The notes under the pieces: generated by a model
Seen by the model: only the letters and a program-made list of their open reading frames with translations
What the model was told of the DNA's origin: nothing
Database searches by the model: none
Assembly: GCA_030690945.1 (NCBI GenBank)
Contig: JAUYFM010000040.1
Coordinates: 1 to 56,795 of the forward strand
Direction of reading: 5' to 3'
Source: Smithellaceae bacterium
Lineage (GTDB): Bacteria > Desulfobacterota > Syntrophia > Syntrophales > Smithellaceae
DNA length: 56,795 nucleotides
Shown: positions 1-56,795 of the stretch, piece after piece
Layout: each line of letters opens with the position of its first letter
Position numbering within the stretch: position 1 is the first letter of the stretch
Translations under genes and position numbers: made by a program

Positions 1-1
1 C

Positions 2-745
2 CTCATTCACCATTCCCACAAGGACGGCTCCAACTACCCGGTGGAAAACTGCCCCATGTATATCTCTTACACCCAGGCCGTCGAAAGCCATATGACGGAC
101 GAGGTACTCTGGCGCAAGGACGGCGGCAGTTTCCCCGTGGAATATTCCAGCATGCCGATCACCAAGGATGGCAAGGTCATGGGCGCGGTGGTGACTTTTA
201 GGGACATCACTGAACGCAAGCAGATAGAGGAAAAGATCAAGCAGATGGTTTACCATGATTCCCTGACGGGCCTTCCCAACCGGAAGCTCTTTTCGGACCG
301 TTTGGGGGTTGCCTTGGCCCAGTCACAGAGGAATCAAAAAGAAGTAGGCATCGCGATGCTCGACCTCGACCATTTTAAGGACGTGAATGACACCCTGGGC
401 CATGACGTGGGGGATCTCCTTCTCCAGGCAACGGCAGAAAGGCTGAGTGCCGCACTGAGGAAAGGGGACACAGTGGCGCGCTTCGGTGGCGACGAGTTTT
501 TGCTGATCCTTCCTGACCTTGAGGTGATTGAAGATGCGATCCAGGTTGCCCAGAAAATCGTTGACAGTTTTCGCAAGCCCTTCCTCATTGACACCCAGCA
601 GCTCATTGTGACAACGAGTATCGGCATTGCTGTCTATCTCCATGATGGAATAGATGAAGGTACTCTTCTCAAAAATGCCGATATCGCCATGTATCAAGCC
701 AAACAGGCGGGAGGGGACCGATACCAGCTCTGTAAAAAGGCTTGA
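2..745 (+). CDS. PAS-GGDEF diguanylate cyclase, 5' end outside window
   Basis: The frame is open from base 2, so the gene begins before the window and only its last 247 codons are seen. The first part is the tail of a PAS/PAC sensor domain ending in FRDITERKQ. A GGDEF domain follows, with the signature RFGGDEF near visible residue 160. Five residues upstream lies RKGD, which fits the RxxD product-inhibition site, so the enzyme is expected to make cyclic di-GMP from two GTP and be feedback-inhibited. No EAL domain follows; the frame stops at 743-745. The stop overlaps the start of a beta-lactamase remnant, which suggests a rearrangement boundary just after this gene. The signal sensed cannot be told because the N-terminus is missing. 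Confidence 0.93.
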   Translation, partial: LIHHSHKDGSNYPVENCPMYISYTQAVESHMTDEVLWRKDGGSFPVEYSSMPITKDGKVMGAVVTFRDITERKQIEEKIKQMVYHDSLTGLPNRKLFSDRLGVALAQSQRNQKEVGIAMLDLDHFKDVNDTLGHDVGDLLLQATAERLSAALRKGDTVARFGGDEFLLILPDLEVIEDAIQVAQKIVDSFRKPFLIDTQQLIVTTSIGIAVYLHDGIDEGTLLKNADIAMYQAKQAGGDRYQLCKKA

Positions 746-996
746 AGGCTGTGTTGCTTGTCAGCAATGCCTATGCTCTCGATTGGCAGGATAGTCCGGA
801 GGTAGGGAAACTGTTTAGTAACGGTTGCGTGCAAGGAACATTCGTCCTCTATGAACTCGCTGCAGATCACCTTATAGGGCATAACCATGTTCGGGCCGTA
901 ACTCGCTTTATCCCGGCTTCGACCTTTAAGATTCCCAATAGCCTGATCGGCCTTTCCGTTGGTGCAGTAAAGACTGTTGACGAAGTTGATCTGTAA
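742..996 (+). pseudogene. class D (OXA-type) beta-lactamase remnant
   Basis: An open stretch of 84 codons from a TTG matches the N-terminal third of class D serine beta-lactamases: the GTFVLY strand, RFIPASTFKIPNSLIG with the active-site Ser-Thr-Phe-Lys (S-x-x-K) motif, then GAVKTVDEV. It ends at a stop where the family continues for roughly 170 more residues holding the SxV and KTG motifs, so no activity is expected. The apparent signal peptide (about 13 residues, ending near AYA-LD) is also shorter than usual, so the 5' end may be cut too. It overlaps the stop of the upstream cyclase gene. Bases 997-1176 show no recognisable continuation of the lactamase. Confidence 0.82.
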
Positions 997-1176
997 GGCA
1001 TTATCTTGATATCAAAAAATGCACTTTTCAACCAGAAAACAATGAACATGCTTTCAGGAAATATATGAAGCGTTCAAACGGCATTCATCGGATAAAGTGA
1101 TTTCTCTTGACAGACGTAATTATTTTCCTTAGCCTTTTCGACAATAATCAGAGGATTTCCATTTGAGGGAGAGTTT

Positions 1177-1392
1177 ATGAGATCCGTAAAACGTAAGATA
1201 ACGGATATGACGTTAGATGAGCTTAAGGGCGTCATCCATGAAGCAATCGCCGAAGATATGGAGGTTTGGCGGGAGACCTTTGAGATCATGGCGGACAGCA
1301 AGCTGATGGGGCAGATCCGGCAGGCGGATATGCACAGGGCAGCCGGCAAAAAAGGTGCCTTTGTCGCTTGGGATGATCTGAAAAATGCATAA
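1177..1392 (+). CDS. antitoxin-like protein of a RelE-type pair
   Basis: A 71-residue acidic and basic protein with no recognised DNA-binding motif. The identification rests on context: its 3' end overlaps the following RelE-like toxin gene by 8 bases, the usual translationally coupled antitoxin-toxin order. A GAGGGAG ribosome-binding site lies just upstream of the ATG. The C-terminal part, ending in AFVAWDDLKNA, resembles the toxin-wrapping tail seen in RelB/Phd-like antitoxins of Deltaproteobacteria, but the exact family is not certain. It would neutralise the toxin by direct binding and probably repress the operon. Confidence 0.7.
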   Translation: MRSVKRKITDMTLDELKGVIHEAIAEDMEVWRETFEIMADSKLMGQIRQADMHRAAGKKGAFVAWDDLKNA

Positions 1393-1645
1393 GACCATTC
1401 TTCATCGGAACGCCGTTAAATTCTACCGGAAGGCCGATAACGCCTTGAAGGAAAGAGTAGCGGACGCGATTGATGTCATTGCCCGGAATCCACACCTGGA
1501 AGGACATATCAAGAAGTTAAAGGGGGATCTCAAGCACATGCATCGTTTCCGAATGGGCAATCTGCGTATCCTTTACGAGATTGACGATGCGCAAGAAACT
1601 GTGTGGATCAAGACGATCGAATGGAGAGGCTCGGTATATAAGTAA
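1385..1645 (+). CDS. RelE/ParE-superfamily toxin
   Basis: An 86-residue basic protein with the RelE-fold pattern: helices near the N-terminus containing FYRKADNALKERV, then the strand segment LKGDLKHMHRFRMGNLRILYEI. The L-KG-L--..R-R-G--RI-YEI pattern is characteristic of RelE/StbE-like mRNA interferases, and the C-terminal strand ends in WRGSVYK. The likely role is ribosome-dependent mRNA cleavage when not bound by its antitoxin; this is inferred from the family. The start overlaps the antitoxin stop. Such pairs are typical cargo of mobile or rearranged DNA, which fits the neighbouring gene fragments. Confidence 0.85.
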   Translation: MHKTILHRNAVKFYRKADNALKERVADAIDVIARNPHLEGHIKKLKGDLKHMHRFRMGNLRILYEIDDAQETVWIKTIEWRGSVYK

Positions 1646-1881
1646 AAGACTCACCCGATTGACGCGACATAAAAGTTGAACCATACGAACGCCTGGCAGC
1701 TCATTTTATCATCGCGTAGCCTGAGGAAGCCTTCCTGAAGTCAAGCATCTGGTAATTTTGGTGGACATACTTCCTTTCAATTGGTAATAGTTGAATAATT
1801 GTTACAAAGGCAATACAATTAATCGTTACGCTCCGGCTGATATTTTCGTTAGGCGGACATAAAATCAGGAGGATGATAATA

Positions 1882-2064
1882 ATGCAAAAAAAAGCAATCA
1901 GAAAGCAAGTGATAAGAAAAGATGCATCTGTAGGAACAGCAGAAATGAAGATTGCGAAGGAATATGGACTTCCAGATGGGTGTGTCCGACTGGTATTGCC
2001 GAATGGTAAGAAAGCAAGAACAGATAAAATAATTGAAAGCTTCTTGAAAGATTGGGATAAATAG
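1882..2064 (+). CDS. small basic protein of unknown function
   Basis: A 60-residue lysine-rich protein with the central segment EYGLPDGCVRLVLPNGKKART. I do not recognise the family. The ATG at 1882 is preferred over the in-frame ATG at 1873 because the AGGAGG at 1867-1872 lies 9 bases before 1882 but touches 1873. The gene sits alone in an accessory stretch between a toxin-antitoxin pair and another orphan gene. The strong ribosome-binding site and plausible composition support it being real. Confidence 0.55.
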   Translation: MQKKAIRKQVIRKDASVGTAEMKIAKEYGLPDGCVRLVLPNGKKARTDKIIESFLKDWDK

Positions 2065-2139
2065 CCTATTAACAAAACTGGAGTTAGGAATTAGTAAACA
2101 TAATATACTCACATTAGATATTAACCCAGGAATAGGATA

Positions 2140-2562
2140 ATGACCGCACGTCGTAAAAAACAAAAGTTCAGACTTAACTACATCGGTGAAAAAATTGACG
2201 CTCGGCGTGGTTATAAACGATGTATCCTACCAGGAGTGGTAACATATGCTCCACTTCACCCTAACCTCATGGGTATGGGGATTCGACCTACACGACTTAA
2301 GGCTGAATTTTGGAGAAATCGAACTGGGGGACTCGTTGTTCGATTTAATAGCACCTTGGGCTGGCGTTTTTGTTATGAGGCGTTTCTCTTAAATGGCAAG
2401 CAAGTTTCAGATAAAGATATATATGAATTTAGTGATTTTATAGTGGAGGTTCTTCTAGACTGGGGCGGGTCGGATGAAGATCCAGACGAAAACTTCTACA
2501 TCTGCGAACCCGAATGCCCAAACCCAAACCCAAACCAAAGGCGCCGGGGAGGTAGACGCTAA
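2140..2562 (+). CDS. hypothetical protein with Pro-Asn-rich tail
   Basis: A 140-residue protein beginning MTARRKKQKFRL and ending in a short NPNPNPN-type stretch followed by a basic RRRGGRR tail. The middle has several aromatic and glycine residues, with no catalytic motif I can name. The upstream ribosome-binding site is weak (AGGAATAGGATA). No family is recognised. The length and balanced composition favour a coding gene over chance. It lies 75 bases after another orphan gene and before a MITE-like repeat, so it may be cargo of a transferred segment. Confidence 0.5.
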   Translation: MTARRKKQKFRLNYIGEKIDARRGYKRCILPGVVTYAPLHPNLMGMGIRPTRLKAEFWRNRTGGLVVRFNSTLGWRFCYEAFLLNGKQVSDKDIYEFSDFIVEVLLDWGGSDEDPDENFYICEPECPNPNPNQRRRGGRR

Positions 2563-2780
2563 CTCAAAAGATCATAATGGTCCTTTAAAAAATATTGCTT
2601 TTGCACCATAATAGAGTCCAACCATAGTGCTTAGCTAAATTAAAAAAGAAGCACCTGACCGTTAAATACCCAGTGGTAATTTCTTTCCATTAGTAATCGT
2701 TAATTCTGACAACCGCATGCTGATGAAACTTTGTAGGTGCTATGATTATCAAGGCAAGCATATGTCGGGAGACCTAATTC

Positions 2781-2890
2781 CTAGTGTCCTGTCAACGATA
2801 CTCTGTCATTCCGAAGGAGTCATAACGACTGAGAAATCTTAGATTTCTCCCTGCGGTCGAAATGACATTTCTTGATTGACGAGACACTAG
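2781..2890. repeat. MITE/REP-like element with terminal inverted repeats
   Basis: About 110 bases bounded by CTAGTGTC at 2781-2788 and its exact inverse at 2883-2890. The inverted match extends imperfectly inward (CTAGTGTC-nn-GTCAA on both sides). Inside are a second inverted pair (GTCATT at 2805-2810 and AATGAC at 2861-2866) and a near-perfect palindrome formed by GAGAAATCT and AGATTTCTC around 2831-2849. It has no coding capacity, so it would depend on a transposase elsewhere if mobile. Its right end overlaps the stop codon of the minus-strand gene at 2887. The preceding bases 2563-2780 show nothing recognisable. Confidence 0.7.
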
Positions 2891-3402
2891 TCTTCCTCAT
2901 GCACGATCATCTTGGATTCTTCAGCCTGAAAAATCTGTCGCCGGGGGAGTGCTATTCTGACTGTTGTGCCGGTCGGCCCTTTTTTCGGGTCGGCGTTGGA
3001 TTCAATCGTCACGTTTCCGCGATAGGCTTTAACAGCTGCATAGGCTGACGGCAGCCCCAGGCCGGTTCCATCGCCTGCCGGCTTGGTGGTGAAAAAAGGC
3101 GTAAAAAGAAGTGGGATGTTTTCTTCGGCAATGCCCACGCCTGTATCGGCTAGTGTAATGGACACCTGATGTTCGTCACCTTCGACGGTAATGATCAACG
3201 AACCTCCGTCCGGCATGGCCTCAATGGCGTTTTTTTCCAAGTCAAATAAAGCGGTGACCATTTGTTCATAGTCGATCCATACCACATCATTTTCAAGAAA
3301 TTTTTTCAGCTTGATGTCGACGTTACCCTGCCGGGACAGTTTTGCAAGACTCTCTTCGATTATTTTAAGAATATTGGTTTCCCTGAGCTTCAGACCGAAC
3401 AA
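2887..3402 (-). CDS. stand-alone histidine-kinase-type ATPase domain
   Basis: A 171-residue protein consisting of a GHKL/HATPase_c domain with its boxes in order: N-box ALFDLEKNAIEAMP, G1 DTGVGIAEEN, F-box FTPFFTTKPAG and G2 GTGLGLPSA. There is no sensor, transmembrane or phospho-acceptor His domain. The TTG start at 3402 is supported by AAGGAGG about 10 bases upstream. The last codons abut the inverted repeat of a MITE-like element, which provides the TAG stop, so the original C-terminus may have been different. It is divergent from the DRTGG/ATPase/PHP cassette at 3611 and may belong to the same signalling theme. It could also be the remnant of a larger kinase. Confidence 0.8.
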   Translation of the reverse strand: MFGLKLRETNILKIIEESLAKLSRQGNVDIKLKKFLENDVVWIDYEQMVTALFDLEKNAIEAMPDGGSLIITVEGDEHQVSITLADTGVGIAEENIPLLFTPFFTTKPAGDGTGLGLPSAYAAVKAYRGNVTIESNADPKKGPTGTTVRIALPRRQIFQAEESKMIVHEED

Positions 3403-3493
3403 GTGATGATGGCCTCCTTCAACCCTTAATCCATAGCAGAGTGCTTACCCGAATAACACTTTCATTGCCAAATAAAAAGTTAAAACTATCTTA

Positions 3494-3523
3494 TTGACAG
3501 CAAATCATCGGCCATGATAGATA
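3494..3523 (+). promoter_or_regulatory. candidate sigma-70 promoter for the hydrogenase cassette
   Basis: TTGACA at 3494-3499 and TAGATA at 3518-3523 are separated by 18 bases, about 90 bases before the first gene of the 3611-11984 run. This is motif matching only. It is the best candidate in the 208-base gap between the divergent genes. Confidence 0.4.
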
Positions 3524-3610
3524 CAACAATAATTCAGTAATATTTTAACAGCAAATGAAGTTTTCCAAAATATTACATAACCTTTTTTGATGATTGATGA
3601 GGAGTAGCCT

Positions 3611-3985
3611 TTGAAACTGCGCGAAGTAAAAGATATCCTGGAGGCGGAAGTCATTGTGGGTGATGATATTCTTGACCTCGAAGTAAAAACAGCCTTCGGG
3701 GCCGACTTGATGAGTGATGTGCTGGCCTATGCCAAAGCGGGCAGCATGCTGCTGACGGGTTTAACCAACACCCAGGTCGTCCGAACCGCCAACGTACTGG
3801 ATATTGCAGCAATTATCCTGGTGCGGGGCAAAAAGCCGTCATCCGAGACGATCGCGTTAGCCAGAGAACTTAAGATTCCCATTTTAACCACGAAATATAT
3901 TCTATTTGAAACGGCGGGCCGCCTCTACACAAAGGGGATTGTCGGTTGTCTGCAAAAAGTTGAAAATACCAGTGGTCGAAACTAA
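3611..3985 (+). CDS. DRTGG-domain protein (first copy)
   Basis: A 124-residue protein resembling the DRTGG domain that occurs alone or beside CBS domains in clostridial and deltaproteobacterial hydrogenase loci. The segment TAFGADLMSDVLAYAKAGSMLLTG aligns with the second DRTGG protein at 4431 (GGYTGDLLSDVMGNSREGYIWIT). Molecular function is unknown; ligand sensing is often assumed. It starts with TTG behind GAGGAG. Its 3' end overlaps the next gene by about 26 bases, implying coupled translation. It is the first gene of the cassette leading into hydC-hydB-hydA. Confidence 0.78.
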   Translation: MKLREVKDILEAEVIVGDDILDLEVKTAFGADLMSDVLAYAKAGSMLLTGLTNTQVVRTANVLDIAAIILVRGKKPSSETIALARELKIPILTTKYILFETAGRLYTKGIVGCLQKVENTSGRN

Positions 3986-4409
3986 TCCAAACCTGTATTC
4001 GAACAGTTTTAATATTGAAGGCGGCAATTTCAATTCCGCCGGTATTGTCTCGACCAACATTAAATCCATTCTGAAAAAATTAGGAATTCCCAGCGATATC
4101 GTCCGAAAAGCCGCCATCGTCTCTTACGAGGCGGAAATCAATGTCGTATCGTATGCCAAAAAAGCCATCGTGAACCTCACGGTTAATCCCGGTGTTGTAC
4201 AAATCGAGGTAATTGACGAAGGTCCCGGCATTCCCAATATTGATTTGGCTATGCAGGAAGGTTATTCTACCGCTGATCAGAGAATCCGGGAAATGGGCTT
4301 TGGCGCGGGTATGGGACTTTGCAACATAAAGAATTATTCCGATGTTTTCCATATCACATCGGAAGTCGGCAAAGGCACTCATCTGAAGATGACGATTCAA
4401 ACACCATAA
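3960..4409 (+). CDS. anti-sigma-factor-like ATPase (GHKL fold)
   Basis: About 149 residues. The N-terminal strand FNIEGGNFNSAGIVST leads to a helix with the N-box SYEAEINVVSYA. Then come G1 DEGPGIPNIDLAM, the glycine lid GFGAGMGLCNI and the final strand KGTHLKMTI. This is the RsbW/SpoIIAB-like small ATPase layout, so a serine-kinase or nucleotide-binding switch is likely, with no phospho-acceptor His. The start is uncertain: TTG codons at 3906, 3939 and 3960 are all in frame. I chose 3960 because homologous small ATPases begin close to this strand; it has no strong ribosome-binding site and relies on overlap with the upstream DRTGG gene. Sited between two DRTGG genes. Confidence 0.8.
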   Translation: MKIPVVETNPNLYSNSFNIEGGNFNSAGIVSTNIKSILKKLGIPSDIVRKAAIVSYEAEINVVSYAKKAIVNLTVNPGVVQIEVIDEGPGIPNIDLAMQEGYSTADQRIREMGFGAGMGLCNIKNYSDVFHITSEVGKGTHLKMTIQTP

Positions 4410-4430
4410 TTTTTCATAAAGGGTTCAGTC

Positions 4431-4772
4431 ATGAAAATTGAAAAAATAGTTCAAGCGCTGGGATTGGAGGTCAGGTGCGGCAAAAATTACCTGGACAAAG
4501 ACGTTACAGGCGGCTACACCGGAGACCTCCTGAGCGATGTCATGGGTAATTCCCGGGAAGGCTATATCTGGATCACCCGCCAGGTTCACCAGAATATTGT
4601 CGCCGTCGCCAGTCTCAAGGAACACGTGGGAATCATTCTGATTAATTCCTGTCAGCCGACTGCCGACACCCTCGAGAAAGCCGAGGCGGAAAAGATTCCG
4701 ATCATGGTGTCCGATTTGCCCGCTTTTGAAATCTCGGGCAAGATCTATAATTTACTGACGGCAAAAAGCTGA
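4431..4772 (+). CDS. DRTGG-domain protein (second copy)
   Basis: A 113-residue protein with the segment VTGGYTGDLLSDVMGNSREG, which matches the DRTGG-domain core better than the first copy does. The rest alternates hydrophobic strands and helices, with TADTLEKAEAEKIPIMVSD near the end, paralogous to the matching region of the 3611 gene. A regulatory, non-catalytic role is inferred. It stands 21 bases after the small ATPase gene and 67 bases before the PHP gene, within one apparent transcript leading to the [FeFe] hydrogenase. Confidence 0.82.
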   Translation: MKIEKIVQALGLEVRCGKNYLDKDVTGGYTGDLLSDVMGNSREGYIWITRQVHQNIVAVASLKEHVGIILINSCQPTADTLEKAEAEKIPIMVSDLPAFEISGKIYNLLTAKS

Positions 4773-4839
4773 ACCTTGAAAACACCATCCCAGAAAATAC
4801 CCGGCGTTTAGTGGTTATTGTTTCCAGCGGTGAAAACCG

Positions 4840-5577
4840 ATGTTGAAAGTTTTTAATTGCGATCTTCATATTCACACCTGCCTGTCCCCCTGCGCCGAAC
4901 TGGACATGCATCCGCAGACCCTGGTACAAAAAGCACTGGATAAAAAGCTCGACATGATCGCCATCAGCGACCACAACGCTTCCGCCAATGTCCCATACGT
5001 CATTGCAGCCGCCGCCGGGAAAAATATTCAAATCATCCCGGCTATGGAAATCACGACAAGGGAAGAAGTACATCTGCTGGCGCTCTTTGAGTCCCTGTCC
5101 GATCTCCTGAAACTTCAGACCGTCATTGATCAGCACTTATTCGGCGAAAATGATGAAAACCGCTTTGGCGTTCAGGCTATCGTCAACGAGTTTGGCGAGG
5201 TGGAAGGGCTGAACAATCAACTGCTCATCGGTGCGACGGATTTATCCATTGACAGTTTCATGGATACCATTCACCAATTGAAAGGTCTGGCCATCCCCGC
5301 GCATATCGACAGGGAAAGTTTCAGTGTCTTAAGCCAACTGGGCTTCATCGATGACCATTCCCGTTTTGACGCGCTGGAAATATCTAAATTAACCGGTATG
5401 GAGCAAGGCCGTATCCAATATCACAATCTGAGCCGATATCCGTTTTTAACATCATCAGACGCCCATTTTATAAAGGATATCGGAACATCACCCACAAAAA
5501 TTATTATGGAAAAACCAACCTTTGCTGAACTAAAGATGGCCCTCTCCAAACAAAACGGCCGTCAGATACTGGAGTAG
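4840..5577 (+). CDS. PHP-family metal-dependent phosphoesterase
   Basis: A 245-residue PHP-domain protein. The metal-binding motifs are visible in order: DLHIHTCLSPC near residue 8, SDHNAS near 48, the glutamate in AMEITTREEVHLLALF near 68-80, AHIDRES near 154 and SSDAHF near 209. This set is typical of PHP phosphoesterases such as histidinol-phosphate phosphatase-like and RNase AM-like enzymes. Its substrate is unknown. Genes of this kind recur next to electron-bifurcating hydrogenases in anaerobes together with DRTGG and ATPase genes, so a regulatory role is plausible but unproven. The next gene starts 2 bases after its stop. Confidence 0.88.
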   Translation: MLKVFNCDLHIHTCLSPCAELDMHPQTLVQKALDKKLDMIAISDHNASANVPYVIAAAAGKNIQIIPAMEITTREEVHLLALFESLSDLLKLQTVIDQHLFGENDENRFGVQAIVNEFGEVEGLNNQLLIGATDLSIDSFMDTIHQLKGLAIPAHIDRESFSVLSQLGFIDDHSRFDALEISKLTGMEQGRIQYHNLSRYPFLTSSDAHFIKDIGTSPTKIIMEKPTFAELKMALSKQNGRQILE

Positions 5578-5579
5578 CC

Positions 5580-6128
5580 ATGCTGACGCTTGCCGACCAC
5601 ATATTGGATATTACTGAAAACTCCGTACGTGCCGGCGCCAAGCTTATTGAAATCAGTATTGACGAAGATTCCCGCAATGATTTGCTCACCATCGAAATTA
5701 AAGACAACGGACACGGTATGAGCCGGGACGTTCTTCAAAAAGTTCTGGATCCCTTTTACACGACCAAAACGGTCCGGCGCGTGGGCTTGGGACTACCACT
5801 CCTTAAAGATGCAGCAGAACGGTCCGGTGGAACATTTCTTCTGGAATCTCAAGAAAACTCAGGAACTACGGTAAAAGCCATCTTTGGTTTGCGTCATTTG
5901 GACCGCCAACCGCTGGGTGACATTCAAAACACAATAATAATTTTGATTATTTCTAATTCTGAGGTTGATTTTTTTTATAAACACAGGCATAATGACCGGC
6001 GGTTTGGGATAGATACACGTGAAATCCGAAAAGAAATCGAGGATATACCCATTAACCATCCTGAGATAATAAAATATATCCGGGGCGTTATTGAAGAAGG
6101 ATTACGCGAAATCGAACCAGAAGCATAG
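5580..6128 (+). CDS. GHKL ATPase, histidine-kinase-like, no sensor
   Basis: A 182-residue protein. The N-terminal part is a GHKL ATPase: ITENSVRAGAKLIEI (N-box), DNGHGMSRDVLQKV (G1), DPFYTTKTVRRVGLGLPLL (F and G2 boxes) and a TTVKAIF strand. The last 60 residues are a basic/acidic helical extension ending in EEGLREIEPEA. No dimerisation/His domain is present, so it is either a non-canonical kinase or an ATP-binding regulator. It follows the PHP gene with 2 bases between them and precedes hydC by 28 bases, so it is almost certainly co-transcribed with the hydrogenase. Confidence 0.85.
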   Translation: MLTLADHILDITENSVRAGAKLIEISIDEDSRNDLLTIEIKDNGHGMSRDVLQKVLDPFYTTKTVRRVGLGLPLLKDAAERSGGTFLLESQENSGTTVKAIFGLRHLDRQPLGDIQNTIIILIISNSEVDFFYKHRHNDRRFGIDTREIRKEIEDIPINHPEIIKYIRGVIEEGLREIEPEA

Positions 6129-6156
6129 CGCACCCCAAAGATCGAGGAGGAAGTAA

Positions 6157-6651
6157 ATGAAAGCCGAAGACACAGAATTATTAAAAGAGTTCACACCGGA
6201 ACAAGTAGCAAAGCTCGGGAGCATCATTGAAAAACACAGAGGAAAAGCGGGCGGACTGATTCCCATCCTGGAAGAAGCGCAGGTTTCTCTTGAATACCTT
6301 CCTTTATCCGTGCAGAAAAGAATTGCCTCCGGATTGAATCTGCCCTTGAGCCGCGTCTATGGCGTTGTCACGTTTTACTCGTTTTTCACCATGACCCCGC
6401 GTGGTAAACACACCGTTCGCGTTTGCCTGGGCACAGCCTGTTATGTGCGGGGCGGCAAAGCACTCACCGACACACTGGAAAAACAATTCGGCATTAAAGA
6501 AGGTGAAACAACGCCGGACCGGATGTTCACCCTGGAATCCGTCCGCTGCCTGGGCGCCTGCGGATTGGGACCGGTCATCGTTGTGGATGAAGATGTCCAT
6601 GGCCGCGTCAAACCGGGAAAAGTTAAGGAAATCTTGAGCCAATACAATTAA
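6157..6651 (+). CDS. hydC: HydC, NuoE-like subunit of bifurcating hydrogenase
   Basis: 164 residues of the NuoE / 24-kDa thioredoxin-like [2Fe-2S] family. Four ligands are visible as CLGTAC (C-x4-C) near residue 91 and CLGAC (C-x3-C) near residue 131. The helical N-terminus contains ILEEAQVSLEYLP and the conserved VYGVVTFYSFF. In HydABC hydrogenases this subunit passes electrons between the flavin subunit and the H-cluster subunit. A good AGGAGG precedes the ATG. It is the first of four structural genes (6157-11984). Cytoplasmic; no signal peptide. Confidence 0.93.
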   Translation: MKAEDTELLKEFTPEQVAKLGSIIEKHRGKAGGLIPILEEAQVSLEYLPLSVQKRIASGLNLPLSRVYGVVTFYSFFTMTPRGKHTVRVCLGTACYVRGGKALTDTLEKQFGIKEGETTPDRMFTLESVRCLGACGLGPVIVVDEDVHGRVKPGKVKEILSQYN

Positions 6652-6681
6652 TTTCTAATTATAGAAAACGGAGGAAAGCCG

Positions 6682-7065
6682 ATGGCGAAATTGACTATCG
6701 ATGATTTAAAGAAAATTAAAGAAAAAGTGCATAAAGAAATGTCTTTACGGGACGGAGACCGCCGCGTCAATGTAACCGTGCATATGGGAACATGCGGCAT
6801 CGCTTCCGGCGCAAAGGAAGTGATGGACACCCTTCTTGAGGAAATCGAAGCAGCGGGCGTGCATGATGTTGTCGCTACCACATCCGGTTGCATGGGCTTA
6901 TGCAGCCGCGAACCCCTGGTGACCGTCGAAGCATTGAATCAGGACCCCATCAAATATGAATATGTCAATCCCAACAAAATGCGACAGATTTTCAAAAAGC
7001 ATGTTCTGGCGGGAGAGATACAGACACCCTTTGTCCTGGCAAAAGGCTCTGAAACCATTAAATAA
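6682..7065 (+). CDS. thioredoxin-like [2Fe-2S] ferredoxin, hydrogenase accessory
   Basis: A 127-residue thioredoxin-like ferredoxin-family protein of the kind encoded between hydC and hydB in many bacteria. After a helical N-terminus, HMGTCGIASGAKEV supplies one cysteine and TSGCMGLCSREP supplies a C-x3-C pair, so three cysteines are seen in motif positions and the fourth ligand is not obvious. The C-terminal half (VTVEALNQDPIKYEYV) matches the strand-turn of the NuoF N-terminal domain. It is probably an extra subunit or electron-transfer partner of the hydrogenase. It follows hydC by 30 bases. Gene names for this subunit vary between organisms, so no symbol is given. Confidence 0.85.
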   Translation: MAKLTIDDLKKIKEKVHKEMSLRDGDRRVNVTVHMGTCGIASGAKEVMDTLLEEIEAAGVHDVVATTSGCMGLCSREPLVTVEALNQDPIKYEYVNPNKMRQIFKKHVLAGEIQTPFVLAKGSETIK

Positions 7066-7130
7066 TGTGCTATCCGTCATGCAGGCATCATCTTGATGCA
7101 TGATTATTTTTTAAGGAGGATATTGGATAA

Positions 7131-10100
7131 ATGAAAGTTTTTCGTTCACACTTATTAATTTGCGGAGGTACCGGGTGTCAGTCTTCCGGCAGTCTCGGCG
7201 TTAAAAATGCCATTCTGGAAGAAGTTGTCAAAAGGAAACTGGCTGAAGAAATAAAAGTCGTCGAAACAGGGTGTAACGGTTTTTGCGCTTTGGGTCCCAT
7301 CATGGTCGTTTACCCGGAAGGCGTGATTTACGTTAACCTCAAACCAGCGGACATACCGGAATTGGTTGAGGAGCATCTGATCAAAGGACGAATTCTGGAA
7401 AGACTCTTGTACCGAGAACCGGGCACGGACAAAATCATTCCAACCATGCAGGATATTCCCTTCTTCGCCCTCCAGGAACTGAGGGTGTTAAAGAATCGCG
7501 GATTGATCGACCCCGAAAAAATTGAAGAATATATCGCCCGTGACGGCTATGCCGGCCTGGCCAAAGCTCTAACCGAAATGAAGCCGGAACAGATTGTCCA
7601 GGAAATGCTGGATTCCGGTCTGCGCGGTCGCGGCGGTGCGGGATTCCCCACCGGTTTGAAGTGGAAGTTTGCCGCGCAGTCCAAAGGGGATGTCAAATAC
7701 GTATTATGCAACGCCGATGAAGGCGATCCCGGCGCATTCATGGACCGCAGTGTTCTGGAGGCCGATCCTCACGCCGTTCTGGAAGGTATGGTCATCGCAG
7801 CCAAAGCCATCGGCTCATCTTATGGATACATTTATTGCCGCGCAGAATATCCGCTGGCGATTCATCGTCTGAATGTTGCCATTGACCAGGCCAAAGAAGC
7901 AGGCCTTCTGGGTAATGACATCTTAGGCACGGGCTTTAATTTTGACTTGGAGATCTACCAGGGTGCCGGCGCCTTTGTCTGCGGTGAAGAAACGGCGCTC
8001 ATGACCTCCATAGAAGGCAAACGAGGCATGCCCCGTCCCCGTCCGCCCTTTCCCGCCGTTGCGGGTCTGTGGCAGAAGCCCAGTATCCTTAATAACGTTG
8101 AAACCCTGGCCAACGTCGGCCAAATCATGCTGCGAGGCGCAAAGTGGTACGCGTCCATCGGCACAGAAAAAAGCAAAGGCACGAAAGTTTTCGCTCTGAC
8201 CGGCGACGTCAACAATGTTGGTTTGGTGGAAGTTCCCATGGGAACCAAACTGGGCACGATTGTTTTTGATATCGGCGGCGGTATTCCCAAAGGCAAGAAG
8301 TTTAAAGCTGCGCAGTTGGGCGGCCCATCCGGCGGTTGTATCCCGATTCAACATTTAAACGCGTCCGTCGATTACGAGAAAGTCGCTGAACTGGGCGCCA
8401 TCATGGGTTCCGGTGGATTGATCGTCATGAATGAAGACAAGTGCGCCGTCGACATGGCCCGCTTCTTCATGGATTTCTGCCAGGATGAATCCTGCGGTAA
8501 GTGCACACCCTGCCGCGAAGGAACAAAACGCATGCTGGATATTTTGACCAATATCACCAAAGGAAAAGGTAAAGCCGGGGACATTGAACTTCTGGAAGAA
8601 ATGGCCGGCGTCATTAAAAACGCGGCGCTGTGCGGTTTGGGACAAACCGCTCCCAATCCCGTTTTGAGCACCATCCGTTATTTCAAAAAAGAGTATGAAG
8701 AGCATATTTACGAACATCGATGCCGCGCAACCGTCTGCTCGGCCATGTATAAATCACCCTGTCAGCATACCTGCCCGATTGAAATGGACATCCCGTCCTA
8801 CATCGCGCTGATTCGTGAAGGACGTTTTGAAGACGCTTACAAGATTATGCTTCAGACCAACCCCTTCCCGTCCGTTTGCGGTCGCGTCTGCGATCACAAA
8901 TGTCAATCCAAGTGCCGCCGTGGCAATATGGATGAAGCCCTGGCCATTAAATTCCTGAAGCGCTTCATCACCGACAACGCATCGCGTCCGAAAACCGATG
9001 CGGTTCCCGTTACCCGCAAGGAAAAGATCGCCGTCATCGGCGGGGGTCCCGCTGGTCTTACCGCCGCACGCGATCTGGCTCTGCGCGGTTACAAAGTGAC
9101 CGTTTTTGAAGAGTTGAACAAAGCGGGCGGCATGCTCTACTGGGGCATTCCCTCTTACCGCCTGCCCCGTAATATCCTCCAGGGCGAAATTGATGATATC
9201 GCCTCGCTGGGCGTCGAGATCCGTCTCAACACCCGCGTAGGCCGTGACATTTCTTTCGAACAGATTGAAAAGGATTTTGATTACTTCTATCTGGCCACCG
9301 GCGCGCATAAGAGCCAGAAAATGGGCGTTGCCGGCGAAGACCTGGGCAATGTTTTCGGCGGGGTCGAATTCCTGCGCGACTTTAACAATAATGAAGAAAA
9401 ATGGCTCAAAGGCGAAAAAACGCTGGGCAAAACAGTGGCTGTCATCGGCGGCGGCAACTCGGCAATCGACGCAGCCCGCGTAGCTCTTCGCCTCGGTTCC
9501 GACGTGACTATTCTTTATCGACGCTTGAGAGCGGATATGCCGGCAGCTGAAGAAGAAATCAAGGCAGCCGAAGATGAAGGCATCAAGATTGAATACCTGG
9601 TCGCACCTTTGAAGATTGGAGGCGCGAAAGGCAAGGTTGGTTCTATTACCTGTCAGCGGATGACGCTGGGCGATTTTGACAATAGCGGTCGTAAGAAGCC
9701 CGTCGCTGTCGCCGGTTCCGAATTCACTTTGAATGTGGATGCCATTGTCGCAGCCATCGGCCAGGTGCCGGATATGAGCTTCATGGATAAGAAGAACGGC
9801 GTCGAAATCAACAAATGGGATTGCTACAATGTCGGCAAGGGCTACGCTTCACGTACGGCCAACCCCCGCTATTTTGCAGGCGGCGATGCTGTAACCGGTC
9901 CCGACACCGTCATCGCGGCAGTCGGCGCAGGACATCAGGCAGCTGATGATATCGACGCGGCCATCCGCGTTGCCAATAGCGAACCCGCCTATATCAAGCC
10001 GGCACTGGAAGATATTTTTGTGCCGCTGGTGATTGATGAAGACTCGGAGGAAACACCCCAGATGCTGATGCCGGAAATGCATCATGCCACGCGTAAGATG

Positions 10101-10187
10101 AGCTTTGCGGAAGTGGAACTGGGCTTCAGCCGTGAAGATGCCATGAAGGAAGCTTGCCGCTGTTTGCGCTGCGATGCGGCTGTTTAA
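7131..10187 (+). CDS. hydB: HydB-type NuoF flavoprotein fused to GltD/NfnB-like oxidoreductase
   Basis: A 1018-residue fusion. Residues about 5-95 form a thioredoxin-like [2Fe-2S] domain (CGGTGC, GCNGFCALGP). Residues about 130-520 are NuoF: FMN site GRGGAGFPTGLKW near 165, NADEGDPGAF near 190, GAGAFVCGEETAL near 283 and the cluster motif SCGKCTPCREG near 454. From about 530 the usual HydB ferredoxin tail is replaced by a GltD/NfnB-like module: CSAMYKSPCQHTCP and CGRVCDHKCQSKC cluster cysteines, FAD-binding VIGGGPAGLTAA near 635 and a second nucleotide site VIGGGNSAIDAAR near 770 followed by LYRR, a pattern seen in NADPH-using members. The C-terminus is CRCLRCD. The enzyme may thus couple ferredoxin, NAD(H) and possibly NADP(H) to H2; the NADP(H) part is inference. 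Confidence 0.93.
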   Translation: MKVFRSHLLICGGTGCQSSGSLGVKNAILEEVVKRKLAEEIKVVETGCNGFCALGPIMVVYPEGVIYVNLKPADIPELVEEHLIKGRILERLLYREPGTDKIIPTMQDIPFFALQELRVLKNRGLIDPEKIEEYIARDGYAGLAKALTEMKPEQIVQEMLDSGLRGRGGAGFPTGLKWKFAAQSKGDVKYVLCNADEGDPGAFMDRSVLEADPHAVLEGMVIAAKAIGSSYGYIYCRAEYPLAIHRLNVAIDQAKEAGLLGNDILGTGFNFDLEIYQGAGAFVCGEETALMTSIEGKRGMPRPRPPFPAVAGLWQKPSILNNVETLANVGQIMLRGAKWYASIGTEKSKGTKVFALTGDVNNVGLVEVPMGTKLGTIVFDIGGGIPKGKKFKAAQLGGPSGGCIPIQHLNASVDYEKVAELGAIMGSGGLIVMNEDKCAVDMARFFMDFCQDESCGKCTPCREGTKRMLDILTNITKGKGKAGDIELLEEMAGVIKNAALCGLGQTAPNPVLSTIRYFKKEYEEHIYEHRCRATVCSAMYKSPCQHTCPIEMDIPSYIALIREGRFEDAYKIMLQTNPFPSVCGRVCDHKCQSKCRRGNMDEALAIKFLKRFITDNASRPKTDAVPVTRKEKIAVIGGGPAGLTAARDLALRGYKVTVFEELNKAGGMLYWGIPSYRLPRNILQGEIDDIASLGVEIRLNTRVGRDISFEQIEKDFDYFYLATGAHKSQKMGVAGEDLGNVFGGVEFLRDFNNNEEKWLKGEKTLGKTVAVIGGGNSAIDAARVALRLGSDVTILYRRLRADMPAAEEEIKAAEDEGIKIEYLVAPLKIGGAKGKVGSITCQRMTLGDFDNSGRKKPVAVAGSEFTLNVDAIVAAIGQVPDMSFMDKKNGVEINKWDCYNVGKGYASRTANPRYFAGGDAVTGPDTVIAAVGAGHQAADDIDAAIRVANSEPAYIKPALEDIFVPLVIDEDSEETPQMLMPEMHHATRKMSFAEVELGFSREDAMKEACRCLRCDAAV

Positions 10188-10220
10188 TTTATATTATGGA
10201 ACGATAAGGAGAAATATTTC

Positions 10221-11984
10221 ATGTCAACAACTGTTAAATTAACTATTGATAATCGCTTGGTAGAGGCGCCAGCAGGGTCCACTATTTTGGAGGCTGCCCG
10301 TGGCGTCGGTATTAAAATCCCCACGCTTTGCGCCTGGACGGAAATTCATCACACACCTGGCGCCTGCCGCGTCTGTATGACCGAAGTGGACGGCCAGCGC
10401 AGCCTGATCGCCGCCTGCGTTTTCCCTGTTAGTGAAGGGATGATTGTGCATACCAACACGGAAAAAGTCCGGCAGGCCAGAAAAATGGTTGTGGAGCTTT
10501 TGCTGGCCAACCATCCGCAGGAGTGCAACTATTGTGTGAGAAACGGCAGCTGCGAATTACAGAAAGTAGCCGAATTTGTCGGCCTCAAAGAAGTTCGTTT
10601 TGATTACACGCAATTCCCGAAGGAAGGTATGATCGACCAGTCCAGTCCCTCAATTGTCCGGGACAGCCGCAAGTGTATTGAATGTCACCGCTGCGTATCG
10701 ATTTGCGAGCAGATTCAAACGGTCAGTGTTTTAACCCCGGCCCATCGCGGCAGTGATGTCAGAGTTGTGCCAGCCTTTGATCTTCCGCTCATTGAATCTA
10801 ATTGTATTGCGTGCGGCCAGTGCATCATGGTTTGTCCGGTTGGCGCTCTTTATGAAAAGGATGACGTTGATTTAGTCTGGAAAGCTCTGCAGGACCCGAC
10901 CAAACATGTGATTGTTCAGGAAGCACCGGCTATTCGTGCGGCTCTGGGCGAAGAATTCGGCATGCCTCCGGGAAGCCTTGTCACCGGCAAAATGATCACC
11001 GCTCTGCGTCGGCTGGGCTTTGATAAAGTTTTTGATACCAATTTTACCGCCGACCTCACCATCATTGAGGAAGGCAACGAATTGCTCAAACGCGTCAAGG
11101 AAGGCGGCACGCTGCCCATGATCACATCGTGCAGTCCCGGCTGGATTAAGTTTTGTGAACACTTTTACCCGGACCTGCTGCCTCATCTGTCCACCTGCAA
11201 ATCACCGCAGCAGATGTTCGGCGCTTTGGCCAAGACCTATTATGCGGAACTGGCAGGGATCGATCCGAAAGACATCGTTTCGGTATCCATCATGCCCTGC
11301 ACCGCCAAAAAGTTTGAAGCCCAGCGACCGGAGATGAACAGCAGCGGTTATCGCGATGTTGATTATGTTCTCACCACACGAGAACTTGGCCGCATGATTA
11401 AAGAAGGCGGCGTTGATTTTATCAACCTGCCGGACGAAGATTACGATGCTCCGATGGGCGAATACACCGGCGCCGGAACCATTTTCGGCGCGACAGGCGG
11501 CGTTATGGAAGCCGCCCTGCGTACTGTCTATGCGGTAGTCACCGGAGAAAACCTGCCCAGCCTGGATGTCACCCCTGTTCGCGGTCTGGAAGGCGTCAAA
11601 GAGGCAACTGTTAAAGTGGGACCTCTGGGCGATGTAAAAATCGCTGTGGCCCACGGCTTGGGTAACGCCCGTAAAATTATGGACAAAATCCGCGAGGGAA
11701 AAGCCGATTATGCCTTCATTGAAATTATGTGTTGCCCCGGCGGCTGCATCGCAGGCGGCGGCGAACCCATTCCCACCAACAACGAAATTCGCGTTTTACG
11801 TTCAGCCGCTCTTTATAAGGATGACGGAAACGTGCAGAAGAAACGGCAATCTCATGAAAATGAGTCAGTGAAGAAGCTCTATGACAAGTTCCTCAAAGAA
11901 CCTTTGGGGCATAAGTCGCATGAACTCCTGCACACCAAATACACAAAAAGAGGCAGTGAAATGCCTCACAAAAAAGATGAATAA
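10221..11984 (+). CDS. hydA: [FeFe] hydrogenase catalytic subunit HydA
   Basis: A 587-residue soluble [FeFe] hydrogenase. Domains in order: a NuoG-like [2Fe-2S] domain (CAWTEIHHTPGACRVC), the His-Cys [4Fe-4S] site (H-x3-C-x2-C-x5-C around NHPQECNYCVRNGSC), two [4Fe-4S] motifs (CIECHRCVSIC and CIACGQCIMVC), then the H-cluster domain with TSCSPGW (L1), MPCTAKKFE (L2) and EIMCCPGGCIAGGG (L3). A small-subunit-type tail follows (VKKLYDKFLKEPLGHKSHELLH). All expected cluster ligands are visible. With hydC, the small ferredoxin gene and hydB it makes a trimeric/tetrameric confurcating-type enzyme. It has no signal peptide and so is cytoplasmic. A strong terminator follows. Confidence 0.96.
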   Translation: MSTTVKLTIDNRLVEAPAGSTILEAARGVGIKIPTLCAWTEIHHTPGACRVCMTEVDGQRSLIAACVFPVSEGMIVHTNTEKVRQARKMVVELLLANHPQECNYCVRNGSCELQKVAEFVGLKEVRFDYTQFPKEGMIDQSSPSIVRDSRKCIECHRCVSICEQIQTVSVLTPAHRGSDVRVVPAFDLPLIESNCIACGQCIMVCPVGALYEKDDVDLVWKALQDPTKHVIVQEAPAIRAALGEEFGMPPGSLVTGKMITALRRLGFDKVFDTNFTADLTIIEEGNELLKRVKEGGTLPMITSCSPGWIKFCEHFYPDLLPHLSTCKSPQQMFGALAKTYYAELAGIDPKDIVSVSIMPCTAKKFEAQRPEMNSSGYRDVDYVLTTRELGRMIKEGGVDFINLPDEDYDAPMGEYTGAGTIFGATGGVMEAALRTVYAVVTGENLPSLDVTPVRGLEGVKEATVKVGPLGDVKIAVAHGLGNARKIMDKIREGKADYAFIEIMCCPGGCIAGGGEPIPTNNEIRVLRSAALYKDDGNVQKKRQSHENESVKKLYDKFLKEPLGHKSHELLHTKYTKRGSEMPHKKDE

Positions 11985-12013
11985 AACCTTTTTCCCGGGT
12001 TAAGTAAAATGTA

Positions 12014-12050
12014 AAGAGGTTTGTCCGGAAAGGACAAACCTCTTTTTTTG
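12014..12050 (+). terminator. Rho-independent terminator after hydA
   Basis: A 13-base-pair perfect stem (AAGAGGTTTGTCC, 12014-12026, with its complement at 12032-12044), a 5-base loop and a run of T. It closes the 3611-11984 transcript 64 bases before aspA. Confidence 0.93.
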
Positions 12051-12077
12051 TTTATTCTTTTAATGTAAGAAGAAGCA

Positions 12078-13466
12078 ATGACCGACCAAAGAATTGAAAA
12101 AGATTTATTAGGCGAGCTTAACGTTCCACGGGAAGCTTACTGGGGTATTCACTCACAGCGTGCGATAAACAACTTCCGCATCAGCGGCAGGGAGGTAAAT
12201 CCCTCGCTCATCCGGGCGCTGGCCCAGGTGAAAATGGCCTGCTGTCTGGCCAATGCTGAAACCGGTCATCTCTCTCAGAAAAAATCCCGGGTAATCCAAC
12301 AGGCCTGTCTGGAAATATCGAAAGGATTACTTGCCGATCAGTTCCCTATGGATGCCATGCAGGGCGGCGCGGGAACTTCAACGAATATGAATCTCAATGA
12401 AGTGATCGCCAACCGCGCCATTGAGCTCCTCGATGGACAGAAAGGCGATTATGCCTTGGTTCATCCGCTGGAAGACGTCAATCTGCATCAATCAACCAAT
12501 GATGTTTATCCCACCGCTCTGAAAGTTGCCGCAATATTTCTTCTCCGCGATTTATCCAAAGCAGTAGCCGACCTGCAAGGCGCATTTCAGGAAAAAGAAA
12601 AAGAATTTGCGGCCATTGTAAAACTCGGACGGACGGAATTGCAGGAAGCCGTGCCGATCACGCTCGGTGCTGAGTTTTCCGCCTTTGCCGAAGCATTTTC
12701 CCGCGACCGCTGGCGTACCTTCAAATGTGAGGAACGCCTGCGCGTGGTGAATTTAGGCGGAACCGCCGTAGGCACAGGGCTTGCCGCACCACGCAGTTAT
12801 ATTTTTCTAGCCATTGAAAAATTAAGGGATGTAACCGGCCTGGGACTCTCCCGGGGCGAAAACATTCCGGGTGAAACCGCCAATGCCGACACCTTTGTCG
12901 AAGTTTCCGCCATCCTCAAAGCTCACGCCGTCAATCTGATCAAAATAGCCAACGATCTGCGCCTCATGAATTTTTTGGGTGAAATCCGTCTGCCGCAATT
13001 GCAGGCCGGATCATCCATCATGCCCGGCAAAGTCAATCCGGTTCTGGCGGAAGCGGCCATACAAGTCGGCATCAAAGTTATTGCTAATGATGCAATTGTT
13101 ACCGATGCGGCCGCACGTGGGACGCTTCAGATCAATGAATTTCTGCCCCTGCTGGCCCATGCCTTTCTAGAATCACTGGATATGCTGATCAACATCGATA
13201 GGCTGCTCACCTCACATGTTCGCGGCATTGGGGCCAATAAAGAAAAATGTGAAGAATATTTCAATGCCAGTCCTATGATCATTACAGCATTGCTGCCGGT
13301 GATCGGATACGAAAAAGCTACGCTATTCATCACGGAGTTTTCTTCCGGAAGCGAAAAAAACATGCGGCGGTTTCTGGAAGAAAAGCTTGGAAAAGAGTTA
13401 ATCGATCAGATATTCTCTCCCTATCAGTTAACGGCTCTGGGCTATAAGGACAAAAAGAATGGATAA
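12078..13466 (+). CDS. aspA: aspartate ammonia-lyase (aspartase/fumarase family)
   Basis: A 462-residue enzyme. Visible motifs are LLGELNVPREAYWGIHSQRA at the N-terminus, GGAGTSTNMNLNEVIANRA near residue 96, HPLEDVNLHQSTNDVYPTA near 130, the active-site helix GRTELQEAVP and the family signature GSSIMPGKVNP near residue 314. The N-terminus and the residues after the signature (VLAEAAIQV) fit aspartase rather than fumarase C. It converts aspartate to fumarate plus ammonium. aspA is often linked to hydEFG in anaerobes; here it overlaps hydF by 8 bases, so its ammonium may feed assembly of the H-cluster dithiomethylamine bridge (inference). hydE and hydG are not in the window. Confidence 0.9.
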   Translation: MTDQRIEKDLLGELNVPREAYWGIHSQRAINNFRISGREVNPSLIRALAQVKMACCLANAETGHLSQKKSRVIQQACLEISKGLLADQFPMDAMQGGAGTSTNMNLNEVIANRAIELLDGQKGDYALVHPLEDVNLHQSTNDVYPTALKVAAIFLLRDLSKAVADLQGAFQEKEKEFAAIVKLGRTELQEAVPITLGAEFSAFAEAFSRDRWRTFKCEERLRVVNLGGTAVGTGLAAPRSYIFLAIEKLRDVTGLGLSRGENIPGETANADTFVEVSAILKAHAVNLIKIANDLRLMNFLGEIRLPQLQAGSSIMPGKVNPVLAEAAIQVGIKVIANDAIVTDAAARGTLQINEFLPLLAHAFLESLDMLINIDRLLTSHVRGIGANKEKCEEYFNASPMIITALLPVIGYEKATLFITEFSSGSEKNMRRFLEEKLGKELIDQIFSPYQLTALGYKDKKNG

Positions 13467-14712
13467 CACCCCGAAAGGAAACAGGCTGCATATTGCACTC
13501 TTGGGACGAACCAATGTCGGCAAATCCAGCCTGCTGAATTTAATGCTTGGCCAGGACATCGCCATCACATCGCCTGTTGCCGGAACCACCACCGATGTCG
13601 TGGAAAAAGCCATGGAGCTCCTACCGCTCGGGCCTGTACTGTTTCTGGATACGGCCGGTCTGGACGATATATCGGAATTATCCGGCGTACGGCTGAAAAA
13701 AACGGCCCAAGTTTTTGACCGTGCGGATGTCATCATTTTGGTTACCGAAGCTGATACCTGGACGGATTTCGAGGAAGCCGTTTTGACCGAAGCGCAAAAC
13801 CGTAAAATACCCGTGTTGATTGTGATCAACAAAATTGATTTACATCAGCCATCCCCGAATCATCTGCAATTTCTACAATTAAAAGCCCTGATCCTGACCG
13901 TTTCCTGCAGTGACCAAACGAAGCGGCAGAAATATATGGAAACCTTAAAAGAGCAATTGTTGGAAATTGTCCCGGCGGATTTTGTAGCCACTCCGTCGCT
14001 TATCGGTGATTTGCTGCCGTCGGGAGGCTTGGCTGTTTTGGTCGTTCCGATCGATTTAGAGGCTCCCAAAGGCAGGCTGATTCTGCCTCAGGTTCAGACG
14101 ATCCGCGACATCCTGGATAATGATGCCACGGCGGTGGTCGTTAAGGAAAGAGAACTGGCCGCAACGCTTACCAACTTAAAAAATCCGCCGGCCATTGTTG
14201 TAACGGATTCCCAGGCGATTCTCAAAGTGACCGCAGATGTTCCGAAACATATTCCCGTCACGACTTTCTCGATTTTATTTGCCCGACAGAAATCGGATCT
14301 GACCGTCATGGCTGCGGGTGCAGCGGCTATTGATCATTTAAAGCCCGGAGACCGGATCTTAATCGCCGAGGCTTGCTCACATCACGCGCTGGAGGACGAC
14401 ATCGGCCGGGTGAAAATCCCCCGCTGGCTTAGGCAGTACGTTGGCGGCAATTTGCAGATTGATACATCTGCAGGGCGGGATTATCCCGACGATTTGAAAA
14501 AGTATAAGCTGATTCTGCACTGCGGCGCTTGCATGATGAACCGCCGGGAAATGCTCACTCGCCTGCGTAAGGCGCAGGAAGCAGGCGTTCCCGTAACCAA
14601 TTATGGTGTGGCCATTTCTTTTTTGCAGGGTGTCATCAAACGCAGTCTCGCGCCCTTCCCTTCCGCGCTCCTGGCTTTTGAAAATGCAATGAAAACAAGA
14701 AATATCAATTGA
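13459..14712 (+). CDS. hydF: [FeFe] hydrogenase maturation GTPase HydF
   Basis: 417 residues. The N-terminal GTPase domain shows the P-loop GRTNVGKSS, the G2 region GTTTDVV, G3 DTAGLDD and G4 NKID. A dimerisation domain occupies the middle. The C-terminal [4Fe-4S] domain carries EACSHH near residue 306 and HCGACM near residue 353, giving the expected Cys-x-His and CxxC ligands. HydF is the scaffold on which HydE and HydG products are assembled into the 2Fe subcluster before transfer to HydA. The gene overlaps aspA and lies 0.7 kb from hydA. A decayed copy of its first 100 codons occurs at 39816-40131. Confidence 0.95.
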   Translation: MDNTPKGNRLHIALLGRTNVGKSSLLNLMLGQDIAITSPVAGTTTDVVEKAMELLPLGPVLFLDTAGLDDISELSGVRLKKTAQVFDRADVIILVTEADTWTDFEEAVLTEAQNRKIPVLIVINKIDLHQPSPNHLQFLQLKALILTVSCSDQTKRQKYMETLKEQLLEIVPADFVATPSLIGDLLPSGGLAVLVVPIDLEAPKGRLILPQVQTIRDILDNDATAVVVKERELAATLTNLKNPPAIVVTDSQAILKVTADVPKHIPVTTFSILFARQKSDLTVMAAGAAAIDHLKPGDRILIAEACSHHALEDDIGRVKIPRWLRQYVGGNLQIDTSAGRDYPDDLKKYKLILHCGACMMNRREMLTRLRKAQEAGVPVTNYGVAISFLQGVIKRSLAPFPSALLAFENAMKTRNIN

Positions 14713-14802
14713 CCTGGCACCCCCTGAGGTGTAGTAGTAAACATAAAAACATCACTGTGAAAAGAGTTCACAAACGTAACTTTTATTGAAAATGAGCAAT
14801 CT

Positions 14803-15171
14803 ATGAGCAAAACAAAAGGACAAATCGAATCTGAGATTTGCGAGGCTGTAATCAAATTTGAGAAAGAATACATGGGACGCGGCCCCCTTGAAATCAAGGC
14901 GTATATCATCGATGATATGGTTCTGGTTCGTCTGAAAAACGTTCTAACACCTGCTGAGATGAAATTATCCAGCGTAACGGATGGACGTGAGCTGATCAAA
15001 CGAATACGCATCACGCTAATAGAGCAGGGACGTCCTCTTTTAGAATCAGCGGTGGAAAGTATTCTTGGCATAAAGATTAAGAGTTTACACACAGATATCA
15101 GCACAATGACAGGTGAACGAGTAATCATCTTCACCCTGGGATATCCACCGGATTTAAAGCAGAAAAACTAA
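14803..15171 (+). CDS. DUF2294-family protein
   Basis: A 122-residue protein whose N-terminal half (KGQIESEICEAVIKFEKEYMGRGP) and C-terminal segment (LHTDISTMTGERVIIFTL) match the pattern of DUF2294 proteins of anaerobes. The family's function is not established. There is no signal peptide or membrane segment. The ATG at 14803 has only a weak ribosome-binding site. The gene stands alone, 90 bases after hydF and before a regulatory RNA region. Bases 15172-15271 after it hold nothing recognisable. Confidence 0.85.
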   Translation: MSKTKGQIESEICEAVIKFEKEYMGRGPLEIKAYIIDDMVLVRLKNVLTPAEMKLSSVTDGRELIKRIRITLIEQGRPLLESAVESILGIKIKSLHTDISTMTGERVIIFTLGYPPDLKQKN

Positions 15172-15271
15172 AATAAGCAGATGCTGCTCACAGGAATCTC
15201 TCTATTTCATCCCCTGCCTGCCTGTTTATTGAACGGACTCATAGTCTTCTTCTCAACCATCTTTAAAAATC

Positions 15272-15300
15272 TTGACAAAAATATAAACATTCTATATTTA
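15272..15300 (+). promoter_or_regulatory. promoter of structured RNA copy A
   Basis: TTGACA at 15272-15277 with TATATT at 15293-15298 (15-base spacing), or TATTTA two bases later (17-base spacing). The same flanking context AAATCTTGACAAAAAT recurs before RNA copy B, which supports function. Confidence 0.7.
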
Positions 15301-15304
15301 TCAA

Positions 15305-15480
15305 AACAACTGAGGTCAATTCGACACAGGCGATGCTAACAATAATATGTATTGTCTCCGGCGAAAGGATTCAGGAAATAAAGCCTGAGAGTTTGAACGG
15401 GTCTTTTATCGCAGGATAAAAGATGTGAAAGAAATATAAGGCTGCCACTCGCTCAATGAAGCAAGTAGCAGCCTTTTTTA
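15305..15480 (+). ncRNA. structured leader RNA or sRNA, copy A, riboswitch-like
   Basis: This transcript would run from the promoter at 15272-15300 to a T-run terminator. It has a 66-base block (15380-15445) identical to copy B at 21292-21357. Inside the block TCTTTTATC and GATAAAAGA form a 9-bp hairpin with a GCAG loop. AGCCT at its left end can pair with AGGCT at its right end, and the latter is also the 5' arm of the terminator stem, giving mutually exclusive folds. A 5' hairpin (ACAATA/TATTGT, 15339-15355) is shared in shape but not in sequence with copy B. No known riboswitch class was recognised. The first open frame after it is a 38-codon remnant at 15613, then the prohibitin gene at 15762. 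It could instead be a free sRNA. Confidence 0.7.
15440..15480 (+). terminator. terminator of RNA copy A
   Basis: The stem of GGCTGC (15440-15445) with GCAGCC (15468-15473) continues inward through ACT/AGT and GC/GC with two mismatches and is followed by a T-rich run. Compared with copy B the inner stem differs in sequence but still pairs. Confidence 0.85.
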
Positions 15481-15612
15481 TTCCTAATGGCACACTCGTT
15501 TATGCATTAGTTGATTTTGAACTGCTGGAATTTAAGCCTAAATTATGGCAGACATCATAAATAAGCTTTGATGAAGCATTGAAATTAAAAACTTAACTCA
15601 ATTAAGGAGGAA

Positions 15613-15729
15613 ATGAAAAATGCCAGTAAACCAGGTGAGATAGTGGCGCGGATGGATAAGGGCGGTCCCGACAAGCTCTTTAGCGTTTTTTCACGGGGAT
15701 TGATTTACATGGATCATAACATTGTATAG
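15613..15729 (+). pseudogene. 38-codon remnant of a zinc-ribbon protein gene
   Basis: This short frame starts with ATG behind a strong AAGGAGG and contains PDKLFSVFSRG. That resembles the C-terminus of the zinc-ribbon protein at 19539-19838, which ends LDKLFSVFMK preceded by AGELE; here the matching stretch is PGEIV. The leader and first codons (GGAGGAA then ATGAA-CCAGT-AA) also resemble the start of that gene. The simplest reading is a paralogue that lost its middle, including both CxxC pairs, by deletion. It could instead be a genuine micro-protein of unknown role. The other bases between 15481 and 15761 show nothing recognisable. Confidence 0.45.
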
Positions 15730-15761
15730 ATGCCCAATGCGGGCAAAAGGAGATAAAGAGA

Positions 15762-16628
15762 ATGCAACAGACTGATGCTGATAAGACCAAAGAGGCCATC
15801 CAATCTGCGGTAGGAAAAGTGCCGAAAAAATTAGTGGTGATTGTGGGAGTAATCATTTTCGTTTTAGTTTTCTTCAGGCCCTGGGTGCAGGTCGGCGCGG
15901 GGCAAAGGGGTATCGTTCTTAATTTCGGCGCTGTGCAAAAGCAAGTCCTGGATGAAGGTCTGCATTTTCGTATACCGGTAATGCAGGAAATCGTCTTGAT
16001 GGACGTAAAGGTTCAGAAGGCGGAGACGGATGCGGCAGCAGCTTCGGCAGATCTTCAGGATGTTACGTCCCGCGTGGCCTTAAACTATCACGTCGTTCCG
16101 GATAAGGCTAATATTGTCTACCAGAACATCGGTGTCCAGTTCAAGGAGCGCATTATTGACCCCGCCATTCTGGAGGTCGTCAAGGCCGTAACCGCCAAGT
16201 ACTCTGCAGAGGAGCTTATCACCAAGAGGCCGGCGGTCAGCGAGGCGATGAGGGTGGCTCTGATGGAAAGACTTCTCGTGAACAATATCGCCGTTGACGC
16301 CTTTTCCATTGTGACCTTCAGTTTCTCGAAGATTTTCACCGAAGCTATCGAATCCAAGCAGACAGCGGAACAGTTGGCTCTAAAAGCAAAAAGGGATCTC
16401 GACAGGATCAAGATCGAAGCGGAACAAAAGATTACTACCGCGAAGGCGGAAGCCGAGTCGCTCCGGTTGCAGAGAGCAAACATTTCGCCGGACTTGATCG
16501 AATTACGGAAGATTGAAGCCAATATGAAAGCCATCGAAAAATGGAATGGAATACTTCCGCAGGTAACAGGCGGAGGAGCCATGCCGTTAATTGGTTTGGG
16601 TGATGCACCAAAAAAGATTAAACAATAA
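15762..16628 (+). CDS. prohibitin/SPFH-domain membrane protein
   Basis: 288 residues. A single transmembrane segment (LVVIVGVIIFVLVFFRPWV, about residues 24-42) is followed by an SPFH/prohibitin domain with VGAGQRGIVLNFGAVQ, DVTSRVALNYHVVPD and a long coiled-coil with the repeated pattern KAKRDLDRIKIEAEQKITTAKAEAE in pieces. The layout matches prohibitins and HflC-like proteins, which form ring-shaped scaffolds that hold membrane proteases and organise lipid domains. A good AAAGGAGAT site precedes the ATG. The stop is 14 bases before the P-type ATPase gene, so the two may be co-transcribed. Its target protease is not in the window. Confidence 0.9.
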   Translation: MQQTDADKTKEAIQSAVGKVPKKLVVIVGVIIFVLVFFRPWVQVGAGQRGIVLNFGAVQKQVLDEGLHFRIPVMQEIVLMDVKVQKAETDAAAASADLQDVTSRVALNYHVVPDKANIVYQNIGVQFKERIIDPAILEVVKAVTAKYSAEELITKRPAVSEAMRVALMERLLVNNIAVDAFSIVTFSFSKIFTEAIESKQTAEQLALKAKRDLDRIKIEAEQKITTAKAEAESLRLQRANISPDLIELRKIEANMKAIEKWNGILPQVTGGGAMPLIGLGDAPKKIKQ

Positions 16629-16642
16629 ACAGAGATTCTTTC

Positions 16643-19162
<2,520 letters not shown>

Positions 19163-19372
19163 GTCCTGGTGGGCAGCGGCATCATGATTGTTCTTCAGCT
19201 CCTTTACACCTACGCGCCGTTTATGAATAAAATTTTCCAGAGCGCGCCGATTTCCGGCAGAGATTGGGTAATAATTATTGTCATGGCGCTTGCTGTTTAT
19301 GGGATTATCGGGATGGAAAAATGGCTGCGGCAAAATATTTTAATTAAGCACGGTGTTAATAAACCAATCTAA
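19163..19372 (+). pseudogene. C-terminal part of the P-type ATPase after the TGA
   Basis: In-frame continuation of the 16643 gene: a hydrophobic helix IMIVLQLLYTYAPFMNKIF, a short APISGRDW loop, then a last helix WVIIIVMALAVYGIIGMEKW. These are the final two membrane segments expected of P2-type ATPases. Translation alone from the GTG at 19169 is unlikely to give a working protein. With it the full product would be about 909 residues, the normal family length. The homologous position of the TGA is a tryptophan in the SNPW-type motif as I recall it, so a TGG-to-TGA change is the simplest origin. Confidence 0.8.
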
Positions 19373-19384
19373 ATTTATTTTCTC

Positions 19385-19522
19385 ATGCTGGAGGATGTAC
19401 TGGACCCGAAACAAATAGCAAAACAGATGATCGCTTTCAATAAAACATCTTTTGACAATAACTTCCGTACATGGCTGGCGTTGCATGAACAAACGGAAAG
19501 GTTGTTTAATAAATCAAAATAG
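19385..19522 (+). CDS. 45-residue phasin-like fragment
   Basis: A short frame with the segment DPKQIAKQMIAFNKTSFDN and then LHEQTERL. This resembles the N-terminal amphipathic helix of phasin-like proteins (about 100 or more residues). There is no ribosome-binding site before the ATG and the product ends at 45 residues, so it is more likely a truncated relic than a full gene. It lies between the broken ATPase and the zinc-ribbon genes. Confidence 0.45.
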   Translation: MLEDVLDPKQIAKQMIAFNKTSFDNNFRTWLALHEQTERLFNKSK

Positions 19523-19538
19523 ATAAGGAGGAATTGGT

Positions 19539-19838
19539 ATGAAGCCCAGTGAAAAAGAGGAAGAATATCACGCACGGATGGAATATGAAAAAAAGAAAAA
19601 GCTCGATGAGGAAAAGAACAAAAATCTAAAAGCGGCAGATCGTGAGAAGCTCAAGCAGCTTCATTACATGATGTGTCCCAAGTGCGGCATGCATTTGATC
19701 GAAATTGACTACCGGAATATAAAAATAGACAAGTGTTCAGAATGTGAAGGCATCTGGTTGGATGCAGGCGAACTGGAACCAATCATCAAGATGGAAAAAT
19801 CAGGACTGGACAAACTCTTTTCCGTTTTTATGAAATAG
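19539..19838 (+). CDS. TFIIB-type zinc-ribbon protein
   Basis: 99 residues. A highly charged coiled-coil N-terminus (EYEKKKKLDEEKNKNLKAAD) precedes a zinc ribbon made of CPKCG and CSECEGIWLDAGELE, which is the zf-TFIIB family signature (two CxxC pairs with the WLDxGEL motif). The C-terminus is LDKLFSVFMK. Its function is unknown; such proteins are often near membrane-stress genes. It has a strong AAGGAGG site. A second, shorter ribbon gene follows 78 bases later and a deleted relative seems to exist at 15613. Confidence 0.85.
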   Translation: MKPSEKEEEYHARMEYEKKKKLDEEKNKNLKAADREKLKQLHYMMCPKCGMHLIEIDYRNIKIDKCSECEGIWLDAGELEPIIKMEKSGLDKLFSVFMK

Positions 19839-19916
19839 TTTGCCAAAACGGATCAATGTCAAGAGAAAGAGATGATCGGAACATTTAAACCAATTAATTT
19901 ATAAGGAGAAAGAATC

Positions 19917-20183
19917 ATGAATTGCCCTGTTTGTAACATTCCATTGACTATGACAGATCGTCTTGGTGTGGAAATAGATTATTGTACGAAATGCCGCGGT
20001 GTTTGGCTTGACCGGGGCGAGTTGGATAAAATAATCGAACGTACCTCATTGGAAGCACCCACCCGGTCTAATCCGGAGCGGCAGGATAATCGCCATGATC
20101 ATCATCACGATAAGCATCACGATAGTCATAACGGCGGTTACTATAAAAAGAAAAAATCATTCCTTCACGAACTATTCGATTAA
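19917..20183 (+). CDS. zinc-ribbon protein with His-rich linker
   Basis: 88 residues. A zf-TFIIB ribbon opens the protein directly: CPVCNIPL, then CTKCRGVWLDRGELDKII. It is followed by a linker of about 30 residues containing at least ten histidines (HHHDKHHDSH) and a basic, aromatic C-terminus KKKKSFLHELFD. The His run could bind extra metal ions; this is inference. AAGGAGAAAG lies before the ATG. It is paralogous to the 19539 gene in the ribbon only. Confidence 0.87.
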   Translation: MNCPVCNIPLTMTDRLGVEIDYCTKCRGVWLDRGELDKIIERTSLEAPTRSNPERQDNRHDHHHDKHHDSHNGGYYKKKKSFLHELFD

Positions 20184-20209
20184 AGTAAGGGGGATTATTA
20201 TATCAGCCA

Positions 20210-20848
20210 ATGCATAAAGAATCATTTGCATCAGATAAAACATTGAAAGAAACTTTTTCCAGTATCCAAAACGCTTTGCCTGACAATGGCGTGACATTGT
20301 CGATGGTTCTCGAATTGCTGGGGAAAGAGAGTTTTCTTATCCTTGCGGCTTTTCTTACGCTCCCTTTTCTGGCGCCGGTTTCAATTCCTGGTGTCAGCAC
20401 AGTATTTGGTGCGATTATTTTGTTGATCGGAATTAGTCTGGTTTTGAATCGGTCACCTTGGTTGCCTGAGAGATTCATGGCGCATGAATTTTCAACGGAT
20501 AAACTCAGAACCTGTGTGTCTCAGGGGTTAGTATGGATTCAACGGTTGGAAAAAGTCAGCCATCGCCGGATGTCCATTTTATGCCGTGGACACTTGATGA
20601 GCAGGGTCATTGGTTTGGTGGTGGTGCTATCCTCTCTGTTTCTAATGGCCCCACTGGCGTTTATACCATTTTCAAATACTTTGCCCGCACTTTCCATCTT
20701 ACTGTTGTCCATCGGCGTTCTTCAGCAAGACGGCATATTTATAGTATTGGGCTATTTTTTTCTGGTTGCAACATCAGTCTATTTCGCAATCATTGCATTC
20801 ATGGGTGCGAATGCTTTAAGCATGGCAGTAGACATGGTAGTAAAATAA
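20210..20848 (+). CDS. ExoD-family membrane protein
   Basis: 212 residues. After a soluble N-terminus of about 45 residues with ALPDNGVTLSMVLELLGKES, hydrophobic helices follow: FLILAAFLTLPFLAPVSIPG, then VFGAIILLIGISLVL, VIGLVVVLSSLFLMAPLAFI and two near the C-terminus. The GKES...PFLAP.SIPG pattern is typical of ExoD, first linked to exopolysaccharide production; its biochemical role is unknown. The ATG at 20210 lacks a clear ribosome-binding site nearby (GGGGGATTATTATA is distant). It is followed 38 bases later by a small membrane protein. Confidence 0.85.
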   Translation: MHKESFASDKTLKETFSSIQNALPDNGVTLSMVLELLGKESFLILAAFLTLPFLAPVSIPGVSTVFGAIILLIGISLVLNRSPWLPERFMAHEFSTDKLRTCVSQGLVWIQRLEKVSHRRMSILCRGHLMSRVIGLVVVLSSLFLMAPLAFIPFSNTLPALSILLLSIGVLQQDGIFIVLGYFFLVATSVYFAIIAFMGANALSMAVDMVVK

Positions 20849-20886
20849 TTACTGTATCATGCATTATTAAAAGAAAAGGATAAGAT

Positions 20887-21141
20887 ATGTCACATCATCA
20901 CAGGCACGGCAGTCGTTTAGTGTATTTTGCATTAGCAAAAAAAATCTTTAAGAACAAAACATTCTTGTTACTGGCTTTGGCATTGCTCTTAATTGCATTG
21001 GCTGTAGGAATATGGTTGATCTCCTTGCTCATACCATTTTTGGGACAGCTTTTAACGAACATTGAAAAAAACGGACTGAAAGGGATTATCGAAGCCATAA
21101 GCCCTTACCTGTTGAAACTTTGGGAGGGTGCAGGCAAATAA
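20887..21141 (+). CDS. small single-span membrane protein
   Basis: 84 residues: a His/Arg-rich start (MSHHHRHGSR), a basic stretch, a long hydrophobic segment LLLALALLLIALAVGIWLISLLIPF (given in part; residues about 28-52) and a short amphipathic C-terminal half with KGIIEAISPYLLKLWEG. No family is recognised. AAAGGATAAG lies before the ATG. It may act with the ExoD-like protein encoded just upstream. Bases 21142-21195 after it show nothing recognisable. Confidence 0.7.
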   Translation: MSHHHRHGSRLVYFALAKKIFKNKTFLLLALALLLIALAVGIWLISLLIPFLGQLLTNIEKNGLKGIIEAISPYLLKLWEGAGK

Positions 21142-21195
21142 TAACATTGAGCTGAAAGATGGTCATGTAAAAATGACCAATGCTTTTAAAAAATC

Positions 21196-21224
21196 TTGAC
21201 AAAAATGCAAACTTCTTATAGATT
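21196..21224 (+). promoter_or_regulatory. promoter of structured RNA copy B and the purC operon
   Basis: TTGACA at 21196-21201 with TATAGA at 21217-21222 (15-base spacing) or TAGATT at 21219-21224 (17-base spacing). It matches the promoter context of copy A and is the only strong promoter-like site ahead of the 18-kb purC run. Confidence 0.7.
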
Positions 21225-21229
21225 AAGAA

Positions 21230-21391
21230 CCATTAAAGATTTGTTTGATAGAGGTAACAAGAGTTGACTCTATCGAAGGGATCCAGAAATAAAAGCCTGA
21301 GAGTTTGAACGGGTCTTTTATCGCAGGATAAAAGATGTGAAAGAAATATAAGGCTGCGACGCGCTTCTTGAAGCGAGTCGCAGCCTTTTTT
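21230..21391 (+). ncRNA. structured leader RNA, copy B, upstream of purC
   Basis: The block 21292-21357 is identical over 66 bases to copy A (15380-15445). The 5' hairpin here is GATAGAG (21247-21253) with CTCTATC (21268-21274), different in sequence from copy A but at the equivalent place, followed by a similar CGAAGGGATCCAG segment. The 9-bp TCTTTTATC/GATAAAAGA hairpin is kept. A terminator follows and purC starts 22 bases after it, the standard position of a transcription-attenuation riboswitch or leader. The ligand is unknown; purine-pathway nucleotides are a guess from the operon. It does not match the TPP, ZTP, purine, PRPP or c-di-GMP consensus as I know them. Confidence 0.72.
21352..21391 (+). 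terminator. terminator or attenuator of RNA copy B
   Basis: Stem GGCTGCGAC (21352-21360) with GTCGCAGCC (21377-21385), continued by CGCTT/AAGCG around a CTTG loop, then a T-run. Its 5' arm overlaps the end of the conserved RNA block. Confidence 0.9.
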
Positions 21392-21412
21392 ATGCCGAAA
21401 GGAGAACTGTCC

Positions 21413-22291
21413 ATGAATCTAATATCCGGTTTTAACTTTTTGCGTCAGGGCAAAGTTCGTGATGTATATGCTGTGGACAATAATTGCCACCTGCTGATTA
21501 TTGCCAGCGACCGCATATCCGCTTTTGATCATGTCCTTCCGAGCATTATACCCGACAAAGGCAAAATTCTCACACGTCTGTCAAATTTCTGGTTTGCTAA
21601 AACAAGCCATCTAATCGCCAATCATATTGTGGATACCGAACCTTTTTTGGTCAATTGGAAGGATGACCATCTATGGCATCGCGATCAACTCAAATGGCGG
21701 GCAGTGCTGGTAAAAAAATCAGCTCCGTTGGCGATTGAAGCTATTGTTCGTGGTTATCTGGCTGGTTCCGGCTGGAAGGATTATTGTCAAACTGGCTGTA
21801 TTTGCGGAATGGCGCTCCCCAAGGGGCTGGTGGAGGCGGATCGTCTTCCCGAACCTGTTTTCACGCCGTCCACCAAAGCCGAAGCCGGCGCACACGATGA
21901 AAATATATCATTTGACCAGGCGGCGGACATCGCGGGACGGGAGATCATGGAAAAGGTTCGCGCCGTCAGTTTAGAATTATACAAATTTGCTGCGGACTTT
22001 GCCCGCGGGCGTGGCATCATCATCGCCGACACCAAGTTTGAGTTCGGCCTTTGTGATGGTGAACTTATTCTGATCGACGAGCTTTTTACCCCGGATTCAT
22101 CGCGCTTCTGGCCCGCCGATACTTACCATCCCGGCACATCCCCTTCCAGCTTTGACAAACAGTTTGTACGCGACTATCTGGAAAAGATCCACTGGAACAA
22201 GCAACCGCCCGTGCCGCATCTTCCTGATGATATCGTTTCTAAAACGGCGGAAAAATACGAAGAAGCGCTACAACGTTTATCAGTAAATTAG
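21413..22291 (+). CDS. purC: SAICAR synthetase PurC
   Basis: 292 residues. Phosphoribosylaminoimidazole-succinocarboxamide synthase, which joins CAIR and aspartate with ATP in purine synthesis. Visible motifs are GKVRDVY at the N-terminus, ASDRISAFDHVLPS near residue 36, EAIVRGYLAGSGW near 110 and the signature LIDELFTPDSSRFW near 222. The ATG at 21413 is chosen because AAAGGAG lies 8 bases upstream; earlier in-frame starts fall inside the terminator of the leader RNA. It is the first gene of the long same-strand run and probably under control of the leader. Confidence 0.95.
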   Translation: MNLISGFNFLRQGKVRDVYAVDNNCHLLIIASDRISAFDHVLPSIIPDKGKILTRLSNFWFAKTSHLIANHIVDTEPFLVNWKDDHLWHRDQLKWRAVLVKKSAPLAIEAIVRGYLAGSGWKDYCQTGCICGMALPKGLVEADRLPEPVFTPSTKAEAGAHDENISFDQAADIAGREIMEKVRAVSLELYKFAADFARGRGIIIADTKFEFGLCDGELILIDELFTPDSSRFWPADTYHPGTSPSSFDKQFVRDYLEKIHWNKQPPVPHLPDDIVSKTAEKYEEALQRLSVN

Positions 22292-22305
22292 AAGGAGGTG
22301 TTTTA

Positions 22306-22827
22306 ATGAACAAGCCATCAGATCAAAAGATTCCGTTAGTCGCAATCGTGATGGGAAGCAAATCAGATTATGAGGTCATGAAAAAAAGCAGCGAGGTGTT
22401 GCAGAAATTCGGTGTCCCACATGAAGTGCGGGTGATTTCAGCCCACAGGACGCCTGATATTGCACAAGCGTTCGCGACCAGCGCCGAAGATCGAGGCCTT
22501 CAAGTGATTATCGCAGCTGCAGGAAAGGCCGCCCACCTGGCCGGTGTGCTTGCGGCCATGACCACTCTGCCTGTCATTGGTGTGCCCATGTCAACATCCG
22601 ATCTGGGTGGCCTGGATTCACTTTTGTCCATGGTGCAAATGCCGGCCGGCATTCCCGTAGGCACCGTGGCTATCGGTGAGGCGGGCGCGAAAAACGCAGC
22701 CCTGCTGGCCGTTGCGATTCTAGCCTTGTCAGACGTTGGATTAAGCAATGAACTAAAAAACTATAGGCAACAGATGCGAGCAGAGGTGGAAGCGGCGGAT
22801 GCCGAAATCAGCAATGTATCGTATTGA
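22306..22827 (+). CDS. purE: N5-CAIR mutase PurE (class I)
   Basis: 173 residues. The catalytic subunit that moves the carboxyl group of N5-CAIR to give CAIR, the substrate of PurC. Motifs: MGSKSDYEVM near residue 17, SAHRTPD near 45, AAAGKAAHLAG near 70 and PVGTVAIG near 122. A strong GAAGGAGG site precedes the ATG and the gene is 14 bases after purC, so the two consecutive steps are co-expressed. No purK-like gene is nearby. Confidence 0.95.
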   Translation: MNKPSDQKIPLVAIVMGSKSDYEVMKKSSEVLQKFGVPHEVRVISAHRTPDIAQAFATSAEDRGLQVIIAAAGKAAHLAGVLAAMTTLPVIGVPMSTSDLGGLDSLLSMVQMPAGIPVGTVAIGEAGAKNAALLAVAILALSDVGLSNELKNYRQQMRAEVEAADAEISNVSY

Positions 22828-22861
22828 TAAGTTGCCGGGACTATAAAAAAGGACTATCATC

Positions 22862-24415
22862 ATGAACGATCCATATCATGAGACAATGGAAACCCTCGAC
22901 AGGCTTCGCGAGGAATCCATTACGGCAGGCGGCCGGGAGAAGAAGGAACACCAGCACAGTCTGGGCAAGTTAACGGCGCGGGAACGCATTGATCTGCTGC
23001 TCGATGAGGACTCTTTTGAAGAGTTTGATGTTTTGAAAAGAGGCCGGGGTGGCGTCGACGGGGATGAACCCAGCTATGCGGGCGACGGGGTGGTCACCGG
23101 CCACGGAACCATTGATGGACGGGAAGTTTTTATTTTCAGTCAGGATTTCACTGTCGTCGGCGGATCATTGGGAGAAGCCCACTCGCAGAAAATATGTAAA
23201 GTGATGGATATGGCCGTCAACGTGGGCGTTCCTATCATCGGCTTGAATGATTCAGGCGGCGCCCGCGTCCAGGAAGGTGTGGATGCTCTTGCCGCTTACG
23301 GTGAAATTTTTCATCGCAACGTCCGGGCCAGTGGTGTTGTGCCGCAAATATCCTGCATCATGGGCCCCTGCGCAGGCGGCGCGGTTTACAGTCCGTCCAT
23401 CACCGATTTCGTTTTTATGGTGCAGGAATCTTCGTTTATGTTCGTCACCGGTCCGAAAATCGTCAAGACCGTCACCCATCAGGACATCACATCCGAAGAT
23501 CTTGGCGGTGCTCATGTTCACGCGCAAAAAAGCGGCGTTGCCCATTTTATTCCGGCAAACGATGTCCTGTGCCTGCGTGACGTCCGTCGCCTCATCAGCT
23601 ATCTGCCTTCCAACCAAACACAAAAAGCGCCAAGGCTGGATCTTCTGGATCCTGTGGATCGCGTCGATCCGTCTCTGGACAGCCTGATACCGGATAATCC
23701 CAATCAGACTTATGATATGAAGGTATTGATTTACAGCATACTGGACGGCGCGGAATTCATGGAGGTGCACGCTCAGTATGCCCGCAACATTATCTGTGGC
23801 TTCGGACGACTGGGAGGTCAGACCATCGGCCTGGTGGCCAATCAACCGGCGGCGCTGGCGGGCGTTCTGGATAACGACGCCTCCGTCAAGGCCGGACGAT
23901 TTGTCCGTTTTTGCGACTCCTTCAATATCCCCCTGATCACGCTGGTGGACGTTCCGGGCTTTATGCCCGGTCCGGAACAGGAGCACGGCGGCATCATCCG
24001 CCACGGCGCAAAACTGCTTTATGCCTTTACCGAAGCGACGGTTCCGCGCCTTTCCGTCATTGTCCGCAAGGCCTATGGCGGCGCCTATCTGGTGATGAAC
24101 TCCAAGCACATTCACGCCGATGTCAACTACGCCTGGCCAACGGCGGAAATCGCCGTCATGGGGCCAAAAGGCGCAGCCGAATTGATCCACCGTAAAGAAA
24201 TTCAATCGTCTACCGACCCGGACGCCGTCTTGACTGATAAAATGTCCCAATACCGCCAGACTTTCGCCAACCCTTTTTGGGCCGCCAAGCGGGGCTATAT
24301 TGATGACGTCATTTACCCCCGCGATACGCGTCGTCATCTGATTCGATCTCTGCAGATGCTGGAAGGGAAAACAGTCGGAAGCCCAAAACGCAAACATGGA
24401 AATATTCCTTTATGA
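22862..24415 (+). CDS. acyl-CoA carboxylase carboxyltransferase subunit (propionyl-type)
   Basis: A 517-residue crotonase-fold carboxyltransferase holding both N and C halves. Motifs: LTARERIDLLLD near residue 40, SQDFTVVGGSLGEAH near 97, the oxyanion segment GPCAGGAVYSP near 174 and, in the C half, GFMPGPEQEHGGIIRHGAKL near 366 and RKAYGGAYLVM near 403. This single-chain form is typical of propionyl-CoA or methylmalonyl-CoA carboxyltransferases rather than AccA/AccD. Its stop overlaps the biotin carboxylase gene by 4 bases (ATGA), so both make one complex. The substrate is not certain; propionyl-, butyryl- or glutaconyl-CoA types share these motifs. Confidence 0.92.
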   Translation: MNDPYHETMETLDRLREESITAGGREKKEHQHSLGKLTARERIDLLLDEDSFEEFDVLKRGRGGVDGDEPSYAGDGVVTGHGTIDGREVFIFSQDFTVVGGSLGEAHSQKICKVMDMAVNVGVPIIGLNDSGGARVQEGVDALAAYGEIFHRNVRASGVVPQISCIMGPCAGGAVYSPSITDFVFMVQESSFMFVTGPKIVKTVTHQDITSEDLGGAHVHAQKSGVAHFIPANDVLCLRDVRRLISYLPSNQTQKAPRLDLLDPVDRVDPSLDSLIPDNPNQTYDMKVLIYSILDGAEFMEVHAQYARNIICGFGRLGGQTIGLVANQPAALAGVLDNDASVKAGRFVRFCDSFNIPLITLVDVPGFMPGPEQEHGGIIRHGAKLLYAFTEATVPRLSVIVRKAYGGAYLVMNSKHIHADVNYAWPTAEIAVMGPKGAAELIHRKEIQSSTDPDAVLTDKMSQYRQTFANPFWAAKRGYIDDVIYPRDTRRHLIRSLQMLEGKTVGSPKRKHGNIPL

Positions 24416-26439
24416 GACAAGACATGTTCGATAAAATCCTCATCGCCAATCGGGGCGAAATTGCTGTCCGCATCATCCGCACCTGCAAGCGATTGAAAAT
24501 CGCGACTGTCGCGGTTTACTCAGACGCGGACCGGCATGGCCTGCATCGGCAACTGGCCGATGAATCCGTCCACATCGGCGGTGCGTCCGCCCGTGAATCG
24601 TACCTGGATGCAAACAAGCTCATCGAGGCCGCGATTGCAACCGGCTGCCAGGCTGTTCATCCCGGGTATGGTTTTCTGTCCGAAAACGCCCAGTTTGCCC
24701 GACAGATTGCAGCAGCAGGTCTGGTTTTCATCGGTCCGCCTGCCGAAGTCATCGCCCTGATGGGCGATAAAATCGCTGCCAAAGAGCTGGCCATCAAGGC
24801 CTGCGTGCCGGTTCTTCCCGGTCATATGGATGCGTTAAAAGATGAAGACGAGGCACTGGCTATAGCGGAATGCATGGGTTACCCGGTATTGCTCAAACCC
24901 GCGTCCGGAGGTGGCGGCAAGGGAATGCGTGTAGTTCGCAATTCCTCGGAGATGGAATCCGCACTCGCCGCGAGCCGCCAGGAAACAAGAAAATCTTTCG
25001 GTGACCACAGAATCTTCATCGAGCGCTACATCGAAAACCCTCGCCATATCGAAGTCCAGATTCTGGCCGACGCACACGGCCATGTCATCCATCTGGGAGA
25101 AAGAGAATGTTCCATTCAGCGGCGGTATCAGAAAATCATCGAAGAGTCGCCGTCGCCCGCCCTAACCGCAGAGCAGCGGCTGAAAATTTGCGAGTCGTCC
25201 TGCGGTTTAGCCCGCAAAGCAAGTTATGTCAACGCGGGAACGATTGAATATGTAATGGACAGTTACGGTTGCTTCTATTTTCTGGAAATGAACACCCGCC
25301 TTCAGGTGGAGCATCCCGTTACGGAAGCCGTCACCGGATTGGACATCGTGGAGCTTCAGCTACGCGTCGCAGCCGGACAACCTCTGCCTTTAAAACAAGA
25401 GGACATTTCCCTGAGCGGCTGGGCGATCGAAGCCCGGATTTGCGCGGAAGACCCCGCAAGGTTTTTCATGCCGGCCACTGGAATGATCACCCGCTACGCA
25501 GAGCCCCGGGGGCATAATATCCGGGTTGACAGCTGTGTTGCCATGGGTTCCAAAATCGGCATTCATTATGATTCGCTGTTGTCCAAGGTCATTGGTTCCG
25601 GCAAGACCAGAGAAGATGCACGCATCAGTTTGATCGAAGCGCTCAACGGATATCATATTGAAGGCGTTGTCAACAATATCGATTTCGTCAACGCCATTTT
25701 ATGCCATCCGGCCTTCGCTCACGGAAATCTGAATTCTGGTTTTATAGATCAGTACTTTGAAGGAGGAAAGCCGAAAAGCCCGCCGGATTCTGAACACCTG
25801 GCACTGACGGCGCTGACCGCGACTTTGATCTACCATGTCCGCGTCATTGCCGTGCGGGAGTCGCTTCGCCCTATGACATCAACCATCGGACGCAGCAATC
25901 CGGAAACAAAACCTTATCGTTACAAGGTCAAGTCTGGAGAAGATGTATTTGATGTGCGGCTCCATGGAACATTGAAAGAAAGTTGCTGGATGTTTCAGGT
26001 CAATGGACGCGATTATGACTTAGAAACGCCGCGTTTTGAGCTGTATCGCCGCAGACTTAAGCTCAAAATCAACGGACAGACACACAGATTCCGTTTACAG
26101 ATCCAAGAATCTTTTATGCATGTGGCGTTCAACGGTGTCACCCGGCTTTTTGAAATTTATACCCCCAGGGAATATTTTTTGATGCATTACATGCCGCAAA
26201 GAACTGAAAAAGCGATGGATAATATTGTCGTATGCCCCATGCCGGGTCTGGTGGTGGAGGTGCTTGTTCATAAAGGCGAGTGGGTTTTCCGCGGTCAGAA
26301 TCTGGTTATTCTTGAATCGATGAAAATGGAAAGCGGCGTGGCTTCTTGCATGGACGGCGTCATCGCGGAGGTTTTCGTGGTCGCTGGACAGGCGGTCGAG
26401 GCCGGGGAAATGATGATGAGACTTGAGGCGAAATGCTGA
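24412..26439 (+). CDS. acyl-CoA carboxylase biotin-carboxylase/biotin-carrier subunit
   Basis: 675 residues. Biotin carboxylase from KILIANRGEIAVRIIRTC, with the ATP-grasp loop GGGGKGMR near residue 165 and EMNTRLQVEHPVTEAVTG near 290. A linker domain follows, and a C-terminal biotinyl domain with ESMKMESG whose lysine (about K638) is the expected biotin site (the usual AMKM is SMKM here). It charges biotin with CO2 for the subunit encoded just upstream. The annotated ATG overlaps that gene, though the in-frame ATG at 24424 (MFDKIL) is equally plausible. It overlaps iorA by 7 bases at the 3' end. Confidence 0.93.
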   Translation: MRQDMFDKILIANRGEIAVRIIRTCKRLKIATVAVYSDADRHGLHRQLADESVHIGGASARESYLDANKLIEAAIATGCQAVHPGYGFLSENAQFARQIAAAGLVFIGPPAEVIALMGDKIAAKELAIKACVPVLPGHMDALKDEDEALAIAECMGYPVLLKPASGGGGKGMRVVRNSSEMESALAASRQETRKSFGDHRIFIERYIENPRHIEVQILADAHGHVIHLGERECSIQRRYQKIIEESPSPALTAEQRLKICESSCGLARKASYVNAGTIEYVMDSYGCFYFLEMNTRLQVEHPVTEAVTGLDIVELQLRVAAGQPLPLKQEDISLSGWAIEARICAEDPARFFMPATGMITRYAEPRGHNIRVDSCVAMGSKIGIHYDSLLSKVIGSGKTREDARISLIEALNGYHIEGVVNNIDFVNAILCHPAFAHGNLNSGFIDQYFEGGKPKSPPDSEHLALTALTATLIYHVRVIAVRESLRPMTSTIGRSNPETKPYRYKVKSGEDVFDVRLHGTLKESCWMFQVNGRDYDLETPRFELYRRRLKLKINGQTHRFRLQIQESFMHVAFNGVTRLFEIYTPREYFLMHYMPQRTEKAMDNIVVCPMPGLVVEVLVHKGEWVFRGQNLVILESMKMESGVASCMDGVIAEVFVVAGQAVEAGEMMMRLEAKC

Positions 26440-28304
26440 TGCATCGATTACTGGATGGACGGTTGAATGAAAAAATGCTGATGCTGGGCAATGAAGCCAT
26501 TGCCCGGGGAGCGCTGGAGGCGGGCGTTTCCTTTGCTGCGTCTTATCCCGGAACGCCTTCTTCCGAGATCGCTCTGCAGTTTTTTCAGATATCCCGGGAA
26601 AGCGACTTATATTTCGAATACAGCGCCAACGAGAAAGTGGCCCTGGAGGTGGCGGCCGGCGCCGCCATGTGCGGACTCAAGACGATGGTCAGCATGAAAC
26701 ATGTCGGCGTCAATGTAGCCTCCGACGCCCTGATGACGCTTGCCTATACCGGCATTACCGGCGCCCTGGTGCTGGTGGCAGCCGATGATCCATTCATGTT
26801 TTCCAGTCAGAACGAGCAGGACAGTCGTTACTACGCCAAACTGGGCAACCTGCCCATGCTGGAACCGTCCTCTGTAAACGAGGCCAAGGAAATGGCCAAG
26901 TACGCTTTTGATCTGTCGGAGAAACTTCAGTTGCCGATCATTTTGCGCACAACCACGCGTATCAACCACGCCAGCGGTGTAGTAACTCTGGGACACCTGC
27001 CGGAGAGAAAAACAAGAGGTTCCTTCATCAAGGATCCCTTTTCCTACGTCTGCATTCCTTCCGTCTCCCGTAACCTGCACCCGAAGCTTTTGGACAAGAT
27101 CGAAAAGGCCGCCGCCATATCCAATTCGAGTACCTGGAATAGAATTGAAGGCAATGGCCGGCTGGGGATCGTCTGCAACGGCGTCAGTTACGGTTACGTC
27201 AGCGATGCCCTGCAGGAATTTGGCATTGCCGATCAATTCCGCGTTCTGCGCGTCGGCTTTTCACATCCCTTCCCTGACGAGTTGGTATGCAACTTTCTGG
27301 CGGGTTGCGAAAAGGTGCTTGTCGTTGAAGAAGGCGAACCCTATATGGAAGATGCGGTCAGGAACTGTGCCCAGCAATACGGGCTGATGCTGCCAGTGAA
27401 CGGCAAGGGGGAAAGGCTTTTTTCCAGGCTCTATGAGTATGATCCTGCGGAAGTAAAGAAGGTGGTCGCTTCTTATTTTAATATTCCCCATCAACCTGCC
27501 CGGTCGATAGAAATCGAAGATTTGCCCGCCGTGCCGCCCCGGCCGCCAAACTTGTGTCCCGGGTGTCCCCATCGGGCAACCTATGTGGCTGTGCGAGCGG
27601 TTTTGGGGGACGAGGCTATCTACCCGACAGATATCGGATGTTACACACTCGGCCTGCTGCCTCCGCTGAGCATGGGTGATTTTCTTATCGCCATGGGCGC
27701 GGGCTTAGGCACAGCAGGCGGATTTGCGCGTGCTACCGGACGTAAAGTCGTCGCCTTTATTGGCGATTCCACCTTTTTCCACAGCGGTCTGTCGCCCCTG
27801 GCGAGCGCTGTGTTCAACAATCACGACTTTACCCTCGTGATTCTGGATAATGGCACCACGGCCATGACGGGGCATCAGCCCCACCCCGGAGCGAATATCC
27901 GTCATCTGGGCCTGCCTCTCAGCCCTTTATCCATCGAAGATGTCGTTGTGGGATTGGGAGTGCAAAAGGTAATCACCGTGAACCCCTTTCAATATCGTAA
28001 GACCCTTGAGGCGGTACAGGACGTTGCTGCATACCGGGGCGTATCGGTGCTGATTGCAAGAGCGGCGTGCCCCCTCTATGACCGGACAATTCCTGGTTTC
28101 AAGCGAAAAAGGCCTTTTTACGTCAACCATGAAAAGTGTCAAAATCATCGCGACTGTGTGACCAAGGTAGCCTGCCCCGCTTTCTACGTCGGCAATCAAG
28201 GGCTTGAAATTGATGCGGATCGCTGCACCGGTTGCGCTCTATGCGCGCAGATATGTCCGGAAAACGCCATCTCGCCAATACTCAATAAAGAGGTGACCTC
28301 ATGA
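26433..28304 (+). CDS. iorA: indolepyruvate:ferredoxin oxidoreductase alpha subunit
   Basis: 623 residues. A thiamine-diphosphate enzyme with the N-terminal pyrimidine-binding half (SYPGTPSSEIALQFFQ, SANEKVALEVAAGAA), the LCPGCPHRATYVAVRA motif near residue 370, the TPP/Mg motif GDSTFFHSG near 443 and a C-terminal [4Fe-4S] ferredoxin domain with a full CTGCALCAQICP set and a degenerate first set. It oxidises arylpyruvates (or other branched 2-oxoacids) to acyl-CoA with reduction of ferredoxin. It overlaps the carboxylase gene upstream and iorB downstream. Cytoplasmic. Confidence 0.93.
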   Translation: MLMHRLLDGRLNEKMLMLGNEAIARGALEAGVSFAASYPGTPSSEIALQFFQISRESDLYFEYSANEKVALEVAAGAAMCGLKTMVSMKHVGVNVASDALMTLAYTGITGALVLVAADDPFMFSSQNEQDSRYYAKLGNLPMLEPSSVNEAKEMAKYAFDLSEKLQLPIILRTTTRINHASGVVTLGHLPERKTRGSFIKDPFSYVCIPSVSRNLHPKLLDKIEKAAAISNSSTWNRIEGNGRLGIVCNGVSYGYVSDALQEFGIADQFRVLRVGFSHPFPDELVCNFLAGCEKVLVVEEGEPYMEDAVRNCAQQYGLMLPVNGKGERLFSRLYEYDPAEVKKVVASYFNIPHQPARSIEIEDLPAVPPRPPNLCPGCPHRATYVAVRAVLGDEAIYPTDIGCYTLGLLPPLSMGDFLIAMGAGLGTAGGFARATGRKVVAFIGDSTFFHSGLSPLASAVFNNHDFTLVILDNGTTAMTGHQPHPGANIRHLGLPLSPLSIEDVVVGLGVQKVITVNPFQYRKTLEAVQDVAAYRGVSVLIARAACPLYDRTIPGFKRKRPFYVNHEKCQNHRDCVTKVACPAFYVGNQGLEIDADRCTGCALCAQICPENAISPILNKEVTS

Positions 28305-28897
28305 AAACAACCCGTATCATGATAGTGGCGGTAGGCGGACAAGGGAATATCCTTGCGGCTCGCATCTTGGGCGAGGCGGCCGTCGCTGCGGGAATTGAAG
28401 TGCGCATGTCTGAATTTCACGGCATGGCGCAGCGTGGCGGCGTGGTGGAGTCCATGGTGCTGCTGGGTGACGGAAAGGGTTACTGTATTTCCGACGGCAA
28501 TGCGGATATCCTGCTTGGCTTCGAACCTTGCGAAACTATCCGCGCCGCAAAAAAGTGCGGCGCGGATTCGGTGGTCATCACCAATACGGCGACATTGCCG
28601 CCCTTTACCGTGGCTTTGGGAAAAGACCAATACCCGGATGTTGATAGTGCCACGACCTTACTATCTGGACGGGTAAAAAAGCTGATCGCCTTTGATGCCT
28701 CGTCACTGGCGTTAAGGGCCGGCTCTTCCCTCGTCCTGAATATGGTGATGCTCGGAGCGCTTGCCCAGAGCGGGGTTGTGAATCTGCCAACGGAACTGCT
28801 CCAGCGGATCATTCGGGAAAAAACGAAAAAAGAATTTGTCAATATGAACATAACAGCCTTCGAGTTCGGTATGCAAAAAGCAGCGGGCTGCTTATAG
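28301..28897 (+). CDS. iorB: indolepyruvate:ferredoxin oxidoreductase beta subunit
   Basis: 198 residues of the gamma-type 2-oxoacid oxidoreductase fold. The N-terminus has VAVGGQGNILAARILGEAA and the middle MSEFHGMAQRGGVVESMV, both signatures of IorB. No cluster motif is expected in this subunit. The start overlaps the iorA stop by 4 bases (ATGA). Together with IorA it forms the complete enzyme; reduced ferredoxin made here could be used by the hydrogenase encoded at 6157-11984. Confidence 0.93.
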   Translation: MKTTRIMIVAVGGQGNILAARILGEAAVAAGIEVRMSEFHGMAQRGGVVESMVLLGDGKGYCISDGNADILLGFEPCETIRAAKKCGADSVVITNTATLPPFTVALGKDQYPDVDSATTLLSGRVKKLIAFDASSLALRAGSSLVLNMVMLGALAQSGVVNLPTELLQRIIREKTKKEFVNMNITAFEFGMQKAAGCL

Positions 28898-28929
28898 TCG
28901 AATCAAGACTATTGGATTAGATTGAATTG

Positions 28930-30135
28930 ATGATGAAAAATACTATTTTGAAAAATGGAACGCCGGCCGTGCTTGCCTTGGAGGATGGGCGTATTTTTGC
29001 CTGCCGGTCATTCACCGGTCACGGAGAAGCCGCGGGCGAGATTGTCTTCAACACCAGTATGACCGGATACCAGGAGATATTGACTGATCCGTCCTACTGC
29101 GGTCAAATGGTGACGATGACCTATCCGCTGATCGGCAATTATGGCGTTGCCCCTGAAGACATGGAATCCGACCAAATCCATGCGCAAGCTCTTCTGGTTA
29201 AAGAATATCAGCCGGAACCCAGTAATCACCGCAGCGCCGAAACGCTTGCCGGTTTTCTCAGGCGGCATGGCATCATGGGCATTGAGGCGCTGGACACCAG
29301 GGCGTTGACTTTACATATCCGCAAATCAGGCGCAATGCGCGCTTTTGTATCCACACTTGAGTTTGACCCGCAAACTTGTGTGAATAGAGCGCGGGCCATT
29401 CCGACCATGCAGGGCCGGAATCTGACCGGCGCTGCATCAACTGTGACGCCATACCGCTGGCAGGGCGGACAAAAAAACTTATTATCTTTGACGGATCTAT
29501 CTCTCGATGAGTGCGTCTGGCAATTCAAGGGAAACAGGCCATACGTCGTGGCGTTTGATTTCGGCATCAAACACAATATCCTCAGAAGCCTGGAAGCGAC
29601 CGGTTTCGAAGTGATCGTTATCCCTGCGGCCACTGATGCCAAGACCGTTCGGGCCATTGCGCCGGACGGCATCTTCCTGTCCAACGGTCCCGGCGATCCC
29701 GAACCGGCAGTTGCCGCCGTGAACACGATAAAAGACTTAATCGGTTTTCGCCCCATGTTCGGCATCTGTCTGGGGCACCAGCTCATGGCTCTGGCGCTGG
29801 GTGGCAAAACCTACAAGCTGAAATTCGGCCACCACGGCGGCAATCAGCCGGTCATTAACGTGGCCACCGGCAAGGTGGATATCACATCGCAGAATCATGG
29901 ATTCGCCGTCGATGCGGAAAGCCTGAATCAGAGCGATATCGAAATCACGCACCTGAATCTGAATGACCGCACCGTGGAAGGATTCCGTCACAGGCGATGG
30001 CCTTTGTTCGCTGTGCAATATCATCCGGAAGCCGCGCCGGGTCCGCACGATTCCGGTTACCTATTTTCAGAGTTTAAAAATATGATAACAGCATTTTGTA
30101 ATGAAAAGGAGAGCTTTTATGTACAGAACAATTGA
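28930..30135 (+). CDS. carA: carbamoyl-phosphate synthase small subunit CarA
   Basis: 401 residues. The N-terminal CPSase domain has GEIVFNTSMTGYQEILTDPSY near residue 37, and the class I glutamine amidotransferase domain has FGICLGHQL with the nucleophilic Cys near residue 278 and YHPEAAPGP with the catalytic His/Glu near 362. It supplies ammonia to CarB for carbamoyl phosphate (pyrimidines, arginine). ATG 28930 or 28933 is preferred over a TTG at 28927. The 3' end runs 17 bases into the next gene, and carB lies 3 kb away, separated by por genes. Confidence 0.94.
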   Translation: MMKNTILKNGTPAVLALEDGRIFACRSFTGHGEAAGEIVFNTSMTGYQEILTDPSYCGQMVTMTYPLIGNYGVAPEDMESDQIHAQALLVKEYQPEPSNHRSAETLAGFLRRHGIMGIEALDTRALTLHIRKSGAMRAFVSTLEFDPQTCVNRARAIPTMQGRNLTGAASTVTPYRWQGGQKNLLSLTDLSLDECVWQFKGNRPYVVAFDFGIKHNILRSLEATGFEVIVIPAATDAKTVRAIAPDGIFLSNGPGDPEPAVAAVNTIKDLIGFRPMFGICLGHQLMALALGGKTYKLKFGHHGGNQPVINVATGKVDITSQNHGFAVDAESLNQSDIEITHLNLNDRTVEGFRHRRWPLFAVQYHPEAAPGPHDSGYLFSEFKNMITAFCNEKESFYVQNN

Positions 30136-30694
30136 AATCCGTTGGCACGGTAGAGGCGGACAGGGAACCGTCACGGCGGCAAAAACCTTCGCCAACGCCT
30201 GCCTGCACAGCGGGCGATATATCCAGGCGTTTCCCGAGTATGGGCCGGAACGCTCCGGCGCCCCGTTGCAGGCGTATAATCGTATCAGCCCCAAAAAGCT
30301 GCAGCGGCATTGTCCCGTATCTCATCCCGACATCGTTGCCATCGTTGATGCAAGCCTGCTTAACTGGGTGGATGTCACAGCGGGCTTATGCAGCGAGGGG
30401 CTGTTTCTGGTCAACACGCCCAACCATTTTGAAACCATCAAAAAGAAACTTCAGCTCAAGCCCAAACAGAAGCTCTACTGCATTGACGCCTCCGGCATTG
30501 CACTGGCATCTTTCGGCCAGCCTTTCCCGAACTCTTCGATGGTTGGCGCGTTGGGTAAAATATCCGGACTTGTCGAGCTCGACGCACTGCTCAAGGACGT
30601 CGAAAACAGTTTCGGCAAGAAATTCTCCAAAAAAGTAGTCAGCGGGAATGTGGAAGCCGTCAGAAGAAGCTGGAACGAGGTGGCTGAAATATGA
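30119..30694 (+). CDS. porC: 2-oxoacid:ferredoxin oxidoreductase gamma subunit
   Basis: 191 residues with the gamma-subunit signature RWHGRGGQGTVTAAKTFA at the N-terminus and AFPEYGPERSGAPLQAYNRI near residue 40. Start ATG 30119 (MYRTIEI) lies behind AAAAGGAGAG; it overlaps the carA end, so translation is coupled. It is the first of four por genes in the order gamma-delta-alpha-beta, as in archaeal-type four-subunit enzymes. Substrate identity rests mainly on the beta subunit. Confidence 0.92.
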   Translation: MYRTIEIRWHGRGGQGTVTAAKTFANACLHSGRYIQAFPEYGPERSGAPLQAYNRISPKKLQRHCPVSHPDIVAIVDASLLNWVDVTAGLCSEGLFLVNTPNHFETIKKKLQLKPKQKLYCIDASGIALASFGQPFPNSSMVGALGKISGLVELDALLKDVENSFGKKFSKKVVSGNVEAVRRSWNEVAEI

Positions 30695-30987
30695 AGACAA
30701 AACTCATCAATCAATCAAACTGCCGCCCCGTTATCACCGAACCGGGAAACTCCGCCCTTTTGAAGACCGGAACATGGCGGACGCTTGAGCCTGTTTTAAA
30801 TAAAGAGCATTGCATCAACTGTCTTTTGTGCTGGCTTTACTGCCCCGACATGTCCGTGATCGTTCGCGACGGAAAGGTCGAGGGTTTTGATATGGACTAC
30901 TGCAAAGGCTGCGGCATCTGCGCTCTGGAGTGCCACGGGAAAAAGGGAGAAAAAGCGATCCTGATGCGCAAGGAGGAAAAAGAATGA
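30691..30987 (+). CDS. porD: 2-oxoacid:ferredoxin oxidoreductase delta subunit (2[4Fe-4S])
   Basis: 98 residues. A ferredoxin-like subunit with two cluster motifs, CINCLLCWLYCP near residue 39 and CKGCGICALECH near 70, so eight cysteines for two [4Fe-4S] clusters. It relays electrons from the thiamine site to external ferredoxin. Its start and stop overlap the neighbouring por genes by 4 bases each, which implies strict co-translation. Confidence 0.94.
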   Translation: MKTKLINQSNCRPVITEPGNSALLKTGTWRTLEPVLNKEHCINCLLCWLYCPDMSVIVRDGKVEGFDMDYCKGCGICALECHGKKGEKAILMRKEEKE

Positions 30988-32162
30988 AAAAAATGACAGC
31001 CGTAACCGGAAACGAAGCCCTGGCGGAAGCCTTAAGGCAGATCAATCCCGACGTGTGCGCGGCCTATCCGATCACCCCGCAGACGGATATGATGCAGCGT
31101 TTTTCGGATTTTGTCGCCGACGGCCTGGTGGACACGGAATTGATGCTGGTGGAAAGCGAACACAGCGCTATGAGCGCGTGCATCGGCGCATCCGCGGGGG
31201 GTGGACGAGTGGCCACCGCCACCAGCGGCCCTGGCCTCGCGCTCATGTGGGAAATGCTCTATGTGGCATCGGGCATGCGATGCCCTATCGTCATGCCGGT
31301 GATTAACCGCGCCTTGTCCGCGCCGCTCAACATTCACTGCGACCACTCCGACGCCATGGGCGCGAGGGATTCCGGCTGGATTCAACTGTGGTCGGAAAAC
31401 GCCCAGGAGGCCTACGATAATCTTATCATGGCTTTCCGCATCGCCGAACACGCCGATATCCGTCTGCCGGTCATGGTCTGCATGGACGGTTTCATCATCA
31501 GCCATTCCCTGGGGGTCATGGAATTTCTGGCCGACGATGTCGTAAGAAAGTTTGTGGGGGATTTTACCCCGCAGGATGCCCTGCTGGATATCGGTCGCCC
31601 CGTCAGCTACGGGCCGCTTATTGTCACCGACCAGTACCACGAATACAAAAAGGCGCAAAACGACATCATGAGTTCCGTCTTTGACGTGGCAGCCGATGTC
31701 GCGACGGCGTTCGAAAACATCTCCGGCCGGCACTACGGTCTTTTTGAGACCTATAAGCTCGAGGATGCCGAGATTGGCATCGTGGTGTTGAATTCAGCGG
31801 CCGGCACCTGTAAGGATATGATCGACGAGGCCCGCGAAGACGGCGTCAAAATCGGTCTTTTAAAACCCCGGCTCTTCCGGCCATTTCCCTACGGTCCCAT
31901 CGGCGACGCCTTGGAGCATCTCAAGGTGATCTGCGTTCTGGATAGATCGGATTCCTTCGGCGCCTTCGCGCCGTTATTTTCCGAAATCGCGGCAAGCCTC
32001 TATCCCCGTGCCAACCGTCCGTTTTTAATCAACCGGATTTACGGATTGGGCGGCCGCGATTTCATGCCGGAACATGTCGCCTCGGTGATCAACGAGATGA
32101 TTGAAATCACCGGACACAAAACAACCGTTTTGCCGAAAAAGTACATCAGCTTGCGGCAATAA
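30984..32162 (+). CDS. porA: 2-oxoacid:ferredoxin oxidoreductase alpha subunit
   Basis: 392 residues. The N-terminal pyrimidine-binding domain has MTAVTGNEALAEALRQINP and AAYPITPQTDMMQRFSDF near residue 26, then SEHSAMSACIGASAGGGRV near 56 and TATSGPGLALMWEML. The C-terminal domains include FGAFAPLF. Start ATG 30984 lies 8 bases after AAGGAGG; an earlier in-frame start inside porD is rejected. It overlaps porD by 4 bases. This subunit binds the 2-oxoacid with PorB. Confidence 0.94.
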   Translation: MKKMTAVTGNEALAEALRQINPDVCAAYPITPQTDMMQRFSDFVADGLVDTELMLVESEHSAMSACIGASAGGGRVATATSGPGLALMWEMLYVASGMRCPIVMPVINRALSAPLNIHCDHSDAMGARDSGWIQLWSENAQEAYDNLIMAFRIAEHADIRLPVMVCMDGFIISHSLGVMEFLADDVVRKFVGDFTPQDALLDIGRPVSYGPLIVTDQYHEYKKAQNDIMSSVFDVAADVATAFENISGRHYGLFETYKLEDAEIGIVVLNSAAGTCKDMIDEAREDGVKIGLLKPRLFRPFPYGPIGDALEHLKVICVLDRSDSFGAFAPLFSEIAASLYPRANRPFLINRIYGLGGRDFMPEHVASVINEMIEITGHKTTVLPKKYISLRQ

Positions 32163-32186
32163 CTTTGAAGACCGCAAAGGAGCATT

Positions 32187-33137
32187 ATGACCACATCGCT
32201 TAAATTAAAAGATCTTTCTAAAAAAGAAATGCTGCTGGCCCCGGGGCACCGGATGTGCCAGGGCTGCGGCGCAGCCATCGTCGTCAAGATGGTCTTGCTG
32301 GCCATCGACAAGCCGGTGGTGGCCTGCTCACCGACCGGCTGCCTGGAAGTCACCACCTGTATCTCCGATTACACGGCCTGGAAAATTCCCTGGATTCATT
32401 CGGCCTTTGAAAACGCCGCCGCCACGATGGCCGGTGTAGAAACCATGTACCGCGCCTTGAAAAAACGGGGAAAGATATCACAAGATATCTCTTTCGTCGT
32501 CTTCGCGGGCGACGGAGGAACTTACGACATCGGCCTGCAGAGCCTGTCCGGCGCGATGGAGCGCGGGCATGACATGCTCTATATCTGCTATGACAACGGC
32601 GCTTACATGAACACGGGCACGCAACGCTCGGGCGCGACGCCTTTCGGCGCATCGACAACCACTTCGCCCGCCGGAAGTTCGGTGCCGGGCAAAATGCAGC
32701 ACCGCAAGGACATCACCCGGATCATGGCAGCCCACAACATCCCTTATGTAGCCCAGGCCTCGCCAAGTCATCATCTGGATCTGATGCGCAAGATTCAAAA
32801 AGCCATGTCGATTTCAGGCCCCAAGTTCATCAACATCCTTTCACCCTGCCATCGTGGGTGGCGCTCGAAATCCGACGACGCCATCGCCCTGTCGCGCCTG
32901 GCGGTGAACACTTGCTACTGGCCGCTTTTTGAGATGGACAACGGAAAGACCCAGCTTACGCATACCCCGAAGGAAAAACTTCCGCTGAAAGACTTTCTGC
33001 GACCTCAGGGACGGTTTGCCCATCTGTTCCGGCCGGAAAATGAGTGGATCATTGAGCAATCGCAAACACAAATCGACGCGGACTGGAACGCCATGATTGG
33101 CGCAGGCGCAGGCGCATCCGGCGTTATTGAAGAGTAG
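32187..33137 (+). CDS. porB: pyruvate-type ferredoxin oxidoreductase beta subunit
   Basis: 316 residues. The thiamine-diphosphate-binding subunit with [12 protein letters not shown] near residue 28, CSPTGCLEV near 47, the Mg-binding segment [18 protein letters not shown] near 107 and [20 protein letters not shown] near 134. The last motif is typical of pyruvate synthases, so acetyl-CoA/pyruvate interconversion with ferredoxin is the most likely reaction; a branched-chain 2-oxoacid enzyme cannot be excluded. It starts 24 bases after porA and ends 2 bases before carB. Confidence 0.93.
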
Positions 33138-33139
33138 CC

Positions 33140-36100
33140 ATGCCCCGACGAGACGACATACATAAAATTCTGATCATCGGCGCGGGCCCCATTGTCATCG
33201 GCCAGGGCTGCGAGTTCGACTACTCCGGCACCCAGGCCTGCAAGGTTCTGAAAGCTGAAGGCTATGAGGTGGTGCTGGTCAACAGCAATCCCGCCACCAT
33301 CATGACCGATCCTGAAATGGCGGACCACACGTATATTGAACCGGTGACGGCGGACGTGGTGGCGGCGATCATCGCCAAAGAGCGTCCCGACGCCTTGCTG
33401 CCCACGCTGGGCGGACAGACCGGCCTCAACACCGCCATCGAACTCGATCAAATGGGCGCCTTGAGCACTTTTAATGTCGAACTCATCGGCGCGTCTCTTG
33501 CGGCAATCCACAAGGCCGAAGACCGCGAGCTTTTCCGCCAGGCCATGTCGCGCATCGGACTGCGCATGGCCAAAAGCAGCATCGCCACAACTCTGCCGGA
33601 AGCACAGGAAGCCGCCATCCGGCTGGGCTTTCCCGTCATCATCCGGCCGGCTTTCACGTTGGGGGGCACCGGCGGCGGCGTGGCCTACAACCCAGAAGAG
33701 CTCAACACGATTGCCGCCTGCGGACTGGACGCCAGTCTGATCGGACAGGTGCTCATCGAAGAATCTGTTTTAGGTTGGAAAGAGTTCGAACTGGAGGTGA
33801 TGCGGGATAAAAACGACAATGTGGTTATTATCTGCTCCATTGAAAATTTAGACCCCATGGGCGTGCACACCGGCGACAGCATCACTGTAGCCCCGGCACA
33901 AACCCTTTCCGACCGCGAATATCAGCAGATGCGCGACGCCGCCATCGCCATCATGCGCGAGATCGGCGTGGATACAGGCGGCTCCAATGTGCAGTTTGCC
34001 GTGAATCCTCAAAACGGGGAGATGCTCGTCGTTGAAATGAATCCGCGCGTGTCGCGAAGTTCGGCTCTGGCCTCCAAGGCCACCGGCTTCCCGATTGCCA
34101 AGATCGCCGCGTTGCTGGCCGTCGGCTATACCCTCGATGAAATCAAAAACGATATCACCGGACAAACGATGGCCGCGTTCGAACCAGCGCTGGATTATTG
34201 TGTTGTGAAGGCGCCACGATTTACGTTTGAGAAGTTTCCGGAAACCCGCGACGAATTGACCACCGCCATGAAATCGGTCGGCGAGGCCATGGCCATGGGC
34301 AGAACCTTCAAAGAGGCTCTGCAGAAATGCCTGCGGTCGCTGGAAACCGGACGCTTCGGTCTGGGCGCCGATGGACATTCAAACCAAACGTTCAGTTTAG
34401 ATGAAATCAAACAAAGGTTGACCACGCCCAATTCCCTTCGTATTTTTTATCTGCGTCACGCTTTTATAGCGGGACTGTCCGTGGAAAAAATCCATGCTCT
34501 AACGCGGATTGATCCATGGTTTTTAAATCAAATTCAGCAGATCGTTTTGCTTGAGCAGGAAATAGCCACAGCGCCCAAACCCTTAGCTGCGGCAGTCCTG
34601 AAACAGGCCAAGTCCTGGGGATTTTCAGACCGGCAAATCGCACATCTTTCCTTCGACACCGAAGACGGCATTGCATCTCAGCGCAAGGCCCTGGGCATCC
34701 GGCCAACCTATAAAATCGTGGACACCTGCGCCGCTGAATTTGAAGCCTGTACGCCCTACTACTACTCCACCTACGAGTCGGAATGCGAAGCCAGAATCAC
34801 CGACAGGAAAAAAGTGATGATCATCGGCGGCGGCCCCAACCGGATCGGTCAGGGCATTGAATTCGACTACTGCTGCGTTCATGCCGCTTTTGCTCTGGCC
34901 GAAGAAGACATCGAAAGCATCATGGTCAACAGCAATCCGGAAACCGTGAGCACCGATTATGACACGTCCGACAAGCTCTATTTCGAACCGTTAACGAAAG
35001 AAGACGTGTTGCACATTGTGGAATTGGAAAAGCCCATGGGCGTCATCGTCCAATTCGGGGGACAAACACCTCTAAACCTGTGCATGCCTCTGCACTTGGC
35101 CGGCGTTCCCATTCTTGGAACCCATCCGGAGAATATCAGCAAGGCGGAGGATCGCGCGCGCTTCCAGGGCATGTTGAAGAAATTGGGATTGACACAGCCC
35201 GACAATGATACGGCCTCAACGATTAGCGAAGCCGCCACCGCTGCGGCGGCCATCGGTTATCCTGTGATCGTGCGTCCCTCCTTTGTTCTCGGCGGCCGCG
35301 CCATGAAAATTGTTTATGACCCAAGCGAGCTGGAAACTTTCATCAAACTTGCATTGGAGGCTTCTCCGGATCATCCGGTGCTCATCGACAAGTTTCTGGA
35401 AGACGCGCTGGAGGTGGACGTGGACGCCGTATCGGACGGCAAGACAACCCTGATCGGCGGCATCATGGAGCATATCGAGGCCGCCGGAATTCATTCCGGC
35501 GATTCGGCATGCGTTCTGCCCCCGCAGAGTTTAAGTCCGAAAATGATCGCCGAAATTATCAGCGCGACCAAAGCCATGGCTTCCGAACTCCGGATCATCG
35601 GCTTGATGAATGTCCAGTATGCCATCCGGGAAGGCAAGCTGTATGTGCTGGAAGTCAATCCCCGCGCATCACGCACCGTCCCCTTTGTCAGCAAAGCCAC
35701 CGGAGTTCCGCTGGCCAAACTGGCCACAAAGGTCATGCTGGGACGGTCGCTCGCCGAGTTGGGATTTGATTGCGATTTGCCTTTTCCAACGCACGTAAGC
35801 GTTAAGGAATCAGCGCTGCCCTTTAAAAAGTTTCCCGGTGCGGACGTGCTTTTGGGCCCGGAAATGAAATCCACAGGCGAAGTCATGGGCATTGCCGATG
35901 ACTTTGGCACTGCTTACGCCAAAGCACAGTTGGGTATCGGCCAGAGGCTACCGGTTACCGGTGCTGTGTTTATCAGCGTCGCGGATAAACACAAACCCGC
36001 AGTTAAGGAGATTGCAGCTTCGTTTCAATCGTTGGGGTTTCAGGTATTGGCCACAAGTGGCACCGCCCTGTTTTTGACCGAGCAAGGCATCCCTTGTCAA

Positions 36101-36367
36101 AGCATCCATAAGGTTTCTTCGGGCAGGCCGCACATCGTTGACTTCATTAAGAATAAGACCGTACAGGTGATCGTGAATACCGGTTACGGCCGCAGCCCAT
36201 CGCGGGATGGATTTGCGATTCGCCAGGCGGCGCTGGGTTTTAATATCCCTTATACGACGACCATGGCAGGCGCGCAGGCCATGTGCCGGGCAATCGAAAA
36301 ATTAAAAAAGGGCGAATTGTCTGTAAGTTCTCTACAGGCCTACTATGCCCAACAAGCCATTGAATAG
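33140..36367 (+). CDS. carB: carbamoyl-phosphate synthase large subunit CarB
   Basis: 1075 residues with the full duplicated architecture. The first ATP-grasp half ([37 protein letters not shown]) is followed by an oligomerisation linker, then a second half ([18 protein letters not shown] near residue 556, [18 protein letters not shown] near 837). A C-terminal MGS-like allosteric domain starts near residue 940. The length is normal. It forms carbamoyl phosphate from bicarbonate, ATP and CarA-derived ammonia. It begins 2 bases after porB, so carA, por and carB are one transcript. The allosteric domain suggests control by nucleotides such as UMP or IMP. Confidence 0.96.
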
Positions 36368-36374
36368 GTGAGCT

Positions 36375-38255
36375 ATGCTGAATAACATGAAAAATACCAT
36401 TGAAAAATTTACTCTGCCCGAAGATATCATAAATCTTCTGCAGAAGGCCCCTTCCGTACAAATCGCATCCAGTATCGGCGCACTGGAAGACTTGTCCTGC
36501 GGTGGCAGGAACAACACAAAATGGATGGTTTCCTATCAACTGCCGGATGGCCGGGACGTGGATGAAGTGCAGGTGGTGCGCGTGAAGAACGGCGTCAGCG
36601 CCAACTATACGGAAGCCTACATGCGCAGGCGTGATCCGGATTGCATGTTTATCGCCGACGATAGCCTTTCCGATAAACCTCGTTTCGAGGAGAAGTTTGG
36701 CTATCCCTTTACCGATATACGGCAGGAAACCTTCAATTGGCTGATGACGCAGGATTTGGCGGTTTTCGCATTCGAAATGGGTCAGCCGGGTCTGGGTGGC
36801 GATGCCGTGGCCATCTGTCCCGTAAATGCCGGCTTTTTCGCCTTTGGATTGGGGCTTTTGCAGGGGATTGTCGACATCGAAGCGCTTGACCGGCCTTTCA
36901 ATCCATCCATGATTCTCTATGTCGCACCGCCATTCCGGCATACCCATTTTGGCGGCAAGCAGGTTGTCGTTCACAACCGCGTTGGCATTCATGAAATATT
37001 TTCCTACAATCTATATCCGGGCCCCAGCGCAAAGAAGGGCGTATATGGGGCGCTCATTAATCTGGGCGTCCAGGAAAGCTGGGTAACCGCCCATTGCTCC
37101 GCCGTTCAAGTCATAACGCCCTATGACAACGTCGTCACTTTTATGCACGAGGGCGCCAGCGGCGGCGGTAAAAGCGAGATGCTGCAGCAGCCGCACCGTC
37201 TGTCGGACGGCCGTCTGGTGCTGGGGAAAAACGTAATTTCAGGCGAAGAAAGATACCTTGAAATTCAGCGCACGTGCGATCTGCACCCAGTCTGTGACGA
37301 CATGGGGTTATGTCATCCCAGCTTTCAGGAAAAGGACGGCAAATTGTGGCTGATGGATGCTGAAGACGCCTGGTTTGTCCGTGTCAATCATATTGATGCC
37401 TATGGAACGGATCATGATCTGGAACGCCTGACAATATCGCCTTCCAGGCCGTTGCTTTTTCTCAATATCGATGCCGTTTCCGGAGGAACCGCCCTCATCT
37501 GGGATCATATTCAAGACGCGCCGGGGATGCCCTGTCCCAACCCCAGAGTGATTGTTCCCAGAAGCATCGTACCGGGAATCGTGAATGAAAAAGTTGCTAT
37601 CGATATCCGGTCTTTCGGCGTGCGCACGCCGCCCTGCACAAAAGACTTCCCCTCCTACGGCATTCTTGGCCTTTTACACGTTTTACCGCCTGCGCTGGCC
37701 TGGCTGTGGAGACTGGTGTCGCCCCGCGGCCACTCCAACCCCAGCATCGTGGATAAAGAAGGCATGAGCAGTGAAGGCGTCGGCAGTTACTGGCCGTTTG
37801 CCACAGGCAGGAAGGTTGACCAGGCCAATCTTCTGCTTACGCAATTCCTGGAAACGCCGCGCACGCGGTATATCCTGACACCCAACCAGCATATCGGCGC
37901 GTGGGAAACGGGATTCATGCCTCAGTGGCTGGCCAGGGATTATCTTGCAAGGCGCGGCCATGCCCGGTTTCAGTCCGATCAACTGGTCCCCTCCCGTTGT
38001 CCTTTACTGGGCTATGCTTTGGATAAAATGCGCATTGAAGGGTTTATGATTTTATCCTGGTTCTTACAGGTGGATACACAGCCGGAGGTCGGCCCTGCAG
38101 CATACGATGAAGGCGCCAGGATGCTTACAAAATTTTTTCACGAACAAATTGAGGAATACCTGCAACCCGATCTGGATGACCTTGGGAAAAAGATCATCGA
38201 ATGGTGTCTGTCTGGAGGCAAACTGGAAGGCTACGAGAAACTCATGGGAGGTTAA
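36375..38255 (+). CDS. DUF4914-like protein with PEPCK-type P-loop
   Basis: 626 residues. A large soluble protein I place in the DUF4914-like group. The clearest feature is HEGASGGGKSEMLQQPHR near residue 258, a kinase-1a type P-loop like that of phosphoenolpyruvate carboxykinase. Conserved-looking acidic/aromatic patches follow: LWLMDAEDAWFVRVNHIDAYG, LFLNIDAVSGGTALIWDH and GMPCPNPRVIVPRS. The C-terminal half carries HSNPSIVDKEGMSSEGVGSY. ATP or GTP use is therefore likely, but the substrate is unknown. It starts 7 bases after carB, so it belongs to the same operon and may act in nucleotide or anaplerotic metabolism; that link is context only. Confidence 0.72.
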   Translation: MLNNMKNTIEKFTLPEDIINLLQKAPSVQIASSIGALEDLSCGGRNNTKWMVSYQLPDGRDVDEVQVVRVKNGVSANYTEAYMRRRDPDCMFIADDSLSDKPRFEEKFGYPFTDIRQETFNWLMTQDLAVFAFEMGQPGLGGDAVAICPVNAGFFAFGLGLLQGIVDIEALDRPFNPSMILYVAPPFRHTHFGGKQVVVHNRVGIHEIFSYNLYPGPSAKKGVYGALINLGVQESWVTAHCSAVQVITPYDNVVTFMHEGASGGGKSEMLQQPHRLSDGRLVLGKNVISGEERYLEIQRTCDLHPVCDDMGLCHPSFQEKDGKLWLMDAEDAWFVRVNHIDAYGTDHDLERLTISPSRPLLFLNIDAVSGGTALIWDHIQDAPGMPCPNPRVIVPRSIVPGIVNEKVAIDIRSFGVRTPPCTKDFPSYGILGLLHVLPPALAWLWRLVSPRGHSNPSIVDKEGMSSEGVGSYWPFATGRKVDQANLLLTQFLETPRTRYILTPNQHIGAWETGFMPQWLARDYLARRGHARFQSDQLVPSRCPLLGYALDKMRIEGFMILSWFLQVDTQPEVGPAAYDEGARMLTKFFHEQIEEYLQPDLDDLGKKIIEWCLSGGKLEGYEKLMGG

Positions 38256-38256
38256 T

Positions 38257-39792
38257 ATGCATCATCATAAATCAGCCATTTTTCTGGATCGTGACGGAAC
38301 GTTGATTGAAGATGCCGGTGTTTTGAGCAACCCGGAGGACATCCGGTTGTTTCCGGATACGATTGACGCATTACGACAACTCCAGAAAAAATATTTTCTG
38401 TTCGTGGTCACCAACCAGCCCGGCATCGCCAATGGCCTGGTGACGGCCGGACAGGTCGCGGAAATGAACAAAAGCCTTGACGGGATTTTGTCCCAAGAGG
38501 GCATTCACATCAGACAGTGGTATGTCTGCCCGCATGCGAGAAAAGATCGATGCCAGTGTATTAAACCCAACCCGGAATTTCTGCTTCAAGCGGCCAAGGA
38601 CTATGATCTTGATCTGAGACAATCCTTTGTCATCGGCGATCATCCTCATGATGTATTGACTGGCGAAGCGGTCGGCGCATTTGGTCTCTATCTGCTCACG
38701 GGCCACGGCCCGAAGCATTTAGACGAACTTCCGCAGGACAAACTAATCTTCCACACGCTGGGAAACGCAGCCGGATGGATACTCAAACATCCGAATGCTG
38801 AAAGAGACATCACCTGCGACATCCAGCTGGGCGCGGAAGCAATCCGCCGGGGCGGCCTGGTCGCGTTTCCCACGGAAACCGTCTATGGTCTTGGCGCGGA
38901 TGTTTTCAACACAGACGCCGTGGCGCGCATTTTCGAAGTCAAACAACGGCCACTGCATAATCCATTAATTGTCCATGTTTCAGAACAAAGGCAGGTCAAA
39001 CCATTGGTAACACACATTTCCAGAACAGCAGAGAAACTGATGGAAAGATTCTGGCCGGGTCCATTAACCCTGGTTTTGCCTAAAGCCGATATTGTGCCCG
39101 ACATCGTAACGGCTGGAAATCCCACGGTCGCAGTAAGAATGCCGGCAAATAAATGGGCGCGCGAATTAATCACTCGCTCTCAAACACCCGTTGCCGCGCC
39201 CAGCGCCAATGCATTTGGCCGGACGAGCCCAACCACAGCACGACATGTCGAAGATCAACTGCACGGTGGTTATGATGTTTTAATAGATGGCGGCGCGTGT
39301 CGCGTGGGGATTGAATCAACCGTTTTGTCACTTGCCGGCAGCACGCCTCTTCTGTTGCGTCCCGGAGGCGTCAGTCAGGAGGAAATTGTCGAAATTACAA
39401 AGGCCATTGAGATTTTTCATCCTCAAAACAAAACCGGTAAACGTTTTGAAAGTCCGGGGATGATGTTTTCGCACTATGCGCCCTCCACGCCGCTGCTTTT
39501 GGTTGATGATGTTGAACCTTATGCCAATCGATCTGATGTCGGCGTGATCCTCTTTCAAAATTCCGCCGTATGTTTTCAGTCGCCAGCCTCTGTCTTAAGT
39601 CCAAGCGGCAATTTGAGAGAAGCGGCGGCCAATCTTTATCAGGTCATGAGAAAACTTGACGCGATGGGTCTTAGCCTCATCGTTGCCCAACGCGTCCCGA
39701 ATAACGGATTGGGTGCGGCCATTAACGATCGTTTGAATAAAGCATCGTTAAAATCACCACCGCCCCCGATGTGCCGGAATGAATTTATCTAG
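38257..39792 (+). CDS. fusion of HAD phosphatase (GmhB-like) and Sua5/YrdC domain
   Basis: 511 residues. Residues about 1-180 are a HAD phosphatase with FLDRDGTLIEDAG (DxD nucleophile), VVTNQPGIANG and the zinc-type CPHARKDRCQCIKPNP seen in D,D-heptose 1,7-bisphosphate phosphatases. Residues about 185-510 form a YrdC/Sua5 threonylcarbamoyl-AMP synthase: AFPTETVYGLGADVF near 206, KQRPLHNPLIVHV near 229, SANAFGRTSP near 317, GGACRVGIESTVLSL near 346 and a C-terminal Sua5 domain. The ATG at 38257 follows GGGAGG. The second half would make the t6A precursor for tRNA; the first half is lipopolysaccharide-type sugar chemistry. I know no common pairing of the two. Last gene of the run. Confidence 0.9.
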   Translation: MHHHKSAIFLDRDGTLIEDAGVLSNPEDIRLFPDTIDALRQLQKKYFLFVVTNQPGIANGLVTAGQVAEMNKSLDGILSQEGIHIRQWYVCPHARKDRCQCIKPNPEFLLQAAKDYDLDLRQSFVIGDHPHDVLTGEAVGAFGLYLLTGHGPKHLDELPQDKLIFHTLGNAAGWILKHPNAERDITCDIQLGAEAIRRGGLVAFPTETVYGLGADVFNTDAVARIFEVKQRPLHNPLIVHVSEQRQVKPLVTHISRTAEKLMERFWPGPLTLVLPKADIVPDIVTAGNPTVAVRMPANKWARELITRSQTPVAAPSANAFGRTSPTTARHVEDQLHGGYDVLIDGGACRVGIESTVLSLAGSTPLLLRPGGVSQEEIVEITKAIEIFHPQNKTGKRFESPGMMFSHYAPSTPLLLVDDVEPYANRSDVGVILFQNSAVCFQSPASVLSPSGNLREAAANLYQVMRKLDAMGLSLIVAQRVPNNGLGAAINDRLNKASLKSPPPPMCRNEFI

Positions 39793-39815
39793 TGTTTATT
39801 TGCATAAATTAGTGA

Positions 39816-40131
39816 TTGTATGATAACACACCGAAAGGAAAAAGGTTGTATGTTGCGCTTCTGGGGCGAACCAATGTCGGCAAGTCCAGCCTTTTGAATT
39901 TAATGCTGGACCAGGATATTGCCGTCACATCGCTCGTGGCCGGAACAACCACTGACATTGTGGAAAAAGCTATTGAACTGCTGCCGCTTAGGCCTGTCCT
40001 GTTCTGGATACGTCGGTCTTGATGATGTCCCGAGTTATCCGGCGCACGGCGGAAAAAACATCAAAGTCTTTGACCGTGACGATATCATCATTATGGTTAC
40101 AGAGGCTGATACATGGACGGAATCTTCTTGA
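39816..40131 (+). pseudogene. decayed N-terminal copy of hydF
   Basis: About 100 codons match the start of HydF at 13459: [26 protein letters not shown] (intact P-loop), [17 protein letters not shown]. After PVLF a frameshift near 40005 moves the match to another frame (GLDDV), and a further shift precedes VFDRDDIIIMVTEADTWTES, then similarity ends. No Cys-cluster domain remains. It cannot be functional. It lies directly before the [NiFe] hydrogenase operon, so a former [FeFe] maturation locus may have stood here. The divergence from hydF shows an old duplication or a transferred second copy. Confidence 0.9.
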
Positions 40132-40281
40132 CTTTGCTTTCCGTTTTACGATAGGCATCAAACTAAGAGAGAAGGAAAAAAGAGTCATTCTATTCAGTTG
40201 TAATAATTATATTTATTCCAGGTGAGGTGAGAAGGTAAAAAAATATTCACTCATTACAGGCACGAAAATACTTCTTTGGGC

Positions 40282-40310
40282 TTGACGGTTATACATTTAT
40301 GTTTTTAACA
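40282..40310 (+). promoter_or_regulatory. weak candidate promoter for hyaABC
   Basis: TTGACG at 40282-40287 and TTAACA at 40305-40310 are 17 bases apart in the only gap before hyaA (40132-40418). The -10 element is poor. The rest of this gap has no recognisable signal other than a purine-rich ribosome-binding site (AAGGGGG) before hyaA. Confidence 0.25.
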
Positions 40311-40418
40311 TCACATGCCTTATTAGACCCATATCCATATTGGCATGTACTTTATCACTGAGCAATATTGGCGCGTTGCATCGAATACACCGCCAAACAT
40401 TATTAATAAGGGGGTTAT

Positions 40419-41624
40419 ATGGCAAAAGGAAATCATTCTGAGCACAAGAAAATGATTGACAAGCAGTACAAAGATCTCATGAAGCATTGCCAGACGCATA
40501 TGGAACAGGTTGATAAAACGCTGCCTGAACCGAAGGAAAACCTTCACGAACTCTTGACTGAACGCGGCATCAGCCGCCGGGATTTCGTCAAGTGGACATC
40601 GGCAGCGACCGCGGCGTTAATGCTTCCGCCTATTTTCCGGCCAATGGTCGCCAAGGCGGCGGAAAACTTCAGCCGCTTGCCGGTGGTCTGGCTGCATTTT
40701 GCTGAATGCACAGGCTGCTCCGAGGCGCTCCTTCGTTCATCATATCCGAATGTGGACGACATTCTGCTTGAAACCATCTCACTGGAGTATCACGAAACCC
40801 TCATGGCCGCGTCCGGCTATCAGGCGGAAAAATGTCTGGAAGAGGCCATTCACACTTTCGCAGGCAAATTCATTTGCGTCATTGAAGGCGCTCTGCCTCG
40901 TGGTCTTGACGGCAAGTACCTGACGCTCGGCCCTAAAGGAAAGACCGGCATTGAAGTTGCCAAGGAAGTCACGTCGAAAGCGGCAGCGGTCATCTGCATC
41001 GGATCCTGCTCGGCTTTCGGCAACATTCAGGCCGCCAATCCGAATCCGACGGATTCCGTCAGTATCAGCAAGGCGCTCGGCATTTCCACGGTCAACATCG
41101 CCGGTTGCCCGCCCAATTCTGTGAACTTCACAGGGACATTGTTGCATTATTTAATGTTCGGTGGACTGCCCGCGTTGGATTCCCTGGGAAGACCGGTATG
41201 GGCTTATGGTAAACGCATTCATGATTACTGCGAAAGAAGGCCCCATTATGACGCATCAGAGTATGTTGACGAATGGGGTGACGCGGGAGCGCTTAAAGGT
41301 TGGTGCCTATACAAAGTCGGCTGCAAAGGGCCCTATACCTACGCCAATTGCGGTAAAGTCCGTTTTAATGACGGCATCTCCTGGCCGATTATGGCCGGTC
41401 ACGGCTGCATCGGCTGCACCGAACCCGATTTCTGGGACACGATGGCGCCGCTGGAAAAACCGCTGCCTGACAAATCTTACAACGGGCGCGAGGCAACGGT
41501 CGATAATATCGGCATCGCACTGACCGGTATTACGGCATTAGGCATTGCAGCGCACGCTACGGCCACCGCGCTTCGACATAAAGATGATGATCAGGCCCAA
41601 AAGCAGGAGGTAAAACATGACTAA
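40419..41624 (+). CDS. hyaA: [NiFe] hydrogenase small subunit, Tat-exported
   Basis: 401 residues. A twin-arginine signal (SRRDFVKWTSAATAALMLPP) sits at residues 52-71 behind an unusually long hydrophilic n-region of 50 residues. The mature part carries the proximal-cluster motif CTGCSEALLR, GSCSAFGN and AGCPPNS. The distal/medial motifs include YCERRPHYDA, GWCLYKVGCKGPYTYANC and HGCIGCTEPDFWD. The proximal site has CTGCS rather than CTCCS, so this is a standard four-Cys, oxygen-sensitive type. A C-terminal hydrophobic helix (GIALTGITALGIAAHATATA) anchors it to the membrane near HyaC. It overlaps hyaB by 8 bases. Confidence 0.95.
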   Translation: MAKGNHSEHKKMIDKQYKDLMKHCQTHMEQVDKTLPEPKENLHELLTERGISRRDFVKWTSAATAALMLPPIFRPMVAKAAENFSRLPVVWLHFAECTGCSEALLRSSYPNVDDILLETISLEYHETLMAASGYQAEKCLEEAIHTFAGKFICVIEGALPRGLDGKYLTLGPKGKTGIEVAKEVTSKAAAVICIGSCSAFGNIQAANPNPTDSVSISKALGISTVNIAGCPPNSVNFTGTLLHYLMFGGLPALDSLGRPVWAYGKRIHDYCERRPHYDASEYVDEWGDAGALKGWCLYKVGCKGPYTYANCGKVRFNDGISWPIMAGHGCIGCTEPDFWDTMAPLEKPLPDKSYNGREATVDNIGIALTGITALGIAAHATATALRHKDDDQAQKQEVKHD

Positions 41625-43293
41625 GCGAATCATTGTCGATCCGATCACCAGGATTGAAGGACATTTGAGAATTGAAGTGGAAGTTGATGAGAAAAACGTC
41701 ATCAAAGACGCCTGGAGCAGCATCACGCTTTGGCGTGGCATTGAAACCATTTTGAAGGGCCGCGACCCACGCGACGCCGGGTTGATCGTGCAGCGTTTCT
41801 GCGGCGTCTGCACCTATGTGCATTATGAAGCCAGCATTCTGGCCTGCGAAGACGCATTTGGTATTAAACCACCCCCTAACGCCAGGATCGCCCGCAATCT
41901 CATCAGTTCGTCGCAATATCTGACGGACCACGTCATGCATTTTTATCATCTGCATGGCCTGGACTGGGTCGATATCGTCAGCGCCCTCAAGGCCGATCCC
42001 AAAAAGGCCGTGGACATGGCCAGGGGTTACTCAGACAATCCCTACAACTGTTCGGCAACCCATTACAAGGCGGTTCAGGACCGCATCACCAAATTCGTCA
42101 AATCAGGACGTCTGGGCCCGTTTGCCAATGCTTACTGGGGAAACCCCTCTTACAAACTGCCTCCGGAAGCCAATCTGATCATCCTGTCGCACTACCTCGA
42201 CGCCCTGCAGGTATCCAAAGTCGGCGCGCAGATGATGGCCATCCTGGGCGGAAAGAATCCGCATCCACAGTCACTGGTCGTCGGCGGCATTACTTCCGGC
42301 ATGGATTTATTCGACGCTGATCGCCTGGGTCAGTATTTGTTCCGTTTTAAGGAATTGAGGAACTTCATCGAAACAGCCTATATCCCCGATGTTCTGCTGG
42401 CTGCAACGTACTATAAAAATGAAGGCCTGCAAGGCATTGGCGGTGGTGTGAAGAACTACCTGTCCTACGGCGGATTCCCGCTGGATGACGATTGGCACCA
42501 GACGCTCTTCCCACGTGGCGTAGTCAGAAATCGCGATCTGTCCAAACCGCTTGAACTCGATGAAAAGAAGATCACTGAAGAAGCAACGCATGCCTGGTAT
42601 AAGGATAAAGAACCACAGCATCCCTACACAGGCACAACGGAGCCGGATTACACCGGATACGATAAAAACGGAAACCTCAAAGGCGACGAAAAATATTCAT
42701 GGTGTAAAGCACCGCGCTACGACAACCTGCCGCATGAAGTAGGACCGCTTGCCCGCATGGTTGTCGCCTATGCGCAGGGCCACAAGGAAATTAAGCCATT
42801 GATCGATTCTACGTTGAAGGCCGCCGGGCTTCCCGCCACCGTGCTTTTTTCCACGCTGGGTAGAACAGCCGCGCGCGCGCTGGAAACAAAGTTTATCGCC
42901 GACCACACTGAAGAATGGGTGAATGAGCTGATCGGCAACATCAAGAAAGGTGACACCCGCACCTGGACACGTTGCGATGTTCCCGGAAAACCGGCACAGG
43001 GCCGAGGCATGACGGAACCGCCCCGCGGCGCTCTGGGTCACTGGATCAAAATCGAAAACGGTGTGATTGCCAATTATCAGGCCGTGGTTCCCTCGACCTG
43101 GAACTGCTCGCCGCGTGACAAGGCAGGACTGCGTGGTCCTTACGAAGAATCATTGATCGGCACCAAACTGGCCAACGTTGACCAGCCGCTGGAAATTATC
43201 CGAACTATCCATTCGTTTGATCCCTGCATGGCCTGCGCGGTGCATATCATTGATCCAAAAACGAATGAGATCAAGAAATTCAAAGTGGCATAA
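41617..43293 (+). CDS. hyaB: [NiFe] hydrogenase large subunit
   Basis: 558 residues. The active-site ligands are visible as RFCGVCTYVH near residue 62 and DPCMACAVH near the C-terminus. RIEGHLRIEVEV opens the protein. After the last His comes IIDPKTNEIKKFKVA, the 15-residue extension removed by the HyaD-type protease after nickel insertion. The protein has no own signal and is exported piggy-back with HyaA. Group 1 membrane-bound uptake type, H2 oxidised on the periplasmic side. Confidence 0.96.
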   Translation: MTKRIIVDPITRIEGHLRIEVEVDEKNVIKDAWSSITLWRGIETILKGRDPRDAGLIVQRFCGVCTYVHYEASILACEDAFGIKPPPNARIARNLISSSQYLTDHVMHFYHLHGLDWVDIVSALKADPKKAVDMARGYSDNPYNCSATHYKAVQDRITKFVKSGRLGPFANAYWGNPSYKLPPEANLIILSHYLDALQVSKVGAQMMAILGGKNPHPQSLVVGGITSGMDLFDADRLGQYLFRFKELRNFIETAYIPDVLLAATYYKNEGLQGIGGGVKNYLSYGGFPLDDDWHQTLFPRGVVRNRDLSKPLELDEKKITEEATHAWYKDKEPQHPYTGTTEPDYTGYDKNGNLKGDEKYSWCKAPRYDNLPHEVGPLARMVVAYAQGHKEIKPLIDSTLKAAGLPATVLFSTLGRTAARALETKFIADHTEEWVNELIGNIKKGDTRTWTRCDVPGKPAQGRGMTEPPRGALGHWIKIENGVIANYQAVVPSTWNCSPRDKAGLRGPYEESLIGTKLANVDQPLEIIRTIHSFDPCMACAVHIIDPKTNEIKKFKVA

Positions 43294-43310
43294 GCGATAA
43301 GGAGGCTAAC

Positions 43311-43979
43311 GTGGAAAAAATTACCAGCGTTAAAGAGTGGTCCGTAGCCATTCGGATCAACCACTGGGCCATGGCTCTCTCGATTTTTATCCTGATTGTC
43401 ACAGGCTTTTATATTGCGACTCCTTTCACGATCGCGCAGGGGGAAACGGTGAATAAGTTCTTCATGGGGAACGTGCGGTTTGTCCATCTCCTCTTCGGAG
43501 TGATTCTGCTGTTCCTGTTCATCTGGAGGGTGTATTTAGCCTTTTTCTCCCGCTTTCATGCGGACTGGAAGGATTTCCTGGCATGGACAAATATTAAAAA
43601 CTTTATCCACCAGATCAAATTCTACCTGCTCATTACGAAAGAAGGACCGGACTATAAAACGCTTTACGGGCCGTTGCAGTCACTGGCCTATCTCGGACTG
43701 CTATTCATGGTTTTAGTCATCTGCATTACCGGGCTGATCTTAATGGGTGCCGGGTATCATAAGGGATTTACCTATGTCGCGGCGACGATTTTAACGCCCG
43801 TGGAAAATTTGCTGGGTGGGCTGGCGATGGTCAGATACATTCACCATATATTCACCTGGTTCTTCATTCTATTCATTGTGGTGCATATTTACATGGCTTT
43901 CTGGTACGATGCCGTTTTGAAAAAAGGCACCGTATCCTCCATGATCAGCGGCAATATTTTCAAGAAAGTGAAAGAGTAG
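43311..43979 (+). CDS. hyaC: hydrogenase cytochrome b subunit
   Basis: 222 residues with four hydrophobic segments (around residues 18-40, 60-85, 125-150 and 175-200). Conserved His residues fit two b-type haems: INHWAMALSIFIL, RFVHLLFGV, and RYIHHIFTWFFILFIVVHIYMAFWY near the end. It takes electrons from HyaA to menaquinone. A GGAGG site lies before the GTG start and hyaB ends 17 bases upstream. Belongs to the HyaC/HupC cytochrome b561-like family. Confidence 0.94.
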   Translation: MEKITSVKEWSVAIRINHWAMALSIFILIVTGFYIATPFTIAQGETVNKFFMGNVRFVHLLFGVILLFLFIWRVYLAFFSRFHADWKDFLAWTNIKNFIHQIKFYLLITKEGPDYKTLYGPLQSLAYLGLLFMVLVICITGLILMGAGYHKGFTYVAATILTPVENLLGGLAMVRYIHHIFTWFFILFIVVHIYMAFWYDAVLKKGTVSSMISGNIFKKVKE

Positions 43980-44011
43980 AACTACAGTGGTAGCTGTTAA
44001 ATAGATTTTCC

Positions 44012-44043
44012 AAAAAGGGGAGAGAAATGACTCTCCCCTTTTT
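44012..44043 (+). terminator. Rho-independent terminator between hyaC and hyaD
   Basis: A 13-bp perfect stem AAAAAGGGGAGAG (44012-44024) with CTCTCCCCTTTTT (44031-44043) and a 6-base loop. It splits structural from maturation genes, so the latter need read-through or an own promoter. Read on the minus strand it also ends in a T-run. Confidence 0.85.
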
Positions 44044-44061
44044 GGTTATATAAGATGGAAT

Positions 44062-44559
44062 ATGACAGATAGAAACAAAGTTACGGTATTAGGCATCGGC
44101 AACATTCTGATGGGGGATGAAGGTTTCGGCGTTCACTTCGTGCGCTGGTTTTCCAAGCGCTATCGAACGCCGGATGACGTTCGTATCGTTGACGGAGGCA
44201 CTCTGGGCTATGCCCTATTAGATATTATTTGCAGTGGCGATCACCTGATCGTTGTGGACGTTTTGAAAGCACAGGACAGCCCCGGCTCCATCTACCGCTT
44301 CACCAAAGAGGAAATGGAGTTGCACATGCCGCCGCCGACATCCGCCCATGAAGTGACATTTCCCGACGTGCTGTTCAAAACCGAATTGATGGGTGAATCA
44401 CCGGAGACGATATTTCTTTGTATCGTGCCACAGAATTACAAGGATATGAATCTGGAAATGAATCCATTCCTGTATGAAAAATTCAACGATGTGGAAAAGC
44501 TTCTGCTTGCCGAACTGAGAAAATTAGATATTCATCCGGAGCGACTATCCGATGCATGA
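44062..44559 (+). CDS. hyaD: hydrogenase maturation endopeptidase
   Basis: 165 residues. The HyaD/HybD family signature GIGNILMGDEGFGVH at the N-terminus includes the nickel-sensing Glu; DGGTLGYALLD and the Asp in VVDVLKA follow, and SAHEVTFPDVL gives the conserved His. It cleaves the C-terminal tail of HyaB once the metal centre is loaded. It overlaps hypA by 8 bases and is the first of seven maturation genes. Confidence 0.93.
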   Translation: MTDRNKVTVLGIGNILMGDEGFGVHFVRWFSKRYRTPDDVRIVDGGTLGYALLDIICSGDHLIVVDVLKAQDSPGSIYRFTKEEMELHMPPPTSAHEVTFPDVLFKTELMGESPETIFLCIVPQNYKDMNLEMNPFLYEKFNDVEKLLLAELRKLDIHPERLSDA

Positions 44560-44896
44560 ACTGTATATTGCCGAATCCATCATCAATATTATTGGCGACT
44601 ACGCCGCACGAGACGGCTTTGAGAAAGTCAACAGCATCTCGCTTTCCTATGGCCGGCTTTCCTGTATTGAATCGAAAACGCTGCAATTTGCGTTTGACGT
44701 GCAGGCCAAAGGCACACCCGCCGAGGGTGCCGCACTGGACTTTAAAATCCTGCCTGCCGTCATCCATTGCTTTTCATGCGAAAAGGATTTAGAGGTCAAG
44801 TCGCATACGGGCACTTGTCCTTCTTGTGGTGGATTGGAAGTTGTGCTGACTGCGGGAACAGAAGAATTAAAAATTTTAGAACTGGATGTAGATTAG
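44552..44896 (+). CDS. hypA: hydrogenase nickel-insertion protein HypA
   Basis: 114 residues. The N-terminal MHELYIAESII carries the Ni-binding Met-His-Glu. A zinc site is formed by CFSC near residue 74 and CPSC near 90. With HypB it delivers nickel to the large subunit precursor. The start lies within the end of hyaD. Confidence 0.94.
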   Translation: MHELYIAESIINIIGDYAARDGFEKVNSISLSYGRLSCIESKTLQFAFDVQAKGTPAEGAALDFKILPAVIHCFSCEKDLEVKSHTGTCPSCGGLEVVLTAGTEELKILELDVD

Positions 44897-44903
44897 GTAT
44901 TTT

Positions 44904-45134
44904 ATGTGTATCGGATTTCCCGGAAAAATAATTTCTATTGACAATGATAACTATGCGATCATCGACATCAGCGGCACACGCCGCGAGGTTTGCCTGGATA
45001 TTATTGACGAAGAGGCTTCCATTGGTGATTACGTCATTACTCACGCGGGCTATGCCATTCACAAAATCGATACGATAACCGCTCAGGACAAACTGAAATG
45101 CTTACAAGAGATCATCGACAATGAAATTTATTGA
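44904..45134 (+). CDS. hypC: hydrogenase assembly chaperone HypC
   Basis: 76 residues. Starts MCIGFPGKI, with the essential Cys2, and continues with REVCLDII and GDYVITHAGYAI, all HypC/HybG hallmarks. HypC carries the Fe(CN)2CO unit from HypD to the large subunit. It overlaps hypD by 14 bases. Confidence 0.94.
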   Translation: MCIGFPGKIISIDNDNYAIIDISGTRREVCLDIIDEEASIGDYVITHAGYAIHKIDTITAQDKLKCLQEIIDNEIY

Positions 45135-46209
45135 CGAATACCGGGACCCCGAAATTGTCGTCGGACTTCTGAAACAAATCACTTCAGCCTCCGTGCGAAT
45201 CGCACGCCCTGTTACGATCATGGAAATTTGTGGCAGCCATACCTATGCTATCGGACGATTCGGCATCCGCAAACTCCTGCCGGACAATATTCATCTTATT
45301 TCCGGTCCCGGTTGCCCGGTCTGCGTGACATCGGCTCGTGATGTCGATTTAGCCTTATATCTTGCTTCTCTGCCTAATGTCATTTTTGCCACTTTTGGCG
45401 ATATGCTCAGAGTGCCGGGAACCGGCGGCAACAGTCTGCAAAAAAAGCGTGCCGAAGGCTGCGATGTTCGGGTGGTATCTTCCGCCGACGAATGCATCGG
45501 TGTGGCACTGTCCCATCCTCAAAAAGAGATCGTCATGATGGGCGTCGGTTTTGAAACAACCGCACCGACCATAGCGGCCGTCATCAACAGTTGCCGGAAA
45601 AAAGATATCCGGAACTTTTCGGTGTTCTCCGTCCACAAGATTGTTCCTCCGGCCATTTCAGCTCTGCTTGCCGACCCGCTGCTTAATATAGATGGATTTT
45701 TGTGCCCCGGCCATGTCAGCACCATGATCGGCGCCGCAGCTTATCAGATGATTCCCGACGCAAGACGCGCAGCCGTCATTACCGGCTTTGAACCGGTGGA
45801 TATTCTTGAAGGCGTCTTAATGCTTTTGCAGCAAATCGAAAATAAAAATATGTCGGTCGCCATCCAGTACAGTCGAGGCGTGCGGCCCGAAGGCAACACA
45901 CGCGCTATGACCTTGTTGCAATCCGTCTTTGAAACCGCAGACGCCCAATGGCGGGGCCTGGGAACCATCCCGGAAAGCGGCCTGGCCCTGCGCGATGAAT
46001 TTGCGGCCTACGATACGTTGAAAAAATTCTCTTTGCCGGATATTCACACGGGAGATATTCCCGGCTGCGGCTGCGGCGATATTTTACGCGGCATCAAACT
46101 GCCGCACGATTGCCCCTTATTCAGGAAAGTCTGTACCCCGGCAAACCCTGTCGGCCCCTGCATGGTTTCATCGGAAGGTACCTGTTCCACCTACTACAAA
46201 TATGATTAA
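45121..46209 (+). CDS. hypD: hydrogenase formation protein HypD
   Basis: 362 residues. Fe-S scaffold for the Fe(CN)2CO unit. Motifs: MEICGSHTYAIGRFGIR near residue 35, GPGCPVCVT near 61, FATFGDMLRVPG near 82, GFETTAPT near 142 and the cluster cysteines in GDIPGCGCGDILRG near 313, with CSTYYKY at the end. It overlaps hypC at the start and the hypB leader at the end. Confidence 0.95.
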   Translation: MKFIDEYRDPEIVVGLLKQITSASVRIARPVTIMEICGSHTYAIGRFGIRKLLPDNIHLISGPGCPVCVTSARDVDLALYLASLPNVIFATFGDMLRVPGTGGNSLQKKRAEGCDVRVVSSADECIGVALSHPQKEIVMMGVGFETTAPTIAAVINSCRKKDIRNFSVFSVHKIVPPAISALLADPLLNIDGFLCPGHVSTMIGAAAYQMIPDARRAAVITGFEPVDILEGVLMLLQQIENKNMSVAIQYSRGVRPEGNTRAMTLLQSVFETADAQWRGLGTIPESGLALRDEFAAYDTLKKFSLPDIHTGDIPGCGCGDILRGIKLPHDCPLFRKVCTPANPVGPCMVSSEGTCSTYYKYD

Positions 46210-46222
46210 CGGAGGTCATACA

Positions 46223-46879
46223 GTGAAAGTAACCGTGGTTAAAAATGTGTTGGATGCCAATAATCGGATCGCGGACGATAACAGAAAACTCTTCGATCAG
46301 CATAAAATGTTTGTCATCAACCTGATGAGCTCTCCGGGCGCGGGAAAAACATCCCTTGTGGAGAGAACCATCCTCGCCCTGAGGGACAAATACAGAATCG
46401 CCGTGATCGAAGGCGATATCCAGGACACCTACGATGCGGACCGTATCGCCAAACTGGATATTCCCGTCGTCCAGATCAACACGGGCGGCGCCTGCCATAT
46501 TGACGGTAATATGATCCGCGAGGCTTTTCCCTCATTTGATTTCAGCAAAATCGATCTTTTAATTGTTGAAAACGTCGGCAATCTGGTCTGCCCCGCGGAA
46601 TTCAAAATCGGTGAAAATATCAAGATCATGCTGCTCAGCACACCGGAAGGCGCGGATAAACCCGCAAAATATCCCCTGATGTTCCAAGAGTCGGCGGCTC
46701 TTCTGATCAACAAGATTGATTTGATGCCTTATGTAGATTTTGATCTCGTAAAAGCCAAACGCGACGCACTGGCATTGAATAAGGACTTAAAGATATTTGA
46801 AGTGTCCTGTAAAACGGGCACAGGACTGGATGGCTGGATCTCCTGGCTGACAAAACGAATTGATGCATTCAAAAAGTAA
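46223..46879 (+). CDS. hypB: hydrogenase nickel GTPase HypB
   Basis: 218 residues from a GTG start. NLMSSPGAGKTSLVERT is the P-loop; EGDIQDTYDADRI, GGACHIDGNMI (metal-binding Cys-His) and NKIDLMPYVDFD are family motifs. No His-rich nickel store is present at the N-terminus. GTG 46223 is chosen because GGAGG lies 7 bases before it; the ATG at 46202 would lie inside the ribosome-binding region and overlap hypD. The 3' end overlaps hypF. Confidence 0.92.
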   Translation: MKVTVVKNVLDANNRIADDNRKLFDQHKMFVINLMSSPGAGKTSLVERTILALRDKYRIAVIEGDIQDTYDADRIAKLDIPVVQINTGGACHIDGNMIREAFPSFDFSKIDLLIVENVGNLVCPAEFKIGENIKIMLLSTPEGADKPAKYPLMFQESAALLINKIDLMPYVDFDLVKAKRDALALNKDLKIFEVSCKTGTGLDGWISWLTKRIDAFKK

Positions 46880-49169
46880 AGATGTGAACAAAAAAAGAGT
46901 CCGATATCTTTTTTCAGGCATGGTTCAGGGGGTCGGCTTCCGGCCCTTTATTTACCGTGTGGCCGTCAAAAACGGGTTGACCGGCTTTGTTCAAAACCGG
47001 CCGGAAGGCGTGGTGGCGGAAGTGGAAGGCCCATCCGCGTTTGTGGACGCCTTTGGGGCCGACATCCGGCTTGAACTTCCGCCGTTGGCTTGTATCACGA
47101 ACATTGAATGCACCGATCTTGAAATCCGGCATGATCAGAATTTTCAGATCATCCCAAGCGATGCAAAAGGACACGCGGACGTGCATATCACGCCCGACTC
47201 AGCCACCTGTCCCGACTGCCTTCAAGAACTTTTCGATCCGACAAACCGGCGTTTTCGGTATCCTTTCATTAACTGTACCAACTGCGGCCCGCGACTGACC
47301 ATCATCAACGCAATTCCTTACGATCGGGCGAATACATCAATGGCCTGTTTTCCCCTCTGCCGAGAATGCCTGGTGGAATATGAAAATCCGGCCGACCGGC
47401 GCTTTCATGCCGAACCCAACGCCTGTCCGGTCTGCGGCCCGCAACTGACTCTGCTCAATGCTGAAGGCAAGCCGGTAGAAACGGCTGATCCCGTCAAGAC
47501 CGCTATCGATTTGCTTTCCTCCGGTCACGTTTTGGCCGTCAAAGGTCTGGGAGGCTTTCACTTGAGTGTGGATGCGGGAAGCAGTGAGGCTGTGAAAATA
47601 CTCCGCACGCGCAAATATCGCGAGGAAAAGCCGCTGGCGATCATGGTTCGCACTATCGACCAAGCCATGCAAATCGCCTGCGTGAGCCCGGAAGAAGAAA
47701 CTTTACTAACCTCGCCCCAGCGTCCGATCGTTTTGCTTAAAAAAATTCAAAGCGGACTCATTTCAGACTCAGTTGCGCCCCATGTTCCTAATCTAGGCAT
47801 CATGCTGCCTTATGCGCCGCTGCATCATCTCCTTCTGGATGACCGTTTTACAGCATTGGTGATGACCAGTGCCAATCAGATTGATGAACCCATCTGCACC
47901 GGCAACCGTGAAGCTATAGACCGCTTGCAAGGCATTGCCGATTATTATCTTACGCACAACCGCGATATTCTGGTGCGTTGTGACGACTCTATTGCTTTTG
48001 TTGCTGACAGAAAACCAAGACTTATGAGGCGTTCGCGCGGTTATATTCCACAGCCACTGCATCTGAAAGAAACCTATCCACCTGTTCTGGCACTTGGGGG
48101 ACAGCTGAAAACCACGCATTGTATTTTAAAAGGCCGCTTTGCTTTTGTCAGTCCGCATATCGGTGATATGGAAACACCTCAGGCTCGTGACTTTTTTCAT
48201 GAAAGCCTCGCGCTGATGAAAAGAATCACCGAATCCGACCCGCAAATCATTGCCTGCGATCTTCATCCGGCTTATTATTCTACACAGGCAGCGCAAGAAC
48301 TACCCACCGAAAGAATCATCCAGGTTCAGCATCATCACGCACATATTGTGAGCTGCATGGTCGATAATCAGATTGGGGGTGACGTAATCGGCCTGGCGAT
48401 GGACGGTACAGGTTACGGTACGGACGGTAACGCCTGGGGCGGAGAATTTTTGATCGCTAACGAAACCGGATTTCAACGGTTCGGTCACTTGCAATACCTC
48501 GTTTTACCCGGAGGTGAAAAAGCCATCCGCGAACCCCGGCGGATAGCCGCAAGTCTGCTGAGAACTGTTTACGGGGCATCCTGGCAAGAATTAGCCCATA
48601 AATTAAACTTGATCCCCGATCAGGTTCAGGTCGAACTATTTGAAAAAATCATCGATGGTAAAATTCATTCGCCCATGTCTTCGGGACTGGGCCGGCTCTT
48701 TGACGGCGTTGCCGCCCTGATCGGTTTACGCCTCAGCGTCAGTTTTGAAGGACAGGCCGCGATGGAGCTGGAAGCGCTGGCCGCCGGATCAACCGCCCCG
48801 CCCTATCCCTTCGACATCTTGCGAAACGACGACAACCCTTATATTGTCGATACGACCGCCATGATCCGGGCCATTTTGGCCGATCTGCAGGCGGGTCAAA
48901 GCAAGACGATAATCGCCGCGTCGTTTCATCAAACGATTATTGACGTGTTTGCCGTCATGGCCGGAGAAATACGCAAGGCGACTGGACTGAACCGCGTGGC
49001 GCTCTCCGGTGGCTGCTTCCAGAATAAAATTTTACTGGAAGGCGCGATTAACAAACTGCGGCATTCGGGCTTTGACGTGTATAGCCACAGTCAGGTTCCC
49101 TCCAACGATGGCGGCATTTCCCTAGGCCAGGCCGTCATTGCGGCGTCGATGATAAAGAAAGGAATGTAA
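46863..49169 (+). CDS. hypF: carbamoyltransferase HypF
   Basis: 768 residues. Order of domains: acylphosphatase (FSGMVQGVGFRPFIYRVAV near residue 18), two zinc-finger sets (CPDC...CTNC near 118-143 and CREC...CPVC near 168-194), a YrdC-like nucleotide-binding domain (AVKGLGGFHLSVDAGS near 226) and a Kae1-like domain with QHHHAHIVSCMVDN near 489, MDGTGYGTDG near 513 and ALSGGCFQNKILLEGA near 717. It uses carbamoyl phosphate (product of CarAB in this same window) to carbamoylate HypE, giving the cyanide ligands. Start ATG 46863 overlaps hypB. Confidence 0.95.
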   Translation: MHSKSKDVNKKRVRYLFSGMVQGVGFRPFIYRVAVKNGLTGFVQNRPEGVVAEVEGPSAFVDAFGADIRLELPPLACITNIECTDLEIRHDQNFQIIPSDAKGHADVHITPDSATCPDCLQELFDPTNRRFRYPFINCTNCGPRLTIINAIPYDRANTSMACFPLCRECLVEYENPADRRFHAEPNACPVCGPQLTLLNAEGKPVETADPVKTAIDLLSSGHVLAVKGLGGFHLSVDAGSSEAVKILRTRKYREEKPLAIMVRTIDQAMQIACVSPEEETLLTSPQRPIVLLKKIQSGLISDSVAPHVPNLGIMLPYAPLHHLLLDDRFTALVMTSANQIDEPICTGNREAIDRLQGIADYYLTHNRDILVRCDDSIAFVADRKPRLMRRSRGYIPQPLHLKETYPPVLALGGQLKTTHCILKGRFAFVSPHIGDMETPQARDFFHESLALMKRITESDPQIIACDLHPAYYSTQAAQELPTERIIQVQHHHAHIVSCMVDNQIGGDVIGLAMDGTGYGTDGNAWGGEFLIANETGFQRFGHLQYLVLPGGEKAIREPRRIAASLLRTVYGASWQELAHKLNLIPDQVQVELFEKIIDGKIHSPMSSGLGRLFDGVAALIGLRLSVSFEGQAAMELEALAAGSTAPPYPFDILRNDDNPYIVDTTAMIRAILADLQAGQSKTIIAASFHQTIIDVFAVMAGEIRKATGLNRVALSGGCFQNKILLEGAINKLRHSGFDVYSHSQVPSNDGGISLGQAVIAASMIKKGM

Positions 49170-50180
49170 ATGAAATACGACAAAATACTTCTGGAACACG
49201 GCGGAGGCGGCCTTTTGTCCAATGAACTCATTACCGAACATTTTCTCCCCCGTTTTCAAAATCCCTATCTGGAACGCCTGGAAGACAGCGCAGTCCTGAG
49301 CATCGGAAACCAGAAATTCTGTTTTACCACCGATTCCTATGTCGTCAGCCCCGTTTTCTTTCCCGGCGGCAATATCGGCTCCCTGGCCATCTGCGGAACA
49401 GTGAACGACCTGGCCGTCTGTGGTGGTAAACCACTTTATATGAGCTGTGGCTTCATCGTGGAAGAAGGCTTTCCCATCGAATCGCTCGACACCATCCTGA
49501 ACACCATGGCCGAAAAAGCTCTCGAAGCCAATGTGCAGATCGTCACGGGCGACACCAAGGTGGTCGCGCGCGGCGCGGCTGACGGGATATTCATCAATAC
49601 TTCCGGCATCGGCGTGGTCGAATATCCCGGCGTCTTGTCGGTAAAAAGCATTCAGCCGGGAGACGTGATCATCTTAAACGGAGCCGTGGGTGACCATGGC
49701 GCGGCGATCATCGGGGCGCGCGAAAACCTGTCGCTTTCTTCCGATATCCTCTCGGATACCGCCCCTCTCAATGATCTGATTGCTGATATTCTGAAAGCCA
49801 GCCCCAATGTTCACTGCATGCGCGACGCCACACGCGGTGGCCTGGGCGCCATCTTAGCGGAAATCGCCAAAAGCGCGCAGGTGCGTATTGATATCGTTGA
49901 AAAAAGCATTCCCGTAAAGGAGAACGTTCGGGGCATCTGTGAAATTCTGGGCTTTGATCCGCTTTTTTTAGCCAACGAAGGCAAGATGATCGCGTTTTGT
50001 CCCGAAGCCGACGCAAAGGCCGTTTTAACCGCCATGCAAAGCCACAAATATGGCCGCAATGCCGCCATCATCGGTAGCGTGTGCAAAGCCGAACAAGGCC
50101 GAGTTGTCCTCAAAACCGTCATTGGCGGCGAACGTATTGTGGATTTACCGACGGGTGAGTTGGTGCCGAGAATATGTTAA
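49170..50180 (+). CDS. hypE: hydrogenase maturation protein HypE
   Basis: 336 residues of the PurM/ThiL-like fold. LLEHGGGGLLSNELI at the N-terminus, FTTDSYVVSPVFFPGGNIG near residue 51, GTVNDLAVCGG near 75, RDATRGGLGAILAE near 217 and the C-terminal PRIC whose terminal Cys becomes the thiocyanate carrier. It dehydrates the carbamoyl group given by HypF. It starts immediately after the hypF stop. Last gene of the hyp series. Confidence 0.95.
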   Translation: MKYDKILLEHGGGGLLSNELITEHFLPRFQNPYLERLEDSAVLSIGNQKFCFTTDSYVVSPVFFPGGNIGSLAICGTVNDLAVCGGKPLYMSCGFIVEEGFPIESLDTILNTMAEKALEANVQIVTGDTKVVARGAADGIFINTSGIGVVEYPGVLSVKSIQPGDVIILNGAVGDHGAAIIGARENLSLSSDILSDTAPLNDLIADILKASPNVHCMRDATRGGLGAILAEIAKSAQVRIDIVEKSIPVKENVRGICEILGFDPLFLANEGKMIAFCPEADAKAVLTAMQSHKYGRNAAIIGSVCKAEQGRVVLKTVIGGERIVDLPTGELVPRIC

Positions 50181-50230
50181 GTGTGTTTCATTTAAAATTG
50201 TTATAATCAATAATATGAGGAGAAATCTAT

Positions 50231-50944
50231 ATGACGCAGGAATTATCGCTATTACTCATCGCGACTATTTCCATAGCATTTATTCATACGCTTACAGGGC
50301 CTGATCATTATCTGCCGTTCATCGTTATCTCAAAAGCAAGAAAATGGTCGCCTGCCAAAACCGCGTGGTTTACCGCTTTGTGCGGCCTCGGTCATGTGGG
50401 AAGCTCTATTATACTTGGATTTATCGGAATTGGTTTGGGGATTGCTGTCGGCAGGCTCGAATTGATAGAAGGCGTACGAGGCAACATCATTTCATGGATA
50501 TTTACAGCATTTGGCCTGATGTATCTCATCTGGGGAATAAGACACGCCATTCGCAATAAGCCTCATGAGCATGTTCACTTTCACGGCGCAGGCAATATCC
50601 ATATACATGCGCATAATCATCATGATGAACATCTTCATGTCCATGAAAACAAAGACAAGCAAAATATTACACCATGGATTCTTTTTACAATTTTTATCTT
50701 CGGTCCCTGCGAACCTTTGATACCGCTTGTCATGTATCCGGCAGCAAAACATAACTATAATGCCCTGCTGTTGGTTACAATTATTTTTAGTGTCGTGACT
50801 ATCCTCACTATGCTTTCTCTCGTGCTTATCACTTCTTATGGTATTAAATTCCTCCCTATAAAAGTTATGGAAAAATATAATCATGCCCTGGCAGGTGGAA
50901 CAATATTCCTGTGTGGAATGGGAATGTTGTTCCTTGGTTTATAA
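50231..50944 (+). CDS. nickel/cobalt transporter-like membrane protein (HupE/NicO-like)
   Basis: 237 residues with six or so membrane segments. The first helix contains the motif HTLTGPDHYLPF, typical of NiCoT/UreH/HupE-like metal permeases (H-x4-DH). A long His-rich cytoplasmic loop (HEHVHFHGAGNIHIHAHNHH) lies at about residues 115-140 and a second motif FGPCEPLIPLVMYPA near 155-170. It is positioned 50 bases after hypE, so nickel supply for the [NiFe] hydrogenase is the natural role; the exact metal is not proven. AGGAGAAAT site before the ATG. Confidence 0.85.
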   Translation: MTQELSLLLIATISIAFIHTLTGPDHYLPFIVISKARKWSPAKTAWFTALCGLGHVGSSIILGFIGIGLGIAVGRLELIEGVRGNIISWIFTAFGLMYLIWGIRHAIRNKPHEHVHFHGAGNIHIHAHNHHDEHLHVHENKDKQNITPWILFTIFIFGPCEPLIPLVMYPAAKHNYNALLLVTIIFSVVTILTMLSLVLITSYGIKFLPIKVMEKYNHALAGGTIFLCGMGMLFLGL

Positions 50945-50972
50945 TGCAGACAGTCCAGAATATGGAGGACCC

Positions 50973-51423
50973 ATGAAAAGGATAACGACTGTAATTCTGA
51001 CAGTACTAATCTTAACCTTTACTTTAGTGTTCTCAACATTCGCATTTCAAGCCGACATTATACAGGTTAGTTTCTCCCCCAGAGGGGGCTGTACAGAGAA
51101 CATTGTCGATCAAATAAAGGCTGCGGACTCAGAGATTCTGGTTCAGGCTTATTCCTTCACCTCTACCCTTATGACCAAAGCACTTATGGATGCACATAAT
51201 AGAGGTGTCAAGGTTAAGGTTATTTTGGATAAAAGCCAGCGTTTTGAACCGCACACATCAGCAATTATCCTTGTGAATGCCGGTATATCCACGTATGTTG
51301 ATGCCAAGCACGCCATTGCGCATAACAATGTCATAATCATTGATCAGATGACGGTTATCACAGGGAGCTTCAATTACACAAAAGACGCTGAGGTGAGTAA
51401 CGCGGAGAACCTGCTGGTCATCC
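50973..51423 (+). pseudogene. PLD-type Nuc endonuclease, 3' truncated, catalytic Lys lost
   Basis: About 150 codons from ATG 50973: a signal peptide (residues 4-22, hydrophobic, then FAFQA), ADSEILVQAYSFTS, DAHNRGVKVKVILDKSQ, and HNNVIIIDQMTVITGSFNYT with NAENLLVIR. This is the Nuc/EDTA-resistant nuclease family, but the H-x-K-x4-D motif reads H-N-N, so the catalytic Lys (codon at 51327) is Asn, a single-base change. After VIR (about 51423) similarity stops and the frame enters the antisense of another gene. The expected last helix is missing. Probably inactive. Confidence 0.87.
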
Positions 51424-51917
51424 GGATTGCCGTGGAGATAGAAGTCCGCACTCCGGTAATACTCGGAAGCTCTGAGGTAGGCGTCCCGAGCGCTTATTTT
51501 GTGACCTTTCGCAAGGCAGTTGTCACCTATCTTCTCGATGCGTTCTCCCAACTTTCTCCATTCCTCATACCAAGCTTGGAGAAGTGCTTGCTGGTCACCC
51601 TCCTTCTGTTTGATGCGAAATGCTGTGGAGAGCGATTCGCCTATATCCGATCCGTGTTCGGGAGCTTTGGCTATAACCCTGAGAATCTCGAAAACGAGGC
51701 TCTCGTCCTTAAAGAAAAAACCATCATGCCAGGTTGCCGTTTTTACAAGCTTCCCCTTCTCTGGACTGTTTTGAGGAACGCTGTCCGGTGATGCAGCATA
51801 AGAGGCAAGACTCCCCGTTGAAGCCAGGGCACCGAGGGCGAGACTTGCTTTCAAAACTGCACGGCGAGTCAGACAACGGCCTCTTTCATTATCGTTTGCG
51901 CCATCATTCTTTTTCAT
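51418..51917 (-). pseudogene. alpha/beta hydrolase N-terminal half, 3' truncated
   Basis: On the minus strand, from ATG 51917 with AAAGGAGC upstream: a Tat-type signal (LTRRAVLKASLALGALAS), then residues resembling the N-terminal cap of alpha/beta hydrolases (peptidase-like) with KGHKISARDAYLRASEYYRSA and FYLHGNPDD. Similarity ends there, about 165 residues in, exactly where the convergent nuclease gene also ends; beyond it the frame (to 51258) is merely antisense of that gene. The catalytic Ser-Asp-His part is lacking, so it is not functional. The two remnants meet at 51418-51423. Confidence 0.8.
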
Positions 51918-51962
51918 CGGTGCTCCTTTATTCGAATTTTTTATTACGTATGCATTGCTTTC

Positions 51963-53123
51963 TCAAAACGCGGGGTGCAAAGTATAGAGACAGACAATGC
52001 CCTCCTGCTGATTAATTTCCGCTTTTGTCAATTCGCCATCTAAAACCTGCCTGACCATGTCAGTTATCTGTTGCCCCACCTCCTGCATCGGCGTCCCGTC
52101 AAGGATCACACCGGCGTTGATGTCCATGTCGTCGCCCATCTGCTCATACATCCTGCTGGTGCTGGCCACTTTGAGAACAGGCACAATGGGATAGCCGATG
52201 GGGTTCCCCCGCCCCGTTGTAAAGATCATGAGCTGACTTCCGGCAGCGGCGACACCCGTCATGGATTCCATATCATAGCCCGGTCCATCAAGAAGGATGA
52301 CTCCTTTCTTTGTTGGTATCTCCCCATAGCCGATCACCTCATTGATGGGACGACTTCCCGCTTTGACGATACAACCAAGGGATTTTTCCCGAATCGAGGT
52401 CATCCCTCCATCCATATTTCCGGGCGATATGACAAAGGGGGCCAGAGGACCCAGGAGATCGTGGGTCAGTTGTTCCGCGTCGGCAATCATTTTAGCTATC
52501 TTTCCGGCAACATCCGGGTTACATGCCCGACGCTCCAGGATATGGCTTGTGCCGATCATTTCTGTATCCTCTGTCAAGATGACCGTACCGCCCTGATCTA
52601 CCAGCCAGTCCGATACCAAGCCGACGCTCGGATTGGCTGTAACTCCCGAAAAGGCGTCAGAACCGCCGCATTGCAGCCCCATTATGATCCTATCCAGAGG
52701 AAAGCGTCGGCGTTTTAACCGGGCAGCATCCGCCAGCATCCGGCGGATAATCCCGATACCGTGCGCCGTTGATTTTTTCGTTCCGCCGGTATCCTGGATG
52801 TTAAAATACTCGACGGGTTTGTTGGAAGTACCGATGGCCACTGCTAGATTCTCGGCCTTGATAACCTCGCAACCCAATCCGACAACGAGTACGGCCGCCA
52901 CATTAGGATGTTTTCCAAGATTCGCCAAAACATTCGCGTGCATCGTTGCTTCAACACCCCGGCCGCAACCATGCGCATGATAGAGTGGGACCGCCTCCGG
53001 AACCGCACGAGCAATGGCAGCCACCACACCATTAGCGCAGGCCACAGAAGGCATGACGGCTACATAGTTGCGAATTCCTGCTGAACCATCCAGCCTTTCA
53101 TAACCTAAAAAAGTTTCCATCAT
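51963..53123 (-). CDS. UxaA/SuyB-type hydro-lyase or sulfo-lyase large subunit
   Basis: 386 residues matching the C-terminal domain of altronate/galactarate dehydratases and the beta subunit of sulfolactate sulfo-lyase. Motifs: GIRNYVAVMPSVACAN near residue 16, HAHGCGRG near 49, VVGLGCEV near 80, GLQCGGSDAFSG near 149 and GPGYDMESMTG near 280. The several Cys are consistent with an Fe-dependent site. It works with the SAF-domain subunit encoded 2 bases upstream. The exact substrate (a sugar acid or sulfonate) cannot be read from sequence. Confidence 0.88.
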   Translation of the reverse strand: MMETFLGYERLDGSAGIRNYVAVMPSVACANGVVAAIARAVPEAVPLYHAHGCGRGVEATMHANVLANLGKHPNVAAVLVVGLGCEVIKAENLAVAIGTSNKPVEYFNIQDTGGTKKSTAHGIGIIRRMLADAARLKRRRFPLDRIIMGLQCGGSDAFSGVTANPSVGLVSDWLVDQGGTVILTEDTEMIGTSHILERRACNPDVAGKIAKMIADAEQLTHDLLGPLAPFVISPGNMDGGMTSIREKSLGCIVKAGSRPINEVIGYGEIPTKKGVILLDGPGYDMESMTGVAAAGSQLMIFTTGRGNPIGYPIVPVLKVASTSRMYEQMGDDMDINAGVILDGTPMQEVGQQITDMVRQVLDGELTKAEINQQEGIVCLYTLHPAF

Positions 53124-53125
53124 GA

Positions 53126-53398
53126 TTACCTTTTCCTGTCTTCAATATCTAAATTATGTTTATGGACCCACTCGCCTTTCCGGATTGGTCCTTTGGCCTC
53201 ACCGATGATTTCTCCATATTTGATGACTGCCGCTCCTGCAGGAATGTCTTCCAGACTCACTTTGTGACTATAGGCAATATCGGCTGAAATATTTAATGGT
53301 CTGCCGTCTGGCAGGAACAGTTCCTCTCCCTTCTTGAGATCTCTCAGGGCTATGGCTACATTGTCCTGCGGATGAATAATGATAACCTGAGCTGCCAT
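53126..53398 (-). CDS. SAF-domain small subunit of UxaA/SuyA type
   Basis: 90 residues. A single SAF (beta-clip) domain: NVAIALRDLKKGEELFL, IPAGAAVIKYGEIIGEA and the terminal motif GEWVHKHNL, all usual for the N-terminal half of UxaA or the small subunit SuyA. Split large and small subunits make one lyase. AGGTAATAAT precedes the ATG. It stands 103 bases after the aldo/keto reductase gene, in the same direction. Confidence 0.9.
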   Translation of the reverse strand: MAAQVIIIHPQDNVAIALRDLKKGEELFLPDGRPLNISADIAYSHKVSLEDIPAGAAVIKYGEIIGEAKGPIRKGEWVHKHNLDIEDRKR

Positions 53399-53501
53399 AT
53401 TATTACCTCTCGATTGATTTTGAGATTACACAAATGAGCTTACAGTCCATAATGTACCGAAAGAATTAGATGAAATACTATTTTCCTTATCTTGGATCAG
53501 G

Positions 53502-54527
53502 TCAGCTCGCATTGAGATGCTGTTCATATAAATCATAAAAGGACTTCAGCATGTCCGGAATGGGCAAATCATAAGGGCATTTCTCAACGCATGCGCCGCA
53601 AGCGTCACATTTCAAAACACTTTCCATGGACAGACGGGAAAATTTGACAGCAACGGCAGGCGACATCCGGTTGGCGATGACTCGGTATCCCATGGACTGA
53701 GTGATCATCACTCCATTCGGACACGGCTGACAGTATTCGCAACGACGGCAAAACTGCTTGCCCAACTCGGTCCTATATCGCTCGATAAGATGGACGTCGC
53801 TTTGTGTTGTCTTGTTCTCACGTTTATAAAAGGAGATAACCTGATCCACGGCTTCGACAGAATCAAAACCCGGAATCGGTATGACATCAGGATGCTGCCG
53901 CAAAAATTTGAAAGCGATGTCGGCATTGTCGATCATCCCACCCGCAAAGGGTTTCATCGCCAGGATACCAAGCCCCCTTTCCCTGGCAACTGCATGGAGT
54001 TCGTCTTTTGCCGCGATCTCAATGAAATTGAAGGGGAACTGAATCGAGCTGAATAAACCTGTTTTAACCAATTTTAGCGCCATCTCCAGGCTGTGGGACG
54101 TGACGCCGATATGACGGATCTTGCCTTTATCCTTGGCGTGCAGCAGCGCCTCCATGGCCCCGCCCGGCGCCGCTATGGCCTTCCAATCCGCTTCCCTGGC
54201 TACCTGATGTAGTTGATAGAGATCAATATAATCGGTCTTCAGCCGCATCAGGCTTTTCTCAATGTGCTCGGTCATGCCTGCGGCATCACGTCGGATGGAC
54301 TTTGAGGCAATGATCACCCGGTTGCGCATGCTATGAAAAGCCGCACCAATTTTTTCCTCGCTATCCAGGTACATGTTGGCCGTATCGTAAATGGTGATGC
54401 CCTGATCATACGCCCGGCGCAATACATTCACGGCCAAATCCTTATTGAGACGAATCAGGGGAATCCCCCCGAATCCCAACTCAGAGACCGTCAAGTCCGT
54501 TTTCCCAAAGAGGAAGTAACGCACCAA
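53502..54527 (-). CDS. aldo/keto reductase with C-terminal Fe-S domain
   Basis: 341 residues. The AKR TIM barrel has FGKTDLTVSELGFGGIPL, the catalytic Asp/Tyr segment YDTANMYLDSEEKIG near residue 47, the Lys in ASKSIRRD, YIDLYQLHQV and IRHIGVTSHS. After residue 255 come FCRRCEYCQPCPNGV and CDACGACVEKCPYDLPI, cysteines for [4Fe-4S] clusters. This fused group is frequent in anaerobes; the substrate is unknown. A role next to the lyase genes in sugar-acid or carbonyl metabolism is a guess. Spacer 53399-53501 shows nothing. Confidence 0.92.
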   Translation of the reverse strand: MVRYFLFGKTDLTVSELGFGGIPLIRLNKDLAVNVLRRAYDQGITIYDTANMYLDSEEKIGAAFHSMRNRVIIASKSIRRDAAGMTEHIEKSLMRLKTDYIDLYQLHQVAREADWKAIAAPGGAMEALLHAKDKGKIRHIGVTSHSLEMALKLVKTGLFSSIQFPFNFIEIAAKDELHAVARERGLGILAMKPFAGGMIDNADIAFKFLRQHPDVIPIPGFDSVEAVDQVISFYKRENKTTQSDVHLIERYRTELGKQFCRRCEYCQPCPNGVMITQSMGYRVIANRMSPAVAVKFSRLSMESVLKCDACGACVEKCPYDLPIPDMLKSFYDLYEQHLNAS

Positions 54528-54639
54528 AAATGTCCTCCCATCTCTAACTTATAACGAATATCAATTGTAATCTTTAACTAATCTTTCTATCCATGGGCCC
54601 CTTTGCTTTACTCTCTGTAGTTCTTTTTACTTTGGTTTT

Positions 54640-56793
54640 TTAGCCTAACTTCTTTGAAGAGGGTAAGTGATTTCTTAAAAGATCGGCGAACTTGTCGGGA
54701 TCAATCGGTTTACTAAAATGAAAACCCTGCATCCCATCGCACGATTGTTCTTGCAGGAAGTTCATTTGCTCCTGATTCTCCACACCTTCGGCAACAACGT
54801 TAAGACTTAACGTTTTACCCATAGAAATAATCGCTTGGGCAATCGCTTTGTCCTCAGGCTTTTGCATGATATCGTGTATGAAGGATCGGTCTATTTTCAG
54901 TGTATCGATCGGGAATTTCTTGATATTAGCAAGAGAAGAATAGCCCGTACCAAAGTCATCTATAGCAAGTCGCACACCCAGGTTTTTGATTCTGGTCAGT
55001 ACATCGATCATATGAACAGGATTATGCATCACCATACTTTCGGTAATTTCAATCTCTAACAGATTTGGGTCCATACTGGAATCCTTCAGCGCCTTTTCAA
55101 TATCCTCTATCAGTCTGGCGTCCGCTAGTTGGCGTGCCGACAAATTTACCGCCATACAGACCATGGGAAGACCCTGACGTTGCCAGACGACGTTTTGTAC
55201 GCACACAGTTTTTAAAACCCACCGCCCAATAGAAACAATCATTCCCGTTTCTTCGGCCACTGGAATGAATTGCGTCGGTGTTATTGGACCAAGGTCCGGA
55301 TTGTTCCATCGTAGTAGCGCCTCCACGCCTGTGATAGCACCAGTCTTGATGTCCAGCTTCGCTTGGTATTGCAAAGAAAGCTCATTTCGTTCCAGTGCAA
55401 ACCGCAGTTTGGTCTCTAACGATAACCGTTCGACTGATTGAGACTTAATATCTTTTGAGTAGAGCTTAAAGTCATTCTTGCCCTCCTCTTTGGCGTAATA
55501 CATGGCTACATCGGCATTTTTCATCAAGGTTTGTTCGTCTTCGCCATCCTTCGGGTATATGCTGATGCCAATGCTGGCCGTTACACGACATTCCTCACCC
55601 AGAATCGTCATGGGTTTGATAGCAGCGGAAAGAATCTTTTGGGCTACAGTAGCAACATAACTCATGTCGCCTATTTCTTCTATCAATACGACGAATTCAT
55701 CGCCTCCCAGGCGGGCGACGGTATCTAACTCACGTAAGGATTGTTTAAATCGAATGGACATTTCTTGCAGGAGTCGATCTCCTGCATCGTGTCCCAGAGT
55801 GTCGTTGATAACCTTGAAGCGATCCAGATCGATAAAGAATACAGCGAAAACCCCCTTATGGCGTCGAGCAGATTGTATGGCATGATTGAGTAGCTGACTA
55901 AATAAAGTGCGGTTGGGCAAGCCCGTAAGACCGTCATATGTGGCAAGGTATTGAATCCGCTCCTCGGCGAGTTTACGTTCGGTAATGTCGTGGCCGACAC
56001 CGCGAAACTCATAAATATTGCCTTCCTGATTTCGCTTGGGAAGAATAGAGATCTCGGCAAAAATTGTGCTGCCGTCCGGCTTGATAACCGTAAGAGGGAA
56101 ATTTTTGATTGGCTTGCCCGTTTCATAGACCTGGTGAAATTTCGCGTATACAGCGTCTGCTTCTTTCTGATTGAAGAAGGCGCGAAAATTCAAACGGGTC
56201 GATACGTTTGGAAAATCTCCCAAAGCACGGGTAATGGCATCGTTGAAAAAGAGGATGTTGCCGGACAGGTCGGTCTCAAAATACCATTCCTCTATCTCTT
56301 CCATTATGGTCCGGTATCTCTCCTCGGATTGACGCAAAGCTTCTTCCATGAGCCGGCGCTCAGTGATATCCCGACCAATACCTCGAAAACCAACGATCTC
56401 CCCCTTCTGGTTGTGCAGAGGGAACCCCGAAATTTCAGCAAATCTATTTGTTCCATCCTTAAGATTGAATGCGTAGAAAATGCCCCTTTCAGGCTTGCCG
56501 GTTTTGAAGATGTTACCGAAAGCATTATACAGGATTTTGGTGTCTTCCTTCTTCACCTGTTCTCTGAAGGTTTTTCCAATCAATTCTTCTTTGAAATATC
56601 CCAGGAGACGGGATATTGCATCATTAACGAAGGTGTAATTGCCGGCAAGATCTACTTCAAAATATGCATCATCCATCTCTTCCAGGATAGTCCGGTATCT
56701 CTCCTCGGATTGACGCAAAGCTTCTTCCATGAGCCTGCGCTCAGTGATATCCCGACCAATACCTCGAAAACCAACGATCTCCCCCTTCTGGTT
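54640..56793 (-). CDS. PAS-PAS-GGDEF-EAL protein, 5' end outside window
   Basis: At least 717 codons; the frame stays open to the window end, so the first residues are missing. From the visible N-terminus: the end of one PAS/PAC domain, then two PAS domains of about 127 residues each, a GGDEF domain with RLGGDEF and, five residues before, RELD (I-site RxxD), and a full EAL domain with EALLRW, DDFGTGYSSL, KIDRSFI and AEGVEN. Both cyclic di-GMP synthesis and hydrolysis signatures look intact, so direction of activity cannot be predicted. Two PAS-coding segments are near-identical DNA repeats (period 381 bases). Confidence 0.94.
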   Translation of the reverse strand, partial: NQKGEIVGFRGIGRDITERRLMEEALRQSEERYRTILEEMDDAYFEVDLAGNYTFVNDAISRLLGYFKEELIGKTFREQVKKEDTKILYNAFGNIFKTGKPERGIFYAFNLKDGTNRFAEISGFPLHNQKGEIVGFRGIGRDITERRLMEEALRQSEERYRTIMEEIEEWYFETDLSGNILFFNDAITRALGDFPNVSTRLNFRAFFNQKEADAVYAKFHQVYETGKPIKNFPLTVIKPDGSTIFAEISILPKRNQEGNIYEFRGVGHDITERKLAEERIQYLATYDGLTGLPNRTLFSQLLNHAIQSARRHKGVFAVFFIDLDRFKVINDTLGHDAGDRLLQEMSIRFKQSLRELDTVARLGGDEFVVLIEEIGDMSYVATVAQKILSAAIKPMTILGEECRVTASIGISIYPKDGEDEQTLMKNADVAMYYAKEEGKNDFKLYSKDIKSQSVERLSLETKLRFALERNELSLQYQAKLDIKTGAITGVEALLRWNNPDLGPITPTQFIPVAEETGMIVSIGRWVLKTVCVQNVVWQRQGLPMVCMAVNLSARQLADARLIEDIEKALKDSSMDPNLLEIEITESMVMHNPVHMIDVLTRIKNLGVRLAIDDFGTGYSSLANIKKFPIDTLKIDRSFIHDIMQKPEDKAIAQAIISMGKTLSLNVVAEGVENQEQMNFLQEQSCDGMQGFHFSKPIDPDKFADLLRNHLPSSKKLG

Positions 56794-56795
56794 GT
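56294..56795 (-). repeat. in-frame tandem repeat inside PAS-coding DNA
   Basis: The stretch 56294-56417 recurs about 381 bases further at 56675-56795 with only a few mismatches, then the window ends. 381 bases equal 127 codons, one PAS/PAC unit. It indicates a recent duplication or gene conversion of part of a sensor module, more units may lie beyond the window. Confidence 0.8.

Follow-up and report, generated by a model that had tools for sequence, protein, structure and literature searches.

A DRTGG-domain gene cassette that travels with the HydBC core of electron-bifurcating enzymes, and its possible role as a phospho-switch

A five-gene cassette upstream of hydC in a Smithellaceae bacterium (the window, 56,795 nucleotides) travels with the electron-bifurcating HydBC core, and its link to hydrogenase is secondary. 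It bears on how cells direct bifurcating enzymes towards making or using up low-potential electrons, and putative sensory [FeFe] hydrogenases have been assumed to be H2 sensors without an established output. The cassette offers named candidate components and a single candidate phosphosite, Ser35. From its gene content and order, co-occurrence, fusions and conserved motifs, we put at about even the chance that it is a DRTGG phospho-switch, a signalling module that serves the HydBC-type (Bfu) bifurcating enzyme rather than its hydrogenase subunit. The DLxS serine of D1 and D2 would be phosphorylated by W1, which resembles the Ser/Thr kinases SpoIIAB and RsbT, and the phosphate would be taken off by PHP, or by a SpoIIE-type phosphatase in relatives. 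The phospho-state would then set whether D1 and D2 bind the HydBC core and set its activity; K may have a role as well. The likely ancestral input would be HydSD, a group-D-like sensory [FeFe]-hydrogenase homologue.

The cassette genes run in the order D1, W1, D2, PHP and K into hydC (Table 1), and all of the open reading frames given by an earlier sequence-only reading, including the divergent ATPase-only gene K0, are found at their positions. The two GHKL ATPases of that reading, the kinase-like one without a histidine domain, are borne out by HATPase_c matches in W1 and K. Its two DRTGG proteins hold fully for D1, whereas D2 falls under the Pfam cut-off and is assigned through the cross-matching of its profile with that of D1 and through their common motif. 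The group A6 HydA, with HydB and HydC, places the window enzyme in the HydABC bifurcating hydrogenase type, for which bifurcation is predicted, and both HydG and HydF are found in the window genome. Both relatives and a second phylum repeat this gene order, and thus the cassette is more than a chance arrangement.

Table 1. Features of the cassette and its surroundings in the window.
Feature	Coordinates	Strand	Evidence
K0, divergent stand-alone ATPase domain, histidine-kinase type	2887..3402	-	HATPase_c 73.1 bits (cut-off 26.4)
D1, DRTGG-domain protein, 124 aa, motif ADLMSDV (Ser35)	3611..3985	+	PF07085 47.3 bits (cut-off 25.2)
W1, SpoIIAB-like Ser/Thr-kinase-type GHKL protein (predicted)	3906..4409	+	HATPase_c 37.5 bits (cut-off 26.4); start codon uncertain, overlaps D1
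D2, divergent DRTGG-like paralogue, 113 aa, motif GDLLSDV	4431..4772	+	PF07085 16.8 bits (under cut-off 25.2)
PHP-family metal-dependent phosphoesterase (predicted), 245 aa	4840..5577	+	PF02811 36.1 bits (cut-off 26.4)
K, GHKL ATPase with conserved C-terminal tail	5580..6128	+	HATPase_c 59.5 bits (cut-off 26.4)
HydC/BfuC, thioredoxin-like [2Fe-2S] subunit	6157..6651	+	PF01257 173.1 bits
Small [2Fe-2S] ferredoxin-like protein, encoded between hydC and hydB	6682..7065	+	PF01257 19.7 bits (under cut-off 24.8)
HydB/BfuB, 1018 aa, C-terminal half GltD-like FAD/NAD(P)	7131..10187	+	Complex1_51K 160, NADH_4Fe-4S 125.5, Pyr_redox_2 108.8 bits
HydA, [FeFe] hydrogenase group A6	10221..11984	+	NF040763 906.1 bits (cut-off 765)
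HydF, H-cluster maturation GTPase	13459..14712	+	TIGR03918 547.3 bits (over cut-off), match C16:13465-14649

Of 420 relatives, the contig scan covered the best 80, for the most part MAGs of Syntrophaceae, Smithella and other Deltaproteobacteria. A set of 137 loci (L031-L147 and L172-L191) was reduced to 80 non-redundant cassette loci by removing those whose PHP match was not above 150 bits, those with identical PHP proteins and those whose sequence extends less than 3 kb upstream of PHP or less than 3.5 kb downstream. HydB/HydC is present in 75 of these 80 loci and missing from 5, whereas a full-length [FeFe] HydA is present in 25 and only a HydA-like N-terminal match in 24; all six of the latter proteins that were examined are molybdopterin oxidoreductases. 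In the second phylum, HydB/C accompanies the cassette in 17 of 20 loci, with a HydB match above 800 bits in 13 and only a divergent HydB/C pair (394-425 bits) in the remaining 4. There is support for the kinase/phosphoesterase-like switch that the sequence-only reading linked with the hyd operon, but "ahead of the hydrogenase" describes its place too narrowly, as the constant neighbour is HydBC.

Within the phylum, the cassette occurs in 66 of 296 genomes. HydB is found in all 66 and in 181 of the 230 others (at most 4 or 5 candidates scored per genome), but HydB-like proteins are so common (247/296 overall) that 66/66 is on its own a weak test. A catalytic [FeFe] match at 1e-100 is absent in 49 of the 66 cassette genomes, with at most 4 or 5 candidates scored per genome, so that some absences may be false; on this count, regulation specific to the [FeFe] hydrogenase is rejected, the cassette occurring mostly without one, which the sequence-only reading had named as a refuting outcome. 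Group A6 HydA is nonetheless positively associated with the cassette (17/66 vs 16/230, p = 8e-5, not corrected for relatedness).

The best PDB matches of W1 are SpoIIAB structures (1til, 1l0o, 1th8 and 1tid; 44.7-45.5 bits), and it scores 51.6 bits against the SpoIIAB equivalog TIGR01925, under the cut-off of 135. Residues E59, N63, D88, G90 and G92 are invariant in 24 of 24 W1 sequences, and E59 and N63 are presumably the N-box catalytic residues. In PHP, H10, H12, D44, E70, H78, H155, D207 and H209 are invariant among 19 aligned sequences, a set that we take to bind metal. K has invariant N14, D42, G44 and G46 (21 sequences), and its model (pLDDT 91.3) best matches MutL and histidine-kinase ATPase domains, with no clear domain recognized in its C-terminal tail by structure comparison.

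RsbT/RsbU and SpoIIAB/SpoIIAA/SpoIIE are partner-switching modules. Like them, the cassette combines a kinase of SpoIIAB type with a small partner protein that has a conserved serine, and relatives add a SpoIIE-type phosphatase; the cassette differs in that the partner is a DRTGG and not a STAS protein, no sigma factor is seen and phosphorylation is only predicted. Pfam detects neither a STAS domain nor a sigma factor in the ten window proteins scanned, so the likeness to SpoIIAB-type partner switching goes no further than analogy, and a strict sigma-factor partner switch is rejected. A plain two-component system is also rejected, as Pfam detects only HATPase domains and no H-box (DHp) in W1 or K, and no response regulator is seen by Pfam and NCBIfam.

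The DLxS serine is common to D1 and D2 and is invariant in 21/21 aligned D1 (Ser35) and 22/22 aligned D2 sequences. Among non-cassette long DRTGG proteins, DLxS is present in 0 of 17 and "AM" occupies that place in 15; L242 and L251 were unalignable, and L246, L247 and L249 gave no profile match. In a D1 tree built with the motif columns left out, all 42 rows with W1 in the locus have Ser, and rows without W1 in the locus have Ser (13), Asp/Glu (5) or Ala (3). W1 status was scored per locus, and for 25 rows its presence was taken from earlier loci, where it had been checked. The Ser losses are confined to two clades; the Asp/Glu rows form one clade (97/90) that also holds one Ala row, so one event may account for all of the acidic residues. 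The genomes of 12 of the 13 Ser rows without W1 carry the PHP cassette marker elsewhere, and G086 has none. Altered D1 copies also occur in the cassette-bearing genomes G254 (Asp), G321 and G337 (both Ala).

Fusions and gene-order variants connect the components further. HydSD is fused to D1 in L124, L130 and L132 (Pfam DRTGG over the cut-off in L124) and to D2 in L172-L174 (just below it in L172), and CBS is fused to W1 in L187 and L284 (Pfam). The W1 proteins of L190 and L221 have N-terminal extensions of a length similar to these CBS-W1 fusions. The HydC gene stands between those of PHP and K in L187 and L190, and D1 lies between HydC and HydB in L260, L262 and L264. The last arrangement would suit a role in assembly or maturation, in which the two GHKL ATPases, together with the DRTGG proteins, would serve as chaperones for loading the HydBC core with FMN or Fe-S clusters; the similarity of K to MutL-type ATPases and the retention of the HydBC linkage with different catalytic partners also agree with it. 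We nevertheless regard such a role as improbable: the D1 family also stands beside other enzymes (after Nfn-type genes in 9 loci, after HdrA-FlpD genes in 1, and with CODH/ACS genes), the HydSD-DRTGG and CBS-W1 fusions point to sensing, and 181 genomes have HydB homologues without the cassette.

The D1 model (pLDDT 93.9) matches PDB entry 3l31, the CBS and DRTGG domains of a pyrophosphatase, with the lowest E-value, and 2ioj (Pfam DRTGG) with the highest TM-score (0.78). CBS-DRTGG pyrophosphatases and the N-terminal domain of HPr kinase share this fold, whereas D1 and D2 are stand-alone domains with DLxS. The likeness to the pyrophosphatase DRTGG (3l31, 3l2b), whose regulatory region binds adenine nucleotides according to published excerpts, suggests nucleotide signalling, in which DRTGG (and CBS) would have as ligand an adenine dinucleotide, or something similar, that PHP makes or destroys, the ATPases would be ATP/ADP sensors and no protein would be phosphorylated. 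The intact candidate metal site of PHP, the CBS-W1 fusions and the comparable extensions in L190 and L221 are consistent with this. However, DLxS stands where other DRTGG proteins have other residues, and it is lost only in copies whose locus has no kinase gene. Ligand binding alone would not predict this, which leaves nucleotide signalling unlikely.

In relatives, the sensory-hydrogenase-like gene HydSD lies inside the cassette, often between W1 and D2. The HydSD of L185 comprises 2x[4Fe-4S], Fe_hyd_lg_C and a C-terminal FeS domain without PAS, and four Cys, which we take to be candidate H-cluster ligands, are invariant in 14 sequences. With matches at 1e-40 and at most 5 candidates scored per genome, HydSD is found in 29 of 296 genomes, all 29 cassette-bearing, and in 0 of the 230 without the cassette. 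Three of 32 matches were set aside as PAS-type HydS, those of G000 and G010 coinciding with HydS in L194 and L056 and that of G020 adjoining a large [FeFe] fusion; the match in G074 is partial with one stop. In searches that scored every candidate, HydG is over the cut-off in 8 of the 29 HydSD genomes and HydF in 5, and in one more HydF is divided between contigs; 19 have neither maturase, and these 19 also have no catalytic [FeFe] hydrogenase (at most 4 or 5 candidates scored in each genome). Because the known H-cluster maturases are absent in most HydSD genomes tested, HydSD could there be no more than an Fe-S redox sensor, barring another route of maturation, and these 19 of 29 sampled genomes make the H2-sensing assumption for group-D-like sensors directly testable.

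HydSD was not found in the window genome (G000), where the sole match at 1e-40 (at most 5 candidates scored) is the HydS at C19. There, on another contig and not beside the cassette, PAS-type HydS and a SpoIIE phosphatase form a unit from which the input may come. Redox or nucleotide sensing, as first suggested, is plausible in view of the Fe-S protein in relatives' cassettes and of CBS on W1 in L187 and L284.

HydS and the SpoIIE phosphatase occur together in 7 of 80 loci, and in L053, L056, L057 and L065 K0 lies between this pair and the cassette. Such arrangements directly upstream would fit a two-component or anti-sigma system that controls transcription of the hydrogenase operon in response to H2, which is near the sequence-only reading and a published sensory-hydrogenase proposal. 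The association with group A6 HydA, the presence of HydG and HydF in the window genome and Thermoanaerobacterium hfsB and hfsC genetics, which point to regulation in the parts of PMC5707799 and PMC11837493 available, are also in its favor. We give such control little credence, as W1 and K have no H-box, no STAS domain is seen and no DNA-binding domain is seen in the five cassette proteins by Pfam and NCBIfam scans; the 49 of 66 cassette genomes without a catalytic [FeFe] match (1e-100, no more than 4 or 5 candidates scored in each) and the 19 of 29 HydSD genomes without HydG and HydF also speak against it.

The phospho-switch might extend beyond HydBC. Tentatively, and with the balance tilted against it, the DRTGG switch may be a general regulator of bifurcating enzymes, given that D1 family members adjoin HydBC as well as Nfn-type and HdrA-FlpD genes. 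A SpoIIAB-like kinase would set the serine of D1, which could become fixed as Asp/Glu once the kinase is lost, and the sensor would be a hydrogenase-like Fe-S protein that, in most carrier genomes, would have no H-cluster and so would read redox and not H2.

By title or abstract start, the DRTGG literature offers nothing on bifurcation or hydrogenase regulation, and the excerpts retrieved for DRTGG with hydrogenase concern only an unrelated DvH gene. Those for this gene set give only a Rex-site study listing an unrelated PHP gene, titles on partner switching with a sensory hydrogenase include none that is relevant, and the available parts of PMC4374699 and PMC10055695 hold nothing on the cassette. 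The Bfu (BfuABC) family is likewise built on HydB/HydC and varies in its third subunit, but the cassette is not described in the accessible text of PMC9304861, where one figure legend names regulatory genes in general. The hfsABCD operon of Thermoanaerobacterium has, in the excerpts of PMC5707799 and PMC11837493, a HydS-PAS (HfsB) and serine phosphatase (HfsC) unit like that at C19, although the unit of the window genome is apart from the cassette and that of some relatives is beside it.

A similar arrangement is known from Thermoanaerobacter, Caldicellulosiruptor and Clostridium thermocellum, in which, according to the sections of PMC3608648 and PMC3561251 seen, a group D (M2e) hydrogenase gene and a kinase lie upstream of bifurcating hydrogenase genes. 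The window cassette and genome differ in having no HydSD gene by the 1e-40 search, and elsewhere the partner enzyme of the cassette is often a molybdopterin enzyme and HydSD occurs in genomes without maturases. The locus tags in Table 6 of PMC3561251 (e.g. Athe_1292 and 1297-1299, Cthe_0335 and 0340-0342) would, by tag arithmetic alone, leave four genes between M2e and the bifurcating genes, as between HydSD and HydC in L184, L186, L189 and L191 (D2, PHP, K and Fdx).

The ORF check confirms the positions that the sequence-only reading gave for the five cassette genes and for the divergent ATPase-only ORF, K0. Pfam scores exceed the cut-offs for D1 (DRTGG), W1 (a SpoIIAB-like ATPase-domain protein), PHP, K (GHKL ATPase) and K0, whereas D2, likewise read as a DRTGG protein, scores 16.8 against a DRTGG cut-off of 25.2; the family profiles of D1 and D2 match each other, and a motif is common to both. 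The HydA of the window is a group A6 [FeFe] hydrogenase (906.1 bits), and the C-terminal half of its HydB is GltD-like. The order hydA-aspA-hydF is found again in many relatives.

Coordinates of features in the window and in fetched loci (L; C19 is another contig of the window's genome, G000)
Stretch	Coordinates	Strand	Feature	Remark
Window	41-2562		GGDEF-like gene and toxin-antitoxin-like pair (1177-1645)	upstream of K0; named by eye
Window	2887-3402	-	K0, ATPase-only ORF	upstream of cassette
Window	12078-13466		aspartate ammonia-lyase-like gene (aspA)	between hydA and hydF; named by eye
Window	40419-50180		[NiFe] hydrogenase and hyp maturation genes	named by eye
L194 (G000:C19)	1903-8551		GltD-[FeFe] hydrogenase fusion (1145 aa), small ferredoxin-like ORF, PAS-type HydS, SpoIIE-type phosphatase	domains named from L053 homologues
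L053	13601-15319		PAS-type HydS	terminal stretch H-box-like (by eye)
L123	15446-18142		formate dehydrogenase alpha subunit	in-frame TGA (residue 356); partner of HydBC
L276	509-883		isolated D1 copy	Ala replaces Ser35
L283	4802-5185		isolated D1 copy	Ala replaces Ser35

The PHP protein is matched in 51 of 59 relatives (E <= 0.001, generic PHP matches counted in). Neighbourhoods were taken from 37 stretches of those relatives, 80 loci of named genomes and 20 divergent genomes, and 80 of these 137 loci are left once duplicates and short loci are taken out. D1, W1, D2 and K are present in 74, 76, 75 and 77 of the 80, respectively, and HydB or HydC, of the electron-bifurcating core HydBC, in 75. 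Full-length [FeFe] HydA is found in 25 loci and a match to its N-terminal part only in 24, although the loci extend at most about 10 kb on each side and some stop at contig ends, such that a missing HydA is no proof of absence. All six N-terminal-only proteins examined are molybdopterin oxidoreductases, one of them in a locus that also contains a full HydA (L040), and the one from L123 looks like a selenocysteine formate dehydrogenase. Nineteen N-terminal ORFs of 351-364 aa in the locus set may likewise owe their length to an in-frame TGA. HydB and HydC are both missing from five loci (L135, L137, L144, L180 and L183), and L180 adjoins Nuo-type genes, as judged by eye.

At the genome level, PHP alignment matches served as the marker across the phylum, in 296 genomes with a completeness of at least 90. 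The matches split into 66 genomes scoring at least 234.9 bits, including G088 with a match in two pieces (114 and 113), and a listed remainder at 51.4 bits or less. Group A6 HydA exceeds its cut-off in 33 of the 296 genomes, 17 of which are cassette genomes (Fisher p = 8e-5, relatedness ignored), and 49 of the 66 have no [FeFe] match at 1e-100. HydB is matched in 66/66 cassette genomes (by eye against the listing) versus 181/230 others. In a second phylum, the PHP family occurs at 1e-30 in 45 of 195 genomes, and HydB or HydC lies within the locus in 17 of the 20 stretches fetched, with HydB above 800 bits in 13 and a divergent pair alone (394-425 bits) in four; a full HydA is found in one locus (L207) and an N-terminal-only match in most others.

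D1/D2-type proteins are found at 1e-10 in 72 of the 296 genomes, the 66 cassette genomes and six more. Among 40 further stretches, selected to cover copies outside the cassette as well as some divergent cassettes, D1 lies downstream of a gene pair that we take to be NfnA-NfnB in nine stretches that all belong to family f49; NCBIfam assigns PRK06222-type and GltA in L272 and GltA in L257, and the other pairs are named by similarity. D1 is flanked by HydC and HydB in three stretches. Its neighbours are CODH/ACS genes in two, assigned by NCBIfam in L270 and by eye in L273, and HdrA-FlpD genes in one. D1-W1 pairs without the remaining cassette are present in five loci of family f71 and also in L284 and L287.

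A cluster of sensory hydrogenase, kinase and bifurcating hydrogenase is already described in PMC3608648 and PMC3561251, and the cassette therefore counts as a variant of it; no earlier description of a DRTGG component in a hydrogenase or bifurcation setting turned up in the literature searched. In divergent lineages, a group-D-like, sensory-hydrogenase-like protein of ~450 residues (HydSD) lies between W1 and D2. HydSD contains two Fer4 clusters, Fe_hyd_lg_C and a C-terminal FeS domain, with no PAS domain by Pfam, the same architecture as is described for group D, TamHydS, in PMC8163306 and PMC13104023. None of its four candidate H-cluster cysteines varies across 14 sequences. HydSD occurs in 29 of the 296 genomes, all within the 66 (p = 4e-22, relatedness ignored), and by coordinates lies at most 3 kb from PHP in 20 of the 29 and on a different contig in several others. 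Fusions join HydSD to D1 in L124, L130 and L132 and to D2 in L172-L174, and the DRTGG part scores 37.5 in L124, above the Pfam cut-off, and 23.0 in L172, slightly under it. Additionally, the W1 proteins of L187 and L284 contain CBS domains, and those of L190 and L221 have N-terminal extensions of comparable length.

Nineteen of the 29 HydSD genomes lack HydG and HydF, the H-cluster maturases, and any catalytic [FeFe] match at 1e-100. HydG has no match above 40 bits in these 19, and the best HydF matches reach 108 bits only, as other GTPases give. An incomplete draft assembly can account for an isolated maturase absence, but hardly for all 19. HydG exceeds its cut-off in eight of the 29, with weaker HydG-like matches in G122 (183.9) and G227 (234.8), and HydF in five, plus G139, where it is split in two. 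As a positive control, HydG is above cut-off in 15 of 16 group-A6 cassette genomes (G088 left out), the miss being G227. Beyond the 29, G052 (L040) has both maturases, G345 (L124) has HydG with HydF not above cut-off, and G346 (L132) has neither. Because 19 of the 29 genomes are without maturases, the conserved sensor presumably cannot, as a rule, detect H2 through an H-cluster, barring some unknown route of maturation.

The HydSD search of G000 finds none, and its sole match is the PAS-type HydS on C19. The absence of HydSD from G000, the maturase-free sensors and the HydBC association of the cassette are all indicated by sequence searches. In relatives such as L053, L056, L057 and L065, the fusion/HydS/SpoIIE-type unit adjoins K0 and the cassette. 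G000 contains HydG and HydF, and an H-cluster sensor is therefore possible in this organism. In some relatives, the HydS-SpoIIE unit stands where the window has the GGDEF-like and toxin-antitoxin-like genes. By eye, the K0 adjoining HydS in L053 is an ATPase domain alone, and the two are possibly one histidine kinase split in two.

The best match of W1 among solved structures is SpoIIAB, and W1 keeps the Glu and Asn that we take to be N-box residues. D1 and D2 share a D-L-x-S motif, and its serine, Ser35, is found without exception in 21/21 D1 and 22/22 D2 sequences. DLxS is missing from all 17 long non-cassette DRTGG proteins of this phylum that could be aligned; the site reads AM in 15, TM in L229 and AA in L255. 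In the redundant set of all fetched ORFs, Ser is present in 217 of 228 D1-type and 200 of 200 D2-type ORFs (199 by script; L066 is Ser by eye), and the 11 D1-type exceptions are eight distinct proteins. In a D1 tree computed with the motif columns left out, Ser is kept in all 42 rows with W1 in the locus, and the 21 rows without W1 have Ser in 13, Asp or Glu in five and Ala in three (p = 5e-5, but the losses are confined to two clades). All Asp/Glu rows fall into a single clade (support 97/90), which also includes one Ala row; four of the five genomes with an acidic residue are without the cassette marker (G149, G195, G273 and G312), and G254 has a cassette elsewhere. This single motif, together with a natural experiment that is itself imperfect, leads us to infer a candidate phospho-switch of W1 and Ser35. 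The isolated D1 copies of L276 and L283 adjoin acyl-CoA and methylmalonyl-CoA-type genes, as judged by eye.
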